In this document: one piece after another, positions 1 to 59,696 of the stretch | Numbering within the stretch: position 1 is the stretch's first letter | Layout: each line of letters begins with the position of its first letter | DNA from: Rhizobacter sp. | GTDB lineage: Bacteria; Pseudomonadota; Gammaproteobacteria; Burkholderiales; Burkholderiaceae_C | NCBI GenBank assembly: GCA_023954175.1 | Contig: JAMLIM010000012.1 | Location: forward strand, 1-59,696 | Direction of reading: 5' to 3' | Length of the DNA stretch: 59,696 bases | Position numbers and translations under genes: made by a program | Notes under the pieces: generated by a model | The model's input: only the letters and a program-made list of their open reading frames with translations | Databases searched by the model: none | Told to the model about the DNA's origin: nothing

Positions 1-2
1 CT

Positions 3-848
3 GCTCGCCAGCAGCGAAAGAGAGCCTTGCAAACTGGGGGCGTCCATGTATGTCCGATGGGCGACATCGCAAGCGCCGAGGGCTATGCACGCTACTGGGT
101 GCAGCGCGAGCGCCCCGGCGCCCGCTGGATCGGCTGGCAGCCCCGGCCGGATCTGGTGCCACCGCCTGCGACGATGAACATGGGCGGCGGCGGCGCCATG
201 CGCAACTGGCGCGAGGCCGGCCGCGCGACCATCGCCTACACCCACGAGGGGCGGCCGGTGCAGGAGATGCTGGCCGTGGTGACCAACTTCGCGGCCTCCA
301 CCATGCCGGGCCTGGCGGGCCAGCCGCCGGTGCAGACGCTGTCGGGCGAGGCGATGGGTGTACTCACCTGGCGTGCCCCCGAAGGCCAACTCGACCCGAA
401 ACAGTTCGACGCCATCTGGTCCACCCTGCGCAGCGACCCCGCCTGGTCGGCGCGCATCCAGCAGGGCATGAACCAGATGGCGCAGGACAACGCGCGCACG
501 CAGGCACAGATCTCGCAGATCCAGGCCGAGACCGGGCGCCAGGCGCTCGCCGAGACGGCGCGCCGCGGGCAGATCGCGGCGCAGACACGCGCCGAGATTG
601 CCGACATGCAGCAGCAGGGTTTCGAGAATCGCATGGCCAGCCAGGATCGGCAGCAGACCGAGACGATCAAGACCATCCGCGGCGTCGAACACTGGCGTGG
701 CAACGACGGCAAGGTCGTCGAACTGCCGAACCAGTACCCGCATGCCTGGAAGCTGAAGGACGGCAGCTACCTGCTGACCGACAGCCCGGCCTTCGACCCC
801 GGGCGCGACCTCGGCATCGAGGGGCAGAAGATGCAGCTCGTGCGCTGA
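3..848 (+). CDS. Hypothetical protein, 5' end cut off by window edge
   Basis: I do not recognise this family. The reading frame is open to the left edge of the window, so the true start probably lies outside; the first start-like codon inside is a TTG at 27 and the first ATG is at 57. The middle of the product (roughly residues 140-215 counted from 27) is rich in Gln, Ala, Thr and Arg with regular spacing and looks like a coiled coil. It is followed by a C-terminal part with Trp, Tyr and Gly that could fold as a small beta domain. No signal peptide or membrane segment is visible in the part present. Strong GC bias at third positions and a clean stop support it as a real gene. It converges on the PEP-CTERM gene across a strong hairpin. 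Confidence 0.6.
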   Translation, partial: ARQQRKRALQTGGVHVCPMGDIASAEGYARYWVQRERPGARWIGWQPRPDLVPPPATMNMGGGGAMRNWREAGRATIAYTHEGRPVQEMLAVVTNFAASTMPGLAGQPPVQTLSGEAMGVLTWRAPEGQLDPKQFDAIWSTLRSDPAWSARIQQGMNQMAQDNARTQAQISQIQAETGRQALAETARRGQIAAQTRAEIADMQQQGFENRMASQDRQQTETIKTIRGVEHWRGNDGKVVELPNQYPHAWKLKDGSYLLTDSPAFDPGRDLGIEGQKMQLVR

Positions 849-870
849 AGCCGCGGCGCCGCAGGCCACG

Positions 871-905
871 GCCGGACCGGGGGCAGCATTGCCGCCCCCG
901 GCCGG
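871..905. terminator. Strong GC hairpin between convergent genes
   Basis: An 8-bp perfect stem CCGGGGGC (877-884) pairs with GCCCCCGG (894-901) around a 9-nt loop and can be extended by four more pairs past a bulged A. It lies between the stops of two convergent genes. There is no T-tract on either side, so an intrinsic terminator of the classic type is not proven. A bidirectional end-protecting hairpin is the other reading. Confidence 0.45.
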
Positions 906-907
906 AT

Positions 908-1891
908 TCAGCCCGCCTGGCGCGGGGCGCTGCGGCGGCGCACGGTCCAGCCCATCGCGAGCAGGCCACCCAACATCAGTGCCCAGGTGCCCGGCTCCGG
1001 GATCGGCATCGCCGGCAGCACCGGCACCTGGCGGCCGTCGGCAGTGAACAGTGTCGTGCCGGAATCGGTGTCGACCATCGACCAGTCGGTCAGCAGGTTG
1101 TCGTCGGCGTCGTACAGGTCCACGCCTTCGAGGTAGATGGTGCGCGAGTAGTTGGCCGTGATCGTCGTGCCGTCGCCGACCTCAAGATCACCCGGCAGCA
1201 GCCGCACGAAGGCACTGGTCCAGAAGTACAGGTTGATCGGCGTGCCGAGCTCCTCCACCGGCAGTTGGTAGGTGTAGTCGCCCGGGCCGAACGCCGACAG
1301 CGTGCCGTCCTCGAAACCGCCGTCGAACAGATCGAGCCAGCTGTGGCCGCTGTCGGTGGTCGCCGCGAAGTCGAGCCGGCCATCGGCGTAGCCGGGGCCG
1401 GTGCTGCTGCTGCCGCTGACGTGCCAGTGGAACTCCGCCCGCGCGGCGGCGTCGGTGGCGTCGAAGAAGGTGATCGAGGTCGACGTGCCCTGGCCCGCCA
1501 CCCAGTAGTAGCTGTGATCGGCCTGCGCGTTCTGCACCGTCATCGACGCGTAGGTGCGTGCCGCATAGAAACCGGAATACTGCGCCGAGCCGGTGTACCA
1601 GGCGGTTGCGCCGCCCAAGTCCATGCGGCCGCTCTCGAGCGAATTGACCTTCGGTGCGATGTTGCTGACGTAGTCCAGCCCCTCCATCTGGATGTCGCTG
1701 CTGGCGCCGTCGTAGATGTAGCCGTAGTTGAGGGCGCGGTACATCGGCATCCCGGCGAAGTCGCCGCCGCCTTCGGTGCGCACGTCGGCGTTGGCGCCCG
1801 TGGCGGCCAGGCACAAGACGGCCGCGGCGGCAATCGCCAGCTGGCGTGAGCGAGCCGAAGTCCGCTGCGTGGGTGTGAGGCGTTCGATCAT
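908..1891 (-). CDS. PEP-CTERM sorting domain protein
   Basis: A secreted or surface protein of 327 residues. The first ~35 residues form a signal peptide (basic n-region, Ala/Leu core, cleavage after Ala-Asn-Ala). The last ~25 residues form a PEP-CTERM signal: Pro-Glu-Pro-Gly, then a hydrophobic helix of about 16 residues, then Arg-Arg-Arg. In the known system this tail is recognised by an exosortase (EpsH/XrtA type) that cleaves and transfers the protein to the surface or exopolysaccharide. The body between is rich in Gly, Ser, Thr, Asp and aromatic residues, as is common for the family, and has no domain I can name. The ATG at 1891 has a GGAGA ribosome site. No exosortase gene is in this window. 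Alone it faces the truncated gene to its left. Confidence 0.85.
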   Translation of the reverse strand: MIERLTPTQRTSARSRQLAIAAAAVLCLAATGANADVRTEGGGDFAGMPMYRALNYGYIYDGASSDIQMEGLDYVSNIAPKVNSLESGRMDLGGATAWYTGSAQYSGFYAARTYASMTVQNAQADHSYYWVAGQGTSTSITFFDATDAAARAEFHWHVSGSSSTGPGYADGRLDFAATTDSGHSWLDLFDGGFEDGTLSAFGPGDYTYQLPVEELGTPINLYFWTSAFVRLLPGDLEVGDGTTITANYSRTIYLEGVDLYDADDNLLTDWSMVDTDSGTTLFTADGRQVPVLPAMPIPEPGTWALMLGGLLAMGWTVRRRSAPRQAG

Positions 1892-2159
1892 TGCATTCTC
1901 CGGTCAGTGGTGGTGCCCGCATGATCGGGAGCGACCGTTCCGGAATCGTTTGTTTTGTGGGCCTGGCGACCCCCTGCTTCGCGGGGGTAGGAGAGTTCTT
2001 GCCAAGTCAGGAACAAGCCGTGTGCGGCAGGCGGTGGCCGCGCGCGGGCCTGCGGAGCGTGGCAGTGCTGCGAGTCTGGCCGCGACGCGCCGGCAGTCCA
2101 TGCGTTGGGGTCCGGAATGCGCCGAAGTCTTTCGACCGGCGCACCCGCAGCCCGCAACC
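1892..2159. other. Intergenic region with hairpin, no gene seen
   Basis: 268 bases lie between the end of the MoaD-like gene and the start of the PEP-CTERM gene, both leftward. A hairpin ACCCCC (1969-1974) / GGGGGT (1983-1988) with an 8-nt loop could end the upstream operon, but it lacks a T-tract on the minus strand. I found no convincing promoter for the PEP-CTERM gene and no sigma-54 type GG/GC element. Confidence 0.35.
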
Positions 2160-2417
2160 TCACCCCCCGCTGAGCGCGAGCACGATGGCCACGAAGTCGT
2201 CGGGTTTCAGGGCATGCGTGAGCTCGCGCACGCCGAGACCGTTGACGAAGATGCGCATGTTGGGCCGCAGCATGTTCTGCTCGTCGACGACGCGAAAGCG
2301 CAGCCCGGGGTAGCGGTGATCGAGGTCGGCGAACAGCGCGTCGAGCGTGCCGCCGACGGCCTCGACCTGCGGCTCGCGCGTGTACGACCGCAGCGCGCTC
2401 GGGATCAGCACCTTCAC
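2160..2417 (-). CDS. MoaD/ThiS-like ubiquitin-fold protein
   Basis: A small protein of 85 residues with a beta-grasp sulfur-carrier pattern. It starts with a hydrophobic beta strand (VKVLIPSALR), has a central Leu-rich helix, a strand pair near 'MRIFVNG', and ends exactly in Gly-Gly. In MoaD, ThiS and their relatives this Gly-Gly end is adenylated and turned into a thiocarboxylate or joined to a partner. I chose the GTG at 2417 because GAGGG sits 7 nt upstream and the protein then matches the usual length; longer upstream frames overlap the neighbour. It follows the BNR-repeat gene by 37 nt on the same strand, and to my knowledge this pair recurs in many genomes. No MoaE, MoaB/MoeB-like E1 or ThiG gene is nearby, so its partner is unknown. 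Confidence 0.8.
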   Translation of the reverse strand: MKVLIPSALRSYTREPQVEAVGGTLDALFADLDHRYPGLRFRVVDEQNMLRPNMRIFVNGLGVRELTHALKPDDFVAIVLALSGG

Positions 2418-2454
2418 CCGCGTGCCCTCGCGCCAGGCGTTCCGCACCTGTGGG

Positions 2455-3672
2455 TCATGGCAGCTCGGCCACTTCGACCGCGTAGATCTCCGGCAGATGG
2501 CGCGCGATGTTGGACCAGCGTGCGCCCTCTTCGCGCCCGATCCACAGCTCGCCGCTGGTGGTGCCCAGGTACAGCGCCGGTGCCGCCTGTGCATCCACCG
2601 TCATCGCCTGGCGCTTCACGGTCCACCAGGCCTGGTTCTCGGGCAGCCCCTGGTCCAGCCGCTGCCAGCTGCGGCCGGCATTGCGCGTGACGTAGGCGGC
2701 CGGGCGGCCGTCGGGGCTGGTGCGCGGCCAAACGTCGGTGCCGTCCATCGGGAAGACCCAGGCGGTGTCAGCGTCGCGCGGGTGCACGACCATCGGGAAG
2801 CCGATGTCGCCGACCCGCTTGGGCATCTTGCGGCCGATGCGCTGCCAGCTGTCATTCGCGGGGTCGCCGGCTGCGCCCTGCGCACGATCGAGCCGGTAGA
2901 TGCCGCAGTGGTTCTGCTGGTACAGCCGGTCGGGGTTGGCGGGGCACAGGCGCACGCAATGCGGGTCGTGGAAGGTGACGGTGGTGGCGTCGAAGCCTCC
3001 GACGACTTCGAGCCCTTTGATCAGCGTCGACCAGCTGCGGCCAGCGTCGCGCGACTCGTGCACGCCGCCGCCCGACATCGCAAAGTAGAGGTGCGACGCG
3101 TCGCGTGGATCGACGATGATCGAATGCAGCTTCGGCCCGTCGGGGGTGCCGTCCTGCACCGTTCCCATCCACTCGCGGAACTGTGCGTCGTCATTCACGG
3201 CCGGCAGCGGCGCCCAGCTCACGCCACCGTCCTCCGAGCGGAACAGGCCCTGCGGCGAGGTGCCGGCATACCACGTGTCGCGCTCGCCGGCGTGCCCCGG
3301 GGTCAGCCAGAAGGTGTGGTCGACCGAGCGTGCCGGCAGCGCGTTGGCGGGTTTGGCGAAGGCCGGCGGCTGGCGCGCCTCCTTCCAGGTGCGGCCGAGG
3401 TTGGTCGAGCGAAAGATCGTCGGGCCGAGGTGGCCGGTCCTGGCCGCAGCCAGCAGCGTGCGGCCGTCGCGCGGGTCGAGCCGCACATGGCTGACGGTGT
3501 GCCCCAGGAAATGCGGGCCGTCGGCAGCCCATGTCCTGCGCCGGTCGTCGCCATGGAAGAACCACGCACCCTTGCGCGTGGCCACGAGGATGACGATGCG
3601 TGCGGCCGGGGCCGTCTTGGCGCGCGTTGCGGGTTTGCCGGCGGCCGGGGTGGGAGTTGATGCTCGACTCAT
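2455..3672 (-). CDS. BNR/Asp-box repeat (sialidase-fold) protein
   Basis: A 405-residue protein with repeated Asp-box motifs of the S-x-D/N-x-G-x-x-W kind: RSTNLGRTW, RSEDGGVSW, ESRDAGRSW and VTRNAGRSW. These mark a beta-propeller of the sialidase/VPS10/WD40-like BNR type. Proteins like this are often annotated as exo-alpha-sialidase or glycosyl hydrolase, but I see no catalytic set that would prove enzymatic activity. There is no signal peptide: the N-terminus is a Lys/Ala/Pro-rich stretch, so it is probably cytosolic. GAGGAG lies just before the ATG at 3672. It sits between the DUF1428 gene (54 nt upstream) and the MoaD-like gene (37 nt downstream), so it likely belongs to the ECF sigma operon or to a module joined to it. 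Confidence 0.75.
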   Translation of the reverse strand: MSRASTPTPAAGKPATRAKTAPAARIVILVATRKGAWFFHGDDRRRTWAADGPHFLGHTVSHVRLDPRDGRTLLAAARTGHLGPTIFRSTNLGRTWKEARQPPAFAKPANALPARSVDHTFWLTPGHAGERDTWYAGTSPQGLFRSEDGGVSWAPLPAVNDDAQFREWMGTVQDGTPDGPKLHSIIVDPRDASHLYFAMSGGGVHESRDAGRSWSTLIKGLEVVGGFDATTVTFHDPHCVRLCPANPDRLYQQNHCGIYRLDRAQGAAGDPANDSWQRIGRKMPKRVGDIGFPMVVHPRDADTAWVFPMDGTDVWPRTSPDGRPAAYVTRNAGRSWQRLDQGLPENQAWWTVKRQAMTVDAQAAPALYLGTTSGELWIGREEGARWSNIARHLPEIYAVEVAELP

Positions 3673-3726
3673 GAAGGCTCCTCGGTAAGTGTTGCAAAAG
3701 AGAGTGCGGGAACGGACGCGCAGGAT

Positions 3727-4086
3727 TCAGAACCTGACGATCTCCTTGAAGCCGCCCCAGAACATGCGCTTGCCGTCGAAGGGCACGGACTTCGGGCTCA
3801 TGTCGGCCATCATGGGGTCGGCCATCACCCTCTTGTTCACTGCGTCGCGATGACGGCGCGACTTGAACACGATCCACGAGAAGACCACCAGCTCGTCGGG
3901 CTTGAGCTTCACGGCCTGCGGGAACGACGTCCGCTTGCCGGGCTTGACATCGTCGGCGGCGCATTCATGCAACTCGAGTGCACCGTGCTTGATCCACAGC
4001 GCGCCGAACTTGCGCGCCATGCGCCGGTAGTCGGCAAGCTTGTGTTTCGGCACCGGGACGACGAATCCATCGACATACACGCTCAT
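3727..4086 (-). CDS. DUF1428 family protein (YbaA-like)
   Basis: A 119-residue cytosolic protein with the full DUF1428 pattern: the N-terminal YVDGFVVPVP segment, the central VVFSWIVFKSRRHRD segment, and the C-terminal MPxD/E-like and MFWGGF parts. The family has a dimeric alpha+beta barrel fold related to the YCII and ABM families; its function is not known. Its ATG overlaps the stop of the sigma factor gene as ATGA, and AAGGAG lies 7 nt before the start, so translation is probably coupled. DUF1428, YCII and VOC proteins clustered with one ECF factor suggest a shared response, perhaps to a reactive small molecule, but this is inference. Confidence 0.85.
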   Translation of the reverse strand: MSVYVDGFVVPVPKHKLADYRRMARKFGALWIKHGALELHECAADDVKPGKRTSFPQAVKLKPDELVVFSWIVFKSRRHRDAVNKRVMADPMMADMSPKSVPFDGKRMFWGGFKEIVRF

Positions 4087-5384
4087 GGCTTGGCTCCTTC
4101 AGGCGGGGTGTTGTGCGCACGGGCGAGCAGCAGCTCGCGCTCGCGCGCGTTGCGGGTCAGGTCGGCCGCGCGCAGCCACATCGCGCACGCCTCGTGGTCG
4201 CGGCCCAGGCGCTGCAGCAGATCGGCCATCACGCTGGGCAACAGGTGGTAGTGCGCGAGCTGCGGCCGTGATGCGAGCGCCTGCACGAGCGGCAGCGCCG
4301 CGGCCGGGCCGTGCGCGCGGCCGATCGCCACTGCGCGGTTGAGTTCGACGACCGGCGAGGGCTGCACCGCGAGCAGCGCGTCGTAAAGCGCGCAGATCGC
4401 GGGCCAGTCGGTGTCCTCGGCGCGTGCGGCGCGCGCGTGGCAAGCGGCGATCGCGGCCTGCAGCGCGTAGGGGCCGGGCACGGCGCGCCCGGTCAAAGCC
4501 CGGGCCTGCGCCAGTGCCGCGAGGCCGCGGCGGATGAGCAGCCGATCCCAACGTGAACGGTCCTGATCCATCAGCAGGATCGGTTGGCCCTGCCCGTCGA
4601 CGCGGGCCGCCGCGCGCGAGGCCTGGATCTCGAGCAGGGCCTGCAGGCCATGCGCTTCGGGCTCGGCCGGGGCCAGGGCCGACAACATGCGCGCCAGGCG
4701 CAGCGCCTCGTCGCACAGCGCCGGGCGCATCCAGTCGACGCCGCTGGTCGCCGCGTAGCCTTCGTTGAAGACGAGGTAGATCACTTCGAGCACCGCCGCC
4801 AGGCGCCCGCCCAACTGCTCGCGCGCGGGCAGCTCGAAAGGCACGCGGGCCGCGCTGAGCGTGTGCTTGGCGCGCACGATGCGCTGCGCGATCGTCGGCT
4901 CGGCGACGAGGAAGGCGCGCGCGATCTCGCTCGTCGCGAGGCCGGCGACCAGCTTCAAGGTCAGCGCCACCTGCGCGTCGCGCGACAGCACCGGGTGGCA
5001 GGCGGTGAAGATCAGGCGCAGCAGGTCGTCGCCGACCGGGTCGGCTTCGGCCGCGATCAAGGTGTCGGTCACGCTGGGCACGGTGTGCGCCGCGCGTGCT
5101 TCGCCGTCGCGCGCGAGCGCCTCGTGTTCGGCCGCAGCCATCGCACGATGGCGCAGATGGTCGAGCGCGCGGCGCCGGGCGGTGGTCGTGAGCCAGGCAC
5201 CGGGGTTGGCCGGCACGCCGTCGCGCGGCCAGTGCTCGAGCGCGGCGACGAGCGCATCGCCCGCGAGTTCCTCGGCCACGCCAAGGTCGCGCGTGAGGCG
5301 TGCGACCGCGGCGATGACCTTGGCGGCTTCAAGACGCCAGACGGCGGCGATCGCGGCGTGCGTGGCATGGGTCGCTGTGGACAC
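4083..5384 (-). CDS. ECF sigma factor, ECF42 type with TPR-like C-terminus
   Basis: An RNA polymerase sigma-70 family factor of 433 residues. Residues ~1-75 carry region 2 (AEELAGDALVAALEHW, then the ARRRALDHLRH segment), and residues ~115-170 carry region 4 with a helix-turn-helix (ATSEIARAFLVAEPTIAQRIVRAK). A helical C-terminal half of over 200 residues contains TPR-like segments and the conserved YLVFNEGYAA motif. Ordinary ECF factors are about 190 residues. This long form with DGPF/YCII neighbours is the mark of group ECF42, which works without a classical anti-sigma factor. I start it at the GTG at 5384 because longer frames only shadow the upstream small ORF; the ribosome site is weak. 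It overlaps the DUF1428 start by ATGA. The candidate promoter at 6878-6904 suggests that it drives its own operon. Confidence 0.88.
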   Translation of the reverse strand: MSTATHATHAAIAAVWRLEAAKVIAAVARLTRDLGVAEELAGDALVAALEHWPRDGVPANPGAWLTTTARRRALDHLRHRAMAAAEHEALARDGEARAAHTVPSVTDTLIAAEADPVGDDLLRLIFTACHPVLSRDAQVALTLKLVAGLATSEIARAFLVAEPTIAQRIVRAKHTLSAARVPFELPAREQLGGRLAAVLEVIYLVFNEGYAATSGVDWMRPALCDEALRLARMLSALAPAEPEAHGLQALLEIQASRAAARVDGQGQPILLMDQDRSRWDRLLIRRGLAALAQARALTGRAVPGPYALQAAIAACHARAARAEDTDWPAICALYDALLAVQPSPVVELNRAVAIGRAHGPAAALPLVQALASRPQLAHYHLLPSVMADLLQRLGRDHEACAMWLRAADLTRNARERELLLARAHNTPPEGAKP

Positions 5385-5388
5385 GGTG

Positions 5389-5505
5389 CTACTCGGTCTT
5401 GCGGCCGGACGCCTTCGACGCGTTCTCTTTCGCACGCTGCACCGCGCGCGCCTGTGGGGCGATGCAGGCGTCGATGCCGGCGGGTGCGGCGCGCTTCGCA
5501 TCCAT
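5389..5505 (-). CDS. Small ORF (38 codons), possible DUF1801 remnant
   Basis: A short open frame fills the gap between the VOC gene and the sigma factor gene. Its ATG is 4 nt after the VOC stop and its TAG is 4 nt before the sigma GTG. The peptide is Lys/Ala-rich, and its residues 11-23 (IDACIAPQARAVQ) resemble the start of DUF1801 proteins, which usually continue for about 100 more residues. It then ends in a polar, basic tail. It may be a remnant of a DUF1801 gene, a real small protein, or just a spacer that keeps ribosomes moving into the sigma gene. The ribosome site is poor (GAG 3 nt upstream). DUF1801 genes do occur beside YCII/VOC genes, which is why I favour a remnant. Confidence 0.35.
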   Translation of the reverse strand: MDAKRAAPAGIDACIAPQARAVQRAKENASKASGRKTE

Positions 5506-5509
5506 GCGC

Positions 5510-5998
5510 TCAGCGGCCCTCGAACGCGCGCTCCAGCGCGGCGATGTCGAACTTGCCCATCTTCATCATCGCCTGCACGACGCGGGCGACTTGCGCGCTG
5601 TCGCCGCTGCTCATCATCTGCATGTGCGCTTTCGGCACGATCTGCCACGACAGGCCGAAGCGGTCCTTCAACCAGCCGCATTGGCTGGGCGCGCCGCCGT
5701 CCTTGATGAGGCCGTCCCAGAGCCTGTCGACTTCGGCCTGGTCGTCGCACTGCACGAACAGCGACGCCGCTTCGTTGAGCTTGAAGTGCGGGCCGCCGTT
5801 GAAGGCGATCAGCGGCTGGCCGTGCAGCTCGAAGCTCACCGCCATCACGCTGCCCGGCGGATACGGCGTGCCCTCGCCCCAGTGCTGCGTGTGCACGATG
5901 CGGCCGTTGCCGAAGAGTTCGATGTAGAGCGCAGCAGCGTCAGCGGCCTGGTTGTCGTACCAGAGGAAGGGCGTGATCTTGTGTGCGAGTTTGAACAT
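5510..5998 (-). CDS. VOC family protein, PhnB/UbiG-related
   Basis: A 162-residue member of the vicinal oxygen chelate fold in the PhnB / '3-demethylubiquinone methyltransferase' subgroup. Signs are the ITPFLWYDNQA start, the YIELFGNGRI helix-strand, the central FELHGQPLIAFNGGP strand, and the end RFGLSWQIVP followed by a helical tail with MMKMGKFDI. The function of this subgroup is not firmly known; a binding or isomerase-like role on a small ligand is possible. I prefer the ATG at 5998 with GGAG 8 nt upstream; a GTG at 6004 that overlaps the previous stop is the alternative. It sits in the ECF42 operon. Confidence 0.85.
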   Translation of the reverse strand: MFKLAHKITPFLWYDNQAADAAALYIELFGNGRIVHTQHWGEGTPYPPGSVMAVSFELHGQPLIAFNGGPHFKLNEAASLFVQCDDQAEVDRLWDGLIKDGGAPSQCGWLKDRFGLSWQIVPKAHMQMMSSGDSAQVARVVQAMMKMGKFDIAALERAFEGR

Positions 5999-6000
5999 GG

Positions 6001-6408
6001 TCACTGCTCCTTCGGCGGCATGCCTGCCATGTGAACGAGCTCCCAGATGTGGCCATCGAGATCCTCGAAACCGTGGGCGTACATGAAGCCGTGGTCCTTG
6101 GCTTCGCGCAACGCCGTGCCGCCGGCGGCCACGGCCTTGGCGACCAGTGCATCGACCTGCTCGCGGCTTTCGCAGGCGAGGCAGACCAGCACCTCGGTGC
6201 TCTTCTTCGCATCGACCACCGGCTTGCCGGTGAAGGTCTTGAAGAAGTCGTGCACCAGCAGCATCGCAAACAGGTTCTCGCCGAGCACGAGCGCGGCGCC
6301 CTGCTCGTTGGAGAAATCAGGGTTGAACGTGTAGCCCAGGGCCTTGAAGAAGGCCTGTGATTTCGCCATGTCGGCGATCGGAAGATTGACGAAGATCTGG
6401 CTGTGCAT
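6001..6408 (-). CDS. VOC family (glyoxalase-like) protein
   Basis: A 135-residue single-chain VOC protein with paired beta-alpha-beta-beta-beta modules: FVNLPIADMAKSQAFFKALGY at the N-terminus and FEDLDGHIWELVHM at the C-terminus, the latter carrying the Glu that often binds metal. The other metal ligands of true glyoxalase I cannot be assigned with certainty. AAGGAG lies before the ATG at 6408. It nearly touches the downstream PhnB-type gene and is 63 nt after the YCII gene, so it is clearly part of the operon. Many ECF42 loci carry VOC genes of unknown substrate. Confidence 0.85.
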   Translation of the reverse strand: MHSQIFVNLPIADMAKSQAFFKALGYTFNPDFSNEQGAALVLGENLFAMLLVHDFFKTFTGKPVVDAKKSTEVLVCLACESREQVDALVAKAVAAGGTALREAKDHGFMYAHGFEDLDGHIWELVHMAGMPPKEQ

Positions 6409-6471
6409 GTCGAAGCTCCTTTCAGGGTTTCACGGCCCGCGGCTCGGGGACGGCGGGCCGGTTTGCAAGGC

Positions 6472-6852
6472 TCAACTCGAGGCGGGCGCGAAGTCCTCGG
6501 CTTCGAACAGTTGCAGCACCTCGATTTCGCAGGCGCTGCCGTGCAGTGTCGGGTTGGGGTAGCGGCGCGACCATTCCATCGCCTCGTCGCGCGAGCGCAC
6601 CTGGATCAGCGTGTAGCCGGCGATCAATTCCCCGGTCGCGGCGAACGGTCCGTCGACCACGCGGCGCCGGCCTTCGGCGCCGATGGCCACACGCCAGCCG
6701 TGCGCGCTGGCCCTGAGGCCCGCGCCGTCGAGCAGCACGCCGGCGCGCGCGAGTTCTTCGTGGAAGGCGGCCATCTCGGCAAGCAGCGAAGCCGGCGGCA
6801 TGACGCCCGCCTCGCTGTCGGCTGTGGCCTTGACGATGATCATGAAGCGCAT
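6472..6852 (-). CDS. YCII/DGPF domain protein
   Basis: A 126-residue protein of the YCII family (dimeric alpha/beta barrel), with the typical start MRFMIIVKA, the EMAAFHEELARAGVLLDG helix and the diagnostic VVDGPFAATGELIAGY segment that gives the DGPF name. It ends with a WSRRYP-x-PTLHG motif. DGPF proteins are the hallmark partners of ECF42 and ECF41-like sigma factors; a conserved Asp/His pair in YciI suggests an enzymatic role, still unproved. AAGGAG lies 9 nt before the ATG. It is the first gene behind the candidate ECF42 promoter. Confidence 0.88.
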   Translation of the reverse strand: MRFMIIVKATADSEAGVMPPASLLAEMAAFHEELARAGVLLDGAGLRASAHGWRVAIGAEGRRRVVDGPFAATGELIAGYTLIQVRSRDEAMEWSRRYPNPTLHGSACEIEVLQLFEAEDFAPASS

Positions 6853-6877
6853 GGTGCCTTGCTCCTTTCATCCCCAC

Positions 6878-6904
6878 GACGAACAAGGATGGCCGAATTC
6901 GACA
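6878..6904 (-). promoter_or_regulatory. Candidate ECF42-dependent promoter
   Basis: On the minus strand, TGTCGA (6899-6904) is followed by a 17-nt spacer and CGTC (6878-6881), 25 nt before the YCII start. As I recall, ECF42 factors recognise TGTCGA at -35 and CGA/TC at -10, so this fits both boxes and the spacing. It would make the sigma factor drive its own operon. Seen directly: the two boxes. Inferred: their use. Confidence 0.65.
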
Positions 6905-7022
6905 GACGCGGCAGGCTGTTCGGGAAACTACCGATCCGCTCGAGCGAAGGGGCGCCGCGGCATGGCCTGTTTCCCCGCGCTGGCGCATGGGCGGCGCGAG
7001 GCGCGTCGGGAGATGGCTGCGG

Positions 7023-7373
7023 TCAGGTAAAGCAGGGCCCGGTCTCGCGCACCTCGACCGTCGCCCAGGCCGCCGCAGGGCAGCGCGCGGCCCAGGCGAG
7101 CGCGTCTTCCCTGGTCGTCACGTCGAGCAGGAAGAAGCCTCCGACCATTTCCTTGGCCTCCGCGAACGGGCCGTCGATCACGCGCGCTGCCGCCCCCTCG
7201 GGCTGCTGCAGCCGCGTCGCTGCAGTGGCCAGGGAACTGGAAGCCATCAGCACGCCGGCGCGCTTGAGGTCGTCGGTGAATCCGAGCATCTGCTGGTATG
7301 CAGCCTTGCCGCCCTCGACACCGCGCGCTTCGCGCTGACCGATGGGTTCGACGATGAGCAACATCTGGGGCAT
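7023..7373 (-). CDS. YCII/DGPF domain protein (second copy)
   Basis: A 116-residue YCII-family protein with the same layout as the next gene, including VIDGPFAEAKEMVGGFFLLDV. It differs from that copy enough to be an old duplicate rather than a recent one. The ATG at 7373 has GGAG 8 nt upstream; a longer in-frame start would add an unlikely Arg-rich leader. A 170-nt gap with the ECF42-like promoter separates it from the next YCII gene, so it may be transcribed on its own or read through. I found no TGTCGA box in front of it. Confidence 0.85.
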   Translation of the reverse strand: MPQMLLIVEPIGQREARGVEGGKAAYQQMLGFTDDLKRAGVLMASSSLATAATRLQQPEGAAARVIDGPFAEAKEMVGGFFLLDVTTREDALAWAARCPAAAWATVEVRETGPCFT

Positions 7374-7517
7374 GGTGGCGTCTCCGATGCAATGAAGTTG
7401 TCGGGCCAGCATTGTGTGCGCGCCGCGACGCCGCTGCACGCCTTGCGGCATTGCCGCTGATGTTCGCCTCGCGGCGCCCGCAGAGGCGTCACGCCCGGAC
7501 GTTCTGGAACCGTCAAT

Positions 7518-7594
7518 TGGCCTGCCCGGAGGGACTCGAACCCCCGACCCCCAGCTTAGAAGGCTGGTGCTCTATCCAGTTGAGCTACGGGCAG
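7518..7594 (-). tRNA. tRNA-Arg (TCT)
   Basis: A full 77-nt cloverleaf with encoded CCA. The acceptor stem is CTGCCCG/CGGGCAG, the anticodon stem is CCAGC/GCTGG around the loop CTTCTAA (anticodon TCT, reads AGA/AGG), and a TTCGAGT T-loop is present. It lies alone between the YCII gene and the glycosyltransferase operon. Confidence 0.95.
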
Positions 7595-7632
7595 CGGGAC
7601 TGCGCCGTGAGTTTACGCGGCACCGTGCGGCT

Positions 7633-9057
7633 TCACGGCGCAACGCGATGCCGCAGCATCACGTAGCCACCGTGGCGCGCCACTTCCTTCCAGCGCGCAT
7701 CGCCTGCCAGCGCCAGCGCGTCGAACTGCGACACCGGCAGCAGCAGGATCACAGGCGCGTCGCTCGCGAGCCAGCGATCGATCTCGGCGCGATCCTTCAC
7801 TTCGAGCGCCCGCCCCGCCGAGTAGAACTGGCCCGAGAACGGTCGCTGGAAAAGGTACACGAGCGGGATGTTCGTGTCGTGCACCGTCGCGAGCAACTTG
7901 CGCTGCGAACGCGCGTCGCTGAAGCGATCGTTCTCGAAGACGATCAAGCCGGCGAGCACGACCGGCATGATCAATCCGAGCAGCCAGACGCGGCTCGCCG
8001 CGCCTTGCGGTTCGCGCTCCATGAAGAGCCGCGCGGTGATCAGCGCGAAGGCCGGCAAGGCTGGCAATGCGTAGGCTTCGAGGATGTTGCGTGCGAGCGT
8101 GAACAGCAGCAGCGGCGCGAGCACCCAGCACAACAAGTACGCCATCTGCGGGTCGGGCGACGGCCGCTGCGCCTGCGCCGATGCAGGCTTCCTGCGCAGC
8201 AACGCAAGCGCGACGACCGACCACGGCAGCGCCGCGCCGAAAGCGTAGAGCCAGATCGCGCCGCGCGGCCGCTCGTGGCCGCCGCCGTACAGGTCGCCCG
8301 TCCAGCCCGGCTGCGTGAAGCGCTGCCAGTGTTCGCCGATGATGAAATACTGAAGGAAGCCGGGCGTCGCGCGCTCCGCGAGCAGGTACCACGGCAGGGC
8401 GAGCAGCAGCGTCAGCCCGATGCCGCGCAGCCACGGTAGGCGGCGCCACATGCGGCGCGGGTCGCGCGTCCAGAGCAGCCACAGGAAGAGCGCGATGCCC
8501 GTCATCACGACCGCGACCGGCCCCTTCGCGAGCAGGCCGATCGCGAGGCCGACGAAGAACAGCCAGCGATCGGCGCCACGCGCGTCCTCGCGCGCCATCG
8601 CGTTCCAGAACGCGACCATCGACAAGCACATGCCGAAGGTCATGAAGACGTCGGTCGCGACCGCGCCCGCGATCAGGAAGCCGAGCACCGAGGACAGCAG
8701 CACGAGCGCCGCCGCCATCGACGTCGGCTCGCGCGCGGCCGGTGCGTGCGGCCAGCGCCAGAAGAGCGCTGCCGTCGCGAGCGCGGCGATCAGCGTCGCG
8801 ATGCGGGCACCGAACTCGTTGACGCCGAAAGCCGCCATGCCCGCCGCGCTCGCCCAGAACGACAGCGGCGGCTTGCCCCAGAACGGCACGCCGTAGTCCC
8901 ACTGCGGCGTGATCCAGTTGCCCGTCTCGAGCATCTTGCGGCCGATCTCGCCGTAGCGCGCTTCGGTCGTGTCGGTCAGCGGGTACATGCCGAGGCTCGC
9001 GAGCCGCGCGAGCACGACAACCAGGAGCACGCCCAGCAGCAATCGGCCCGGCTTCAT
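7633..9057 (-). CDS. Glycosyltransferase family 39 (ArnT/PMT-like) membrane protein
   Basis: An integral membrane sugar transferase of 474 residues with about ten hydrophobic segments. It uses a polyprenyl-phosphate sugar to modify lipid A, protein or glycan on the outer face of the inner membrane. The first outer loop has the family signature TDTTEARYGE (residues ~28-37) with its acidic residues, then KMLETGNW and VPFWGKPPLSFW. Its start overlaps the stop of the GT2 gene as ATGA, so the GT2 enzyme makes the lipid-linked donor and this one probably spends it. It is shorter than ArnT (~550 residues), and the C-terminal periplasmic domain looks small. The acceptor cannot be told from sequence. 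Confidence 0.85.
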   Translation of the reverse strand: MKPGRLLLGVLLVVVLARLASLGMYPLTDTTEARYGEIGRKMLETGNWITPQWDYGVPFWGKPPLSFWASAAGMAAFGVNEFGARIATLIAALATAALFWRWPHAPAAREPTSMAAALVLLSSVLGFLIAGAVATDVFMTFGMCLSMVAFWNAMAREDARGADRWLFFVGLAIGLLAKGPVAVVMTGIALFLWLLWTRDPRRMWRRLPWLRGIGLTLLLALPWYLLAERATPGFLQYFIIGEHWQRFTQPGWTGDLYGGGHERPRGAIWLYAFGAALPWSVVALALLRRKPASAQAQRPSPDPQMAYLLCWVLAPLLLFTLARNILEAYALPALPAFALITARLFMEREPQGAASRVWLLGLIMPVVLAGLIVFENDRFSDARSQRKLLATVHDTNIPLVYLFQRPFSGQFYSAGRALEVKDRAEIDRWLASDAPVILLLPVSQFDALALAGDARWKEVARHGGYVMLRHRVAP

Positions 9058-10154
9058 GCGCCGGGCGGCTCGCCGCCGCTTGCCGGCACGGGTTCCTTTG
9101 CGGGCTCTTTGCGCGGCACGGCAGCCGACTGCAGCGCGGCGGGCGCGTCCTCACGATGGCGGTAGACGCCGGCGAGGAGGTACAGCGGCCGACCCTTGAT
9201 CTCGACGAACATGCGCGCGAGGTATTCGCCGATGATGCCGAGCGCGATCAACTGCACGCCGCCGAGAAAGAGCACCGTCACCATCAGCGACGGATAGCCT
9301 GCAACCGGGTTGCCGTACAGCAGCGCCTTGCCGAAGATGAGCAGGGCGTAGGCGAAGGCGAAACCGGCCGTCGCGAGCCCGACATAGCTCGCCAACTTGA
9401 GCGGCACGCTCGAAAACGACGTAATGCCTTCGAGCGCGAGGTTCCACAACCGCCAGTAGTTCCACTTCGTGACGCCGGCGAAGCGCGCATCGCGCTCGTA
9501 GTCGATCGTCGTCTGGCGGAACCCGACCCAGGCGAACAGGCCCTTCATGAATCGCGTGCGCTCGGGGCAGGCGCGAAGGGCCTCGACCGCGCGCCGGCTC
9601 AGCAACCGGAAGTCGCCGACGTCGGCCGGGATCGCCTGCTCGCCGATCGAGCCGATCAGGCGGTAGAACCAGCTCGCGCTTGCCTTCTTGAGCCAGCTCT
9701 CGCCCTCGCGGCTCGTGCGACGCATCATCACCACGTCCGCGCCCGCGCGCCATTCGCGCAGCATGTCGCCGATCAGCTCGGGCGGGTCCTGCAGGTCGGA
9801 GTCGATCACGACCACCGCATCACCCGCGGCGTGGTCCAGCCCCGCCGTCATCGCGATCTCCTTGCCGAAGTTGCGGCTGAAGTCGAGCACGACGACGCGC
9901 GCGTCGGCGGCACCGAACGCGCGCAGCAGGCGCATCGAGTCGTCCCGGCTGCCGTCGTTGATGTAGACGACTTCGCACGATTCCGGCAGCGCGTCGAGCG
10001 CGGCGAGCAGCCGGCGATGAAACTCCTCGATCACCGGCGCTTCGTTGTAGACCGGCACGATGATCGACAGGTCGACGCGTTGCGCAGACACCGGCGAAGT
10101 GGTCGAAGGCTGCACGGAAGGCGGGAGTGTCGAAGCGCGCATCGAACCCAGCAT
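9054..10154 (-). CDS. GT2 polyprenyl-phosphate sugar transferase (GtrB/DPM1-like)
   Basis: A membrane-anchored glycosyltransferase of about 366 residues. Residues ~25-235 form the GT-A fold (SIIVPVYNE, VYINDGSRD, LDFSRNFGKE, VIDSDLQDPPE with the DxD-type metal site). Two membrane helices follow at ~255-280 and ~290-315, then a basic tail. It transfers a sugar from a nucleotide donor to polyprenyl phosphate, as GtrB, DPM1 and ArnC do. The start is uncertain: TTG at 10172, ATG at 10154 and ATG at 10142 are all in frame and none has a strong ribosome site. I take 10154. It is coupled by ATGA to the GT39 gene downstream. Confidence 0.85.
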   Translation of the reverse strand: MLGSMRASTLPPSVQPSTTSPVSAQRVDLSIIVPVYNEAPVIEEFHRRLLAALDALPESCEVVYINDGSRDDSMRLLRAFGAADARVVVLDFSRNFGKEIAMTAGLDHAAGDAVVVIDSDLQDPPELIGDMLREWRAGADVVMMRRTSREGESWLKKASASWFYRLIGSIGEQAIPADVGDFRLLSRRAVEALRACPERTRFMKGLFAWVGFRQTTIDYERDARFAGVTKWNYWRLWNLALEGITSFSSVPLKLASYVGLATAGFAFAYALLIFGKALLYGNPVAGYPSLMVTVLFLGGVQLIALGIIGEYLARMFVEIKGRPLYLLAGVYRHREDAPAALQSAAVPRKEPAKEPVPASGGEPPGA

Positions 10155-10228
10155 GTGACTTGAGGGTGGCAAACGCCGCGGCCGGAGGGCCTGCAGGCCG
10201 GCGGGTCGACAGGCCAGGCTTGCGATGA

Positions 10229-10305
10229 TGGTCGGGGTGGCGGGATTCGAACTCGCGACCTACTGGTCCCAAACCAGTTGCGCTACCAGGCTGCGCTACA
10301 CCCCG
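10229..10305 (-). tRNA. tRNA-Pro (TGG)
   Basis: A 77-nt cloverleaf with encoded CCA. The acceptor stem is CGGGGTG/CACCCCG, the anticodon stem is ACTGG/CCAGT around TTTGGGA (anticodon TGG), and the T-loop is TTCGAAT. It stands just upstream of the GT2 gene on the same strand. Confidence 0.95.
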
Positions 10306-10444
10306 AAGGAGCGCAATTGTAGCGGTCGGCCCTCTCGGGCCGAGGCGATTCGCTCCGCTGGCGTTCCGGTTCGCAAACCGCTGCTCCGCGCCCCGGATGC
10401 GGGGTTCGCGCCCGCCGCGCCTACGCGGACATCCACCGTGGCAG

Positions 10445-12190
10445 CTACATCGACAACGAGCCCTCTCGGAATTCGGTCTTGTCGAGCCACACGTTGATCA
10501 GCACCGCCCTGCCCTGGCGCGCGAGCTCGCGCGCGCGCCGCAGCGCAGGCTGCACTTCGTCCATGCGCTTGACCAGCAGCCCTTCGGCGCCGAAGCCGGC
10601 GGCGACCTCGTGGTAGGCGGTGCGCGCCAGCACGGTCGCCACGTCGTCATGCAGCATCTTCACCTGCTCGCGCGCGATCTGCGTCCAGCCGGCATCGTTG
10701 CCGACCACCGCGATCACCGGGATGCCCTGGCGCACGAAGGAATCGAACTCGGCCAGGCCCCAGCCGCACGCACCGTCGCCCCAGACGATCCAGGTCTCGC
10801 TGCCCGGCCTGGCGATGGTCGCGCCGAGGGCGAAGCCGGCGCCGACGCCGAGCGTGCCGAAGGCGCCCGGGTCCAGCCAGGACAGCGGTGCGCGCGGGTG
10901 CAGCACGTAGCTGGCGGTGGCGACGAAATCGCCGCCGTCGGCGACGAAGACGGCGTTGTCGCCAGCCTCGGCCTCGAGCGCGCGGAAGAACGCCAGCGGG
11001 TTGACGTATTCGCCGCTGGTCGCGGCCTGGGCGTCGATCTCGGCCTCGCGTTCCCGGTCGCGTTCGCGCAGCGTGTCGCGCCAGGCCGCCCAGTGCTGCG
11101 GCTCCTGCGTCCACGCGCCAGCCAGCGACTCGATGAACTGCCCGGCGTCGCCGATGGCGGCGATGTCGGGCTTGCGGTTCATGCGCGCCTCGCTCGCGCT
11201 TCGGTTCGCGGCGATCAGCGTGGCGCTGCGCCGCACATGCCGGCCGTAGTCGAGGCGGAAGTCGCACGGCACGCCGGCCAGCAGCACGCAGTCGGCCTCG
11301 CGCAACGCATTGCGGCGCTGGTGCCGCATCTGCAGCGGGTGATCGCGGCCGAGCAGGCCACGCGCCATGCCCGACAGGTAGACCGGCACGCCAAGCGCGG
11401 CGACCGCTTCGGCGAGCTTGTGCGCCTCGCCGGAGCGCACGACGGCCTGGCTGCCGACGATCATCAAGGGCCGCTCGCTCTTGCGCAGCGCAGCCAGCGC
11501 GGCTTGCAGCGCGCTGTCGGTGGCGCGCGGCGTGCCGACCGCGCGCGGCGGCGACGTGCCGCTGTCGGCGCTGCCTTCGAACATCTGGCGCGCATGTCGG
11601 TTCAGGTACCAGCGCAGCGCGCGGTCGGCCAGCGCCGTGCCCTTGCCCGCGGCCTCCGCGTACCACTGGCGGATCGAAGCTTCGTCGTAGAGCAGATCCA
11701 CCGGGCATTCGATGAACACCGGCCCCGGCACGCCCGATTGCGCCAGCTCGAAGGCCTCGGCCACCGCGGCACCGAGATCGCGCACGCGCCGCATCTTCAG
11801 GAAGCGCTTGACGTGGGGCTCGACCAGCGGGCGTTGCGCGATGTCCTGCAACGCGCCGCGCCCCTGCAGCGCGGTGGGCGCGGCGCCGCCGATCAGGATC
11901 ACCGGGGACTGCGCCAGCTGCGCGTTCTTCAGCGCCGTGATCGTGTTGGTGATGCCCGGCCCGGCCGTCACCGCGGCCACGCCGGGGCGCCCCGACAGCC
12001 GCGCCGTGGCATCTGCCGCGAACACCGCCGTCACCTCGTCGCGCACGTCCACGATGCGGATGCCGCGCGCCTTGGCAGCCGACAGGATCGGCGAGATGTG
12101 GCCGCCGCACAGTGTGAAGAGGCAAGGCACGCCGTGCGCCTGGAGCGCTTGCGCGATGCGGTCGCCGCCGTGGCGCTGCAATGCGCTCAT
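10445..12190 (-). CDS. Thiamine-diphosphate enzyme, HACL2/ILVBL-like lyase
   Basis: A 581-residue enzyme of the acetolactate synthase / 2-hydroxyacyl-CoA lyase family. The N-terminal PYR domain holds the cofactor-activating Glu52 ([13 protein letters not shown]), the central domain follows at ~200-340, and the PP domain carries the thiamine-diphosphate motif from GDG near residue 471 to the ND near 498. The stretch [12 protein letters not shown] is, to my knowledge, typical of ILVBL/HACL2-like proteins rather than of true acetolactate synthase. It may therefore cleave a 2-hydroxyacyl-CoA into an aldehyde and formyl-CoA. It lies 61 nt behind an acyl-CoA synthetase gene, which fits an alpha-oxidation type role. 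An acetolactate synthase-like activity cannot be excluded; no small regulatory subunit is nearby. Confidence 0.8.
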
Positions 12191-12251
12191 CGGTCGGCCG
12201 CCGTGCGTTGCGCTGCAGGACGCGCCACGCTCGAAACAGCCGGGCGCGCGC

Positions 12252-13925
12252 TCATGCCCAGACCACGGTGCCGGCCTGGGCGTACCAGCGCTCGAGCATC
12301 GGCTCCGCCGCGGTCTCGATGCGGGCGCGCTTGATCTTCATCGTCGGCGTCAGGCAGCCGTTCTCGATGCTCCACGGCTCCTTGGCAACGACGATCATGC
12401 GCAACTGCTCGTAGTCGGCCAGGTCGGCATTCACCTGCTTGAGCAGCGCGCCGAGCTGCTGCTCCACGTCGCTGCGCACGGCGGCGTCCTGCAGTCGCGG
12501 GCGAATCGATTCCGCCAGCACCACCAGCGCATAGGCGGCCTGCCGGCCCACGCCCGAGACCATCGCGAGCTCGAGCATCGGGTGCGCGAGCAGCTTGCTT
12601 TCGATCGGCGCCGGCGCGACGTACTTGCCCTTGGCGGTCTTGAACAGCTCCTTGGTGCGGCCGGTGATCCGCAGCATGCCGTCGGGCCGCAGCTCGCCAC
12701 GGTCGCCGGTACGGAAGAACCCGTCGTCGGTGAACGACTCGGCCGTCAGCTCGGGCTGCTTGTAATAGCCGCTGAACTGCCCGGGCGACTTGATCAGGAT
12801 CTCGCCTTCCGGGCTCAGGCGCACCTGCACGCCGGGCAGCGCCACGCCGACGTAGCCGGGCTCGCTGTGCTTGGCGTCCGACAGGTGCGAGTACGAGTTG
12901 TCCTCGGTCATGCCGTAGCCCTCGTAGAGCGGCAGGCCCAGGCGCCCATACCAGCGGATCAGCTCCGGCGGCAGCGGCGCCGAGCCGCTGAAGGCCATCA
13001 CCACCTCATCGAGCCCCAGGCCCTTGAGCACCTTCTTCGCGACGATGCGGCCGAGCAGCGGGATCTTCAGCAGCCGGTCGAGCTTGGCCGGCGGCATCTT
13101 CGCGAACACGCCCTGCTGGAACTTGACCCACAGCCGCGGCACCGAGGTGAAGGTCGTCGGCCGGGTGCGTTGCAGATCCTGCAGGAAGGTGTCGAGGGAT
13201 TCGGCGAAGAACATGCGCGTGTTGCCGTCGATCAGCGTCGCCGCCTCGCCCGTCGAGCGCTCCATGCTGTGCGCCAGCGGCAGGTAGGACAGCACGCGGC
13301 CTTCGCGCTCCCGCCCCAGGCATTCGCGCAGGTAGCGGGCAAAGCCCTCGCCGGCGCGCGAGATCGACTCGAAGTTGACGATCACCCCCTTGGGCCTGCC
13401 GGTCGAGCCCGAGGTATAGATCAGCATCGCAAGGTCGTCGGCCGCGCGCTGCGGCCGGCCGGCGAGCGGCGGTGTGCGTGCGACGATCGCGTCCCAGGTG
13501 TCGAACCCGGTCTTCGGCGCGAGCGGGAGCGCAATGCACGGCAGCCCCGCCGGGACGCCCGGACGCTGCTGCTCCCAGGTGTCGAGCTTGCCGACGAAGA
13601 GCAGGCTCGCCTCGCTGTGACCGAGCACATAGCCGATGGTCTCGGCGGTCTCGGTCGGGAAGATCGCGACCGTCGTGCAGCCGGCCATCCAGATCGCCAG
13701 CTCGGCCATGACGAAGTGCGCGCAGTTCTTCGTCAGCAGCGCGACGCGCGCACCCGGCGGCAGGCCCCGGCTTTGCAGGTGCGCCGCCATGCGGCGCGAC
13801 TGGTCGAGCATCTGCGCCCAGGTGAAGTCGGCGACCTTGCCGCCGCCCAGCGGCTGCGTCAGGTAGATGCGATCGGGATGCGCGACCTCATGGTCGTACA
13901 CGTACTCGAGTATCAGTTTGTTCAT
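12252..13925 (-). CDS. AMP-binding long-chain acyl-CoA synthetase
   Basis: An adenylate-forming enzyme of 557 residues that activates a fatty or other carboxylic acid with ATP and CoA. Motifs in order are the phosphate loop [12 protein letters not shown] (~170-181), YEGYGMTED (A5 region), [13 protein letters not shown] (~395-407), the hinge [17 protein letters not shown], and a C-terminal Lys in MKIKRARIE that may be the catalytic one. The layout is that of bacterial FadD15-like and eukaryotic long-chain synthetases. It begins with ATG at 13925, 63 nt after hrpA on the same strand, and is followed by the HACL2-like gene, which likely uses its product. Confidence 0.87.
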
Positions 13926-13988
13926 GGGTGGCGAGTATGCCGCCAGCCGTGGCGGCCGGGCAGCGCGGTCAACCCTACAACGCGACCT

Positions 13989-16900
13989 TCAGCGCGCAAG
14001 CTGCGCCCAGGCCTTGTCGAGCCGCTTGACGCTGACCGGCTGCGGCGTGCGCAGCTCCTGCGCGAAGAGGCTCACGCGCAACTCCTCCAGCAGCCAGCGG
14101 AATTCGTCGAGCCGCGCATCGGGCGCGCCCTTGCGCTCGGCGAGCACGCGCCAGAAGCGTTGTTCGAGCGGGCGCAACTCGGCCAGGCGCTGCGCGTCGC
14201 GCGCAGGGTCGGCGCGCAGCTTGTCCAGACGCAGCGTGACGGCCTTCAGGTAGCGCGGCAGGTGCGCCATCTGCGGCCAAGGCGTCGCCGTGACGAAGCG
14301 CTTCGGGCACAGCCGCACGAGCTGCGCCTGCACGTCGTCGGCGACCTCCTTCGGCGGCCTTGCGTCGCGCAGCTTGCGCAGGGCGGCGGCGTAGTCGGCG
14401 AGCACCGTCGCGACGGCGCGCGCGACCTCGTTCGCGATCAGCGTCAGCCGCGCGCGGCCGTCGTCGATGCGGCGCTGAAAGCTCGCCGCGTCGGTCGGCA
14501 ACGGATCAGCGAGGAAAGCGCGGTCGAGCGCGACTTCGATGATCTGCGCGCGCAGTTCTTCCGCCGTCCCGAGGCCCATGTAGGCGGCCGCCATTGCCTG
14601 CATGTCGGGGATGTTCCTCTCGAGATAGCGCAGCGCATCCCGGATCTGCAGCGCGACGAGACGGCGCAGGCCCGCGCGGTGCCTGACCGCGGCCACATCG
14701 GGTTCGTCGAAGACCTCGATCTCGACGTGCGCGCCGCAATCGATGAGTGCCGGAAAACCGATCAGCTTGTGGCTGCCGCGCGCGACCTCCATCAGTTCGG
14801 GCAGTTCGCCGAAGGTCCAGTCGGTGTAGCGGGGCGCGGATTCGGTTGGCGCCGCCGGTGCTTCGATGCTGCGTCGGTTCTCCTCTTCCTTGGCCGGCCG
14901 CGATGAAGGCTTCGACGGTTCGGCCTGCTTTGCGCTGGCGACCGACGTGAGCTTCAGGTCGGCAAGCGCCTGGAAGGCCGAGCGCGCCTGCCCGCCGAGC
15001 TCGGCCTTGAGCGCCGCGAGGTTGCGCCCCATGCCGAGCTGGCGGCCGTTGGCATCGACGACGCGCAGGTTCATGAACAGATGCGCCGCAAGTTGTTCGA
15101 GCTTGAAGTCGGCGCGCTGCACGTCGAGACCGGTGCGGGCGCGAACATCCTTCAGCAAGGCATCGACCAGGCTGCCCTGCCCAAATGCCGCTGCGCGCGC
15201 AAAGCCTTCGGCGTACTCCGGCAGCGGCACGAGGCGCGAGCGCGGGCGCTGGTGCAGCGTCTTCACGATCGCCAGCACCTTGTCCTTCAGGAGACCGGGC
15301 ACGAGCCACTCGCAGCGCTGCTCGTCGATCTGGTTGAGGGCATAGATCGGCACCGTCACCGTGACGCCGTCCTTGGCGTCGCCGGGCTCGTGCAGGTAGG
15401 CAACCGCACAGTCGATGCCGCCCAGGCGCAGCAGCTTCGGGAAAGCCGCCGTCGTGATGCCGGCCGCCTCGTGGCGCATGAGTTCCTCACGGCTGAGCAG
15501 CAGCAGGCGCGGCTGGCGCTTGACTTCACTGCGAAACCAGCGCTCCAGGCCGTGACCGCTGCAGACGTCGGCCGGGATCTGCTGGTCGTAGAACGCGTGG
15601 ATGAGTTCATCGTCGACCAGCACGTCCTGGCGCCGCGACTTGTGCTCGAGCTCCTGCACCTCGCGGATCAGGCGCCGGTTCGCGGCGAGGAACGGCAGCT
15701 TCGTCTCCCACTCGCCCGCGACGAGCGCCTCGCGGATGAAGATCTCGCGCGCCGCGGGCAGGTCCACGAGGCCATAGTTCACCCGCCGGTTGCTGTAGAC
15801 GACGATGCCGTAGAGCGTCGCGCGTTCGAGCGCGATGACCTCGGCGGCCTTCTTCTCCCAGTGCGGGTCGAGCAGCTGCGTCTTCAGCAGATGGCCGGCG
15901 ATGCCCGGCAGCCACTGCGGCTCGATCGCCGCGATGCCACGGCCATAGAGCCGCGTCGTCTCGACGAGTTCGCCGGCGACGATCCACTTGCCCGGCTTCT
16001 TCGACAGATGCACGCCGGGGTGGCGCCAGAAGCGGATGCCGCGCGCCCCGAGATACCACTCCTCGTCCTCGCTCTTGAAGCCGACGTTGCCCAGCAGGCC
16101 GGCGAGCAACGCGACGTGCACCTGCTCGTAGCTCGCAGGCGTCGTGTTGAGCCGCCAGCCGTGTTCGGCGACGACGGTGTGCAGTTGCGAATGGATGTCG
16201 CGCCACTCGCGCACGCGGCGCGGGTTGACGAAGCTGTCGCGCAGGCGCTGCTCCTGTTGGCGGTTCGAGAGCTTGTGAGCGGCGCCTGCGGCCGGATGGG
16301 CCGCCCCCGGCCCGACCTTGCCCGGTCGCGCGGGGGCGGGCGTGGACGGCGCGGCGTGTCCCCGGCCTTCCTCGATCCACTTCCAGAGCTTGAGCGTGCC
16401 GATGAACTCGGAGCGTTCGTCGTCGAACTTGCGATGCTTCTCGTCGGCCGCCTGTTGCGCTTCGAGCGGGCGGTCGCGCACATCCTGGCCGGTGAGCGCG
16501 GCGGCGATCACGAGCACTTCGGCCAGCGACTCGCGGTTGCGCGCCTCGAGGATCATGCGGCCGATGCGCGGGTCGAGCGGCAGGCGGCTCAGCGCCTTGC
16601 CGATCTCGGTCAGTTCGTTCTGGTCATCGACGGCGTTCAACTCGCCGAGCAGCGCGTAGCCGTCGGCGATCGCACGCCGCGGCGGCGGCTCGAGGAACGG
16701 GAAGCTCTCGACCTGCCCGAGCCCGAGCGCCTTCATGCGCAGGATCACGCCGGCGAGCGACGAGCGCAGGATCTCGGGGTCGGTGAAGCGCGGCCGGCCA
16801 GCGAAGTCCTGCTCGTCGTAGAGGCGGATGCAGATGCCGTTGGCGACACGCCCGCAGCGCCCCGCGCGCTGGTTCGCCGCCGCCTGACTGATCGGCTCGA

Positions 16901-18056
16901 TCTGGAGTTGCTCGACCTTGTTGCGGTAGCTGTAGCGCTTGACTCGCGCCTCGCCGCTGTCGATCACGTAGCGGATGCCGGGGACGGTGAGCGAGGTCTC
17001 GGCGACGTTCGTCGCGAGCACGATGCGCCGGCCCGCTCGTCGTTGATCCGCGGTCTCGAAGACCCGCTCCTGCTCGGCCTGCGACAGGCGCGCGAAGAGC
17101 GGCAGGATCTCGACCGGCCCGGCGCGTGACTGCGCGCTCGCGACATGCTTGCGCAGGTGGTCGGCAGCGTCGCGAATCTCGCGCTCACCGGGGAGGAAGA
17201 CGAGGATGTCGCCCGAGCCCTGGAGCCACAGTTCGTCCACGGCTTCGGCAATGGCGTCGTTCAGATCACGCTCGTGGCGCGCGCCGGATCGGGCCGGGAC
17301 GGCGCCACCGCCCTTGGCCGCCGCCGACGGACCGGCCTTCGGCGCATCGGCCGCGCCGAACGGCCGCCAGCGCTGCTCGACCGGGAACATGCGCCCCGAT
17401 ACCTGGATCACCGGCGCCGACTTGCCGCCGCTCTCGAAGTGCTTCGCGAAACGATCGGCATCGATCGTCGCCGAGGTCACGATCAGCTTCAGGTCGGGCC
17501 GCCGCGGCAGCACCTCGCGCAGGTAGCCGAGCAGGAAGTCGATGTTGAGGCTGCGTTCGTGCGCCTCGTCGATGATCAGCGTGTCGTAGGCCTTGAGCAG
17601 CGGATCGCTCTGCGTTTCGGCCAGCAGGATGCCGTCCGTCATCAGCTTGATGCTCGCACCCGGCGTCAGCCGATCCTGAAAGCGCACCTTGTAGCCGACA
17701 ACGTCGCCGAGCGGCGTGTTCAGCTCCTGCGCAATCCGTTTGGCGACACTCGACGCCGCGATGCGCCGCGGCTGCGTGTGGCCGATGAGCTTGCCGCTGT
17801 GCACCTTGCCGCGGCCGAGCGCGAGTGCGAGCTTGGGCAGTTGCGTCGTCTTGCCCGAACCCGTCTCGCCGCAGACGATGATGACCTGATGCGCTGCGAG
17901 CGCGGCACCGATCTCGTCGCGGCGCGCCGAGACCGGCAGGGACTCCGGGAAGGTGATGGGCGGCCGTGGCTTGGGGGCTGGCGGCGTGACGATGGAAGTG
18001 CTCAATGGGGCCGGATTATCGGTTGGCCAGGTCTGTAGAGGCTGGTGCACGTGCAT
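13989..18056 (-). CDS. hrpA: ATP-dependent RNA helicase HrpA
   Basis: A DEAH-box RNA helicase of about 1355 residues, close to the usual ~1300. Motifs in order are Walker A GETGSGKT (63-70), [16 protein letters not shown], and QRAGRCGR, then the helicase-associated and OB-fold domains and a long C-terminal DUF3418 region typical of HrpA. It acts on cytosolic RNA and in other bacteria helps with mRNA processing and collided ribosomes. A Pro/Ala-rich insertion of about 20 residues sits near the middle (around 16,260-16,370). I chose the ATG at 18056; a TTG at 18005 is also possible, while still longer frames would run into the HigB promoter region and are unlikely. It faces the higBA operon divergently. 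Confidence 0.93.
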
Positions 18057-18108
18057 GCCGGGGAATCGAACGAATGGCGAATCGCGGCGTGCATCCGTAC
18101 CGGCTGCA

Positions 18109-18138
18109 TTGCGTGTATTACGTTTGGCGTAATATACT
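18109..18138 (+). promoter_or_regulatory. higBA promoter with palindromic operator
   Basis: A -10 like box TATACT (18133-18138) lies 18 nt after TTGCGT (18109-18114). A perfect palindrome ATTACG-N5-CGTAAT (18117-18133) fills the spacer and touches the -10 box, just where the antitoxin HigA would bind to repress its own operon. Transcription from here would start at about 18145, that is, on the toxin start codon. Confidence 0.6.
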
Positions 18139-18144
18139 GCCGTG

Positions 18145-18423
18145 GTGATTCGATCCTTTCGATGCAAGGACACACAGGCATTGTTCGAGGGGCAAAACCC
18201 GAGGCGCTTTCGAGCCATCACGGTGGTCGCCGAACGCAAGCTCTCGCAGTTGGATGCTGCATTGACGCTCGACTTCCTGCGCGCACCGCCCGGCAATCGC
18301 CTGGAGGCGCTCAAGGGTGACCGGACCGGCCAGCACAGCATTCGCGTCAACGACCAATGGCGCGTGTGCTTTGTCTGGACCGCGGCAGGCCCCGAGAACG
18401 TAGAGATCGTCGACTACCACTGA
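18145..18423 (+). CDS. higB: HigB-like toxin (RelE/ParE superfamily)
   Basis: A 92-residue mRNA interferase of the HigB branch: it starts IRSFRCKDT, has a helix with KLSQLDAA, and contains the conserved block PPGNRLEALKGDR, then HSIRVNDQWRVCFVW and ends IVDYH. HigB cuts ribosome-bound mRNA and is held by HigA. Two adjacent GTG codons (18142 and 18145) can start it; relatives begin at the second, so I use that. No ribosome binding site is visible upstream, so the message may be leaderless. The toxin gene comes before the antitoxin gene, the normal higBA order. The antitoxin starts 11 nt after its stop. Confidence 0.88.
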   Translation: MIRSFRCKDTQALFEGQNPRRFRAITVVAERKLSQLDAALTLDFLRAPPGNRLEALKGDRTGQHSIRVNDQWRVCFVWTAAGPENVEIVDYH

Positions 18424-18434
18424 ATGAAACGACC

Positions 18435-18743
18435 ATGACACGACCCGTCAATCGCATGCGCGCAGTTCATCCGGGGGAAGTCCTGCGCGAGGACTACCTG
18501 GCGCCGCTGCAAATGAGCGTGAACGCGCTGTCCATGGCGCTTGGCGTCCCCGCGACCCGAATCCACGAAATCGTGAAGGAACGCCGCAGCGTCACTGCCG
18601 ACACTGCCGCCCGACTGGCCAGGTACTTCGGCGGCGACGCCGCGTCGTGGCTCGCCATGCAGGCCAGCTACGACCTCAAGACCTTGCCGACGCGAGGAGA
18701 GATCGAGAAGCAGGTTCGCTCCCGGCAAGCGATCGCTGCATGA
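18435..18743 (+). CDS. higA: HigA-like antitoxin (XRE family)
   Basis: A 102-residue DNA-binding antitoxin with the HigA signature HPGEVLREDYL (residues ~11-21) and an XRE helix-turn-helix (NALSMALGVPATRIHEIVKER), followed by a helix with AARLARYFGG and a basic tail. It binds HigB and, probably, the palindrome at 18117-18133. The ATG at 18435 gives the standard length; longer frames overlap the toxin gene. Codon use matches the neighbours, so there is no sign of very recent arrival. Confidence 0.9.
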   Translation: MTRPVNRMRAVHPGEVLREDYLAPLQMSVNALSMALGVPATRIHEIVKERRSVTADTAARLARYFGGDAASWLAMQASYDLKTLPTRGEIEKQVRSRQAIAA

Positions 18744-18893
18744 CGCAACCCGTACGCCGCAAGCGCAAGAGCCGACCTCGCGGGGCGGCGCTGTGTGGGC
18801 GGCAGGTGTGACCGTGGCCTGGCGTTCAGTGCTGCTGAATATGCTGCTGCGTGCACCGGTGCGGCACAATCCCGCCACTTCTTGCCCTGCCAA

Positions 18894-20231
18894 ATGAGCG
18901 CCGTCTTCCCCCACACCTTCGTCCCGTGGTTTCGCGCGGTTGCGCCCTACATCCACGCCTACCGCGGCAAGACCTTTGTCGTCGCGATCGCGGGGGAGTT
19001 GATTGCGGCCGGCAAGCTCAGCCTGTTCGCGCAGGACATGTCGATCCTGCACGCGATGGGCATCAAGCTCGTGCTCGTGCACGGCTTTCGGCCGCAGGTC
19101 ACCGAGCAGTTGCTCGCCAAGGGGCAGGTCTCGCAGTTCAGCCACGGCCGGCGCATCACCGACGCGGTCGCGCTCGACTGCGCGCAGGAGGCCGCGGGCC
19201 AGCTGCGCTTCGAGATCGAGGCCGCCTTCTCGCAGGGCCTGCCGAACACGCCGATGGCCAACGCCACGGTGCGCGTCATTTCGGGCAACTTCCTCACCGC
19301 GCGGCCGGTCGGCATCGTCGACGGCATCGACTTCCAGCAAAGCGGCCTCGTGCGCAAGGTCGACGCCGCGGCGATCCGGCGGACGATCGACACCGGCGCG
19401 GTGCTGCTGCTGTCGCCGTTCGGCTTTTCACCGACCGGCGAGGCGTTCAACCTGTCGATGGAGGAGGTCGCGACGAGCACCGCGATCGCGCTCAAGGCGG
19501 ACAAGCTCCTGTTCCTGACCGAGGTCCCCGGCATCCGCGAGGACCGCAGCGATCCCGACAGCCCGATCGACACCGAACTCGCGTTGGCCGACGCCGAACG
19601 CATGCTCGCGGGGCTGCCCCTGCCGAGCGACCCGAAGGACGCCGCGTTCTATCTGCAGCATTGCGTGAAGGCATGCCGCGCCGGCGTCGAGCGCTCGCAC
19701 ATCCTGCCGTTCGCGGTCGATGGTGCGCTGCTGCAGGAGGTCTACACGCACGACGGCATCGGCACGATGGTCGTCGACGAGAAACTGGAAAGCCTGCGCG
19801 AGGCGACCGCCGACGACATCGGCGGCATCCTGCAACTGATCGAGCCTTTCGAGCAGGACGGCACGCTCGTCAAGCGCGACCGCACCGAAATCGAACGCGA
19901 CATCAGCCGCTACATCGTGATCGAGCATGACGGCGTGATATTCGGCTGCGCCGCGCTCTACCCCTATCCCGAGGAAGGGACGGCCGAGATGGCAGCGTTG
20001 ACCGTCACGCCCGGCGTGCAGGGCCAAGGCGACGGCGAACGCATGTTGAAGCGCATCGAGCAACGCGCGCGGGCGATGGGGCTCACGAGTATCTTCGTGC
20101 TGACGACGCGCACGATGCACTGGTTCCTGAAACGCGGGTTTCAGCAGGTGGACGCCGACTCGCTGCCCGAGGCGCGCAAGGCCAAATACAGCCATGACCG
20201 TCGCTCACGGGTGCTGCTCAAGAAACTCTGA
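18894..20231 (+). CDS. argA: Amino-acid N-acetyltransferase (N-acetylglutamate synthase) ArgA
   Basis: A 445-residue enzyme that makes N-acetylglutamate from glutamate and acetyl-CoA, the first step of arginine synthesis. The N-terminal ~290 residues are an amino acid kinase-like domain ([13 protein letters not shown], the GRRITD motif, [13 protein letters not shown]) that senses arginine in the classical enzyme. The C-terminal ~145 residues are a GNAT domain ([21 protein letters not shown]). Length and layout fit the E. coli type exactly. I chose the ATG at 18894, which gives [22 protein letters not shown], the usual start. No ribosome site stands out. yggX follows after 47 nt and may be co-transcribed. 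Confidence 0.95.
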
Positions 20232-20278
20232 GCGCCGCTCGGGCTCGCTTTTCCGTAATTGACCAAGGGAGTTTTGAC

Positions 20279-20551
20279 ATGGCCAGAACAATTCAATGCA
20301 GCTACCTCAAGAAGGAGGCCGAAGGCCTCGACTTCGCGCCCTACCCCGGCGAGCTCGGCAAGAAAATCTATGCCGGGATCAGCAAGGAGGCCTGGCAGCT
20401 CTGGCTGAAACACCAGACGATGCTCGTGAACGAAAACCGGCTCAATCTCGCCGACCAGCGCGCCCGGCAGTATCTCGCGAGGCAAATGGAACTGTTCCTG
20501 TTCGGCGAGGGCGGCGATCAACCGGTTGGGTATGTGCCGCCGACGAATTGA
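20279..20551 (+). CDS. yggX: Probable Fe(2+)-trafficking protein YggX
   Basis: A 90-residue protein with the whole YggX pattern: MARTIQC with the conserved Cys7, [35 protein letters not shown] and a MELFLFGEG end. It protects iron-sulfur clusters from oxidation and may pass on iron; in many proteobacteria it lies near mutY, but here it is behind argA. It starts with ATG and runs on the same strand as argA. Its stop codon overlaps the -35 box of the H-NS-like gene. Confidence 0.95.
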
Positions 20552-20577
20552 ACGCGATTCGGCTTTTCTGATATTCT
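20548..20577 (+). promoter_or_regulatory. Sigma-70 promoter of the H-NS-like gene
   Basis: TTGAAC (20548-20553), 18-nt spacer, TATTCT (20572-20577), with TG one base before the -10 box (extended -10). It starts inside the stop region of yggX and lies 36 nt before the H-NS GTG. Confidence 0.65.
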
Positions 20578-20613
20578 GACGTCCTCATCTTTTTCCAGTC
20601 GAGGACGAATATC

Positions 20614-20919
20614 GTGGCAAGCCTGAAGGAACTGTTGGCCCAAAAGGCCCAAATCGAGAAACAGATCGACGAAGTGGCCCGCAACGAGCGCGCCGACGCG
20701 GTTGCCAAGGTCAAGGCGTTGATGGCCGAATATGGTTTGACCGTCGCCGATCTCGGCAGCCGCGCGCCTGCACGGGCCGGCAAGGCGTCGGGCGGCAAAG
20801 TGGCGGCAAAGTACCGCGACGCCGCGACCGGGCAAACCTGGAGCGGGCGTGGTTTGCGTCCGAACTGGCTGAAGGCGGCGCTCGCAAGCGGCCGCAAGCT
20901 CGAGGATTTCGCGGTCTGA
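20614..20919 (+). CDS. H-NS family nucleoid protein
   Basis: A 101-residue H-NS-like protein. The N-terminal coiled-coil part (LLAQKAQIEKQIDEVARNER) drives dimerisation, and the C-terminal DNA-binding part holds YRDAATGQTWSGRGLRPNWL, the motif shared by the Bv3F/BpH3 group of Betaproteobacteria, which binds AT-rich DNA through the arginine hook. The start is GTG at 20614 with AGGA about 9 nt upstream. A clear terminator follows, so this is a single-gene unit with its own promoter. It may be one of several H-NS paralogues in the genome; its targets are unknown. Confidence 0.93.
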   Translation: MASLKELLAQKAQIEKQIDEVARNERADAVAKVKALMAEYGLTVADLGSRAPARAGKASGGKVAAKYRDAATGQTWSGRGLRPNWLKAALASGRKLEDFAV

Positions 20920-20943
20920 GCCAGCGCATCTCGAGTTCCGCAG

Positions 20944-21984
20944 TCAAGCCGCCTTGTCAGGCGGCTTTTCTTCGTCTGAGTTGCCGCGATCTGGTTCGGC
21001 GCGAAGGATGCCGTGTCGCGCCGACCAGCCCCCTTCAATCGACGCCCCAGACGGCATGCAGCCGGCCCCGGCCATCAACTCGCGCAGGGCCTCGACAACT
21101 GCGTCCGGGGCCTCTTCCTGCATACGGTGGTGTGCCCGCAGGCGCCGAACGACGGAATGCGGATACAGCTGGTCGAGGCGTTGTTCGGCGATGTCGGGAT
21201 CGACGGCCCAGACGCCGAAGTCCTCCGCGTAGATGACGCCCTTGAGCAGGTCCTTGAGCAGGCCCTCGGGCTTGCCCGCCGCGGGATCGGGCGACGCGAC
21301 CAAGCGGATCATCGGCTTGTCGAACGGCCCGTTTTCGCGCAGCAGCAATTCACCCATCTCATGCGCGTCGGCGATCTCGCGCTGCACGGCGGCGGGGGCG
21401 AACAAACGCAGTCCGAGCTGCGTGTACCACGGGAATTCCGAGTGCGGTTTGAACGTGCCCGGCGGCAGCGCGTCGACCAACAGCATTGCGCTGACCTCCG
21501 ACGCATACTGGCGCGCAAAGAGCTGGCTGTACTGCCCGCCCATCGAGTGGCCGACCAGGATGTACGGCGCTGGCAGGTTCTGAGTCCGCAGCAACTCGTG
21601 CAGAAGCCCGACTGTGTGGGTCGCGCCTTGCGGTTGCTCGGGCGCGCCGCTGCGCCCAATGCCGGGGCGGTTGTAGAGCACGATGTCTGCTTCGTCGGCG
21701 AGGAGCTGCACGACCCGTTGCCAGGTCGTCAACTGCAACATCAGTCCATTCTCGAACACAAGCGTCGCGCGAGGCCGTGTGGCGCGATGAACCCAGTATT
21801 CGATGGGTTGCGACCCGACCCACGCGATCTCGGTGGTCAACGCGGCTGGCGTCCCGGTCGCCGCGGGCAATGTCTCGCGCACTGCGCAAGGCACTGAATC
21901 TGCCAGCGGCGGCGCCGCACCTGCCGTGCATGCGACCAGCAGCAGGCCGGCGACGATGTTCGAGCGGATACGAAATCGATTCAT
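20944..21984 (-). CDS. Exported alpha/beta hydrolase
   Basis: A 346-residue alpha/beta-hydrolase with a signal peptide (about 24 residues, AGLLLVACTAGAA; the Cys may also make it a lipoprotein). The nucleophile elbow is VGHSMGGQ (G-H-S-M-G), with Ser near residue 143. An oxyanion stretch is VFENGLMLQ, and NRPGIGRSG follows. The acid and the late His (HHR region) can be placed only roughly. Substrate unknown; ester or lactone hydrolysis is most likely. The ATG at 21984 begins the signal peptide directly, so longer frames are rejected. Its last eight codons lie in the terminator hairpin of the convergent H-NS-like gene. Confidence 0.85.
   Translation of the reverse strand: MNRFRIRSNIVAGLLLVACTAGAAPPLADSVPCAVRETLPAATGTPAALTTEIAWVGSQPIEYWVHRATRPRATLVFENGLMLQLTTWQRVVQLLADEADIVLYNRPGIGRSGAPEQPQGATHTVGLLHELLRTQNLPAPYILVGHSMGGQYSQLFARQYASEVSAMLLVDALPPGTFKPHSEFPWYTQLGLRLFAPAAVQREIADAHEMGELLLRENGPFDKPMIRLVASPDPAAGKPEGLLKDLLKGVIYAEDFGVWAVDPDIAEQRLDQLYPHSVVRRLRAHHRMQEEAPDAVVEALRELMAGAGCMPSGASIEGGWSARHGILRAEPDRGNSDEEKPPDKAA
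20946..20970 (+). terminator. Intrinsic terminator of the H-NS-like gene
   Basis: AAGCCGCC (20946-20953) pairs with GGCGGCTT (20960-20967) over a 6-nt loop, followed by a T-rich run. The same bases encode the last residues of the opposing hydrolase gene. Confidence 0.85.
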
Positions 21985-22074
21985 CAGGCAGCGATTCTGT
22001 CGCAGCAAACGACGGGCCTCCGATGGCACGCGCCAATGCAGCGGCGAGCTTGCCCAGGCGGATAGACTGACCGG

Positions 22075-23934
22075 GTGATCCCGCCCGCCTTCAAGCACGA
22101 CCTGCTCGCCCGCACCGACATCGTCGAGATCGTTGGCCGCTACGTCCAGCTCAAGAAGGCCGGCGCAACGCACAAGGGACTGTGCCCGTTCCACGGGGAG
22201 AAGACGCCGAGCTTCACGGTCAGCGCGGCCCGGCAGACGTATCACTGCTTCGGCTGCGGTGTGCATGGGGACGCGATCGGCTTCCTGATGGCGCATTCGG
22301 GCCTCGGGTTCATGGACGCGGTACGCGACCTGGCGCAACAGGTCGGCATGCAGGTGCCGCAGGACGACGCCTCGCCGCAGGAGCGTCAGCGCGCGGCCGA
22401 GATGAAGGAGAAGCAGGCGACGCTCTCCAGCGTGCTCGCCAAGGCGAGCGAGCACTATCGCAAGCAGTTGAAGGCAAGCTCGCGCGCGGTGGCGTACCTC
22501 AAGGGCCGCGGGCTGAGTGGCGAGATCGCGGCCCACTTCGGCCTCGGCTATGCGCCCGAAGGCTGGCGTGGCCTGGCCAGCGTCTTCGCACGCTACGACG
22601 ACCCATTGCTCGACGAGTGCGGCCTGGTCATCTCGCACGCCGCCGAGGATGAAGGCGCGGAGGCGAAGCGCTATGACCGCTTCCGCGACCGCATCATGTT
22701 TCCGATCCGCTCGGTGCAGGGCGAAGTGATCGGCTTCGGCGGCCGGGTGCTCGATCAGGGTGAGCCACAACGCAGTTGCGGCGAAGACTCATCGGCGAAG
22801 CCGGTGGCGTCGCAGCCAAAGTACCTCAATTCGCCCGAAACGCCCGTCTTCGTCAAGGGCCGCGAGCTCTACGGCCTGCACGAGGCGCGCGCCGCGCTGC
22901 GCAAGCACGGCTTCGCGCTGGTCGTCGAGGGCTACATGGACGTCGTCGCACTCGCCCAGCTCGGTTTCCCGAACGCGGTGGCGACACTCGGCACCGCCTG
23001 CACCGCCGAGCACGTGCAGAAGCTGTTCCGCTTCACCGACGCCATCGTCTTCAGCTTCGACGGCGATGCCGCCGGGCGGCGCGCTGCAGGGCGCGCGCTC
23101 GAGGCGAGCCTTGCGCACGCGAGCGATACGCGCAGCGTCAGGTTCCTGTTCCTGCCGCCCGAGCACGACCCCGACTCCTTCGTGCGCGAATTCGGCGCCG
23201 AGGCCTTCGAGCAACGCATCGCGCAGGCGGTGCCACTGTCGCAGCAACTCATTGCACTCGCCGGCGAGGACTGCGATCTGTCGACGGTCGAAGGTCGGGC
23301 CCACCTGCTGGCCAACGCCAGGCCGCTGTGGTCCGCGTTGCCGGAGGGCGCCCTCAAGCGTCAGTTGCTCGTCGAACTCGCGGCCAGCGGGCGCGACGAC
23401 ATCGAGCAGCTCAAGCAGCAGTGGGGGCAGCCATCGGCCGCGGGCGCGGCGCGAGGCAAGGCGCCTGGTCGGCCGCCACCGCGCCGCGCGGGCCGCGTCA
23501 GCCAGGGCACGGCGAATCTGCTCGATCGGGCCATCTGGCTGCTGCTGCATCGCAGCGGCTTGTGGGCCACGCTCGATGGCGGTGCGCACGACCTGCTGGC
23601 GGCCCAGCCCGCGCCCTACGACGCTTTGTTCCGTGTCATCGAGCGCAGCATTCACGAGCACGGCGAACTCGCTGCCAGCGCACTGCTTGCCGAACTGCAA
23701 GGCAGTGTCCCCAATGATGCCGGCGGCGGCGCGGTGCTGGCGCGCATCGCCGCCTTCCACGCCCCGCTCGCCGACGGCGATCTCGCCCTCGAGCTCTCGC
23801 TCGTGCTCTCCAAGCTGCGCCTGCAAGCGGTCGACGACGAGCTGAAACAGCTGTTCGAGTCGGGTGTCGACTCGCCCGACGCGCAACGCCGCAGCCGGGA
23901 GTTGATGGAGACGCGCAAACGCCTGAAGGCGTAG
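22075..23934 (+). CDS. dnaG: DNA primase DnaG
   Basis: The replicative primase, 619 residues. The N-terminal CHC2 zinc site is CPFHGEKTPSF ... HCFGCG (residues ~37-62). The catalytic RNA polymerase core has the TOPRIM motifs EGYMDVV (~285) and FSFDGDAAGRRAA (~325), and the C-terminal helicase-binding domain shows the usual Leu-rich helices. The start is GTG at 22075 (I-P-P-A-F-K-H-D-L-L follows), without a good ribosome site. The rpsU and yqeY genes that often precede dnaG in related bacteria are not here; a convergent-divergent hydrolase takes that place. rpoD follows after 363 nt. Confidence 0.96.
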   Translation: MIPPAFKHDLLARTDIVEIVGRYVQLKKAGATHKGLCPFHGEKTPSFTVSAARQTYHCFGCGVHGDAIGFLMAHSGLGFMDAVRDLAQQVGMQVPQDDASPQERQRAAEMKEKQATLSSVLAKASEHYRKQLKASSRAVAYLKGRGLSGEIAAHFGLGYAPEGWRGLASVFARYDDPLLDECGLVISHAAEDEGAEAKRYDRFRDRIMFPIRSVQGEVIGFGGRVLDQGEPQRSCGEDSSAKPVASQPKYLNSPETPVFVKGRELYGLHEARAALRKHGFALVVEGYMDVVALAQLGFPNAVATLGTACTAEHVQKLFRFTDAIVFSFDGDAAGRRAAGRALEASLAHASDTRSVRFLFLPPEHDPDSFVREFGAEAFEQRIAQAVPLSQQLIALAGEDCDLSTVEGRAHLLANARPLWSALPEGALKRQLLVELAASGRDDIEQLKQQWGQPSAAGAARGKAPGRPPPRRAGRVSQGTANLLDRAIWLLLHRSGLWATLDGGAHDLLAAQPAPYDALFRVIERSIHEHGELAASALLAELQGSVPNDAGGGAVLARIAAFHAPLADGDLALELSLVLSKLRLQAVDDELKQLFESGVDSPDAQRRSRELMETRKRLKA

Positions 23935-24297
23935 CGCTTGAACCTACCTAAAGCGGCGGCGAAAGGCCGCCGTCGCGGTATAATCCTCTGTTCACGCTAG
24001 CGCGGCAAGAGTGACAGCAGCACCTCCGGGCCCCGGCCACCCTCTGACCCAGGGTCCCCCCACAAGGCCACTCCCTACCCGCAAGGACTGCCCCCTCGAC
24101 GAGGGAATGATCACCCGATCTTGCTTTGGCGCGGTTGAGCCCGAGATGGTTGTATCCGGCCTGCGGCCAGGCCGCCGGCCACCGATGCCGCCAGTTCGAC
24201 CGCCACGCGCCCGACAGCGACGATCGAATGTCCAACGTCAGAGCAAGCCCTCCGCGCTGCGAGGCCTGCAATGGCAATCACCCTCCGAAGGATTTGC
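23935..24297 (+). promoter_or_regulatory. dnaG-rpoD spacer with promoter-like TATAAT and leader
   Basis: A perfect -10 box TATAAT (23979-23984) lies in a 363-nt gap without a recognised gene; no good -35 box is 16-18 nt upstream. A hairpin GGCGGC/GCCGCC just before it could slow transcripts from dnaG. The ~300-nt leader is C-rich and holds one open frame (GTG at 24011, 96 codons) whose TGA overlaps the rpoD ATG as ATGA; I do not recognise its product and do not call it a gene. Confidence 0.5.
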
Positions 24298-26553
<2,256 letters not shown>

Positions 26554-26567
26554 TTGGCCAAGCAGGT

Positions 26568-26630
26568 GCCGCCGCAGGCGGCCGCGATCGCACAGCGAGC
26601 GCGCCCTGGCTTGCGCCGCAGGCACAAGCC
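26568..26630 (+). terminator. Two GC hairpins after rpoD
   Basis: GCCGCC/GGCGGC (26568-26573, 26577-26582) and GGCTTG/CAAGCC (26608-26613, 26625-26630) lie directly after the rpoD stop. Neither has a T-tract, so termination may be weak or Rho-assisted. Confidence 0.35.
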
Positions 26631-26719
26631 CAGAACCTACCCGGGCAGTTCCGTAGCTGCCAAAACACCGTGGCCGGCCCGCCGACCGCGGCGTCGGGCA
26701 TCCGGCAGGCGATAAACTG

Positions 26720-26749
26720 CGTGAATTAGTTCACGTAAATGGTTCACGC
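26720..26749. promoter_or_regulatory. Palindromic candidate operator before the cyclase gene
   Basis: CGTGAA-N4-TTCACG (26720-26735) is a perfect 16-bp palindrome, and a third half-site TTCACGC follows at 26743-26749, ending 8 nt before the ATG. It covers the expected promoter/leader area of the cyclase-kinase operon. The regulator is unknown. The half-site order is the reverse of the motif found in the 41-55 kb region, so I treat them as different. Confidence 0.5.
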
Positions 26750-26757
26750 ATTTGCCG

Positions 26758-27699
26758 ATGCCCCAGATTCGACAACGCACCGTCCTGTTCGCCGACCTTC
26801 GGGGCAGCACTTCGCTGTACGAAACGCTCGGCAACGCCGCTGCGACTGCGGTCGTCACGCGCACCGTGGCAGAGCTCGGGCGCATCGTGCACGATGAGCA
26901 GGGCCAGGTCGTGAAGACGCTGGGCGACGGGTTGATGGCCGTGTTCGAGTCGCCGTGCCATGCGGTCACCGCCGCCGAGGAGATGCACGACGCGCTCCAG
27001 CATCTGGCGCCTGCCAAGAGCACGCCGCGCGTCCCGCCGCTGAAGCTGCAGGTTGCCGTCGCCCACGGCGAAGTGGTCGAGATGGCCGGCGACTGCTTTG
27101 GCGACGCCGTCAATGTGGCCGCACGCCTGATCGACCACGCGGGGGACAACGAGACGCTGGTCACCGCGTCGGTCCTCGACCTGCTCGACGATGCCGGACG
27201 CGCGCGGTTTCGCGACCTCGACAACATGCAGTTGCGCGGCCGTGCCGAACCCGTGCACGTCCATCTGCTCGAGGCCCGCCGTTTCGGCGACACCGTGACG
27301 ACGGCGTTCGGCGGCTTGAACGCGTTCGCCGAGCCGGAAGGCATCCGGCTGAGCTGGCTCGACCTGACGCGCGTCTACCGCGGGCCGCAGCTCGCGGTCG
27401 TCCTCGGCCGCAGCCCGCAGGCCACCTACTGCATCAACGATTCGCGCGTGTCGCGCTCGCATGCGCGCATCGACTGGCACGGCGGCACGTTCCAGCTGAC
27501 CGACCTGAGCTACAACGGCACCTTCGTGCGTTTCGGCGAAAGCGGTGAGACGCTCGCGCTGCGACGCGGAACCTGCACGCTGCACGGCAGCGGGACGATC
27601 GGCCTCGGGACACCGCCGGTCGACGCCTTGTCGCCGAGCGTAAAGTTCGAAGTCCTGCGGCTGAGCGAGCTCGGCGCCAGTGACGCATCAAGCGTCTAG
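26758..27699 (+). CDS. Class III nucleotidyl cyclase with FHA domain
   Basis: A cytosolic protein of 313 residues. Residues ~5-175 form a class III adenylate/guanylate cyclase domain with both metal-binding Asp residues in place (FADLRGST, Asp13, and LGDGLMAVF, Asp57) and the helix GDAVNVAARL. Residues ~210-300 form an FHA domain with the phosphothreonine-reading residues Gly-Arg, Ser-Arg-x-His and Asn-Gly (VLGRSP, SRSHARI, YNGTF). Cyclase plus FHA points to control of, or by, Ser/Thr phosphorylation. I prefer ATG 26758 to TTG 26752. The LOV histidine kinase gene begins 14 nt after its stop, so the two are very likely co-transcribed. Confidence 0.88.
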   Translation: MPQIRQRTVLFADLRGSTSLYETLGNAAATAVVTRTVAELGRIVHDEQGQVVKTLGDGLMAVFESPCHAVTAAEEMHDALQHLAPAKSTPRVPPLKLQVAVAHGEVVEMAGDCFGDAVNVAARLIDHAGDNETLVTASVLDLLDDAGRARFRDLDNMQLRGRAEPVHVHLLEARRFGDTVTTAFGGLNAFAEPEGIRLSWLDLTRVYRGPQLAVVLGRSPQATYCINDSRVSRSHARIDWHGGTFQLTDLSYNGTFVRFGESGETLALRRGTCTLHGSGTIGLGTPPVDALSPSVKFEVLRLSELGASDASSV

Positions 27700-27713
27700 C
27701 GTCGACGCCCGCC

Positions 27714-30599
27714 ATGGCGCAGGCTCTCGAACCTAGTCCTGCCGGAGCGCGCCGCCAAACCGTCCCCATGAAGGCCGAACACTTCCTGGCCAACGAGTCC
27801 GAGCGCCTGCGCGTGCTGAACTCGCTCGCGCTGCGCGGCACCGATGCGCCCGACCCGGCGCTGGCGTCGATCGTGCGCCTGGCGCGGCACACGCTCGGTT
27901 GCGCATTCGCCGCCGTCAGCGTCGTCGATGCCTACCGCCAGTGGTTTGCCGCGACCGACGGCATGACGATCCCAGAGAGCTCGCGCGCCGAATCGCTTTG
28001 CGGGCGCGCGATCCTGAGCGAGGACGGCCTCATCGTGGCCGACGTCCGCAACGATCCGCGCTTCACGTCGAACGCACCGTCGCCCTACCCCGCATCGATC
28101 ACGTTCTACGCAGGCATGCCGATCCACGTCGGCGGCCATCCGATCGGGAGCCTGTGCGTGATCGACCAGGTCGCACGCGAACTCGACGCCTGCCAGCGCG
28201 GCGCGCTGCGCGACCTCGCCACCCTCTGCGGCGCCCTGCTCGATGCCCGCCGCCCGGCGCCCGCACCCCGCAGTGCCGGCGCGCCGGACACCGCGGCGGC
28301 ACGCTTGACGGCCGTCCTTCAGGCGATTCCCGACCTGTGGTTCGTGCTCGACGCGCAGGGGCGCTATCTCGAGTGCAGCGACGCGTCCCATCCAGCCTTG
28401 ACGCGGCCCTATCCCGAACTCCACGGCCGCCCCTTCGGCGACGGCGTGCCCGACGCGCTCGCCGAACGCGCGATGCGGGCCACGCGCAATGCCATCGGCT
28501 CGGGCCAGGTCCAGCGCCTCGAGTACGAGCTCGAATGCCTCGATGGCGCGAAGCGCCACTTCGAGGCGCGGATCTCGCCCATGTCGGATCAGCAGGTGCT
28601 CTACCTCACGCGCGACGTGACGGAGCTGCGGCGCCGTGAGCGCGAGGTGCGCATCCTGCAACGCGCGCTCGAAGCCGAGGGCTCGCTGCCCGTGTGCGTC
28701 GCCGACGCGCAGCGCCACGATCAACCGCTGATCTACGTGAACTCGGCCTTCGAGCGCCTCACCGGCTACGGGCGTCACGAACTGCTCGGCCGCAATTGCC
28801 GCCTGCTGCAGGGTCGGGACACGGCGCAGGCCGAACTCGAGAAGCTGCGCGTCGCACTCGCAGCCGGCAAGGCCTGCACCGTGACGCTGCGCAACGAGCG
28901 GCGCGACGGCAGCAGCTTCATGAACGAACTGCACGTCGCGCCGGTGCACGACGCCAGCGGGCGCGTGACGCATTTCATCGGCGTGCAGACCGACGTCACG
29001 CACCGCCTCGCCGCCGCCGACCGGCTCGCCGCGAGCGAAGCCCTGTACCGCTCGGTGGCGGTCGCGATCACCGACGGCCTGTGCGTCGTGGGCAGCGACG
29101 GCAGCATCGTGGCGGCCAACCCGGCGGCTTGCGCCATGCTGCGCGCAGAGGAGAAGGCGCTGATCGGCAAGCGCCTGAGCCGCCTCGGCTATGTCTGGCT
29201 CCACGAGGATGGCAGCGCGCTGCCCTTCACCGAGCATCCGGTGCACCTCGCGATTGCCCACGATGAGCGCTGCGTGGACCGATCGGTGCTCCTGCGCCAC
29301 CCGGATGGCGACCAGCGGCTGCTGCGCATGAGCGTGCAGTCGATCGCCGGCAACGCCACGCCGCCATCAGGCGTCTGCCTGGTGACGTTCCGAGACATCA
29401 CCGATCGACGCCGCGCCGAGCAGGCCTTGCGCGACAAGCAGGCGGCCGACCTCGCCAATCGAGCGAAGACCGAATTCCTCTCGCGCGTCAGTCATGAGAT
29501 GCGCACGCCGCTCAATGCGGTGATCGGGTTCACCCAGTTGCTGCGTCTGGCGGCGGACGATGCGAGCCCCGCCACCGTGGCGCAGTACACCGGCCATGTG
29601 CTGAGCGCCGGCGAGCATCTGCTGGCCCTGATCAACGATCTGCTCGACCTGCAGCGGCTCGAAGGCGGCGACACGGCGCTCGACTTGCGCCCGCTCAGCC
29701 TGAAGGTACTGGTGCAGAAGACCCTCGACCTGCTGCAACCGCTCGCCCGGCAACATGACCTCGTGCTGCAGGAGCAACTCGACCCCGGGACGTGCGTGCT
29801 GGCCGACGCACAGGGCCTGCGACAGGTGCTGATCAACATCGTCTCGAACGCGATCAAGTACAACCGCCCCGGCGGCTGGGTCTGCGTCACGCTGTTGCCC
29901 GACGCCGGAGATCGCCTCGTGCTCGCGATCGAAGACAACGGCGTCGGCATGTCGCCCGAGCAGATGCAGCGGCTGTTCCAGCCCTTCGAGCGCCTGGGGC
30001 AGGAAGCATCCGCGATCGAAGGCAGCGGCCTGGGCTTGTTGATCGCGCGCCGGCTGGTCGAGGAGATGGGGGGCCGGCTGACACTCTCGAGCCTGGCCGG
30101 CAGCGGCACCCTGGTACGCATCGAACTGCCGCGCGCGGCGAGCGCTGCGGGCGATGCCGGCGATGCGTCACCCGCGACGACCTGCGACGACTCGACGCCG
30201 GACGACGCCAGTGCCGCGCCGCGCAGCACGTTGCGCATGCTCTATGTCGAAGACAACCGCATCAACGCGATCCTGTTCGAGGAAGCCATGCGGATGCGCG
30301 GCGGCGTCGAGTTGCAGATTGCCGAGGATGGCGCGCAGGCGCTTGCGCTCGCCCAGCAATGGCCGGCGCAGGTGCTGGTGCTCGATGCCCACTTGCCGGA
30401 CATGAGCGGCCATGACGTGCTTGCGCAGTTGCGCGCGCTGCCGGCGTTCGCCGAGACGCCGGCCTTCATGTGCTCGGCCGACGCTTCGGCCGAGGATGTG
30501 CAGCGCGCACGAGAGGCGGGCTTCGTCGGCTACTGGACGAAGCCGATCGACATCGCCGCCGTCATGCGCGACCTCGACCGTTTGGCCCTGCAGCGCTGA
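27714..30599 (+). CDS. LOV-domain hybrid sensor histidine kinase
   Basis: A 961-residue soluble sensor without membrane helices. In order: GAF domain (~30-175), PAS (~195-300), LOV (~310-430), PAS (~440-570), HisKA with SHEMRTPLN (phospho-accepting His594), HATPase (N, G1 and G2 boxes: NAIKYNRP, EDNGVGMS, GSGLGL), and a receiver domain (~840-960) with Asp891 in VLDAHLPDM. The LOV domain keeps the GRNCR-LLQG motif with the photoactive Cys362 and later the RNERRDGSSF and NELHVAPV strands that hold FMN, so it should be a blue-light sensor. The start may be ATG 27714 or ATG 27768. It shares an operon with the cyclase-FHA gene. No separate response regulator with a DNA-binding domain is nearby. 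Confidence 0.92.
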   Translation: MAQALEPSPAGARRQTVPMKAEHFLANESERLRVLNSLALRGTDAPDPALASIVRLARHTLGCAFAAVSVVDAYRQWFAATDGMTIPESSRAESLCGRAILSEDGLIVADVRNDPRFTSNAPSPYPASITFYAGMPIHVGGHPIGSLCVIDQVARELDACQRGALRDLATLCGALLDARRPAPAPRSAGAPDTAAARLTAVLQAIPDLWFVLDAQGRYLECSDASHPALTRPYPELHGRPFGDGVPDALAERAMRATRNAIGSGQVQRLEYELECLDGAKRHFEARISPMSDQQVLYLTRDVTELRRREREVRILQRALEAEGSLPVCVADAQRHDQPLIYVNSAFERLTGYGRHELLGRNCRLLQGRDTAQAELEKLRVALAAGKACTVTLRNERRDGSSFMNELHVAPVHDASGRVTHFIGVQTDVTHRLAAADRLAASEALYRSVAVAITDGLCVVGSDGSIVAANPAACAMLRAEEKALIGKRLSRLGYVWLHEDGSALPFTEHPVHLAIAHDERCVDRSVLLRHPDGDQRLLRMSVQSIAGNATPPSGVCLVTFRDITDRRRAEQALRDKQAADLANRAKTEFLSRVSHEMRTPLNAVIGFTQLLRLAADDASPATVAQYTGHVLSAGEHLLALINDLLDLQRLEGGDTALDLRPLSLKVLVQKTLDLLQPLARQHDLVLQEQLDPGTCVLADAQGLRQVLINIVSNAIKYNRPGGWVCVTLLPDAGDRLVLAIEDNGVGMSPEQMQRLFQPFERLGQEASAIEGSGLGLLIARRLVEEMGGRLTLSSLAGSGTLVRIELPRAASAAGDAGDASPATTCDDSTPDDASAAPRSTLRMLYVEDNRINAILFEEAMRMRGGVELQIAEDGAQALALAQQWPAQVLVLDAHLPDMSGHDVLAQLRALPAFAETPAFMCSADASAEDVQRAREAGFVGYWTKPIDIAAVMRDLDRLALQR

Positions 30600-30662
30600 C
30601 GGCGCGCGCCCGGCACGCCGATAATCGCGTGCCCGTCCGCCAACTGCGCCAACTGCCCGCGC

Positions 30663-30706
30663 CTCACGCACGTCTCACGCACGCATCACCCACGCATCAC
30701 CCACGC
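30663..30706. repeat. Four tandem 11-bp repeats before hemH
   Basis: Four direct copies of YTCACSCACGY-like units stand head to tail: CTCACGCACGT, CTCACGCACGC, ATCACCCACGC, ATCACCCACGC. The period is about one helical turn. They lie 38 nt before the hemH ATG. Confidence 0.8.
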
Positions 30707-30743
30707 GCCGCTCAAGCGCCGCCCACGCGCCAGCAAAGAACGC

Positions 30744-31844
30744 ATGCGATTCCTTCCCGAACCCAGCCACAAGCACGGCACCGCAGCGACGCTGCCCGAG
30801 TGCGCCGTGCTGCTGTGCAATCTGGGCACACCTGACGCGCCGGACGCGCCGGCGCTGCGCCGCTATCTGGCGGAGTTCCTTGCCGACCCCCGCGTCGTCG
30901 AGATCCCGCGCTGGGCCTGGTGGCCGATCCTGCACGGCGTCGTGTTGCGTACGCGTCCTGCGAAGTCGGCCGCCAAGTACGCGCGCATCTGGTCGAGCGA
31001 AGGCTCGCCGCTCAAGGTGTGGACCGACAAGCAGGCGCGTCTGCTCGAAGGCTATCTGGGCCAGCGCGGCCACCGCGTCGCGGTGCGGCCGGCGATGCGC
31101 TACGGCGCGCCGTCGATCGCGAGCGTGCTGTCGGCATTAAAGACGTCGGGCGTCGGGCGCATCCTGGTGCTGCCGCTCTACCCCCAGTACTGCGCGGCCA
31201 CCACCGCGAGCGTCTTCGACGCCGTCGCGGGCTGGGCGCAGCGCACGCGCACCCTGCCCGAGCTGCGCTTCGTCAACAGCTATCACGACGACGCCGGCTA
31301 CATCGACGCGCTTGCCAAGAGCGTCACCGACCACTGGATGGTGAACGGCCGCGGCGAGCAGCTGGTCATGAGCTTTCACGGCGTGCCGGCGCGCACGCTC
31401 GCGCTCGGCGACCCCTACCACTGCGCATGCCGCAAGACCGCGCGCCTGCTTGCCGAACGGCTCACGCTCAAGCACGGGCAATGGAGCGTCACGTTCCAGA
31501 GCCGCTTCGGCAAGGCCAAGTGGCTCGAGCCGGCGACCGAACCGACGCTGCGCACGCTTGCCGCGCAAGGCGTCCAGCGCGTCGACGTCATCTGCCCCGG
31601 CTTTGCCAGCGACTGCCTCGAGACGCTGGAAGAAATCGCGATCGAGGCGCGTTCCGCCTTCCTCGCCGCCGGCGGCAGGGAGTTCCACTACATCGAGTGC
31701 CTGAACGACCGGCACGAAGGCATGGCCGCGCTCGCCGCCATCGCGCTGCGCCATCTTCAGGGTTGGGACACGAGCGGCGCGACCGACGAGGGCGCGTTGC
31801 GCAGGCAGCGCGAACGCGCCCTCGCACTCGGCGCCGAGCGCTGA
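30744..31844 (+). CDS. hemH: Ferrochelatase
   Basis: The last enzyme of haem synthesis, which inserts Fe(2+) into protoporphyrin IX. The 366-residue product has the usual layout: VLLCNLGTPDAP at the N-terminus, LPLYPQYCAATTAS, the active-site MSFHGVP with the metal-binding His (~212), SRFGKAKWLEP, and CPGFASDCLETLEE near the C-terminus. It begins with ATG at 30744. In related bacteria hemH is commonly followed by hslR-grpE-dnaK; here a leftward TTT operon lies in between. It converges on tctA over a short hairpin. Confidence 0.96.
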   Translation: MRFLPEPSHKHGTAATLPECAVLLCNLGTPDAPDAPALRRYLAEFLADPRVVEIPRWAWWPILHGVVLRTRPAKSAAKYARIWSSEGSPLKVWTDKQARLLEGYLGQRGHRVAVRPAMRYGAPSIASVLSALKTSGVGRILVLPLYPQYCAATTASVFDAVAGWAQRTRTLPELRFVNSYHDDAGYIDALAKSVTDHWMVNGRGEQLVMSFHGVPARTLALGDPYHCACRKTARLLAERLTLKHGQWSVTFQSRFGKAKWLEPATEPTLRTLAAQGVQRVDVICPGFASDCLETLEEIAIEARSAFLAAGGREFHYIECLNDRHEGMAALAAIALRHLQGWDTSGATDEGALRRQRERALALGAER

Positions 31845-31861
31845 GCAGTCGCCGAGCGCTC
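31836..31861. terminator. Hairpin overlapping the stops of hemH and tctA
   Basis: GAGCGCT (31836-31842) pairs with AGCGCTC (31855-31861); both convergent stop codons lie at its edges. No long T-tract, so it is only a candidate bidirectional terminator. Confidence 0.35.
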
Positions 31862-33353
31862 AGGCGTTCTTCAGCTTCTTGCGCAGCCGCATCAACCGCG
31901 GCAGCAGCAGCACCGCGAGCACGACAAGCAGCAGGAAGAGCGACATCGGGCGCTGCACGAACACGCTCCAGTGGCCTTCGCCGATCGACAGCGCATTGCG
32001 CATCTGCGCCTCCGCCAGCGGCCCGAGGATCATGCCGACGACGACCGGCGCGGTCGGGAAGGCGAAGCGCCGCATGACGACGCCGAGCAGCCCGATGATG
32101 TAGAGCAGCACGAGGTCGAACGCCGACTGGCGCATGCCGTAGACGCCGACCGTGGCGAAGATCAGGATGCCGGCGTAGAGGTAGCTCTTCGGGATCTTGA
32201 GCAGCTTCACCCAGAGCCCGACCAAGGGCAGGTTGAGCACGAGCAGCATCACGTTGCCGATGTAGAGCGAAGCGATCAACGCCCACACGAGCGCCGAGTT
32301 CGAGCTGAACAACTGCGGCCCCGGCTGTATGCCGTAGTTCTGGAACGCGCCGAGCAGGATCGCGGTCGTGTTCGAGGTCGGGATGCCGAGCGTGAGCAGC
32401 GGGATCAGCGTCGCCGTGATCGCCGCGTTGTTCGCCGCCTCCGGCCCGGCGACGCCCTCGATCGCGCCGACGGTGCCGAACTCCTCGGGGTGCTTCGACA
32501 GCTTCTTCTCGGTCGCGTAGCTCAGGAAGGTCGGGATCTCGCTGCCGCCCGCGGGGATGCAGCCAAAGGGCACGCCGATCGCCGTCGCGCGCAGCCACGC
32601 CGGCCACGAGCGGCGCCACTCGGCGACCGTCATGTGCACCTTCGAAAGCACGTTCTGCGTCTCGGTCGTCCTGCCTTCGTAGAGCACGACGTAGAGCGCC
32701 TCGGCGACGGCGAACAGGCCGACCGCGATCAGCACCACTTCGAGGCCGTCGAGCAGTTCCGGCACGCCGGCGGTGTAGCGCGCATGGCCCGAGATCTGAT
32801 CGATGCCGACCAGCCCCATCGCAAGGCCCACGCCCAGCGATGTCATGCCGCGCAGCGTGCTCTGGCCGAGCACGGCGCTGACGGTGCAGAACGCGAGCAC
32901 CATCAGCAGGAAGTACTCGGGCGGGCCGAGCCGTATCGCGAACTCGGCCACCACCGGCGCGAAGAAGGTCACGATGACGGTCGCGATCGTGCCGGCGACG
33001 AAGGAGCCGATCGCCGACGTTGCCAGCGCGGCGCCGGCGCGGCCGTGCTTGGCCATCTTGTTGCCTTCGAGCGCGGTCACCATCGAGCCCGCCTCGCCCG
33101 GCGTGTTGAGCAGGATCGAGGTCGTCGAGCCGCCGTACATCGCGCCGTAGTAGATGCCGGCGAAGAAGATCATCGAGGCGGTCGGCTCGACCTTGAGCGT
33201 GATCGGCAGCAGCATCGCGACCGCCGTCGCCGGGCCGATGCCGGGCAGCACGCCGACCGCCGTGCCGATCGTGCAGCCGACCAGGCACCACAGCAGGTTG
33301 ATCGGCGTGCCCGCGGTGATGAAGCCCTGGACGAGCTGGTTGAGGATGTCCAT
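31860..33353 (-). CDS. tctA: TTT family large permease subunit TctA
   Basis: The 12-helix large subunit of a tripartite tricarboxylate transporter, 497 residues. It carries the two family repeats: [17 protein letters not shown] near the N-terminus and [17 protein letters not shown] in the second half, plus GTPGEAGSM-like [11 protein letters not shown]. It moves a carboxylate across the inner membrane with proton or sodium symport. It is the last gene of a tctC-tctB-tctA operon; the start is ATG at 33353, 21 nt after tctB. The substrate is decided by the binding protein and cannot be read here. Confidence 0.93.
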
Positions 33354-33374
33354 CTAACGCGCGCCGGTGCGGCC

Positions 33375-33869
33375 TCACAGCCAGCCGGTATCGGTCAGGC
33401 CCGGCAGGCTGATCGCAAGAAACTTGGTGAACATCCAGAACACCGGCGCTGCGATCGAAAAGCCGATCGCGGCGTCGAGCACGAGCGCGCGAAGGCTCAG
33501 ATCGAGCCGAGCCTCGGACGATCTGAAGCCGCGCACCGCGAGCACGAAACACAGCGCGCAGCTCAGGATGAAGCCGATCCGCGTGATGAGCGCCGCATTG
33601 ACAAGAATGCCGACCGACACCCAGACAAAGCCGGCCCAGTGGCCGGTGTCGGCGCCGGTCGGCGCCTCCATTGAGCGAAAGCCGCCGCTGCGCGCCTCCC
33701 ACAGCAGCATGGCGCCGCAAAGCGTCAGCAGCGTCGCGACGACCCACGGCAGGAAGTTCGGCCCGACCCCGGCGTAGCCCGCCTCCGACGACATCTGCGC
33801 CGCGCCCGCGGCAAGCAGCACGCCGAGCGCGATCGTGCCCAGGCCGATGGCGGACTGCGGCGCCTTCAC
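33375..33869 (-). CDS. tctB: TTT family small permease subunit TctB
   Basis: A 164-residue membrane protein with four hydrophobic helices and the TctB pattern (GPNFLPWVVATLLTLCG early, then FILSCALCFVLAVRGF and a C-terminal FLAISLPGL). I start it at GTG 33869, 5 nt after the tctC stop, because this places the first helix near the N-terminus. It is the poorly conserved small subunit that accompanies TctA. Confidence 0.88.
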   Translation of the reverse strand: MKAPQSAIGLGTIALGVLLAAGAAQMSSEAGYAGVGPNFLPWVVATLLTLCGAMLLWEARSGGFRSMEAPTGADTGHWAGFVWVSVGILVNAALITRIGFILSCALCFVLAVRGFRSSEARLDLSLRALVLDAAIGFSIAAPVFWMFTKFLAISLPGLTDTGWL

Positions 33870-33874
33870 GACGA

Positions 33875-34834
33875 TCAGACCATGCCCGACTTGACCATCA
33901 CCGCGCGCAGGCTCGCGAATTCGCTGTCGACGAAGGTATCGAATGCGGGGCCCGTCATCAGCGCGGGCGTCCACTTGTTCTTCTCGAGCGACTCGGCCCA
34001 GGACTTGCTCTTCGTCGCCGCGACGACGCGATCGGTCAGCGCCTTGCGCTGGGCGGCGTCGATGCCGCCAGCGCCATAGACGCCGCGCCAGTTGCCGATG
34101 ACGACATCGATGCCCTGCTCCTTGAGCGTCGGCACGTCGATGCCCGGCAGGCGCTTGTCGGAGGTGACGGCGATCGGGCGCATCTTGCCGGTCTTGATGT
34201 ACTCGGCGAATTCGCTGTAGCCGCTGCCGCCGACGGTGACGTTGCCGCCGAGAATCGCCGCCGTCGCCTCGCCGCCGCCGCGAAAGGCGACGTAGTTGAT
34301 CTTGGCCGGATCGACGCCGACCGCGCGCGCGATCATCGCCGCGGCGATGTGCTCGGTCGAGCCGCGCGAGCCACCGCCCCACTTCACGCTGCCCGGGTCC
34401 TTCTTCATCTGATCGACGACGTCCTTCATCGTCTTGAAGGGGGACTCCGCCGGCAACACGAAGACGTTGTACTCACTCGTCAGCCGCGCGATCGGCGTCG
34501 CCTGCGACAGCGACACCGGCGGCTTGCCGGTGATCATGCCGCCCAGCATCACCGCGCCCATCACGATCAGCGCGTTCGGATCGCCCTTGGTGCTGTTGAC
34601 GAACTGCGCCAGGCCGATCGCGCCGGCGGCGCCGCCCTTGTTGTCGTAGCTCACCGAGGACGCCACGCCCGCATCCTGCATCGCGCTGCCGAGCGCGCGG
34701 CCGGTCGTGTCCCAGCCGCCGCCGGGGTTGGCCGGAATCATCATCTTGATCGCCTCGGCGGCGCGCGCCGAGAGGGGCAAAGCGCCGGCAAGCGCCAGCA
34801 TGCCCATCGAACGAAGGAAGGTGTCTCTGCGCAT
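33875..34834 (-). CDS. tctC: TTT periplasmic solute-binding protein TctC (Bug family)
   Basis: A 319-residue periplasmic binding protein. The signal peptide starts MRRDTFLRSMG, with a twin-arginine-like motif, and ends near ARAAE. The mature part keeps Bug features: IPANPGGGWDTTGRAL, YDNKGGAAGAIGLAQFV and GGSRGSTEHIAAAMI. Bug proteins bind small carboxylates such as citrate, tricarballylate or aromatic acids through two water molecules rather than charged residues. It is the first gene of its operon; only a TTCACC half-site (34872-34877) and no clear operator lies upstream. Confidence 0.92.
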   Translation of the reverse strand: MRRDTFLRSMGMLALAGALPLSARAAEAIKMMIPANPGGGWDTTGRALGSAMQDAGVASSVSYDNKGGAAGAIGLAQFVNSTKGDPNALIVMGAVMLGGMITGKPPVSLSQATPIARLTSEYNVFVLPAESPFKTMKDVVDQMKKDPGSVKWGGGSRGSTEHIAAAMIARAVGVDPAKINYVAFRGGGEATAAILGGNVTVGGSGYSEFAEYIKTGKMRPIAVTSDKRLPGIDVPTLKEQGIDVVIGNWRGVYGAGGIDAAQRKALTDRVVAATKSKSWAESLEKNKWTPALMTGPAFDTFVDSEFASLRAVMVKSGMV

Positions 34835-35000
34835 CTGCGGTCTCCTGTCGGGAAAATTGCGATGCCCGAATGTTCACCTCAAAACACGGCGGTCGACGGC
34901 AACGCGCACTAGGGGAAACGCTGACGAGTTGCAAGCGCGCGCCACCATTCGGCGCCGGGTGCGCCACCGCACGGTCCTCGATGCGGGACAATCCTGCAAG

Positions 35001-35426
35001 ATGATCCTGAAGCCAGCCATCGCGCGCGTCCGCCTCGACAAGTGGTTGTGGGCGGCGCGCTTCTTCAAGACGCGGGGCATCGCAGTCGAGGTCATCGACA
35101 AGGGCCGGGTGCAGGTCAACGGCCAGGGCGCCAAGCGCGCGCGCGAACTCCACGTTGGCGACCTCGTCAGGCTGCGCCAGGGCGAGCGCGGCGAGATCGA
35201 GCGCGAGGTACAGGTGCTCGCGCTGAGCGAAGTTCGCGGCCCGGCACCGCTCGCGCAGCGGCTCTACGCGGGAACGCCAGCAAGCATCGCTGCGCGCGAG
35301 CAGGCCGCCGCGGCGCGACCGTATGGCGCCGACCCGGCGCACACGATCGAGCAGGGTCGCCCGACCAAGCGCAATCGTCGCGAGCTGGCCGAATGGCAGC
35401 GCTGGAGCGCTTCGGTCGACGATTGA
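35001..35426 (+). CDS. hslR: S4-domain RNA-binding heat-shock protein Hsp15
   Basis: A 141-residue RNA-binding protein of the Hsp15 family: an S4 domain (VRLDKWLWAARFFKTRGIAVEVIDKGRVQVNG) at residues ~9-65 and a basic C-terminal tail ending with TKRNRRELAEWQRW. Hsp15 binds 50S subunits that carry a stuck nascent chain after heat stress and helps free them. The ATG at 35001 fits the family start. It is 132 nt upstream of grpE, with a heat-shock promoter between them, so it may also have its own promoter to the left. Confidence 0.92.
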   Translation: MILKPAIARVRLDKWLWAARFFKTRGIAVEVIDKGRVQVNGQGAKRARELHVGDLVRLRQGERGEIEREVQVLALSEVRGPAPLAQRLYAGTPASIAAREQAAAARPYGADPAHTIEQGRPTKRNRRELAEWQRWSASVDD

Positions 35427-35504
35427 GGCGCGTGCGGGCAGTGCCCGACGGGCGCCTGCGGCCGGATTTTCACGCTGGCGGCGTGAATTTGCCCGCCCCA
35501 GGCC

Positions 35505-35532
35505 CTTGAGATCTGTCATGCAGCGCCCATAT
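35505..35532 (+). promoter_or_regulatory. Heat-shock (sigma-32) promoter of grpE-dnaK-dnaJ
   Basis: CTTGAG (35505-35510, preceded by CC), a 15-nt spacer and CCCATAT (35526-35532) match the sigma-32 consensus CTTGAAA / CCCATnT closely. The site lies 27 nt before the grpE ATG. No CIRCE inverted repeat was seen, so control is probably by RpoH rather than HrcA. Confidence 0.85.
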
Positions 35533-35558
35533 CCAAGGCCTTGGGGAGAAGCATTGCC

Positions 35559-36092
35559 ATGTCGAACAACGAAAACCGCACCGAAGACAACAACACCGCC
35601 GAGGCGCCCCCCACCGTCGAGCTCGGCGTCGAGGCGAAGCTCGCGGACCTCGAGGCGCGCCACGCCGACGTTTCCGACGCCTACCTGCGCGCCAAGGCCG
35701 AGGCCGAGAACACACGGCGCCGCTCCGAGGAGGAGATCGCCAAGGCGCGCAAGTACGCACTCGAAGGCTTTGCCGAAAGCATGCTGCCGGTGAAGGACAG
35801 CCTGGAGGCTGCGCTCGCGTTGCAGGCCTCGGGCACGCCGGCGACGGTCGAGCAGGTGATCGAGGGCGTGCACACCACCCTGCGCCAGCTGACGGTGGCG
35901 CTCGAGCGCAACAAGGTCGTCGAGATCAACCCGGCCACCGGCGACCGGTTCGATCCGCACCAGCAGCAGGCGATCACCGTGGTGCCGGCCGAGCAGGAGC
36001 CCAACACCGTCGTCACGGTGCTGCAAAAGGGCTATCTGATCGCCGACCGCGTGTTGCGGCCGGCGCTCGTCACCGTCAGCGCGCCGAAATGA
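35559..36092 (+). CDS. grpE: Nucleotide exchange factor GrpE
   Basis: A 177-residue co-chaperone that releases ADP from DnaK. It has an acidic N-terminus, a long coiled-coil helix (residues ~25-75, with [15 protein letters not shown]), and the C-terminal beta domain with FDPHQQQAI and [20 protein letters not shown]. The ATG at 35559 has GGGGAGAA upstream. First gene behind the sigma-32 promoter; dnaK follows after 80 nt. Confidence 0.96.
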
Positions 36093-36172
36093 GATCGGCC
36101 GGGCTTGAAAGCCCACCGCCCATCCACAAGTAGTCCACAGCCAAATCCACACAGTTCAGCAGGAGCCAGATC

Positions 36173-38125
<1,953 letters not shown>

Positions 38126-38170
38126 CCCTTCTCCGGTGCCCGGCGACCCCGGCGGGCCCGGCAAAGAGGC

Positions 38171-38204
38171 ACCCCCGTGAGCCCGCAACGGCGCACGGGG
38201 GTTT
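38171..38204 (+). terminator. Hairpin between dnaK and dnaJ
   Basis: ACCCCCGTG (38171-38179) pairs with CACGGGGGT (38194-38202), and GCC/GGC extends it inward. TTT follows. It resembles an intrinsic terminator with a short T-run and may reduce dnaJ transcription relative to dnaK. Confidence 0.6.
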
Positions 38205-38225
38205 CGCATTGACAAGGCAGCACGA

Positions 38226-39347
38226 ATGGCAAAGCGCGATTACTACGACGTTCTGGGCGTGCCCAAGAACGCCACCGACGACGACATCAAGAAGGCCTAT
38301 CGCAAGCTCGCGATGAAGCACCACCCGGACCGCAACCAGGGTGATGCGGCGAGCAAGTCCGAGGAACGCTTCAAGGAGGCCAAGGAGGCCTACGAGATGC
38401 TGTCGGACCCGCACAAGCGGGCAGCCTACGACCAGCACGGCCACGCCGGCGTCGACCCGAATGGCCGCGGCGCGGAGGGTTTCGGCGGTTTTGCCGAGGC
38501 CTTCGGCGACATCTTCGGCGACATCTTCAGCGGCCAGGGCGGGCGCCGCGGCGGCCATCAGATCTATCGCGGCAGCGACCTGTCCTATGCGATGGAGATC
38601 ACGCTCGAGGAAGCCGCGCTCGGCAAGGAAACGCAGATCCGCATCCCGAGCTGGGAGTCGTGCGAGACCTGCAGCGGCAGCGGCGCCAAGCCGGGCACGA
38701 GTGCGAAATCCTGCAGCACCTGCAACGGCGCGGGCACGGTGCAGATGCGCCAGGGCTTCTTCAGCATCCAGCAGACCTGCCCGCACTGCCACGGCGCGGG
38801 CAAGATCATCCCCGAGCCCTGCACCGCCTGCAGCGGCCAGGGCAAGATCAAGAAGACGAAGACGCTCGAAGTGAAGATCCCGGCCGGCATCGCCGAAGGC
38901 ATGCGCATCCGCTCGGCCGGCAACGGCGAGCCGGGCACGAACGGCGGGCCGCCGGGCGACCTCTACATCGAGCTGCGCGTCAAGGCGCACGAAATCTTCG
39001 AGCGCGACGGCGACGACCTGCACTGCTCGGTCCCGGTCGGCATGACGACCGCCGCGCTCGGCGGCAGCATCGAGGTGCCCACGCTCAACGGCAAGGCCGA
39101 GATCGACCTGCCCGAAAGCACCCAGCACGGCAAGACCTTCCGCCTGCGCGGCAAGGGCATCAAGGGCGTGCGCTCGAGCTACCCGGGCGACCTCTACTGC
39201 CACGTCGCGGTCGAGACGCCGGTGCGCATGACGGAACACCAGCGCAAGCTGCTGAAGGAACTCGACGAGTCGTTCCGCAAGTCGGGCGACCGCCATTCGC
39301 CGAACGCCAAGTCGTGGACGGATCGGGTGAAGGACATCTTCAAGTGA
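38226..39347 (+). CDS. dnaJ: Chaperone DnaJ (Hsp40)
   Basis: A type I Hsp40 of 373 residues. The J domain has KHHPDRN (His-Pro-Asp), then a Gly/Phe-rich linker, the zinc domain with four CxxCxGxG repeats ([32 protein letters not shown]), and two C-terminal substrate-binding domains. It delivers substrates to DnaK and stimulates its ATPase. It lies 100 nt behind dnaK with a hairpin in the gap. Confidence 0.97.
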
Positions 39348-39414
39348 ATGCGGGCGCGGCGCGCCGCTCGGCACGCTGTACCCGCAGGTGACCCAAGCGT
39401 GAAGGGTGGCGCGC

Positions 39415-39918
39415 TCAGCCCGCCGGCATGACGACGATGCCGTCGGCATCGGCGACGAGCCGATCGCCCGGCCGCAGCCAGACGCCCTGCACCTGAACCG
39501 CGACATCGCGTTGACCTTCACCGCGCTTTTCGGTCGGCAGCGGCATGCTCGCCAGCGCGCGGATGCCGAGTGCGCACGCCGCGAGCTCGGCGACGTCGCG
39601 CACGCAGCCGTCGATCACGAGGCCGGCCCAGCCGTTGCGCGCCGCCGCCGCGGCCAGGTTGCCACCCACCAGCGCACGCCGCAGCGAGCCGCCGCCATCG
39701 ACGACGAGGACGCGACCCGCGCCGGGTGACTCGACCGCCGCCTTCACGAGCGAGTTGTCCTCGAAGCACTTGACGGTGCTCACGATGCCGGCGAACGCCT
39801 TCGCGCCGCCGAAGTCGCGAAACACCGGCGGCAGGACGCGAAAGCTCCCGCTGTCGTCGCCCTTGTGAGCGTCGCAGAGGTCGCAGGTGTTGGCCTGCGA
39901 ATTCGAATTCGTGTTCAA
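39415..39918 (-). CDS. RraA-like / HMG-CHA aldolase family protein
   Basis: A 167-residue protein of the RraA family. The family contains both regulators of RNase E and class II aldolases that split 4-hydroxy-4-methyl-2-oxoglutarate or oxaloacetate. The active-site pattern is present: [15 protein letters not shown], then [12 protein letters not shown] with the Arg-Asp pair that acts with a divalent metal. Because it overlaps the upstream thiamine enzyme gene (TTGA, TTG start at 39918) a metabolic, aldolase-type role is more likely than RNase control. The N-terminus holds two CDLC-like Cys residues. The exact substrate is unknown. Confidence 0.85.
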
Positions 39919-41648
39919 CGTGTTCCCCCTTGTTCGGCGCGAGCGAGCGCCGCTTGACGCAGCGCGCTCAATGTCGCGCGGCTCGTGCTGACTTCGACCG
40001 GAAGTTTCAGGTGCAGCAAGGTCGACACCTTGCTTGCCAGCGCGGCGCGCAGCGCGGGCTCGAATTCCGCCGTCTGCGTGACCACAGCGGAAGACCAGCC
40101 GTAGGCGCGAGCGAGCAGCGCGAAGTCAGGATTCGCCAGATCGCTGCCGCTCGTGCGGCCCGGGTACTCGCGTTCCTGGTGCATCCGGATCGTGCCGTAG
40201 CTGCCGTTGTCGACGACGATCGAGATCAGCTTGGCGCCATGTGCGGTGGCCGTCGCGAGCTCCTGCCCCGTCATCAGGAAGTCGCCGTCGCCGGCGAGAT
40301 TGATGACGGTGCGCTCCGGCTGCAACAGTGCCGCCGCGACCGCAGCCGGCAGACCATAGCCCATCGCGCCCGAGGTCGGCGCGAGCTGGCTGCGGCCGTT
40401 GCGCTGCAGGCCCGGATAGCGGTAGTGACGGTGCAGCCAGCCCGAATAGTTGCCGGCGCCGTTCGTCAGGACGGCGTTCTCGGCACCCTGCTCGTTGAGC
40501 ACGCGCTGCAGGCATTGCACGACGAGGCCCATGTCGAGCGCGCTCACGGCCGGGTCGAGCGGGCTCGGCGCGGCGTTCGCCTCGTAGTCGGCGTGCGCCG
40601 CCTCCGCCTGCCCGGCCCACGGCAGTCGAGCGGGCGCGTCCAGCGTCTCGAGCGCCTGCGCCGCGCACGCCATCGACGCCTGCACGAGCAGGTCGGCCGC
40701 ATAGACGCGCCCGAGCTCCTCGGCGCCGGCATGGACGTGGACAAGGCGCTGGCGCGGCCGCGGCGGCTCGAGCAAGGCATAGCCGCCGGTCGTCATCTCG
40801 CCCAGGCGCGCACCGAGGGCGATCACGAGGTCGGCCTCGCGCACGCGCGCGGCGAGCTTGGGCGCAATGCCGATGCCGACATCGCCGGCGTAGTTGGGGT
40901 GGCTGTTGTCGAACAGGTCCTGGAAGCGGAACGCGCAACCCACCGGCAACTGCCAGTGCTCGGCGAAACGCTGCAAGGCGGCGCAGGCCGGGCCGTCCCA
41001 GCCGCCGCCGCCGGCGATCACGAACGGCCGCTCGGCGCCGAGCAGCAGCGCGCGCAACTCGCGCAGCGCGCCCGGCGTCGGCCAGGCCTGCGCCGGCTCC
41101 GCGCGCGGCAGCACGGGCGCGGCGGTCGGCGTCGTCAGCATGTCCTCGGGCAGCGCGATCACGACCGGCCCCGGCCGGCCCTGCAGCGCGGTGTGAAAGG
41201 CGCGCGCCACGTACTCCGGCAGACGGTCGGCGTCGTGCACCTCGCCGACCCACTTGGCGAAGCCGAGCGTGCCCGGGCCGAACATCTGGCGGTAGTCGAC
41301 TTCCTGGAAGGCCTCGCGGTCGCGCTGCGTGCTCGCGACCTGGCCGACGAACAGGATCATCGGCGTCGAGTCCTGGAACGCGGTGTGCACGCCGATGCTT
41401 GCGTTCGTCGCCCCCGGGCCGCGGGTGACGAAGCAGATGCCCGGCCGACCGGTGAGCTTGCCCTGCGCCTCGGCCATGAAGGCAGCGCCGCCCTCCTGGC
41501 GGCAGGCGATGAAGCGGATGCGCTCGCGGTGCTCGTAGATGCCGTCGAGCACGGCGAGATAGCTTTCGCCCGGCACGCCGAAGCAGGTGTCGACGCCCTG
41601 CGCGATCAGCGCTTCGACCAGGGCATGGCCGGCGAGACGTGAATTCAT
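39915..41648 (-). CDS. Thiamine-diphosphate enzyme, acetolactate-synthase-like
   Basis: A 577-residue enzyme of the thiamine-diphosphate decarboxylase/synthase family. The PYR domain has the activating Glu52 ([14 protein letters not shown]) and [19 protein letters not shown], the central domain has FVIAGGGGW, and the PP domain has the [15 protein letters not shown] motif with the later [10 protein letters not shown]. It resembles the catalytic subunit of acetolactate synthase, but no regulatory subunit is next to it, and its tight coupling to an RraA-like aldolase gene suggests a catabolic 2-oxoacid reaction. ATG at 41648. It is transcribed away from the TetR gene; an operator lies 147 nt upstream. 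Confidence 0.83.
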
Positions 41649-41794
41649 GTGTGTGGACTCCGAAACGAGCGCAGAAACGGGTGTGCGCCCGACTGCCCGA
41701 TTGTGCGCAGTTTCTGCGCAACAACGGCGGCAAGGACGGACGCGACGATGAGGGAAACGATGGGCTTGCGTTCGCGGCCCGGGTCGAACCATAC

Positions 41795-41810
41795 TTCAAT
41801 GAATGGTGAA
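41795..41810. promoter_or_regulatory. Candidate operator A (over TetR start codon)
   Basis: TTCAAT-GAAT-GGTGAA, a copy of the TTMACC-N4-GGTGAA palindrome. It covers the TetR ATG (41803), which suggests autoregulation, and sits in the divergent region with the thiamine enzyme gene. Confidence 0.55.
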
Positions 41811-42474
41811 TAAGCGACTCCCGGCCCGTGCCGCCCCGCCGCGCGCCGCCGAACCCCGCCAGCGCGACGCCGACCGGTCGCAGCGCGACATCCTCGACGC
41901 GGCGCGCGACGAATTCGCGCTGCACGGCCTGGGCGGCGCGCGCATGGACCGCATCGCCGAGCGGGCCGGCGTCAACAAGCGGCTGATCTACTACTACTTC
42001 GAGAGCAAGGAAAGCCTGTTCCTGGCCGTGCTGGAGCGCGCCTACGAAGGCATCCGCGGCGAGGAGCAGCAACTCGAACTGACGCAGGTCGAGCCCACCG
42101 AGGCGATCCGCCGCCTCATCGCCTTCACCTGGGACTACTACCTCGCGCACCCCGAGTTCCTGACGCTGCTCAACAGCGAGAACCTGCACCGCGCGAGGCA
42201 TTTGAAGCAATCGAGCAAGATCCCGGCGATGCACTCGCCGCTGGTGCAGACCCTGGCCGACGTGCTCGAGCGCGGGCACAAGAGCGGTGTGTTTCGCGCC
42301 GGCGTCGATCCGGTGCAGCTGTACATCTCGATCGCCGGCTTGTCGTACTTCTATCTCGGCAACAACCACACGTTGTCGACGATCTTCAAGCGCTCGCTGC
42401 TCGGCCCGAAGGCGAAGGTCGAGCGGCTGTCGCACATGACCGAGCTGGTGCTGGGCTATCTGGTGCGCGACTGA
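41803..42474 (+). CDS. TetR/AcrR family transcriptional regulator
   Basis: A 223-residue repressor type protein. Residues ~20-80 are the TetR DNA-binding domain: AARDEFALHGLGGARMDRIAERAGVNKRLIYYYFESKESLF contains the helix-turn-helix (split here only by description). The rest is a helical ligand-binding domain related to the AcrR/TetR C-terminal families (HLKQSSKIPAMHSPLVQTLADVL region). It begins with a basic arm rich in Arg, Pro and Ala. It is divergent from the thiamine enzyme/RraA pair and convergent with the ABC operon. The copy of the shared palindrome on its own start codon makes it the best candidate for the regulator of the whole 41-55 kb region. Confidence 0.9.
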   Translation: MVNKRLPARAAPPRAAEPRQRDADRSQRDILDAARDEFALHGLGGARMDRIAERAGVNKRLIYYYFESKESLFLAVLERAYEGIRGEEQQLELTQVEPTEAIRRLIAFTWDYYLAHPEFLTLLNSENLHRARHLKQSSKIPAMHSPLVQTLADVLERGHKSGVFRAGVDPVQLYISIAGLSYFYLGNNHTLSTIFKRSLLGPKAKVERLSHMTELVLGYLVRD

Positions 42475-42483
42475 CGCAGCGCT

Positions 42484-43239
42484 TCACTCCATCCCGAGCA
42501 GCTTGTAGATGCGCCGCGTGTAGACGCCGAACTTCTCGTGCGTCTTCATGTCGAGCGTGCGCGGGCGCGGCAGGTCGATCTCGATGTTGTCGGCCATGCG
42601 CGCCGGCCCCGAGGTGAGCACGACGACGCGCGTGCCGAGGAACACTGCCTCCGAGATGCCGTGCGTGACGAAGACGATCGTCTTGCCCGAGGCCTTCCAG
42701 ATGCGCAGCAGCTCGAGGTTCATCTTCTCGCGCGTCAACGCATCGAGTGCGCCGAAGGGCTCGTCCATCAGCACCAGCTTCGGGTCGTGCACCAACGCGC
42801 GCGCGATCGCCGCACGCTGCTGCATGCCGCCGGACAGCTCGTAGGGGTACTTGTCCTCGTAGCCCGCCAGCCCGACCATGTCGATCAACGCGCGGCCGCG
42901 CTCACGCGCCTCGCCCATCGGCAGGCCGAGAATTTCCGCCGGCAGCAGCACGTTGTCGAGAATGCGGCGCCACTTCAGCAGCAGCGGCGCCTGGAACACC
43001 ATGCCGATGTCGCGTGCCGGATCGAACGGGTGGCTCGCCGAGCCGATGCGCACCTCGCCGCCATCGTGCGGGTGCAGCCCGGCGAGCACCTTCAGCAGCG
43101 TCGACTTGCCGCAGCCCGAAGGGCCGACCAGCGCCACCAGCTCGCCCGACATGACGTCGAAGGTGGCGTCGGAAATCGCCAGGTGCTTGCCGTAGCTCTT
43201 GCGGACACCCGACAGGTGGATGAAGGCATCGCTGCTCAT
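42484..43239 (-). CDS. ABC transporter ATP-binding protein (SsuB/TauB type)
   Basis: A 251-residue ATPase of an importer for nitrate, sulfonate, taurine or thiamine-precursor-like solutes. Walker A is GPSGCGKST, the signature is LSGGMQQR, Walker B is [12 protein letters not shown], and the switch His lies in FVTHGISEA. Its ATG at 43239 overlaps the permease stop as ATGA. Order in the operon: DapA-like aldolase, permease, ATPase; the binding protein gene is divergent at 45206. It ends 9 nt from the convergent TetR gene. Confidence 0.93.
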
Positions 43240-44003
43240 GACACCCGCGCGTCCTTCGGCACCAGCAAGCGCTCGAGCCCGAGCACCAGGCCGTACAGCA
43301 ACATGCCGATCAGCGTGATCAGGATCACCGCCATGAACATTGCCGGCGTATCGAGCGTCACCTGTACCTGCAGCATCAGGTAGCCCAGGCCCCGATCCGA
43401 GCCGAGGAACTCGCCGACTATCGCGCCGGCCACGGCCAGGATCGCCGCCACCTTCATGCCCGCGAACACATAGGGCAGCGAACCGGGCAACTGGATCTTG
43501 GTGAACAGTTGCCAGCGCGAGCCGCGCAGCGAGCGCACGAGGTCGAGCAGGTCGGGCTCGATCTCGCGCAGCCCGCGCGCCGTGGTCAGCAGAATCGGGA
43601 ACACGGCGATCGCGAAGGCCATCATCGTGTTCGGCAGCACGCCATAGCTGAACCAGACGATGAGCAGCGGGCCGAGCGCCACCTTCGGGATCATGTTCAG
43701 CGTGACGAGCAGCGGCAGCATCAGGGACTCGAGCGTCTTCGACCAGGTGAAAAGCAGCGCCAGCAACACGCCCACGCCGAGCGCCAGCGCGTAGCCACCG
43801 AAGATCTCGGTGCCGGTGACGAGCGTGTTGGCCCACCAGCCGTAGTCCGACACGCCGAGCGCGCGGAAGGTATCGACCGGCGATGGCATGACGTACCTGG
43901 GCACGTCGCCGAGCCGCACGAACAGATACCAGCCCAGCAGCAACAACAGGTGCGCAGCCACGCCCAGCGTGTACTGGCGCAGCCTGGATTCGGAGCGTTC
44001 CAT
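43236..44003 (-). CDS. ABC transporter permease (SsuC/TauC type)
   Basis: A 255-residue inner-membrane permease with six hydrophobic segments and the BPD-transporter signature around [21 protein letters not shown] ... [15 protein letters not shown], which contacts the ATPase. I start at ATG 44003 ([13 protein letters not shown]), 11 nt after the aldolase stop; longer frames only shadow that gene. It forms one importer with the ATPase and the NMT1-like binding protein. Confidence 0.92.
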
Positions 44004-44014
44004 TCGGGGCGCTC

Positions 44015-45076
44015 TCAGGTCAGCCAGCGCGACAGATTCGCCGACACGAAGACGTCGTCGGCCAGGTCGGCGTGCTCGCGGCATACGCGGTCGATCGCCT
44101 TCGCCTGCCCGGGCGACAACCTCTCGTTCGGATCAAGACAGTCGATCCGCTCGAGCAGCCCCTGGCGGCGCAACACCTCGTGGCAGCCGGGGATGCAACC
44201 CGCGAAGTCGTTCGCCACATCGAAGAACGCGCCGTTGCAGTCGGTCACGCGCGAGTCGAGCGCGAGCAAGGCCGCATCGACCGCATCGGCGTCGATCGCT
44301 GCATGGATGCGTTCGAGTTGCTGCACGGCGCTGCGCGTCCACACGCTCCAGTGCCCGAGCAAGCCACCGCGGATGCGCACGCTGATCTCCGCTTCACCGC
44401 GCTTGACGGCATACGGCACGAGCAGATCGAGCACGATGTGATCGTCGTTGCCGGTGTAGAGCGTGACGCGTTCCTCGGCGCCGGCGACGACGACGCCGCG
44501 CACCACATCGAGCGTGCGGTAGCGGTCGAACGGCGCCATCTTGATCGCGATGACGTTGTCGATCAGCGCGAAGCGGCGCCAGAACTCCATCGGCAGCGCA
44601 ATGCCGCCGACCGCCGTCTGCAGGTAGAAGCCGATGAGCGGGATCTGCTCGGCGACGGCGCTGCAATGCGCGATCAACTCGTCGATCGACGCCCCCTTCA
44701 TCGGCGCCAGCGACAGCATGCCGGCGTGGTAGCCATGCTCGAGCGCGATCTGCGCTTCGGCGACCGCCTGCGGCGTGCGGCCCGACAGCCCGGCGATCAT
44801 CGCCAGCGGGCGTTGCGTCCACTCGCGCGCCGTGCGCGCCGCCAGCGCCAGCACCGGCTCGTACAGGCCGACCTCGCGAATCGCGAACTGCGTCGCATGC
44901 ACCCCCACCGCCAGGCCGCCCGCACCGGCATCGATGTAGTAGCGCGTCAGCGCGCGCTGGCGCACGGCATCGAGCTTTCGCGAAGCATCCAGCGCCAGCG
45001 GATGCGCCGGGATGACGCAGCCCCGGCGCAGCAGCGCGGAGACCTCTTGCGGAAGTTCAGATCGATGGGTGCGCAT
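44015..45076 (-). CDS. Dihydrodipicolinate synthase (DapA) family aldolase
   Basis: A 353-residue class I aldolase or lyase of the DapA/NAL superfamily, longer than the usual ~300. The Schiff-base Lys is Lys179 in [10 protein letters not shown], and the strand before it with IGFYLQ supplies the usual Tyr. True lysine-pathway DapA has a Thr-Thr pair near the N-terminus and an Arg that binds the semialdehyde; these are not evident, so it likely cleaves or condenses some other 2-oxoacid. It is the first gene of the ABC operon, which suggests it works on the imported solute. ATG at 45076 lacks a good ribosome site. Two operator copies lie upstream. Confidence 0.85.
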
Positions 45077-45103
45077 AGGGGAAAGTCTGTAGCTGCACCC
45101 ATG

Positions 45104-45119
45104 TCAGCCACTGGGTGAA
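45104..45119. promoter_or_regulatory. Candidate operator B (aldolase/binding protein region)
   Basis: TCAGCC-ACTG-GGTGAA, a weaker copy of the shared palindrome, in the divergent spacer. Its centre is 47 bp from that of operator C. Confidence 0.4.
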
Positions 45120-45150
45120 ACGATTCGGCTGCTCTATACTTTGACGCGAA

Positions 45151-45166
45151 ATCACTAAGTGGTGAA
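45151..45166. promoter_or_regulatory. Candidate operator C (binding protein promoter)
   Basis: ATCACT-AAGT-GGTGAA, with TCAC-N6... GTGA symmetry. It lies directly behind a TTGACG -35 box (45141-45146), in the spacer of the likely rightward promoter, so binding there should block polymerase. Confidence 0.6.
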
Positions 45167-45205
45167 TTTACTGCATCCCCCCACCGAATGGCAACAGGAG
45201 TCTCC

Positions 45206-46198
45206 ATGATCAAGCGCCTCGTAACTTGTGCCGTGCTGGCGGCTGCCGGCTTCGCGTCCTTCTCGGCACACGCCCAGCAGAAGGTCGATTTCATTCTCAA
45301 CTGGGTGCCCGGTGGCGACCACGCACCCTACTTCTTCGCGAAGAAGATGGGGTGGTACGAGAAGGCCGGCATCGACCTGAACATCGAGAACGGCAAGGGC
45401 TCGGCACTCGCGACGCAGCGCGTCGGCGCCGGCATCACGCCGATCGGCCTGGCCGACATGGCCGGCGTGCTCGTCGCCAAGGGCAAGGGCGCGGACTCGG
45501 TGGCGGTCTACAACGTCTATGCCAACTCGCCGCAGGGCATGTACTGGCTGAAGAGCTCGGGCATCAAGGGCGTGAAGGACTTCCCGGGCAAGAAGATAGG
45601 CAATCCGGCCGCCGACGGCGCGCGCGTGATGTGGCCGGCGCTGGCCAAGGCGAACGGCGTCGATCCGAAATCGGTGACCTGGGTGAACATCGACGCCAAC
45701 GCCAAGCTCGCCGCGCTGAAGTCGAAGTCGATCGACGTGACGACCTCCTTCTACAACATCCATCACATCTTCCAGCGCGAGCTCGGCGACGACATGGGCT
45801 TCCTCGCCTGGAAGGACGCGGGCATCAACCCCTACGGCAATTCGATCATCGTCAACGCCAAGTTCCTGGCCGAGAACAAGCCGCTGATCGACAATTTCGT
45901 CAAGGTCACGCAGCGCGCCTTCGCCGCCTGCGTGAAGGACCCGAAGCCCTGCGTGCAGGCGCTGGTCGACGCCAACGGCGCGCTCAAGTTCGACAACGAG
46001 CTCGACAACTGGATGCTGGTCGAGGTGCTGATGAGCGACAAGTTTTCGCGCGAGGTCGCGCTCGGCTACTTCGATCCGGCCCGGATGCAGAGCGACTATG
46101 ACCTGGTCAAGGAATATATCGGCATCGACAAGCCGTTCGACGTGAAGTCGGTCTACACCAACGAGTTCCTCGACCGCTCGATCAAGATGCCGAAGTAG
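45206..46198 (+). CDS. ABC transporter solute-binding protein (NMT1/THI5-like)
   Basis: A 330-residue periplasmic binding protein. The signal peptide (about 23 residues) ends after AHA; the mature start has VDFILNWVPGGDHAPYFFAKKMGWYEKAGIDL, the NMT1/THI5-like pattern seen in binding proteins for pyrimidine precursors, sulfonates and similar organics (quoted here in parts: NWVPGGDHAPY, MGWYEKAG). ATG at 45206 with CAGGAG 5 nt upstream. It is divergent from the aldolase-permease-ATPase operon that should complete the importer, and its promoter region carries operators B and C. Confidence 0.9.
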   Translation: MIKRLVTCAVLAAAGFASFSAHAQQKVDFILNWVPGGDHAPYFFAKKMGWYEKAGIDLNIENGKGSALATQRVGAGITPIGLADMAGVLVAKGKGADSVAVYNVYANSPQGMYWLKSSGIKGVKDFPGKKIGNPAADGARVMWPALAKANGVDPKSVTWVNIDANAKLAALKSKSIDVTTSFYNIHHIFQRELGDDMGFLAWKDAGINPYGNSIIVNAKFLAENKPLIDNFVKVTQRAFAACVKDPKPCVQALVDANGALKFDNELDNWMLVEVLMSDKFSREVALGYFDPARMQSDYDLVKEYIGIDKPFDVKSVYTNEFLDRSIKMPK

Positions 46199-46224
46199 AT
46201 CGGGCCACGCACGCCGCCCGGCGC

Positions 46225-47112
46225 TCAGCCGAGTTCCGGGCCGGCGGCGAGGACGATGTTGGTCGCGTCGCCAGGCGCCTTTGCGGTGCCGTGCACCATC
46301 CGCGTGAACGGGCGCTGAAAGGCGAAACCTGCAGCTTCCAGCCGCGACAGCAGCGCCCGGCGGCGATCGAGCAGGTCGACATAGAGCGGGCCGGTCGCGA
46401 TCCGCAACCCATCGTTCAGCAGGGCCGCGGCCACCGCATCGTCATCGGCGAGCAAGGGGCCGAACTGGACCGCCTCGCGACCATCACGACCGAGCATGTA
46501 GCCGCGAAGCCGGCCGCCGACCTCGGCGACGCGCGCCGCCTGTGGCCAGCGCTGCGCCAGGGCGCGCATCAAGGGCAGCCGCGAGGCGCCGAACGCGGGC
46601 GCATCCAGCGCGTCGATCGCCGGCCAGTCTTCGTCCGCAAGCAAGCGTGTCGTCAGACCTTCCGGAGGCGCTGGAGGTGCCGGCAACGCTGCCCCCGCCT
46701 CGCGCCGATAGCGGGCGAAGCCCCAGGTGTCGGCAAACCCCTCCTGCACATACACCGCATGGCCGGCCGGGGTGGCATCGAGGATCGCCGCCCGCCCCTG
46801 CGAGCCGAGATGTGCGAGGGCATGGCGAAGCAGTCGCTGCGCGTAGCCGCGGCGCCTGAACGCCGGCAGCACCAGCACCATGCTCGTCCACGCGAAGTGG
46901 GCGCCATAGGGCAACACGATGACCGAGGCCGCGAGCGCAGCATGGCCGGCGTCGTCTGCGGCATCGATGCCCCAACCCTGCCCGAGGCGCAGCATCGTCG
47001 ACCAGTCGCTGCGGTTCTGATTCCAGTGTGCGGAGGCCGACAGCTGGACCGCAGCATCGAGATCCGCCGTCGTCAGCGGACGGATCACAGGCGGTGGTTC
47101 AGTACTTGCCAT
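46225..47112 (-). CDS. GNAT family N-acetyltransferase
   Basis: A 295-residue protein. Residues ~8-140 form a GNAT domain with the acetyl-CoA loop VLPAFRRRGYAQRLL and the later ATPAGHAVYVQEGF. The C-terminal half (~150-290) is a second acetyltransferase-like lobe with LLDRRRALLSRLEAAGFAFQRPFTRM, as in YitH-like fusions (two lobes, one likely active). Target unknown. Its start lies inside the last codons of the epimerase gene (14-nt overlap), so it is translationally linked to the epimerase/MetE pair. Confidence 0.8.
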   Translation of the reverse strand: MASTEPPPVIRPLTTADLDAAVQLSASAHWNQNRSDWSTMLRLGQGWGIDAADDAGHAALAASVIVLPYGAHFAWTSMVLVLPAFRRRGYAQRLLRHALAHLGSQGRAAILDATPAGHAVYVQEGFADTWGFARYRREAGAALPAPPAPPEGLTTRLLADEDWPAIDALDAPAFGASRLPLMRALAQRWPQAARVAEVGGRLRGYMLGRDGREAVQFGPLLADDDAVAAALLNDGLRIATGPLYVDLLDRRRALLSRLEAAGFAFQRPFTRMVHGTAKAPGDATNIVLAAGPELG

Positions 47113-48139
47113 CCCGCGTCGAGAAGTGCGTCGGCTTGCCGAGGCTCGGCCCGCCGCGCTGCACCCAGTCCGCGACCCAATCGATCATGCTGTCGATGCC
47201 CACCCGCGGCTCACCGAGCAGCGAGATGGCAAGCGACGTGTCCTCCAGCCACGCGGTCGGCGCCTCTTGTCCGACGAGCCGCGGTTCGCGGCCGAAGCGC
47301 CTGCCGAACTCGCCCGCCAGCCAGCGCACGCTGGTGTGGCGCGGCCCGGTGATGTTGATCGGCGAGGCCGGGCGGGTGCAATGCGCCAGCAGCCGCAACG
47401 CCTGCTCGTTGGCGTCGCCTTGCCAGATGACGTTGGCGTGCCCCATCGTCAGATCGACTTCACGGCCGGCGAAGACCGCGCTGGCGACGTCGTAGAGCAC
47501 ACCGTAGCGCATGTCGATCGCGTACGACAGGCGCACCATGCGGCCCGGCGTGCCGTGCTTGAGCGAGCCGTACTCGAACATGCGCTCGCGGCCGACGCAG
47601 GAGTTGGCATAGTCGCCGGCCGGCGGCGCGGCCGGCGTGCTCTCGTCGGCGCCGGGGCCGTCGACCGGCACGAAGGGATAGACGCAGGCGGTGGAGAAGC
47701 TGACGATGCGCGCATCGCGATAGATGTCCGCCACCATCATCGGCACGCCGACGTTCATCATCCATGTGAGTGCCGCGTTGCCTGCGGCGCCGAACTTGTG
47801 CCCGGCCATGAAGACGCAGTTGCGCACGCCCTCGGCCACGTTCGGCAAGCGCTCGATCGCTTGGCCGTCCAGCAAGTCGCAGGCAATGCATTCGACGCCG
47901 TGCGATTCGAGCGCCGCCTTCACCGTGGCGTCGGAGAATCTCGCGACGCCGATCACGCGCTTGTCCGGTGACGCGCGCTTGGCCATGCGTGCCAGGGTCG
48001 GCCCCATCTTGCCGCCGACGCCGAGGATGATGATGTCGCCATCCACGCGCGCCAGATCGGCCACCAGCGCCGGTGTCGGCTCGCTCATGAAGTCTTCGAG
48101 CGCTTCGACATCGGCGAAGCGCCGCGGCAGGTCGCTCAC
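47099..48139 (-). CDS. NAD-dependent epimerase/dehydratase family protein
   Basis: A 346-residue extended short-chain dehydrogenase. The Rossmann glycine motif is IILGVGGKMGPTLARM (GxGGxxG, residues ~45-53), and the active-site region has FSTACVYPF, while the usual Tyr-x-x-x-Lys appears as a less typical NSCVGRERMFEY (Cys-Val-Gly-Arg). Without the canonical YxxxK it may bind NAD(P) but catalyse poorly or differently. It starts at GTG 48139, overlapping the core-MetE stop as GTGA. It likely acts on the substrate or product of the methyltransferase. Confidence 0.78.
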   Translation of the reverse strand: MSDLPRRFADVEALEDFMSEPTPALVADLARVDGDIIILGVGGKMGPTLARMAKRASPDKRVIGVARFSDATVKAALESHGVECIACDLLDGQAIERLPNVAEGVRNCVFMAGHKFGAAGNAALTWMMNVGVPMMVADIYRDARIVSFSTACVYPFVPVDGPGADESTPAAPPAGDYANSCVGRERMFEYGSLKHGTPGRMVRLSYAIDMRYGVLYDVASAVFAGREVDLTMGHANVIWQGDANEQALRLLAHCTRPASPINITGPRHTSVRWLAGEFGRRFGREPRLVGQEAPTAWLEDTSLAISLLGEPRVGIDSMIDWVADWVQRGGPSLGKPTHFSTRDGKY

Positions 48140-49140
48140 GACGCAATGCCCTCGAAGCGGTCGCGACCCTGGCTCAATGCGCGCATCTTGGCGTCGGCGA
48201 TCGGGCGCTTCAACATCCAGAAGCCGCAATCGGGGTGGATGTAGCGCACGCGCCCGGCGCCTAGCAGTTTCTCGGCGCGCTCGATCGCGCGCGCGACCTG
48301 ATCGGCGCTTTCGACATCGGTCGCCTTGATGTCGACCACGCCCATGCCGAAGCCGATCTCGGGTTTGAGGTCCTTGAACGCGAGCAGTTCTTCGGGCGGG
48401 CGATGCGCGCATTCGAGCACCACATGGTCCGCGTGCAGCGCGTTCAGGTAGTTCATCAGCTTGTCCCAGGTGCCCTTCTGCACAGTCTGCCCGCCGTAGT
48501 TGCCGAAGCACAGGTGGACCGCCGGTGTGCCCGGCACGGCGTCGAGCATGCGGTTGATCGCCGACGCCGCCCACTCCCATTCCTCCGGGTGGCCGGGCAG
48601 GTTCGCCTCGTCGATCTGCACGATGTCGGCATCCAGGTGCTTGACCTGTTCGGCGAGCGCGCCGGCCAGCGCGTGCGCCACTTCGGCGGTGTCGGCGTAG
48701 TGCTTGTTGATCAGCGTCTTCGCGAGCATGTGCGGGCCGGTCACGGTGAACTTGAAGGTGCGCGTGGCGAGCGCCTTCGCGCGCGCGCAGGCGAGCGGCA
48801 GGTCGAGGCTGCCGTGGCCGATCGCGCCGACGACGGTGCCGGGCGGCCGGGTGCGGAACTTCATGCCGCTCTTGGAGCGGTAGGCGATCAGATCGTCGAA
48901 CGAAAAGCGCTGCGTGATGCCGTCCATCGGCCGCACGAAGTACTCGATCATGCCGTTCGTCTCGGGGTGGTTGATGTCGAAGCGGTACAGCTCGCCGTCG
49001 CACACCACGTCCACCCCCGCCTGCTCCTGCGTGCCGATGACGACCCGCGTCGCGTCCATCAGCGCCTGCTCGGACGGATTCGCGACGAGCCAGTCGGGCA
49101 CCGGGTACGAGCCGACGACGGTGGTCAGGATCCTGGGCAT
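48136..49140 (-). CDS. Core-MetE type zinc methyltransferase
   Basis: A 334-residue protein equal to the C-terminal catalytic half of cobalamin-independent methionine synthase. The full zinc-ligand set is present: His209 and Cys211 (VHLCFG), Glu243 (VLECAHR) and Cys305 (HPDCGF). The N-terminal half of MetE, which helps to hold the folate, is missing, as in archaeal-type core MetE proteins. It should activate a thiol or similar group as a zinc thiolate and transfer a methyl group; donor and acceptor are unknown. Its company of a dehydrogenase and transporters argues for catabolism rather than methionine supply. ATG at 49140 with AAGGAGAG upstream; operator D is 16 nt further up. Confidence 0.86.
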   Translation of the reverse strand: MPRILTTVVGSYPVPDWLVANPSEQALMDATRVVIGTQEQAGVDVVCDGELYRFDINHPETNGMIEYFVRPMDGITQRFSFDDLIAYRSKSGMKFRTRPPGTVVGAIGHGSLDLPLACARAKALATRTFKFTVTGPHMLAKTLINKHYADTAEVAHALAGALAEQVKHLDADIVQIDEANLPGHPEEWEWAASAINRMLDAVPGTPAVHLCFGNYGGQTVQKGTWDKLMNYLNALHADHVVLECAHRPPEELLAFKDLKPEIGFGMGVVDIKATDVESADQVARAIERAEKLLGAGRVRYIHPDCGFWMLKRPIADAKMRALSQGRDRFEGIAS

Positions 49141-49156
49141 TGCGTCGCTCTCCTTA

Positions 49157-49172
49157 TTAACCGTTTGGTGAT
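49157..49172. promoter_or_regulatory. Candidate operator D (core-MetE operon)
   Basis: TTAACC-GTTT-GGTGAT: ACC-N4-GGT symmetry around the centre, 17 nt before the core-MetE start, in a 62-nt gap after the enolase-superfamily gene. Confidence 0.55.
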
Positions 49173-49202
49173 GAATGATCCTAGCCCGCGCCTCCGGCAG
49201 CG

Positions 49203-50633
49203 TCAAGGCAGGTAGCGGCACTCCCGCAGGGCCGCGACATCCGGCAGCACGGCGCTGCCCAGGCCCGGCGTATCGAGCGAGCCGATGGCAATCTGCCCCG
49301 CCCTGATCGTCAGGCGCACCGTACCTTCGTCGTCGTGATAAAGGTCTGGATGCGCGGCGAGGAAAGCGAGCTGCTCGGCGCGCGGCGCCCCTGCCAGGCC
49401 GTTGACGTAGTGATGGCCGTTGCGTTCGACGTGCGTGCAGCCGATGAGCGTCGCCAGGGCCAGGTCCTGTTGCACGCAAAGCCCCGCCTGCGTCGTCAGG
49501 TCCTCGGCGGACATGAAGTACTTCTCGGCGCCGGCCTGCGCATTCCAGTGCGCGCAGCGGGCGCGGTTGAGCAGCGAACGATAAAAGCCCTTGCACGACT
49601 TGGACGAGACGCCGGTATAGCCGAGCGCCTTGGCCTCGACAAAGGCGTCGATGGTGGCGTCCGACTCGTCGATTTCCACCGGCTGCAACGACGCCAGCGT
49701 GCCGATGTCGTGCGCGAGCGCGCTGCTGCGCGCGATCGGCTGCTCGATGAAGAGGATCGCTTCGCGCATGCGCTGCAACGCCGGCGTTGTCTCGATGCGC
49801 CGCCACAGTGCGACGACGGCATCGGCATCGGCGTACTGCTCGTTGCCGTCGAGCGTTGCGCGGTAGGCAGGCAGCGCGTCGATGACGCTGGCGATGCGCG
49901 ACAGACGCTCGATGTCGGCGTCGATATCGCCACCGACCTTGAGCTTGAAGTGATCGACCCCGTAGTGCCGCACCACCTCGCGCAGCGTCTCCGGCAGGCC
50001 GTCGTCGACCCGGCTGCCGGCGGCTTGGTCAGCGGCCTCGATCGGATCGACCAGACCGACGGTGTGCCGTGCGGCGATGCCTGGCGCCGGCCTGAGCGTC
50101 GCCAGGAAGGCGTCGAGGTCGAAGCCCCGCAGGTCGGGCGTGGTCGCGGCATCGATGCCGAATCGATTCGCGCGCGTCGCCGCGAACACGCTCTCGCCGC
50201 GCAGTCGAAGCAGCGCGTCGATGATCGCGCGGTCGAGCAAGGCTGTGCCGAAGCCGGCGACGAGCGGCGGCAGGCCGGCCGCCGCGCAGGCCTCGAGCTG
50301 CGCGTCCGACATCGCCGCGTGCAAGCCGAAAGCACTCAGCGGCGCGTCGGCCCCGGCGTAGGCCTGCGCCGCGATCGCCATCGCCTGGCGCAGTTGATCG
50401 AAGTTCTGCTCGTTGCTGAGTGCGGCCGACTTGTCGAACCATTTCGGCGCCAGCAGTTCGGCGGACATGCCCTCACCTTCACGACCCTCTTCGGTGCGGA
50501 TGCGCACCTGCACGAAGGTCTGCGGCGCCTCGCGCAGCGTGACGACGCCGAAGCGAAATGGCATGCGCAGGCGCACGTCGCGTTCGAAGAATCTGGACTC
50601 GACGAGCGTCAGGCGGGGTACTTCCTGGGTCAT
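49203..50633 (-). CDS. Enolase superfamily enzyme (mandelate racemase/MLE-like)
   Basis: A 476-residue enolase-superfamily protein with an N-terminal capping domain and a modified TIM barrel. The catalytic KxK motif is Lys230-x-Lys232 (HFKLKVGG), and metal ligands are probably Asp262 (LDGNEQY), Glu297 (FIEQP) and Asp322/Glu323 (IDES). Lys345 in SSKSCKG may serve as a base on the other face. Such enzymes take a proton next to a carboxylate and then racemise, dehydrate or cycloisomerise. It is about 80 residues longer than most members. ATG at 50633 overlaps the isomerase stop (ATGA). It is the last gene of the TTT operon, so it probably works on the imported acid. Confidence 0.87.
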   Translation of the reverse strand: MTQEVPRLTLVESRFFERDVRLRMPFRFGVVTLREAPQTFVQVRIRTEEGREGEGMSAELLAPKWFDKSAALSNEQNFDQLRQAMAIAAQAYAGADAPLSAFGLHAAMSDAQLEACAAAGLPPLVAGFGTALLDRAIIDALLRLRGESVFAATRANRFGIDAATTPDLRGFDLDAFLATLRPAPGIAARHTVGLVDPIEAADQAAGSRVDDGLPETLREVVRHYGVDHFKLKVGGDIDADIERLSRIASVIDALPAYRATLDGNEQYADADAVVALWRRIETTPALQRMREAILFIEQPIARSSALAHDIGTLASLQPVEIDESDATIDAFVEAKALGYTGVSSKSCKGFYRSLLNRARCAHWNAQAGAEKYFMSAEDLTTQAGLCVQQDLALATLIGCTHVERNGHHYVNGLAGAPRAEQLAFLAAHPDLYHDDEGTVRLTIRAGQIAIGSLDTPGLGSAVLPDVAALRECRYLP

Positions 50634-51466
50634 TGCCTTGCCTCCTGCAATGCACGCATGAAACCCGCGGCGCGGGCTGCGCAGGCGGCACCGTCGGGTT
50701 GGTAGATGAAGGGCTCGACCGCGACCCAGCCCGCATAGCCTTGGCGCGCCAACGCAGCGACGACCGGCGCGAAGGCCATGTCGCCCTCACCCGGGCCGCG
50801 CCGGTTCGGATCGTTCACCTGGACGTGCGCAATGTGCCCGCTCGGCAGCCACCGATCGATGAGGCCGACGACGTCGCCCTCCTGCGTGCCGGCCGCACAG
50901 GTATCGATCATCGTCTTCAGGGCCGGTCTGCCGATGGACTCGACCAGGGCGACCGCTTCTGCGACCGTGTTGATGAAACTGGTTTCCCGCGCGGCGAGTG
51001 GTTCGATGCAATAGGTGACACCGGCATCCGCTGCGGCATCGGCGGCGGCAGCGAAGCATTCGGCGGCGCGTTGGCGCGCGGCATCCTGTCTCGACGATTG
51101 CGAAGCCGTCTGCAGCTTGCGCTGCGCCGGTGAGCCGTGGACCAGCACGCTCGCACCGAGTTCGGCCGCGAGGGCACACAGCGCACGCATCACGTCGATC
51201 GTTTCGCGCCGCACCGACGCCTCCGCGCTCGTGATCGACAGGCCATGCGGCGCGACGAGCAGCCAGTGCAGGCTTGAACAGGCGAGGCCCTCCGCGGCAA
51301 GCGCTGCGCGCACACCTGCGATGCGCCGCGGCGTCAGTTTGCGCGGGTCGGCGCTGAGCGTGAACGGCGCGATCTCGAGCGCGTCGTAGCCGACGGCTGC
51401 GGCAAATGCGCACTGGCGCGCGAAGCTCCACGGGCGCAGCACTTCGTTGCAAAGCGAAAGTCTCAC
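50630..51466 (-). CDS. Sugar phosphate isomerase/epimerase (xylose isomerase-like TIM barrel)
   Basis: A 278-residue AP-endonuclease-2/xylose-isomerase-like barrel. Conserved pieces are the N-terminal LSLCNEVLR, a metal-binding Glu in YCIEPLAAR, Asp in TMIDTCAA, His-Val in HIAHVQVND, and the last Glu in VAVEPFIY. These match the metal site of hydroxypyruvate isomerase-like and 3-dehydroshikimate-dehydratase-like members. I start at GTG 51466, overlapping the tctA stop as GTGA. Reaction unknown, but its place in a TTT operon points to catabolism of a hydroxy acid or keto acid. Confidence 0.85.
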   Translation of the reverse strand: MRLSLCNEVLRPWSFARQCAFAAAVGYDALEIAPFTLSADPRKLTPRRIAGVRAALAAEGLACSSLHWLLVAPHGLSITSAEASVRRETIDVMRALCALAAELGASVLVHGSPAQRKLQTASQSSRQDAARQRAAECFAAAADAAADAGVTYCIEPLAARETSFINTVAEAVALVESIGRPALKTMIDTCAAGTQEGDVVGLIDRWLPSGHIAHVQVNDPNRRGPGEGDMAFAPVVAALARQGYAGWVAVEPFIYQPDGAACAARAAGFMRALQEARQ

Positions 51467-52965
51467 GGATGCCTCCTGAACAGGGCACGCGTCAAGCGGC
51501 GCACCGGCGCAATGCCCCAAAGCAGCGCGGTCAGCGTCAGCAGCGCCAGCACCGCGGAGATGGGGCGCGTCAAAAGCGGCTCGAGCGAGCCGTCGGACAA
51601 CACCATCGCACGACGAAAGTTCTTGTCCAGCAGGTCGCCGAGCACGATGCCGAGCACGAGCGGCGCCATCGGATAGTCCATCTCACGCAGCGCAAAGCCG
51701 AGCACGCCAAAGCCGAGCATGACCCAGACGTCGAAGACGCGGCTCGTGATGGCGTACGAGCCGACGACGCACAGCACGAAGACGAGCGGCATCAGGTATT
51801 GACGCGGCACGCGCAGCACATAGAGCATCGGCCGCGTCAACGCCAGGCCGAGCACCAGGATCGCCACAGACGCCCAGAACAGCATCGCCGCGACCTCGAA
51901 CACGAAGTTCGGGAACTCGATCATGATCAGCGGGCCCGGCCGGATGCCGTGGATGAACAGTGCCGCCAGCAGCACCGCAGCAGGCGCAGAACCCGGCACG
52001 GCCAGCGTCAGCACCGGGATGATCGCGCCCGGCACCGCGGCGTTGTTGCCGGTTTCCGCGGCGAGCAGGCCCTCGGTGTTGCCCTTGCCGAAGCTGTCGG
52101 GGTCCCGGCTCGCGCGGCGCGCCGCGGCATACGACACCCAGGCGCCCATGTCCTCGCCGACGCCGGGGATGATGCCGATCACCGTGCCCGCCACGCCCGA
52201 GCGCAGGATCGTCCACCAACGGCCGAAGATGTCTCGCGCCCGCGGCAAGATGCGCCGCCCGCTGTCGCGCACGGTCTCGTAGGTCGTGTGCTTCATGACG
52301 CTCAGGATTTCAGCAAAGCCGAACGCACCGACGAGCGCGGGCAGCAACCCGAGCCCGCCTGCGAGGTCGGTCGAGCCGAAGGCAAAGCGCGGGTAGGCAT
52401 GGATGCCCTCCTGCCCCACCTGGGCGATCAGCAGACCGAGGAAGCCCGCGATCCAGCCCTTGATCGGGTCGTTCATCGCCGTGATGCGTCCGGAGATCAC
52501 GACCCCGAAGATCGCGAGCCAGACGAACTCGAAGGACTGGAACTTCAGCCCGAGCTCGGCCAGCTGCGGCGCGATCATCACCATCAGCAGCATGCCCACG
52601 ACGCTGCCGAAGAACGAGCCGACGGTGGCGATGCCCATCGCCTCGCCGGCGCGGCCCTGGCGCGCGAGCGGAAAGCCGTCGAGCGTCGAGGCCGCATTCG
52701 CCGGCGTACCCGGGATGTTGAGCAGGATCGCCGAGCGGCTGCCGCCGTAGATGGCGCCGACGTAGGTGCAGATCAGGATCAGGATCGCGTCGCCGGCGGC
52801 CAGGCGAAACGTCAAGGTGGTGAGCAACGCGACGCCGAGCGTCGCCGTCAGGCCCGGCATCATGCCGACCGCGATGCCCAGCAAGGTCGCCCACGCGACA
52901 TCGAACAACGTGCTCGGCGTCGCGAACACGCCGATCGCGTGGATGAACTGGCTCAGGCCTTCCAA
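51463..52965 (-). CDS. tctA: TTT family large permease subunit TctA (second system)
   Basis: A 500-residue, roughly 12-helix TctA. The family repeats are GMMPGLTATLGVALL and GIIPGVGEDMGAWVSY, plus ILLNIPGTPANAAS. I start at TTG 52965 (MEGLSQFIHAIG), which fits the family start and lies 34 nt after tctB; longer frames shadow tctB. It is clearly different in sequence from the tctA at 31.9-33.4 kb, so the two transporters should have different substrates. Confidence 0.92.
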   Translation of the reverse strand: MEGLSQFIHAIGVFATPSTLFDVAWATLLGIAVGMMPGLTATLGVALLTTLTFRLAAGDAILILICTYVGAIYGGSRSAILLNIPGTPANAASTLDGFPLARQGRAGEAMGIATVGSFFGSVVGMLLMVMIAPQLAELGLKFQSFEFVWLAIFGVVISGRITAMNDPIKGWIAGFLGLLIAQVGQEGIHAYPRFAFGSTDLAGGLGLLPALVGAFGFAEILSVMKHTTYETVRDSGRRILPRARDIFGRWWTILRSGVAGTVIGIIPGVGEDMGAWVSYAAARRASRDPDSFGKGNTEGLLAAETGNNAAVPGAIIPVLTLAVPGSAPAAVLLAALFIHGIRPGPLIMIEFPNFVFEVAAMLFWASVAILVLGLALTRPMLYVLRVPRQYLMPLVFVLCVVGSYAITSRVFDVWVMLGFGVLGFALREMDYPMAPLVLGIVLGDLLDKNFRRAMVLSDGSLEPLLTRPISAVLALLTLTALLWGIAPVRRLTRALFRRHP

Positions 52966-52999
52966 ACGCGCCCTGCCGATCCTGCCAAACCCGCATGCG

Positions 53000-53485
53000 T
53001 CATGGCAGACGTACCAGGAACACCTGCTCGAACAGCAGGCTGACGCCAACCGCCACTGCGATCGCGGTCAAGGCGGCGCCGAACAAATTGCGCATCCAGC
53101 GGTCGCGCCCGGACGAGAAGCTGGCGATGAAGGCGAACACGAAAAGCCCGGTGGCCCAGCGAAAAGGCAGATGCCCGAGCAGGCCGAGCGCATAGACAAG
53201 GCACAGGCCGAGCGCCAGCAAGGCGCGCCACCACTGCGTGTTGGCGGCTGCTTCGCTTGCCGGCGCCGAAGGTGCGGCCGGCGTGCGCAGGCTGCGCCAG
53301 AGCAGGGTCAAGCTCATCACGGCGAGGATCAGTGCGAGCAGCCCCGGTGTCAGCCCCGGTGCGCTCATCGGGTGCACGCCGAGTTCGGCCAGGCGCGGCA
53401 TGCGCCACGACTCGACCAGAACCCACAGCGCCAGGGCCGTGAGCACGATGGAGAAGATCAGGTCGGCGCGGCGCTGGGTGGACAC
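53000..53485 (-). CDS. tctB: TTT family small permease subunit TctB (second system)
   Basis: A 161-residue membrane protein with four hydrophobic segments and a TctB-like layout (short cytosolic start, helix 1 around residues 8-25, a loop with GLTPGLLALILAVM, two C-terminal helices). Starts at GTG 53485. It lies between the binding protein (85 nt upstream) and tctA, as usual. Confidence 0.88.
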   Translation of the reverse strand: MSTQRRADLIFSIVLTALALWVLVESWRMPRLAELGVHPMSAPGLTPGLLALILAVMSLTLLWRSLRTPAAPSAPASEAAANTQWWRALLALGLCLVYALGLLGHLPFRWATGLFVFAFIASFSSGRDRWMRNLFGAALTAIAVAVGVSLLFEQVFLVRLP

Positions 53486-53570
53486 GGTGGCTTCAGTTCA
53501 GGGCACGCGCCGTGCGCCGCGACGGCGGCGACACACGGCGAGGCCTTGACGACTCAGGGGCGGGCGCGGC

Positions 53571-54587
53571 TCAGGGCTTCGGGATGCCGAGCGATTCGGG
53601 CGACACCTTGGCGCGCCCGGCCGCCTGGAACGACCAGGCGTCGGCCTGGATCTCGGGCCACACCTTGTCACGCGCAGCCTGGCCGTAGGCGGGTGTGAAC
53701 AGCGCACCCTTTTCCAGCGCATAGGCCTTGAGCTTGGCGTTGGTCGGGATCTTCTTTGCCCAGATCATGTTCAGCGTCTCGATCACTTCCGGCGGCGTGC
53801 CCTTCTTGGGCAGCACGATGCCGAAGGTGGTCGACAGGATCGGCATCTTGGTCGTGATGAAGTCCGTGATCGGCGGGATCTTGCCGTAGCCCTCGATCTC
53901 GAGCGCGTGATCCGACAACACCGCGAGCGGGCGCAGGCGCTTGCCGCGCACCATCTCGGCCTGCTCGGAGGCGAGCTGCGTTGTCGCCTGCGCCTCGCCG
54001 GCGACGGTCGCCACCACCGCCGGGTTGCCGCCGTCGTAGGTGACGTGCTTGTAGCCGCCGCCGACCGCCGCCTTCAAGGCCTCGGCCGCTGCATGGCCCG
54101 ACGATCCGGCGCCCGCGGTGGCGATCGTCACCGTGCCGGCCTTCATCGCGGCGATGAATTCGGGCATCGTCTTGTATGGCGAATCCGGGTTCACCGACAC
54201 CAGCGGTACGTTGGTCACCGTGTTGTAAAGCTGCCAGTCGTCGATCCAGGTGTCCCATTGGCCGAGCAGCTTGTAGGTGCCGAGTTGCTTGGGGGCGCCC
54301 GCGGTCCAGGTGTAGCCATCCCGCGGCGCCTCCCAGGCGTTCTTGGTGCCGATCGCGCCCGATGCGCCGGGCTGGTTGACGACGACCACGCGCTGCTTTA
54401 ATTCATCCTCGAGTACGGCCGCCGTCAGCCGCGTCACCTGATCGGTGGCGCCACCGGCGCCCCAGGGCACGATGACCGTGATCGGCTTGGTCGGCTTCCA
54501 GGGATAGTCGTCGGCGAACGCGGTGCCCGCGGCGAGCGTCATTGCCGCGCCCAACGCGAGGGTCGAGCCAAGTTGGAATCGGTTCAT
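53571..54587 (-). CDS. tctC: TTT periplasmic solute-binding protein TctC (second system)
   Basis: A 338-residue Bug-type binding protein with a standard signal peptide ending AFA near residue 25. Mature motifs are VIVPWGAGGATDQVTR, VVVNQPGASGAIG and a later GAGSSGHAAAEAL. Compared with the first system it has an Asp in GGATDQ and a longer C-terminus. ATG at 54587 with TGGAGG upstream. First gene of the operon tctC-tctB-tctA-isomerase-enolase family; operator E is 19 nt upstream of its start. Confidence 0.92.
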   Translation of the reverse strand: MNRFQLGSTLALGAAMTLAAGTAFADDYPWKPTKPITVIVPWGAGGATDQVTRLTAAVLEDELKQRVVVVNQPGASGAIGTKNAWEAPRDGYTWTAGAPKQLGTYKLLGQWDTWIDDWQLYNTVTNVPLVSVNPDSPYKTMPEFIAAMKAGTVTIATAGAGSSGHAAAEALKAAVGGGYKHVTYDGGNPAVVATVAGEAQATTQLASEQAEMVRGKRLRPLAVLSDHALEIEGYGKIPPITDFITTKMPILSTTFGIVLPKKGTPPEVIETLNMIWAKKIPTNAKLKAYALEKGALFTPAYGQAARDKVWPEIQADAWSFQAAGRAKVSPESLGIPKP

Positions 54588-54605
54588 GCGGTGCCTCCAG
54601 AAGTG

Positions 54606-54621
54606 TTATCGATTCGGTGAA
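54606..54621. promoter_or_regulatory. Candidate operator E (TTT operon)
   Basis: TTATCG-ATTC-GGTGAA, one good half-site and one degenerate half-site, just upstream of the tctC ribosome site. Confidence 0.45.
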
Positions 54622-54759
54622 TAGCCTGCCCGGGTCAGTATCGAATCGACACCCGCCACTGTCAAGGGACCAAGGGAGGTCCATTGGCTCGGGCGGGACA
54701 AACCCCGTCGCTGCGCTCACGCCGCCACGGCCGCGCGCGCAACATGAACGGCCCGGTTC

Positions 54760-54806
54760 TTGACGTTCGCAGGGCCGACGTCTAAACTAATTCACCATCC
54801 GGAGAA
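54760..54806 (+). promoter_or_regulatory. Promoter plus operator F of the FAD oxidoreductase operon
   Basis: TTGACG (54760-54765), 17-nt spacer, TAAACT (54783-54788) form a good sigma-70 promoter. Directly behind it lies TTCACC-ATCC-GGAGAA (54791-54806), the best symmetric copy of the shared palindrome (5 of 6 pairs), placed over the expected start of transcription. Confidence 0.65.
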
Positions 54807-54941
54807 CTATTCGGATCGTTGTTGCTTGCCGATGGCGGATGGGCGGGTACCGCGCGCTGAATGCACCGCAGCCGTCCCGCGATCGCCCGGCGCCAGTCGT
54901 CGCACCATCCGGTGTTGCACCGGACACAACCGGAGCCCGTC

Positions 54942-56510
54942 ATGACCCACGACTTCATCGTCATCGGCTCCGGCCACAACGGCCTCGCCTGCGCCGGCTA
55001 TCTCGCCAGGGCCGGCGCCAAGGTTCTCGTTCTGGAGAGCAGTCCGCGCATCGGCGGCAGCTGCCACACCGCCGAGGCGACGCTGCCCGGCTTCAAGCAC
55101 AACATCTGCTCGGTCGTCCACACGCATATACCGCTCAGCCCTGTCTACCGCGACCTGGAGCTCGAACGTCATGGTGTGCGCTATGTCTATCCGGACTCAC
55201 TGCGCGCGACGATCTTCCCCGACCACCGAAGCATCGTGATGTATCGTGAATCCGAGAAGATGGCGGCGGAGATCGCCAGGTTCTCGGCCCGGGACGCGAA
55301 AACCTACACGCAGCTGCTATCCGACTACGGCGAGTTCATCGATCTGACATTCCTGCCGATGATGTATTCGCCGCCGCTGCCGCCGTCGCTGCAGACGGCG
55401 CAGCTCGAGCAATCCGAAGAAGGCAGGACACTGCTGCAGTGGCAGGCGAGCACGCCGGTGCAGTTGCTCGACGAACTCTTCGAGTGCGAGCAGGTAAAGG
55501 TCCATTTCCTGACCCGCATGACGGTGCTCGGATTCGCGCCCGATCAGCATGGGCAGGGATGGATCTGCCTCTTTCGCATCCTCAAGGGCGAGGCGCCGAT
55601 CTGCGTCGGCGGGTCCCAGCAGTTGGCGCAGGGGTTGAGGAACGCACTCGAGGCGCACGGCGGCGTGGTGCAGACGGGCGTCGGCGTGAAGCGCATTCTG
55701 ATGAGTGGCAACCGGGCGACCGGCGTGGAACTGAACGACGGAACGCGGCACGGCGCTGCGAAGGCCGTCATCACGAATGTCGAGCCAAAGCAGAGTTTCC
55801 TAAAGCTGGTCGGCGAAGAGTTCCTGCCGCCGACCTTCGTCACCCGGGTCAGGAACTACCATGCGCGCGGCCGCTCGTTGATGGTGCTGCACCTTGCACT
55901 GTCGGAACCGCCGCAGTACCGGGCCGCGGTCCAGAACCCCGCAGCGAACCGCGCGTTCAGCCAGGAGATGTTCGGCGCCACGATGGCCGAGCAGGTGCTC
56001 GCGTACCAGCAGATCGCACGCGGCGAGCCGCCGCGCAAGGAAATGTTGCAGATCTGCATGCCCACGCTCTACGACCCTTCGCAGGCGCCGCCGGGCAAGC
56101 ACACGGCCGTCGTCTGGCAGTACGCGCCGTACGAGGTGGCGCCGGACGGGCCGCAAGGCTGGCGCAACATGCGAGAGGAGTACGCTGCGCATCTGCTGGA
56201 CCAGTGGTGCTCGTACGCACCAAACATGACGCGAGACAAGATCCTCGCGATGAAGATCCAGGACCCCACCGACACCGAACGGCACAACGTCAACATGGTC
56301 AACGGCGTCGACGTCGTGGGCGACATGACACCCGACCAGATGGGCTACTTCAGGCCGTTCGCCGGCTGGTCGAACTACCGCTCGCCCGTCGATGGGCTCT
56401 ACATGTGCGGCGGCTTCTGCCATCCCGGCGGCGGCGTGCATGCCGGCGCAGGGCACAACGCCGCGACGGTGATCGCGGAGGACTTCAAGCTCAACAAGTG
56501 GTGGCCCTAA
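54942..56510 (+). CDS. FAD-dependent phytoene-desaturase-like oxidoreductase
   Basis: A 522-residue flavoprotein of the carotenoid desaturase/amine oxidase fold. The FAD-binding start is FIVIGSGHNGLACAGYLARAG followed by VLVLESSPRIGG (quoted in parts: GSGHNGLACA is the dinucleotide motif), and the C-terminal FAD motif is MCGGFCHPGGGVHAGAGHNAA. Proteins of this group are found in many non-carotenoid-making bacteria, and their substrates are unknown; no other carotenoid gene is here. ATG at 54942 with GGAG upstream. The next gene starts on its stop codon (TAATG). It lies behind operator F. Confidence 0.86.
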   Translation: MTHDFIVIGSGHNGLACAGYLARAGAKVLVLESSPRIGGSCHTAEATLPGFKHNICSVVHTHIPLSPVYRDLELERHGVRYVYPDSLRATIFPDHRSIVMYRESEKMAAEIARFSARDAKTYTQLLSDYGEFIDLTFLPMMYSPPLPPSLQTAQLEQSEEGRTLLQWQASTPVQLLDELFECEQVKVHFLTRMTVLGFAPDQHGQGWICLFRILKGEAPICVGGSQQLAQGLRNALEAHGGVVQTGVGVKRILMSGNRATGVELNDGTRHGAAKAVITNVEPKQSFLKLVGEEFLPPTFVTRVRNYHARGRSLMVLHLALSEPPQYRAAVQNPAANRAFSQEMFGATMAEQVLAYQQIARGEPPRKEMLQICMPTLYDPSQAPPGKHTAVVWQYAPYEVAPDGPQGWRNMREEYAAHLLDQWCSYAPNMTRDKILAMKIQDPTDTERHNVNMVNGVDVVGDMTPDQMGYFRPFAGWSNYRSPVDGLYMCGGFCHPGGGVHAGAGHNAATVIAEDFKLNKWWP

Positions 56511-57046
56511 TGCCGCGGCGCGAGGCCAGCATCGATGTCAACGCGAGTCCGGATGAACTGTGGAGGTTCATCCGCGACTTCGAATCCTTGTGCACCTGCA
56601 TTCCGGGCGTCGAGCGGATCGATCTGGTCGACCACCGGACGGCGGTCTTGACGGTAAAAGAAAAGGTCGGCGTCGTGCCCATGGTTCTCGCGCTCAGGGC
56701 AACCATCGAACGCGAAGATCCACCGCGCAGCCTGCACGCGATCGCCACCGCGGAGCATCTCACGATGGCGATCGACGTCGAGTTGCAGGGTATCGGGCAG
56801 AAAACCGCGTTGCACACCGTGTTCGACGTCACCGGCGCAGGGCCGCTCAAGCCGATCGTCGACAACCTGTTCGAACGCCGGGCGACCGAGCGCACCGCCC
56901 AGTTCACCGAGAGTCTGGGCAAGCGTTTCGGCGCCGGCGTGCCAACAAGCACGTTGGCGCAGCCTCAGCCCACGGCCCCAACAAAGGGCGTGCTCGGCCG
57001 GCTTTTCAGCTGGCTTCGCAGCCTGCTTTCACGGCGGTCGAATTGA
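56510..57046 (+). CDS. CoxG-like SRPBCC protein
   Basis: A 178-residue protein of the CoxG (carbon monoxide dehydrogenase subunit G) branch of the START/SRPBCC fold. It begins with the typical SIDVNASPDELWRFIRD and CIPGVERI, and has the strand order of the family, then a helix. The C-terminal ~35 residues are a Pro/Thr linker and a basic-hydrophobic end (LFSWLRSLLS) that could attach to the membrane, as CoxG does. There is no CO dehydrogenase gene nearby, so it may carry a hydrophobic ligand or help the upstream flavoprotein. ATG overlaps the TAA of that gene. Confidence 0.83.
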   Translation: MPRREASIDVNASPDELWRFIRDFESLCTCIPGVERIDLVDHRTAVLTVKEKVGVVPMVLALRATIEREDPPRSLHAIATAEHLTMAIDVELQGIGQKTALHTVFDVTGAGPLKPIVDNLFERRATERTAQFTESLGKRFGAGVPTSTLAQPQPTAPTKGVLGRLFSWLRSLLSRRSN

Positions 57047-57171
57047 ATGACTGGCACTTCGGAAATGACATTCACCGGAAGCGATGTTCCAGCCTGCGGT
57101 ACTGGCCTACGATCTGCGGCTGAAGCGGCACATCAGCCAACACGACCCCCCTTCAACGAAACACAGCGACC

Positions 57172-58335
57172 ATGACAACGCAACGACTCGGCCTCATCAT
57201 GCACGGCGTCACCGGGCGCATGGGCATGAACCAGCACCTGATCCGCTCGATCGTCGCGATCCGCGCGCAGGGCGGCGTGCCGCTCGCCAACGGCGACCGC
57301 GTGATGCCCGACCCGATCCTGATCGGCCGCAACGCCGAGAAGATCGAGGCGCTCGCCAAGGCGCACGGCAACCTGCGCTGGGGCACCGATCTCGACGCTG
57401 CGCTCGCGAACAAGGACGACACCGTTTTCTTCGATGCCGGCACGACGCAGATGCGCCCGACGCTGCTCGCCAAGGCGCTGCACGCGGGCAAGCACGTCTA
57501 CTGCGAAAAGCCGATCGCGACGAATCTGAACGAGGCGGTCGAGGTCTGCCGACTCGCCGAGTCCTCCGGCCTGAAGCACGGCGCGGTGCAGGACAAGCTC
57601 TTCCTGCCCGGCCTGCGCAAGCTCGACATGCTGCGCCGCGCCGGCTTCTTCGGGCGCATGCTCTCGGTGCGACTCGAGTTCGGCTACTGGGTGTTCGAGG
57701 GCGACCTGCAACCGATCCAGCGCCCGAGCTGGAACTACCGCAAGGAGGACGGCGGCGGCATGATCCTCGACATGATGTGCCACTGGCGCTACGTGCTCGA
57801 CAACCTGTTCGGCGAGGTGCAGTCGGTCTCGTGCCTCGGCGCGACGCACATCCCGAAGCGCTGGGACGAGGCCGGCAACGCTTACGAGGCGACCGCCGAC
57901 GACGCCGCCTATGCAACCGTGCAATTGAAGGGCCACGACGGCGAGCCGGTCGTCGCGCAGATCAACATGTCGTGGGCGACGCGCGTGCGGCGCGACGATC
58001 TCGTCACCTTCCACGTCGACGGCACCCATGGCTCGGCCGTCGCAGGTTTGCAGGAGTGCCGCGCCCAATCACGCGTGACGACGCCGCGGCCGGTGTGGAA
58101 CCCCGACGTGAAGCAGTCGATGAACTTCTTCGAACAATGGCAGGAAGTGCCCGACTCGACCGTCTACGACAACGGCTTCAAGCTGCAGTGGGAGGCCTTC
58201 ATCCGTCACGTCGCCGAAGGCGCGCCGTACCGCTGGACGCTGCCCGAGGGCGCGAAAGGCGTGCAGCTCGTCGAGGCGGCGCTCGCAAGCTGGAAAGAGC
58301 GGCGCTGGATCGACGTGCCCGCCCTGGCGCTGTAG
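57172..58335 (+). CDS. Gfo/Idh/MocA family dehydrogenase
   Basis: A 387-residue NAD(P)-dependent oxidoreductase. It has an N-terminal Rossmann fold that starts LGLIMHGVTGRMGMNQHL (GxTGRMG), then the CEKPIA motif (residues ~111-116) with the conserved Lys, and a C-terminal alpha/beta domain containing GGMILDMMCHWRY, where the usual active-site D-x-x-x-H is present. It oxidises or reduces a sugar-like or inositol-like hydroxyl. In known genomes it often pairs with DUF993, as here (18 nt gap). The 125-nt spacer upstream carries only a TTCACC half-site at 57071-57076. Confidence 0.9.
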   Translation: MTTQRLGLIMHGVTGRMGMNQHLIRSIVAIRAQGGVPLANGDRVMPDPILIGRNAEKIEALAKAHGNLRWGTDLDAALANKDDTVFFDAGTTQMRPTLLAKALHAGKHVYCEKPIATNLNEAVEVCRLAESSGLKHGAVQDKLFLPGLRKLDMLRRAGFFGRMLSVRLEFGYWVFEGDLQPIQRPSWNYRKEDGGGMILDMMCHWRYVLDNLFGEVQSVSCLGATHIPKRWDEAGNAYEATADDAAYATVQLKGHDGEPVVAQINMSWATRVRRDDLVTFHVDGTHGSAVAGLQECRAQSRVTTPRPVWNPDVKQSMNFFEQWQEVPDSTVYDNGFKLQWEAFIRHVAEGAPYRWTLPEGAKGVQLVEAALASWKERRWIDVPALAL

Positions 58336-58353
58336 CGCTGTAGGACACGCACG

Positions 58354-59544
58354 ATGACGACGATCACACTGCCCAACGCCGCCGGCACGGCGCTCGAACG
58401 CTACACGCTGCGCGGCGCCGCCAGCTTCGCGCCAGCCACGTCGGCAACCAAGTTCAACCGCATCGCCTACTCGGCCGCCCATGTGGTGGCCGATCCGCGC
58501 GCCGCGATCGACCCGTGGCTGCAGTGCGCGATCGACTGGGACGCGACGATCGCCTACCGCGTGCGGCTGTGGCAGATGGGGCTCGGCGTTGCCGAGGCGA
58601 TGGACACCGCGCAGCGCGGCATGGGGCTCGACTGGCCGACCTCGCTCGAACTGATCCGCCGCACGCTCGCCGCCGCGCGCGACGTGCCCGGTGCGCTTGT
58701 CGCCTCGGGCTGCGGCACGGACCATCTCGACCTCGCGCGCATGAAGCGGATCGACGATGTCATCCGCGGCTACGAGGAGCAGATGGACGCGATCGAGGCG
58801 CTCGGCGGCCGTTTGGTCGTGATGGCGAGCCGCGCGCTTGCCAGGCTCGCCCACGGACCAGGGGACTACGAACGCGTCTACGACCGCGTGCTGCGCCAGG
58901 CCAAGCAGCCGGTGATCCTGCATTGGCTCGGCGACATGTTCGATCCGGAGCTGGCGGGTTACTGGGGCAGCACGGATGTCGACCGCGCGATGGAGACCGC
59001 GCTCGGCGTGATCGCGGCGCACCCCGACAAGGTCGACGGCGTCAAGGTCTCGCTGCTCGACAAGGACAAGGAGATCGCGATGCGCCGGCGCCTCCCGCCC
59101 GGCGTGCGCATGTACACCGGCGACGACTTCAACTATGCCGAGCTGATCGCCGGCGACGGCGTCGGTGCGACGCCGATGCAACAGCAAAGCGACGCGCTGC
59201 TCGGCATCTTCGACGCCATCGCACCGGCCGCGAGCGCGGCGCTAGCGGCGCTAGCGGCGGGGGACGAAGCGCGCTTCCACGCGATCCTCGCGCCAACAGT
59301 GCCGCTGTCGCGCCACATCTTCAAGGCTCCGACGCGCTTCTACAAGACTGGCGTCGTCTTCATGGCCTGGCTCAACGGCCACCAGAGTCACTTCACGATG
59401 GTCGGCGGCCAGCAGAGCACGCGCTCGCTGCCGCACCTGGCCGAGTTGTTCCGCCTCGCCGATGCGGCCGGGCTGATCGAACAGCCCGAACTGGCGGTGC
59501 AGCGTATGAAGACCCTGCTAGCCTTGCATGGGGTCGACGCGTGA
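58354..59544 (+). CDS. DUF993 family (DapA-related TIM barrel) protein
   Basis: A 396-residue protein of the DUF993 family, annotated as related to dihydrodipicolinate synthase. Recognisable parts are the TKFNRIAYSAAHVV start, AIDWDATIAYR, GMGLDWPTSLELIRR, VASGCGTDHLD, HWLGDMFDP and VDGVKVSLLDK, whose Lys could form the Schiff base. Function is not established; coupling to a Gfo/Idh/MocA gene suggests splitting of an oxidised sugar acid or cyclitol product. ATG at 58354. In other genomes a sugar phosphate isomerase gene often follows; here the window ends first. Confidence 0.87.
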   Translation: MTTITLPNAAGTALERYTLRGAASFAPATSATKFNRIAYSAAHVVADPRAAIDPWLQCAIDWDATIAYRVRLWQMGLGVAEAMDTAQRGMGLDWPTSLELIRRTLAAARDVPGALVASGCGTDHLDLARMKRIDDVIRGYEEQMDAIEALGGRLVVMASRALARLAHGPGDYERVYDRVLRQAKQPVILHWLGDMFDPELAGYWGSTDVDRAMETALGVIAAHPDKVDGVKVSLLDKDKEIAMRRRLPPGVRMYTGDDFNYAELIAGDGVGATPMQQQSDALLGIFDAIAPAASAALAALAAGDEARFHAILAPTVPLSRHIFKAPTRFYKTGVVFMAWLNGHQSHFTMVGGQQSTRSLPHLAELFRLADAAGLIEQPELAVQRMKTLLALHGVDA

Positions 59545-59696
59545 GCATGGCCTCCATGCGGACCGCGCATCGAAGCGAACCAATCACCGCATCGATGTTG
59601 CCACCACGCGGTTTCGCGCCTGTCGGTCTCACGCAGGTTGCAACGCGCGGTCGGGCCGCCGGCGCACTCTGCTCCGCTCATGTCCTCCGCCGCCAG
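59545..59696 (+). other. Right edge: possible start of next gene
   Basis: Two open frames run to the edge, one from ATG 59547 (2 nt after the DUF993 stop) with an Arg-rich, unconvincing product, and one from ATG 59680 (M-S-S-A-A). The third gene that often follows DUF993 may begin here, but I cannot support it. Confidence 0.2.

Follow-up and report, generated by a model that had tools for sequence, protein, structure and literature searches.

Five of six short palindromes in a 59,696-nt stretch of Rhizobacter sp. DNA, hereafter the window, are very probably binding sites of an adjacent TetR-type repressor, a reading that follows from the recurrence of these sites ahead of the corresponding genes in relatives. 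We consider it highly likely that this protein, encoded from position 41803, is an autoregulated local repressor of a transport and catabolism regulon centred on a Gfo/Idh/MocA dehydrogenase and a DUF993 protein. A sequence-only reading of the window had described six copies of a 16-bp palindrome as the mark of such a regulon. All six 16-bp strings are present where it had placed them, and the regulon itself is supported by the conservation of the sites and their co-occurrence with TetR, although only copies A, C, D, E and F stand as members of the motif, B being at chance level. The genes concerned are as follows.

39915..41648, minus strand: thiamine-pyrophosphate (TPP) enzyme, PRK08199-like, divergent from tetR and a possible target of operator A
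41803..42474, plus strand: TetR-family regulator, 223 aa (TetR_N + TetR_C_29), start codon inside predicted operator A
44015..45076, minus strand: DHDPS-like protein, with genes for an ABC permease and ATPase following as far as 42484
45188..46198, plus strand: NMT1/THI5-like substrate-binding protein
48136..49140, minus strand: cobalamin-independent methionine synthase-like protein (Meth_synt_2), then epimerase (47099-48055) and GNAT (46225-47112) genes
49203..54587, minus strand: tctC-tctB-tctA, xylose-isomerase-like TIM barrel and enolase-superfamily protein, the run behind E
54942..59544, plus strand: FAD oxidoreductase, CoxG/SRPBCC protein, Gfo/Idh/MocA oxidoreductase and DUF993, the run behind F

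The case is carried by a fuller predicted operator, a palindrome with A/T flanks. The consensus originally proposed, TTMACCN4GGTGAA, kept its core but had to be corrected outward to (T)AATTCACC-N4-GGTGAATT(A); with up to two mismatches allowed, the loose form showed no enrichment across the genome (117 forward matches versus 114 for the reversed control), and it was replaced by a stricter palindrome, WTTMACYN4RGTKAAW, read from relatives. Fewer than one GGTGAA had been expected in the intergenic DNA concerned; the window as a whole holds 45, against 15.6 expected in shuffles; with GGTGAA this common, the earlier chance arguments were unsound. The sites were scored with a weight matrix built from 51 unique sites, all of them in Burkholderiales loci that fall outside the clade of the window.

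41792..41813: predicted operator A, 23.6 bits, rank 1 among the 59,675 positions of the window; found in the same form in L073, L075 and L099
45148..45169: predicted operator C, 23.4 bits, rank 2; divergent promoter region of nmt1 (plus) and the DHDPS-like gene (minus)
54788..54809: predicted operator F, 20.7 bits, rank 3; precedes the fad-coxG-gfo-duf993 run
49154..49175: predicted operator D, 20.3 bits, rank 4; start region of the MetE-like gene (minus)
54603..54624: predicted operator E, 6.8 bits, rank 5; precedes tctC (minus), one half degenerate
45101..45122: site B, unsupported as an operator, -7.7 bits, rank 16; close to where the -35 region of the nmt1 promoter would be expected

The sixth-best window position scored 0.55 with this matrix. 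The top values reached in the window controls were 10.6 for 100 dinucleotide shuffles and 17.3 for 200 half-shuffled matrices, so that A, C, D and F exceed both controls and E neither. Site E also has rivals in its own genome, where three of the 11 other near-matches that were scored (of 20) have 7.1 to 7.9, and it was accepted on orthology, the operator preceding tctC in 13/14 loci and in 8/8 of those not used for training. Site B was rejected on its score and rank, and the relatives' promoters compared do not preserve its GGTGAA. The strict pattern, with up to two mismatches, was found at 24 places in the window's own genome versus 11 for the control, A, C, D and F being the four best scored among them. 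In 17 held-out loci, the matrix returned 32 sites above 8 bits, distributed over all 17, against a mean of 0.3 and a maximum of 5 sites for 30 shuffled matrices; in the 52 training loci it returned 100 sites, against up to 23 from shuffled matrices.

Across the relatives' loci, 132 sites scored above 8 bits, in 65 of 69 loci. The sequence-only reading had held that the regulon idea would fail if the motif were just as frequent within genes and at unrelated promoters, or were not conserved in front of orthologues. As to the former, which was tested in part, on the 69 relatives' loci, none of the 132 sites lies inside a mapped gene (ends trimmed by 60 bases); as to the latter, the operator is conserved. 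Besides tctC, it was found at the starts of nmt1 (12/14 loci; held-out 8/8), dhdps (11/15; held-out 7/7) and metE (8/8; held-out 5/5), being in L071 and L072 the divergent site for the last of these. The TPP-enzyme gene has an operator in front of it in 31/38 loci, mostly the one in common with tetR (held-out 3/9), and tetR has one at its start in 47/67 (held-out 8/17). No operator was found at the starts of duf993 (0/44 loci) or tim (0/20 loci), nor at those of the enolase-like, tctA, rraA and gnat genes in relatives' loci, and fad, the first gene behind F, had no site in the three relatives' loci that hold it. Because tetR lacks a site above 8 bits in 9/17 held-out loci, the window's nearest relatives among them, autoregulation appears to be conserved to a lesser degree than regulation of the transport genes. 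No site was found in L111, L117, L122 and L129, in all of which the recognition helix carries Met, and the 11 distant TetR loci (L135-L145) showed at best related palindromes.

The protein encoded at 41803 carries a TetR_N helix-turn-helix domain (PF00440, E 8.1e-18, 64.4 bits versus a cut-off of 24) and a C-terminal ligand and dimerization domain, TetR_C_29 (PF17938, 153.7 bits versus a cut-off of 26.2). Its structure model is helical (pLDDT 91.5), the 50 fold matches listed are all TetR-family-like regulators by title, and, by sequence and conservation, it has the palindromic operator at its own and neighbouring promoters that is expected of the family. The true tetR start may lie further downstream than 41803, where the ATG is found in L073, L075 and L099. 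The third operator position varies with the recognition helix: with Leu (NKRL) it is C or A (151 C and 65 A half-sites, that is 216/218 half-sites from 54 loci, with 1 G and 1 T), and with Met it is A (42 A and 2 C half-sites), the Leu and Met groups being also groups of relatives. A close TetR orthologue was present in 79 of 399 sampled family genomes, and the strict palindrome was found in 62/79 genomes with TetR versus 43/320 without (p 1e-28), neither these counts nor those of half-sites being independent of phylogeny. Removing the 30 genomes used for writing the pattern left 40/49 versus 43/320. The reversed-pattern control showed no association (7/79 versus 42/320), its rate in genomes devoid of TetR indicating that the strict-pattern rate there is background. 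A strict match was absent from 17 of the 79 TetR-bearing genomes, including the window's own.

These counts leave room for a different regulator binding the palindrome, with TetR as a passenger in the same gene cluster, which we consider improbable. TetR and DUF993 are nearly always found together (DUF993 in 74/79 genomes with TetR versus 10/320 without), such that co-occurrence alone separates the two explanations poorly; only 15 genomes split the pair, the motif being present in 2/5 with TetR alone and in 1/10 with DUF993 alone. However, Pfam matches identify no transcription regulator among the 18 other proteins scanned between 39.4 and 59.5 kb, the site stands at tetR's own start in the majority of loci given above, and the operator base covaries with the recognition helix of TetR. 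Moreover, in L101, where tetR is located 1.1 kb beyond duf993 and is devoid of a site of its own, two operators still precede gfo. The original choice of the TetR at 41803 as the candidate regulator is thus borne out by co-occurrence, by position at the tetR start and by covariation.

The positions of the sites relative to sigma70-like promoter boxes, read by eye, bear on the direction of control. Operator A overlaps the -10 box of TTGCGT-N18-CATACT; a TATACT box stands 7 bp upstream of operator C; operator D directly follows TTGACG-N17-TAGGAT, boxes and operator both being kept in L069 and L077; operator E lies 12 bp downstream of TTGACA-N17-GATACT; and operator F abuts the -10 box of TTGACG-N17-TAAACT, this promoter and operator aligning with the gfo-side promoters of L069, L071, L072, L079 and L080. 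Since the sites overlap or closely follow such boxes, a dimer occupying them would be expected to obstruct RNA polymerase. That TetR instead activates, or both represses and activates, seems very unlikely: by eye, the C promoter lacks a good -35 box, a frequent feature of activated promoters, but every one of the five sites either overlaps a -10-like box or follows one at a distance of at most 12 bp, an arrangement characteristic of repressors, and most characterised TetR-family members are repressors. The least credible explanation is that the matches reflect chance or base composition, which the unenriched loose consensus and the abundance of GGTGAA would favour and which holds for B and, by score alone, could hold for E, but which fails for A, C, D and F in the face of their out-of-clade ranks, held-out conservation and co-occurrence with TetR.

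Under repression by TetR, then, we infer that a dimer would bind physically at A, C, D, E and F. Binding at A would govern tetR's own promoter and perhaps that of the divergent TPP enzyme; at C, the divergent NMT1-type ABC uptake and DHDPS-like genes; at D, the MetE-like gene and probably the genes behind it; at E, the putative TctCBA-TIM-enolase operon; and at F, a predicted fad-coxG-gfo-duf993 operon. The inducer would presumably be the pathway substrate or an early intermediate, whose binding to the TetR_C_29 domain would release TetR and turn on two uptake systems in concert with the breakdown enzymes.

Among known systems, RutR, the pyrimidine-use repressor of E. coli, was the first-ranked PDB fold match (6z1b, E 1.9e-8, TM 0.72, 23% identity). 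Its consensus, TTGACCA-NN-TGGTCAA, has the ACC-N4-GGT core and spacing in common with the window motif and differs at the third base, the G of RutR occurring once in the 218 half-sites of the Leu loci. The window protein, whose Pfam C-terminal domain is TetR_C_29, scores 62.9 bits against the RutR equivalog (TIGR03613) cut-off of 368; no rut genes were recognised among the annotated window genes, and the operators precede tctC, nmt1, dhdps, metE, TPP-enzyme and fad-gfo runs instead. The RutR palindrome is reported to be about 16 bp long, like the window motif (PMC10891134). The closest solved structure by sequence was DIP1788 of Corynebacterium diphtheriae (3npi; E 1.9e-22 with a single sequence, 9.1e-37 with a profile), which ranks 3 and 4 by fold at approximately 25% identity and, being named only 'TetR family regulatory protein', lends no function. 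TetR regulons of Proteobacteria that were reconstructed through comparative genomics, among them those of FabR, FadP, LiuQ, PsrA and RutR (PMC5343134), resemble the present one in kind of system and evidence; judged by the pathways stated for these five, namely fatty acids, branched-chain amino acids and pyrimidines, none has the window's target set. The PA3973 motif, SAAGRNMTGAACG (PMC9736018), differs from that of the window.

The kind of system is ordinary. No description of the regulon or motif was found in print, judging by titles and abstract openings among the matches listed, and a literature search for DUF993 found no papers. The DUF993 structure model is poor (pLDDT 66.7), with a solved, uncharacterised relative (4dnh); the Gfo protein has a close solved relative named only 'Oxidoreductase' (3oqb), and for the enolase-like protein the PDB gave no match at 1e-4. 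The chances appear evenly balanced that the operators delimit an undescribed catabolic pathway of Burkholderiales, made of a conserved core and interchangeable uptake and oxygenase/oxidase modules under one TetR switch. The core comprises the Gfo/Idh/MocA dehydrogenase and DUF993, often with the xylose-isomerase-like TIM barrel and TPP enzyme; uptake is of the Bug/TctC or NMT1-type ABC kind, and the oxygenase/oxidase module is PhyH in L071 and L072 and fad-coxG in the window. We take these gene types (dehydrogenase, AP_endonuc_2 dehydratase, TPP hydrolase, aldolase) to resemble those of inositol-like ring breakdown. The analysis yields a matrix for the operator and a candidate for its regulator, together with a small natural data set of recognition-helix versus operator changes in TetR_C_29 proteins. 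It ties DUF993, a domain of unknown function, to a defined and probably co-regulated gene set, and release of TetR from its operator would offer a direct compound-screen route to the substrate of the pathway.

The six palindromes proposed by the sequence-only reading were all present in the window where it had placed them. Its argument from the rarity of GGTGAA proved weak (45 occurrences in the window vs 15.6 in shuffles), and the loose 16-base consensus, allowing two mismatches, hardly rose above its reversed control in the 3.92-Mb genome (117 vs 114 on the forward strand, 115 vs 110 on the reverse strand). The case thus had to rest on comparison with relatives.

Candidate regulator gene and proposed sites, with promoter elements identified by eye
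tetR: 41803..42474, forward strand, TetR-family regulator, candidate binder of the palindromes
A: 41792..41813, over the tetR start, on the side of a divergent TPP enzyme gene; overlaps TTGCGT-N18-CATACT
B: 45101..45122
C: 45148..45169, at nmt1 (NMT1/THI5-like) and dhdps (DHDPS-like); TATACT box 7 bp upstream
D: 49154..49175, at metE; TTGACG-N17-TAGGAT, then the operator
E: 54603..54624, at tctC; TTGACA-N17-GATACT, operator 12 bp downstream
F: 54788..54809, at the fad-coxG-gfo-duf993 run

Protein searches with the regulator returned matches at E 1e-40 or better in 177 of 399 family genomes. Those at 2e-76 or better (at least 56% identity; 79 genomes) were taken as close orthologues, identity below this cut-off being roughly 42-52% among the matches listed. 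Most of 30 such matches, from 29 relatives plus the window, had a clear palindrome in their 1.5-kb flanks, AATTCACC-N4-GGTGAATT, with TTAACC as a variant of one half. A strict pattern, WTTMACYN4RGTKAAW, was matched in 105 of the 399 genomes: 62 of the 79 with the close orthologue vs 43 of the 320 without it (Fisher p 1e-28, not to be taken literally as genomes share ancestry), or 40/49 vs 43/320 after removal of the 30 genomes read while the pattern was written (p 7e-22, kinship ignored). Read backwards, the pattern occurred in 7/79 and 42/320 genomes, respectively, so that the strict-pattern rate in genomes devoid of the regulator is background. Seventeen regulator-bearing genomes, the window's own among them, had no strict match.

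A second search yielded 80 named loci, 69 of which (L066-L134; 60-88% identity; Rubrivivax, Ramlibacter, Variovorax, Pseudorhodoferax, Caenimonas and Pandoraea included) carried close orthologues; the other 11 (42-51%) were omitted from site counts. A symmetrised matrix was built from the strict matches (51 unique) of 52 loci; the remaining 17 of the 69, namely L066-L079, L099, L112 and L123, were held out, the window's clade among them. Of the 59,675 positions scored in the window, A (23.6) came first, followed by C (23.4), F (20.7), D (20.3) and E (6.8), after which the score dropped to 0.55 at rank 6. A, C, D and F exceeded the maxima of both controls (10.6 over 100 dinucleotide shuffles of the window; 17.3 over 200 half-shuffled matrices), while E, judged on score alone, fell within their range. 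Five of the six proposed palindromes were retained, E on the strength of its conservation at tctC (below); site B (-7.7, rank 16) was rejected as an operator.

The window's own genome held zero exact strict matches. With up to two mismatches the pattern occurred at 24 places vs 11 for the control, and A, C, D and F were the best four of these on the 18 core columns (21.7, 17.0, 15.7 and 12.1), followed by two places outside the window (10.7 and 10.0). Site E has three mismatches, hence its absence from the 24, and scored 9.1 on the core columns; on all 22 columns, the best of 11 of the 20 other places (7.9, 7.9 and 7.1) came slightly over E. A single mismatch separated the pattern from site C and from one further place, which lies within very long open frames on contig 66.

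Scanning the relatives with the matrix revealed 132 sites above 8 bits in 65 of the 69 loci, none of them inside mapped genes (60 bases trimmed per gene end). The 52 training loci agree with the matrix partly by construction; all 17 held-out loci contained sites (32 in total), 30 shuffled matrices giving a mean of 0.3 (maximum 5). Genes were counted if matched over half their length and if the sequence available covered the start and the 200 bp preceding it, and an operator was scored between 60 bp inside and 200 bp upstream of the start. The conservation in front of orthologues, as at tctC and metE, bears out the sequence-only reading, and the absence from mapped genes of the relatives does so in part.

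Gene starts with an operator in the relatives (all loci; held-out loci)
tctC: 13/14; 8/8
nmt1: 12/14; 8/8
dhdps: 11/15; 7/7
metE: 8/8; 5/5
TPP enzyme: 31/38; 3/9
tetR: 47/67; 8/17

Single operators were common to divergent nmt1 and dhdps and, where divergent, to tetR and the TPP enzyme gene; for metE in L071 and L072 the divergent operator was counted. Operators were few at the starts of the epimerase (2/13), ABC ATPase (3/20), permease (3/16) and gfo (5/47) genes, and absent from those of enolase-like (0/16), xylose-isomerase-like TIM-barrel (0/20), tctA (0/13), tctB (0/2), rraA (0/13), gnat (0/10), duf993 (0/44), fad (0/3) and coxG (0/3) genes. gfo is seldom first in its run; in L086, the single example opened, gfo stands behind a Bug/TctC receptor, and the site that follows tetR lies ahead of this receptor.

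Promoter contexts, again read by eye, were also shared. The degenerate form of site A (TACTTCA...GGTGAAT) recurs in L073, L075 and L099, and the TATACT box lies 7 bp upstream of site C in 8 of 9 relatives printed (11 bp in L077). Counterparts of site D follow TTGACG-N17-TAGCAT in L069 and TTGACT-N17-TAGCAT in L077. At site F, TTGACG-N17-TAAACT and the operator align with the gfo-side promoter of L069, L071, L072, L079 and L080, the TTGACG box and TAATT-AC core being kept throughout. As fad is without an operator in the three other fad-bearing loci, F is most readily interpreted as the original promoter of the gfo operon, behind which fad-coxG would have been placed. In front of gfo, 57053-57137 gives a gapped alignment to the 3' end of a PhyH (phytanoyl-CoA dioxygenase) gene, which occupies that position in L071 and L072; the stretch may be all that is left of such a gene after its replacement by fad-coxG. 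An imperfect inverted repeat (54652-54697; 20-nt arms, 75% complementary) lies between E and F.

The regulator carries TetR_N and TetR_C_29 domains (Pfam). RutR structures rank among the best fold matches of its confident predicted model, and the RutR palindrome is likewise ~16 bp (PMC10891134); the NCBI cut-off excludes a RutR identity. Leu occupies the fourth place of the recognition-helix motif NKRL in 54 loci, all with sites, where the third operator base is C in 151 cases and A in 65; Met does so in 15 loci, 11 with sites, with 2 C and 42 A. Helix residue and base thus vary together, which supports a putative contact between them, short of proof because the Leu and Met groups are also groups of relatives. 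Some distant relatives (L135-L145) have related yet different palindromes (for example, AAATTAACCGATTGGTACATTA in L144; AAACTAACCAGTTCGTACATTA in both L137 and L139), which may form a series in which operator specificity diverges.

The genes that the regulator would control are annotated as two transport systems (NMT1/THI5-type ABC and TctCBA), DHDPS-like, MetE-like, epimerase, GNAT, enolase-superfamily and TIM-barrel proteins, FAD oxidoreductase, CoxG-like, Gfo/Idh/MocA and DUF993 proteins, and the divergently encoded TPP enzyme, followed by an RraA-like protein. Of the 399 genomes, 84 had DUF993 above its cut-off (74/79 with the regulator vs 10/320 without); the domain was named in no paper of the literature collection searched. 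A second DUF993 fragment (244.7 bits; G000:C8:2-445), at the edge of a contig in the window's own genome, may reflect another copy or a strain mixture. The Gfo/Idh/MocA protein (57172-58335) has a very close solved relative, 3oqb (E 9.6e-192), named only 'Oxidoreductase', and DUF993 has 4dnh, named 'Uncharacterized protein'; the families of these two uncharacterised structures belong to one conserved gene set.

On these comparisons, five predicted operators answering to one repressor are highly probable. This kind of system is well known; the literature searches made turned up neither this instance nor its motif. The greater interest lies in the pathway.
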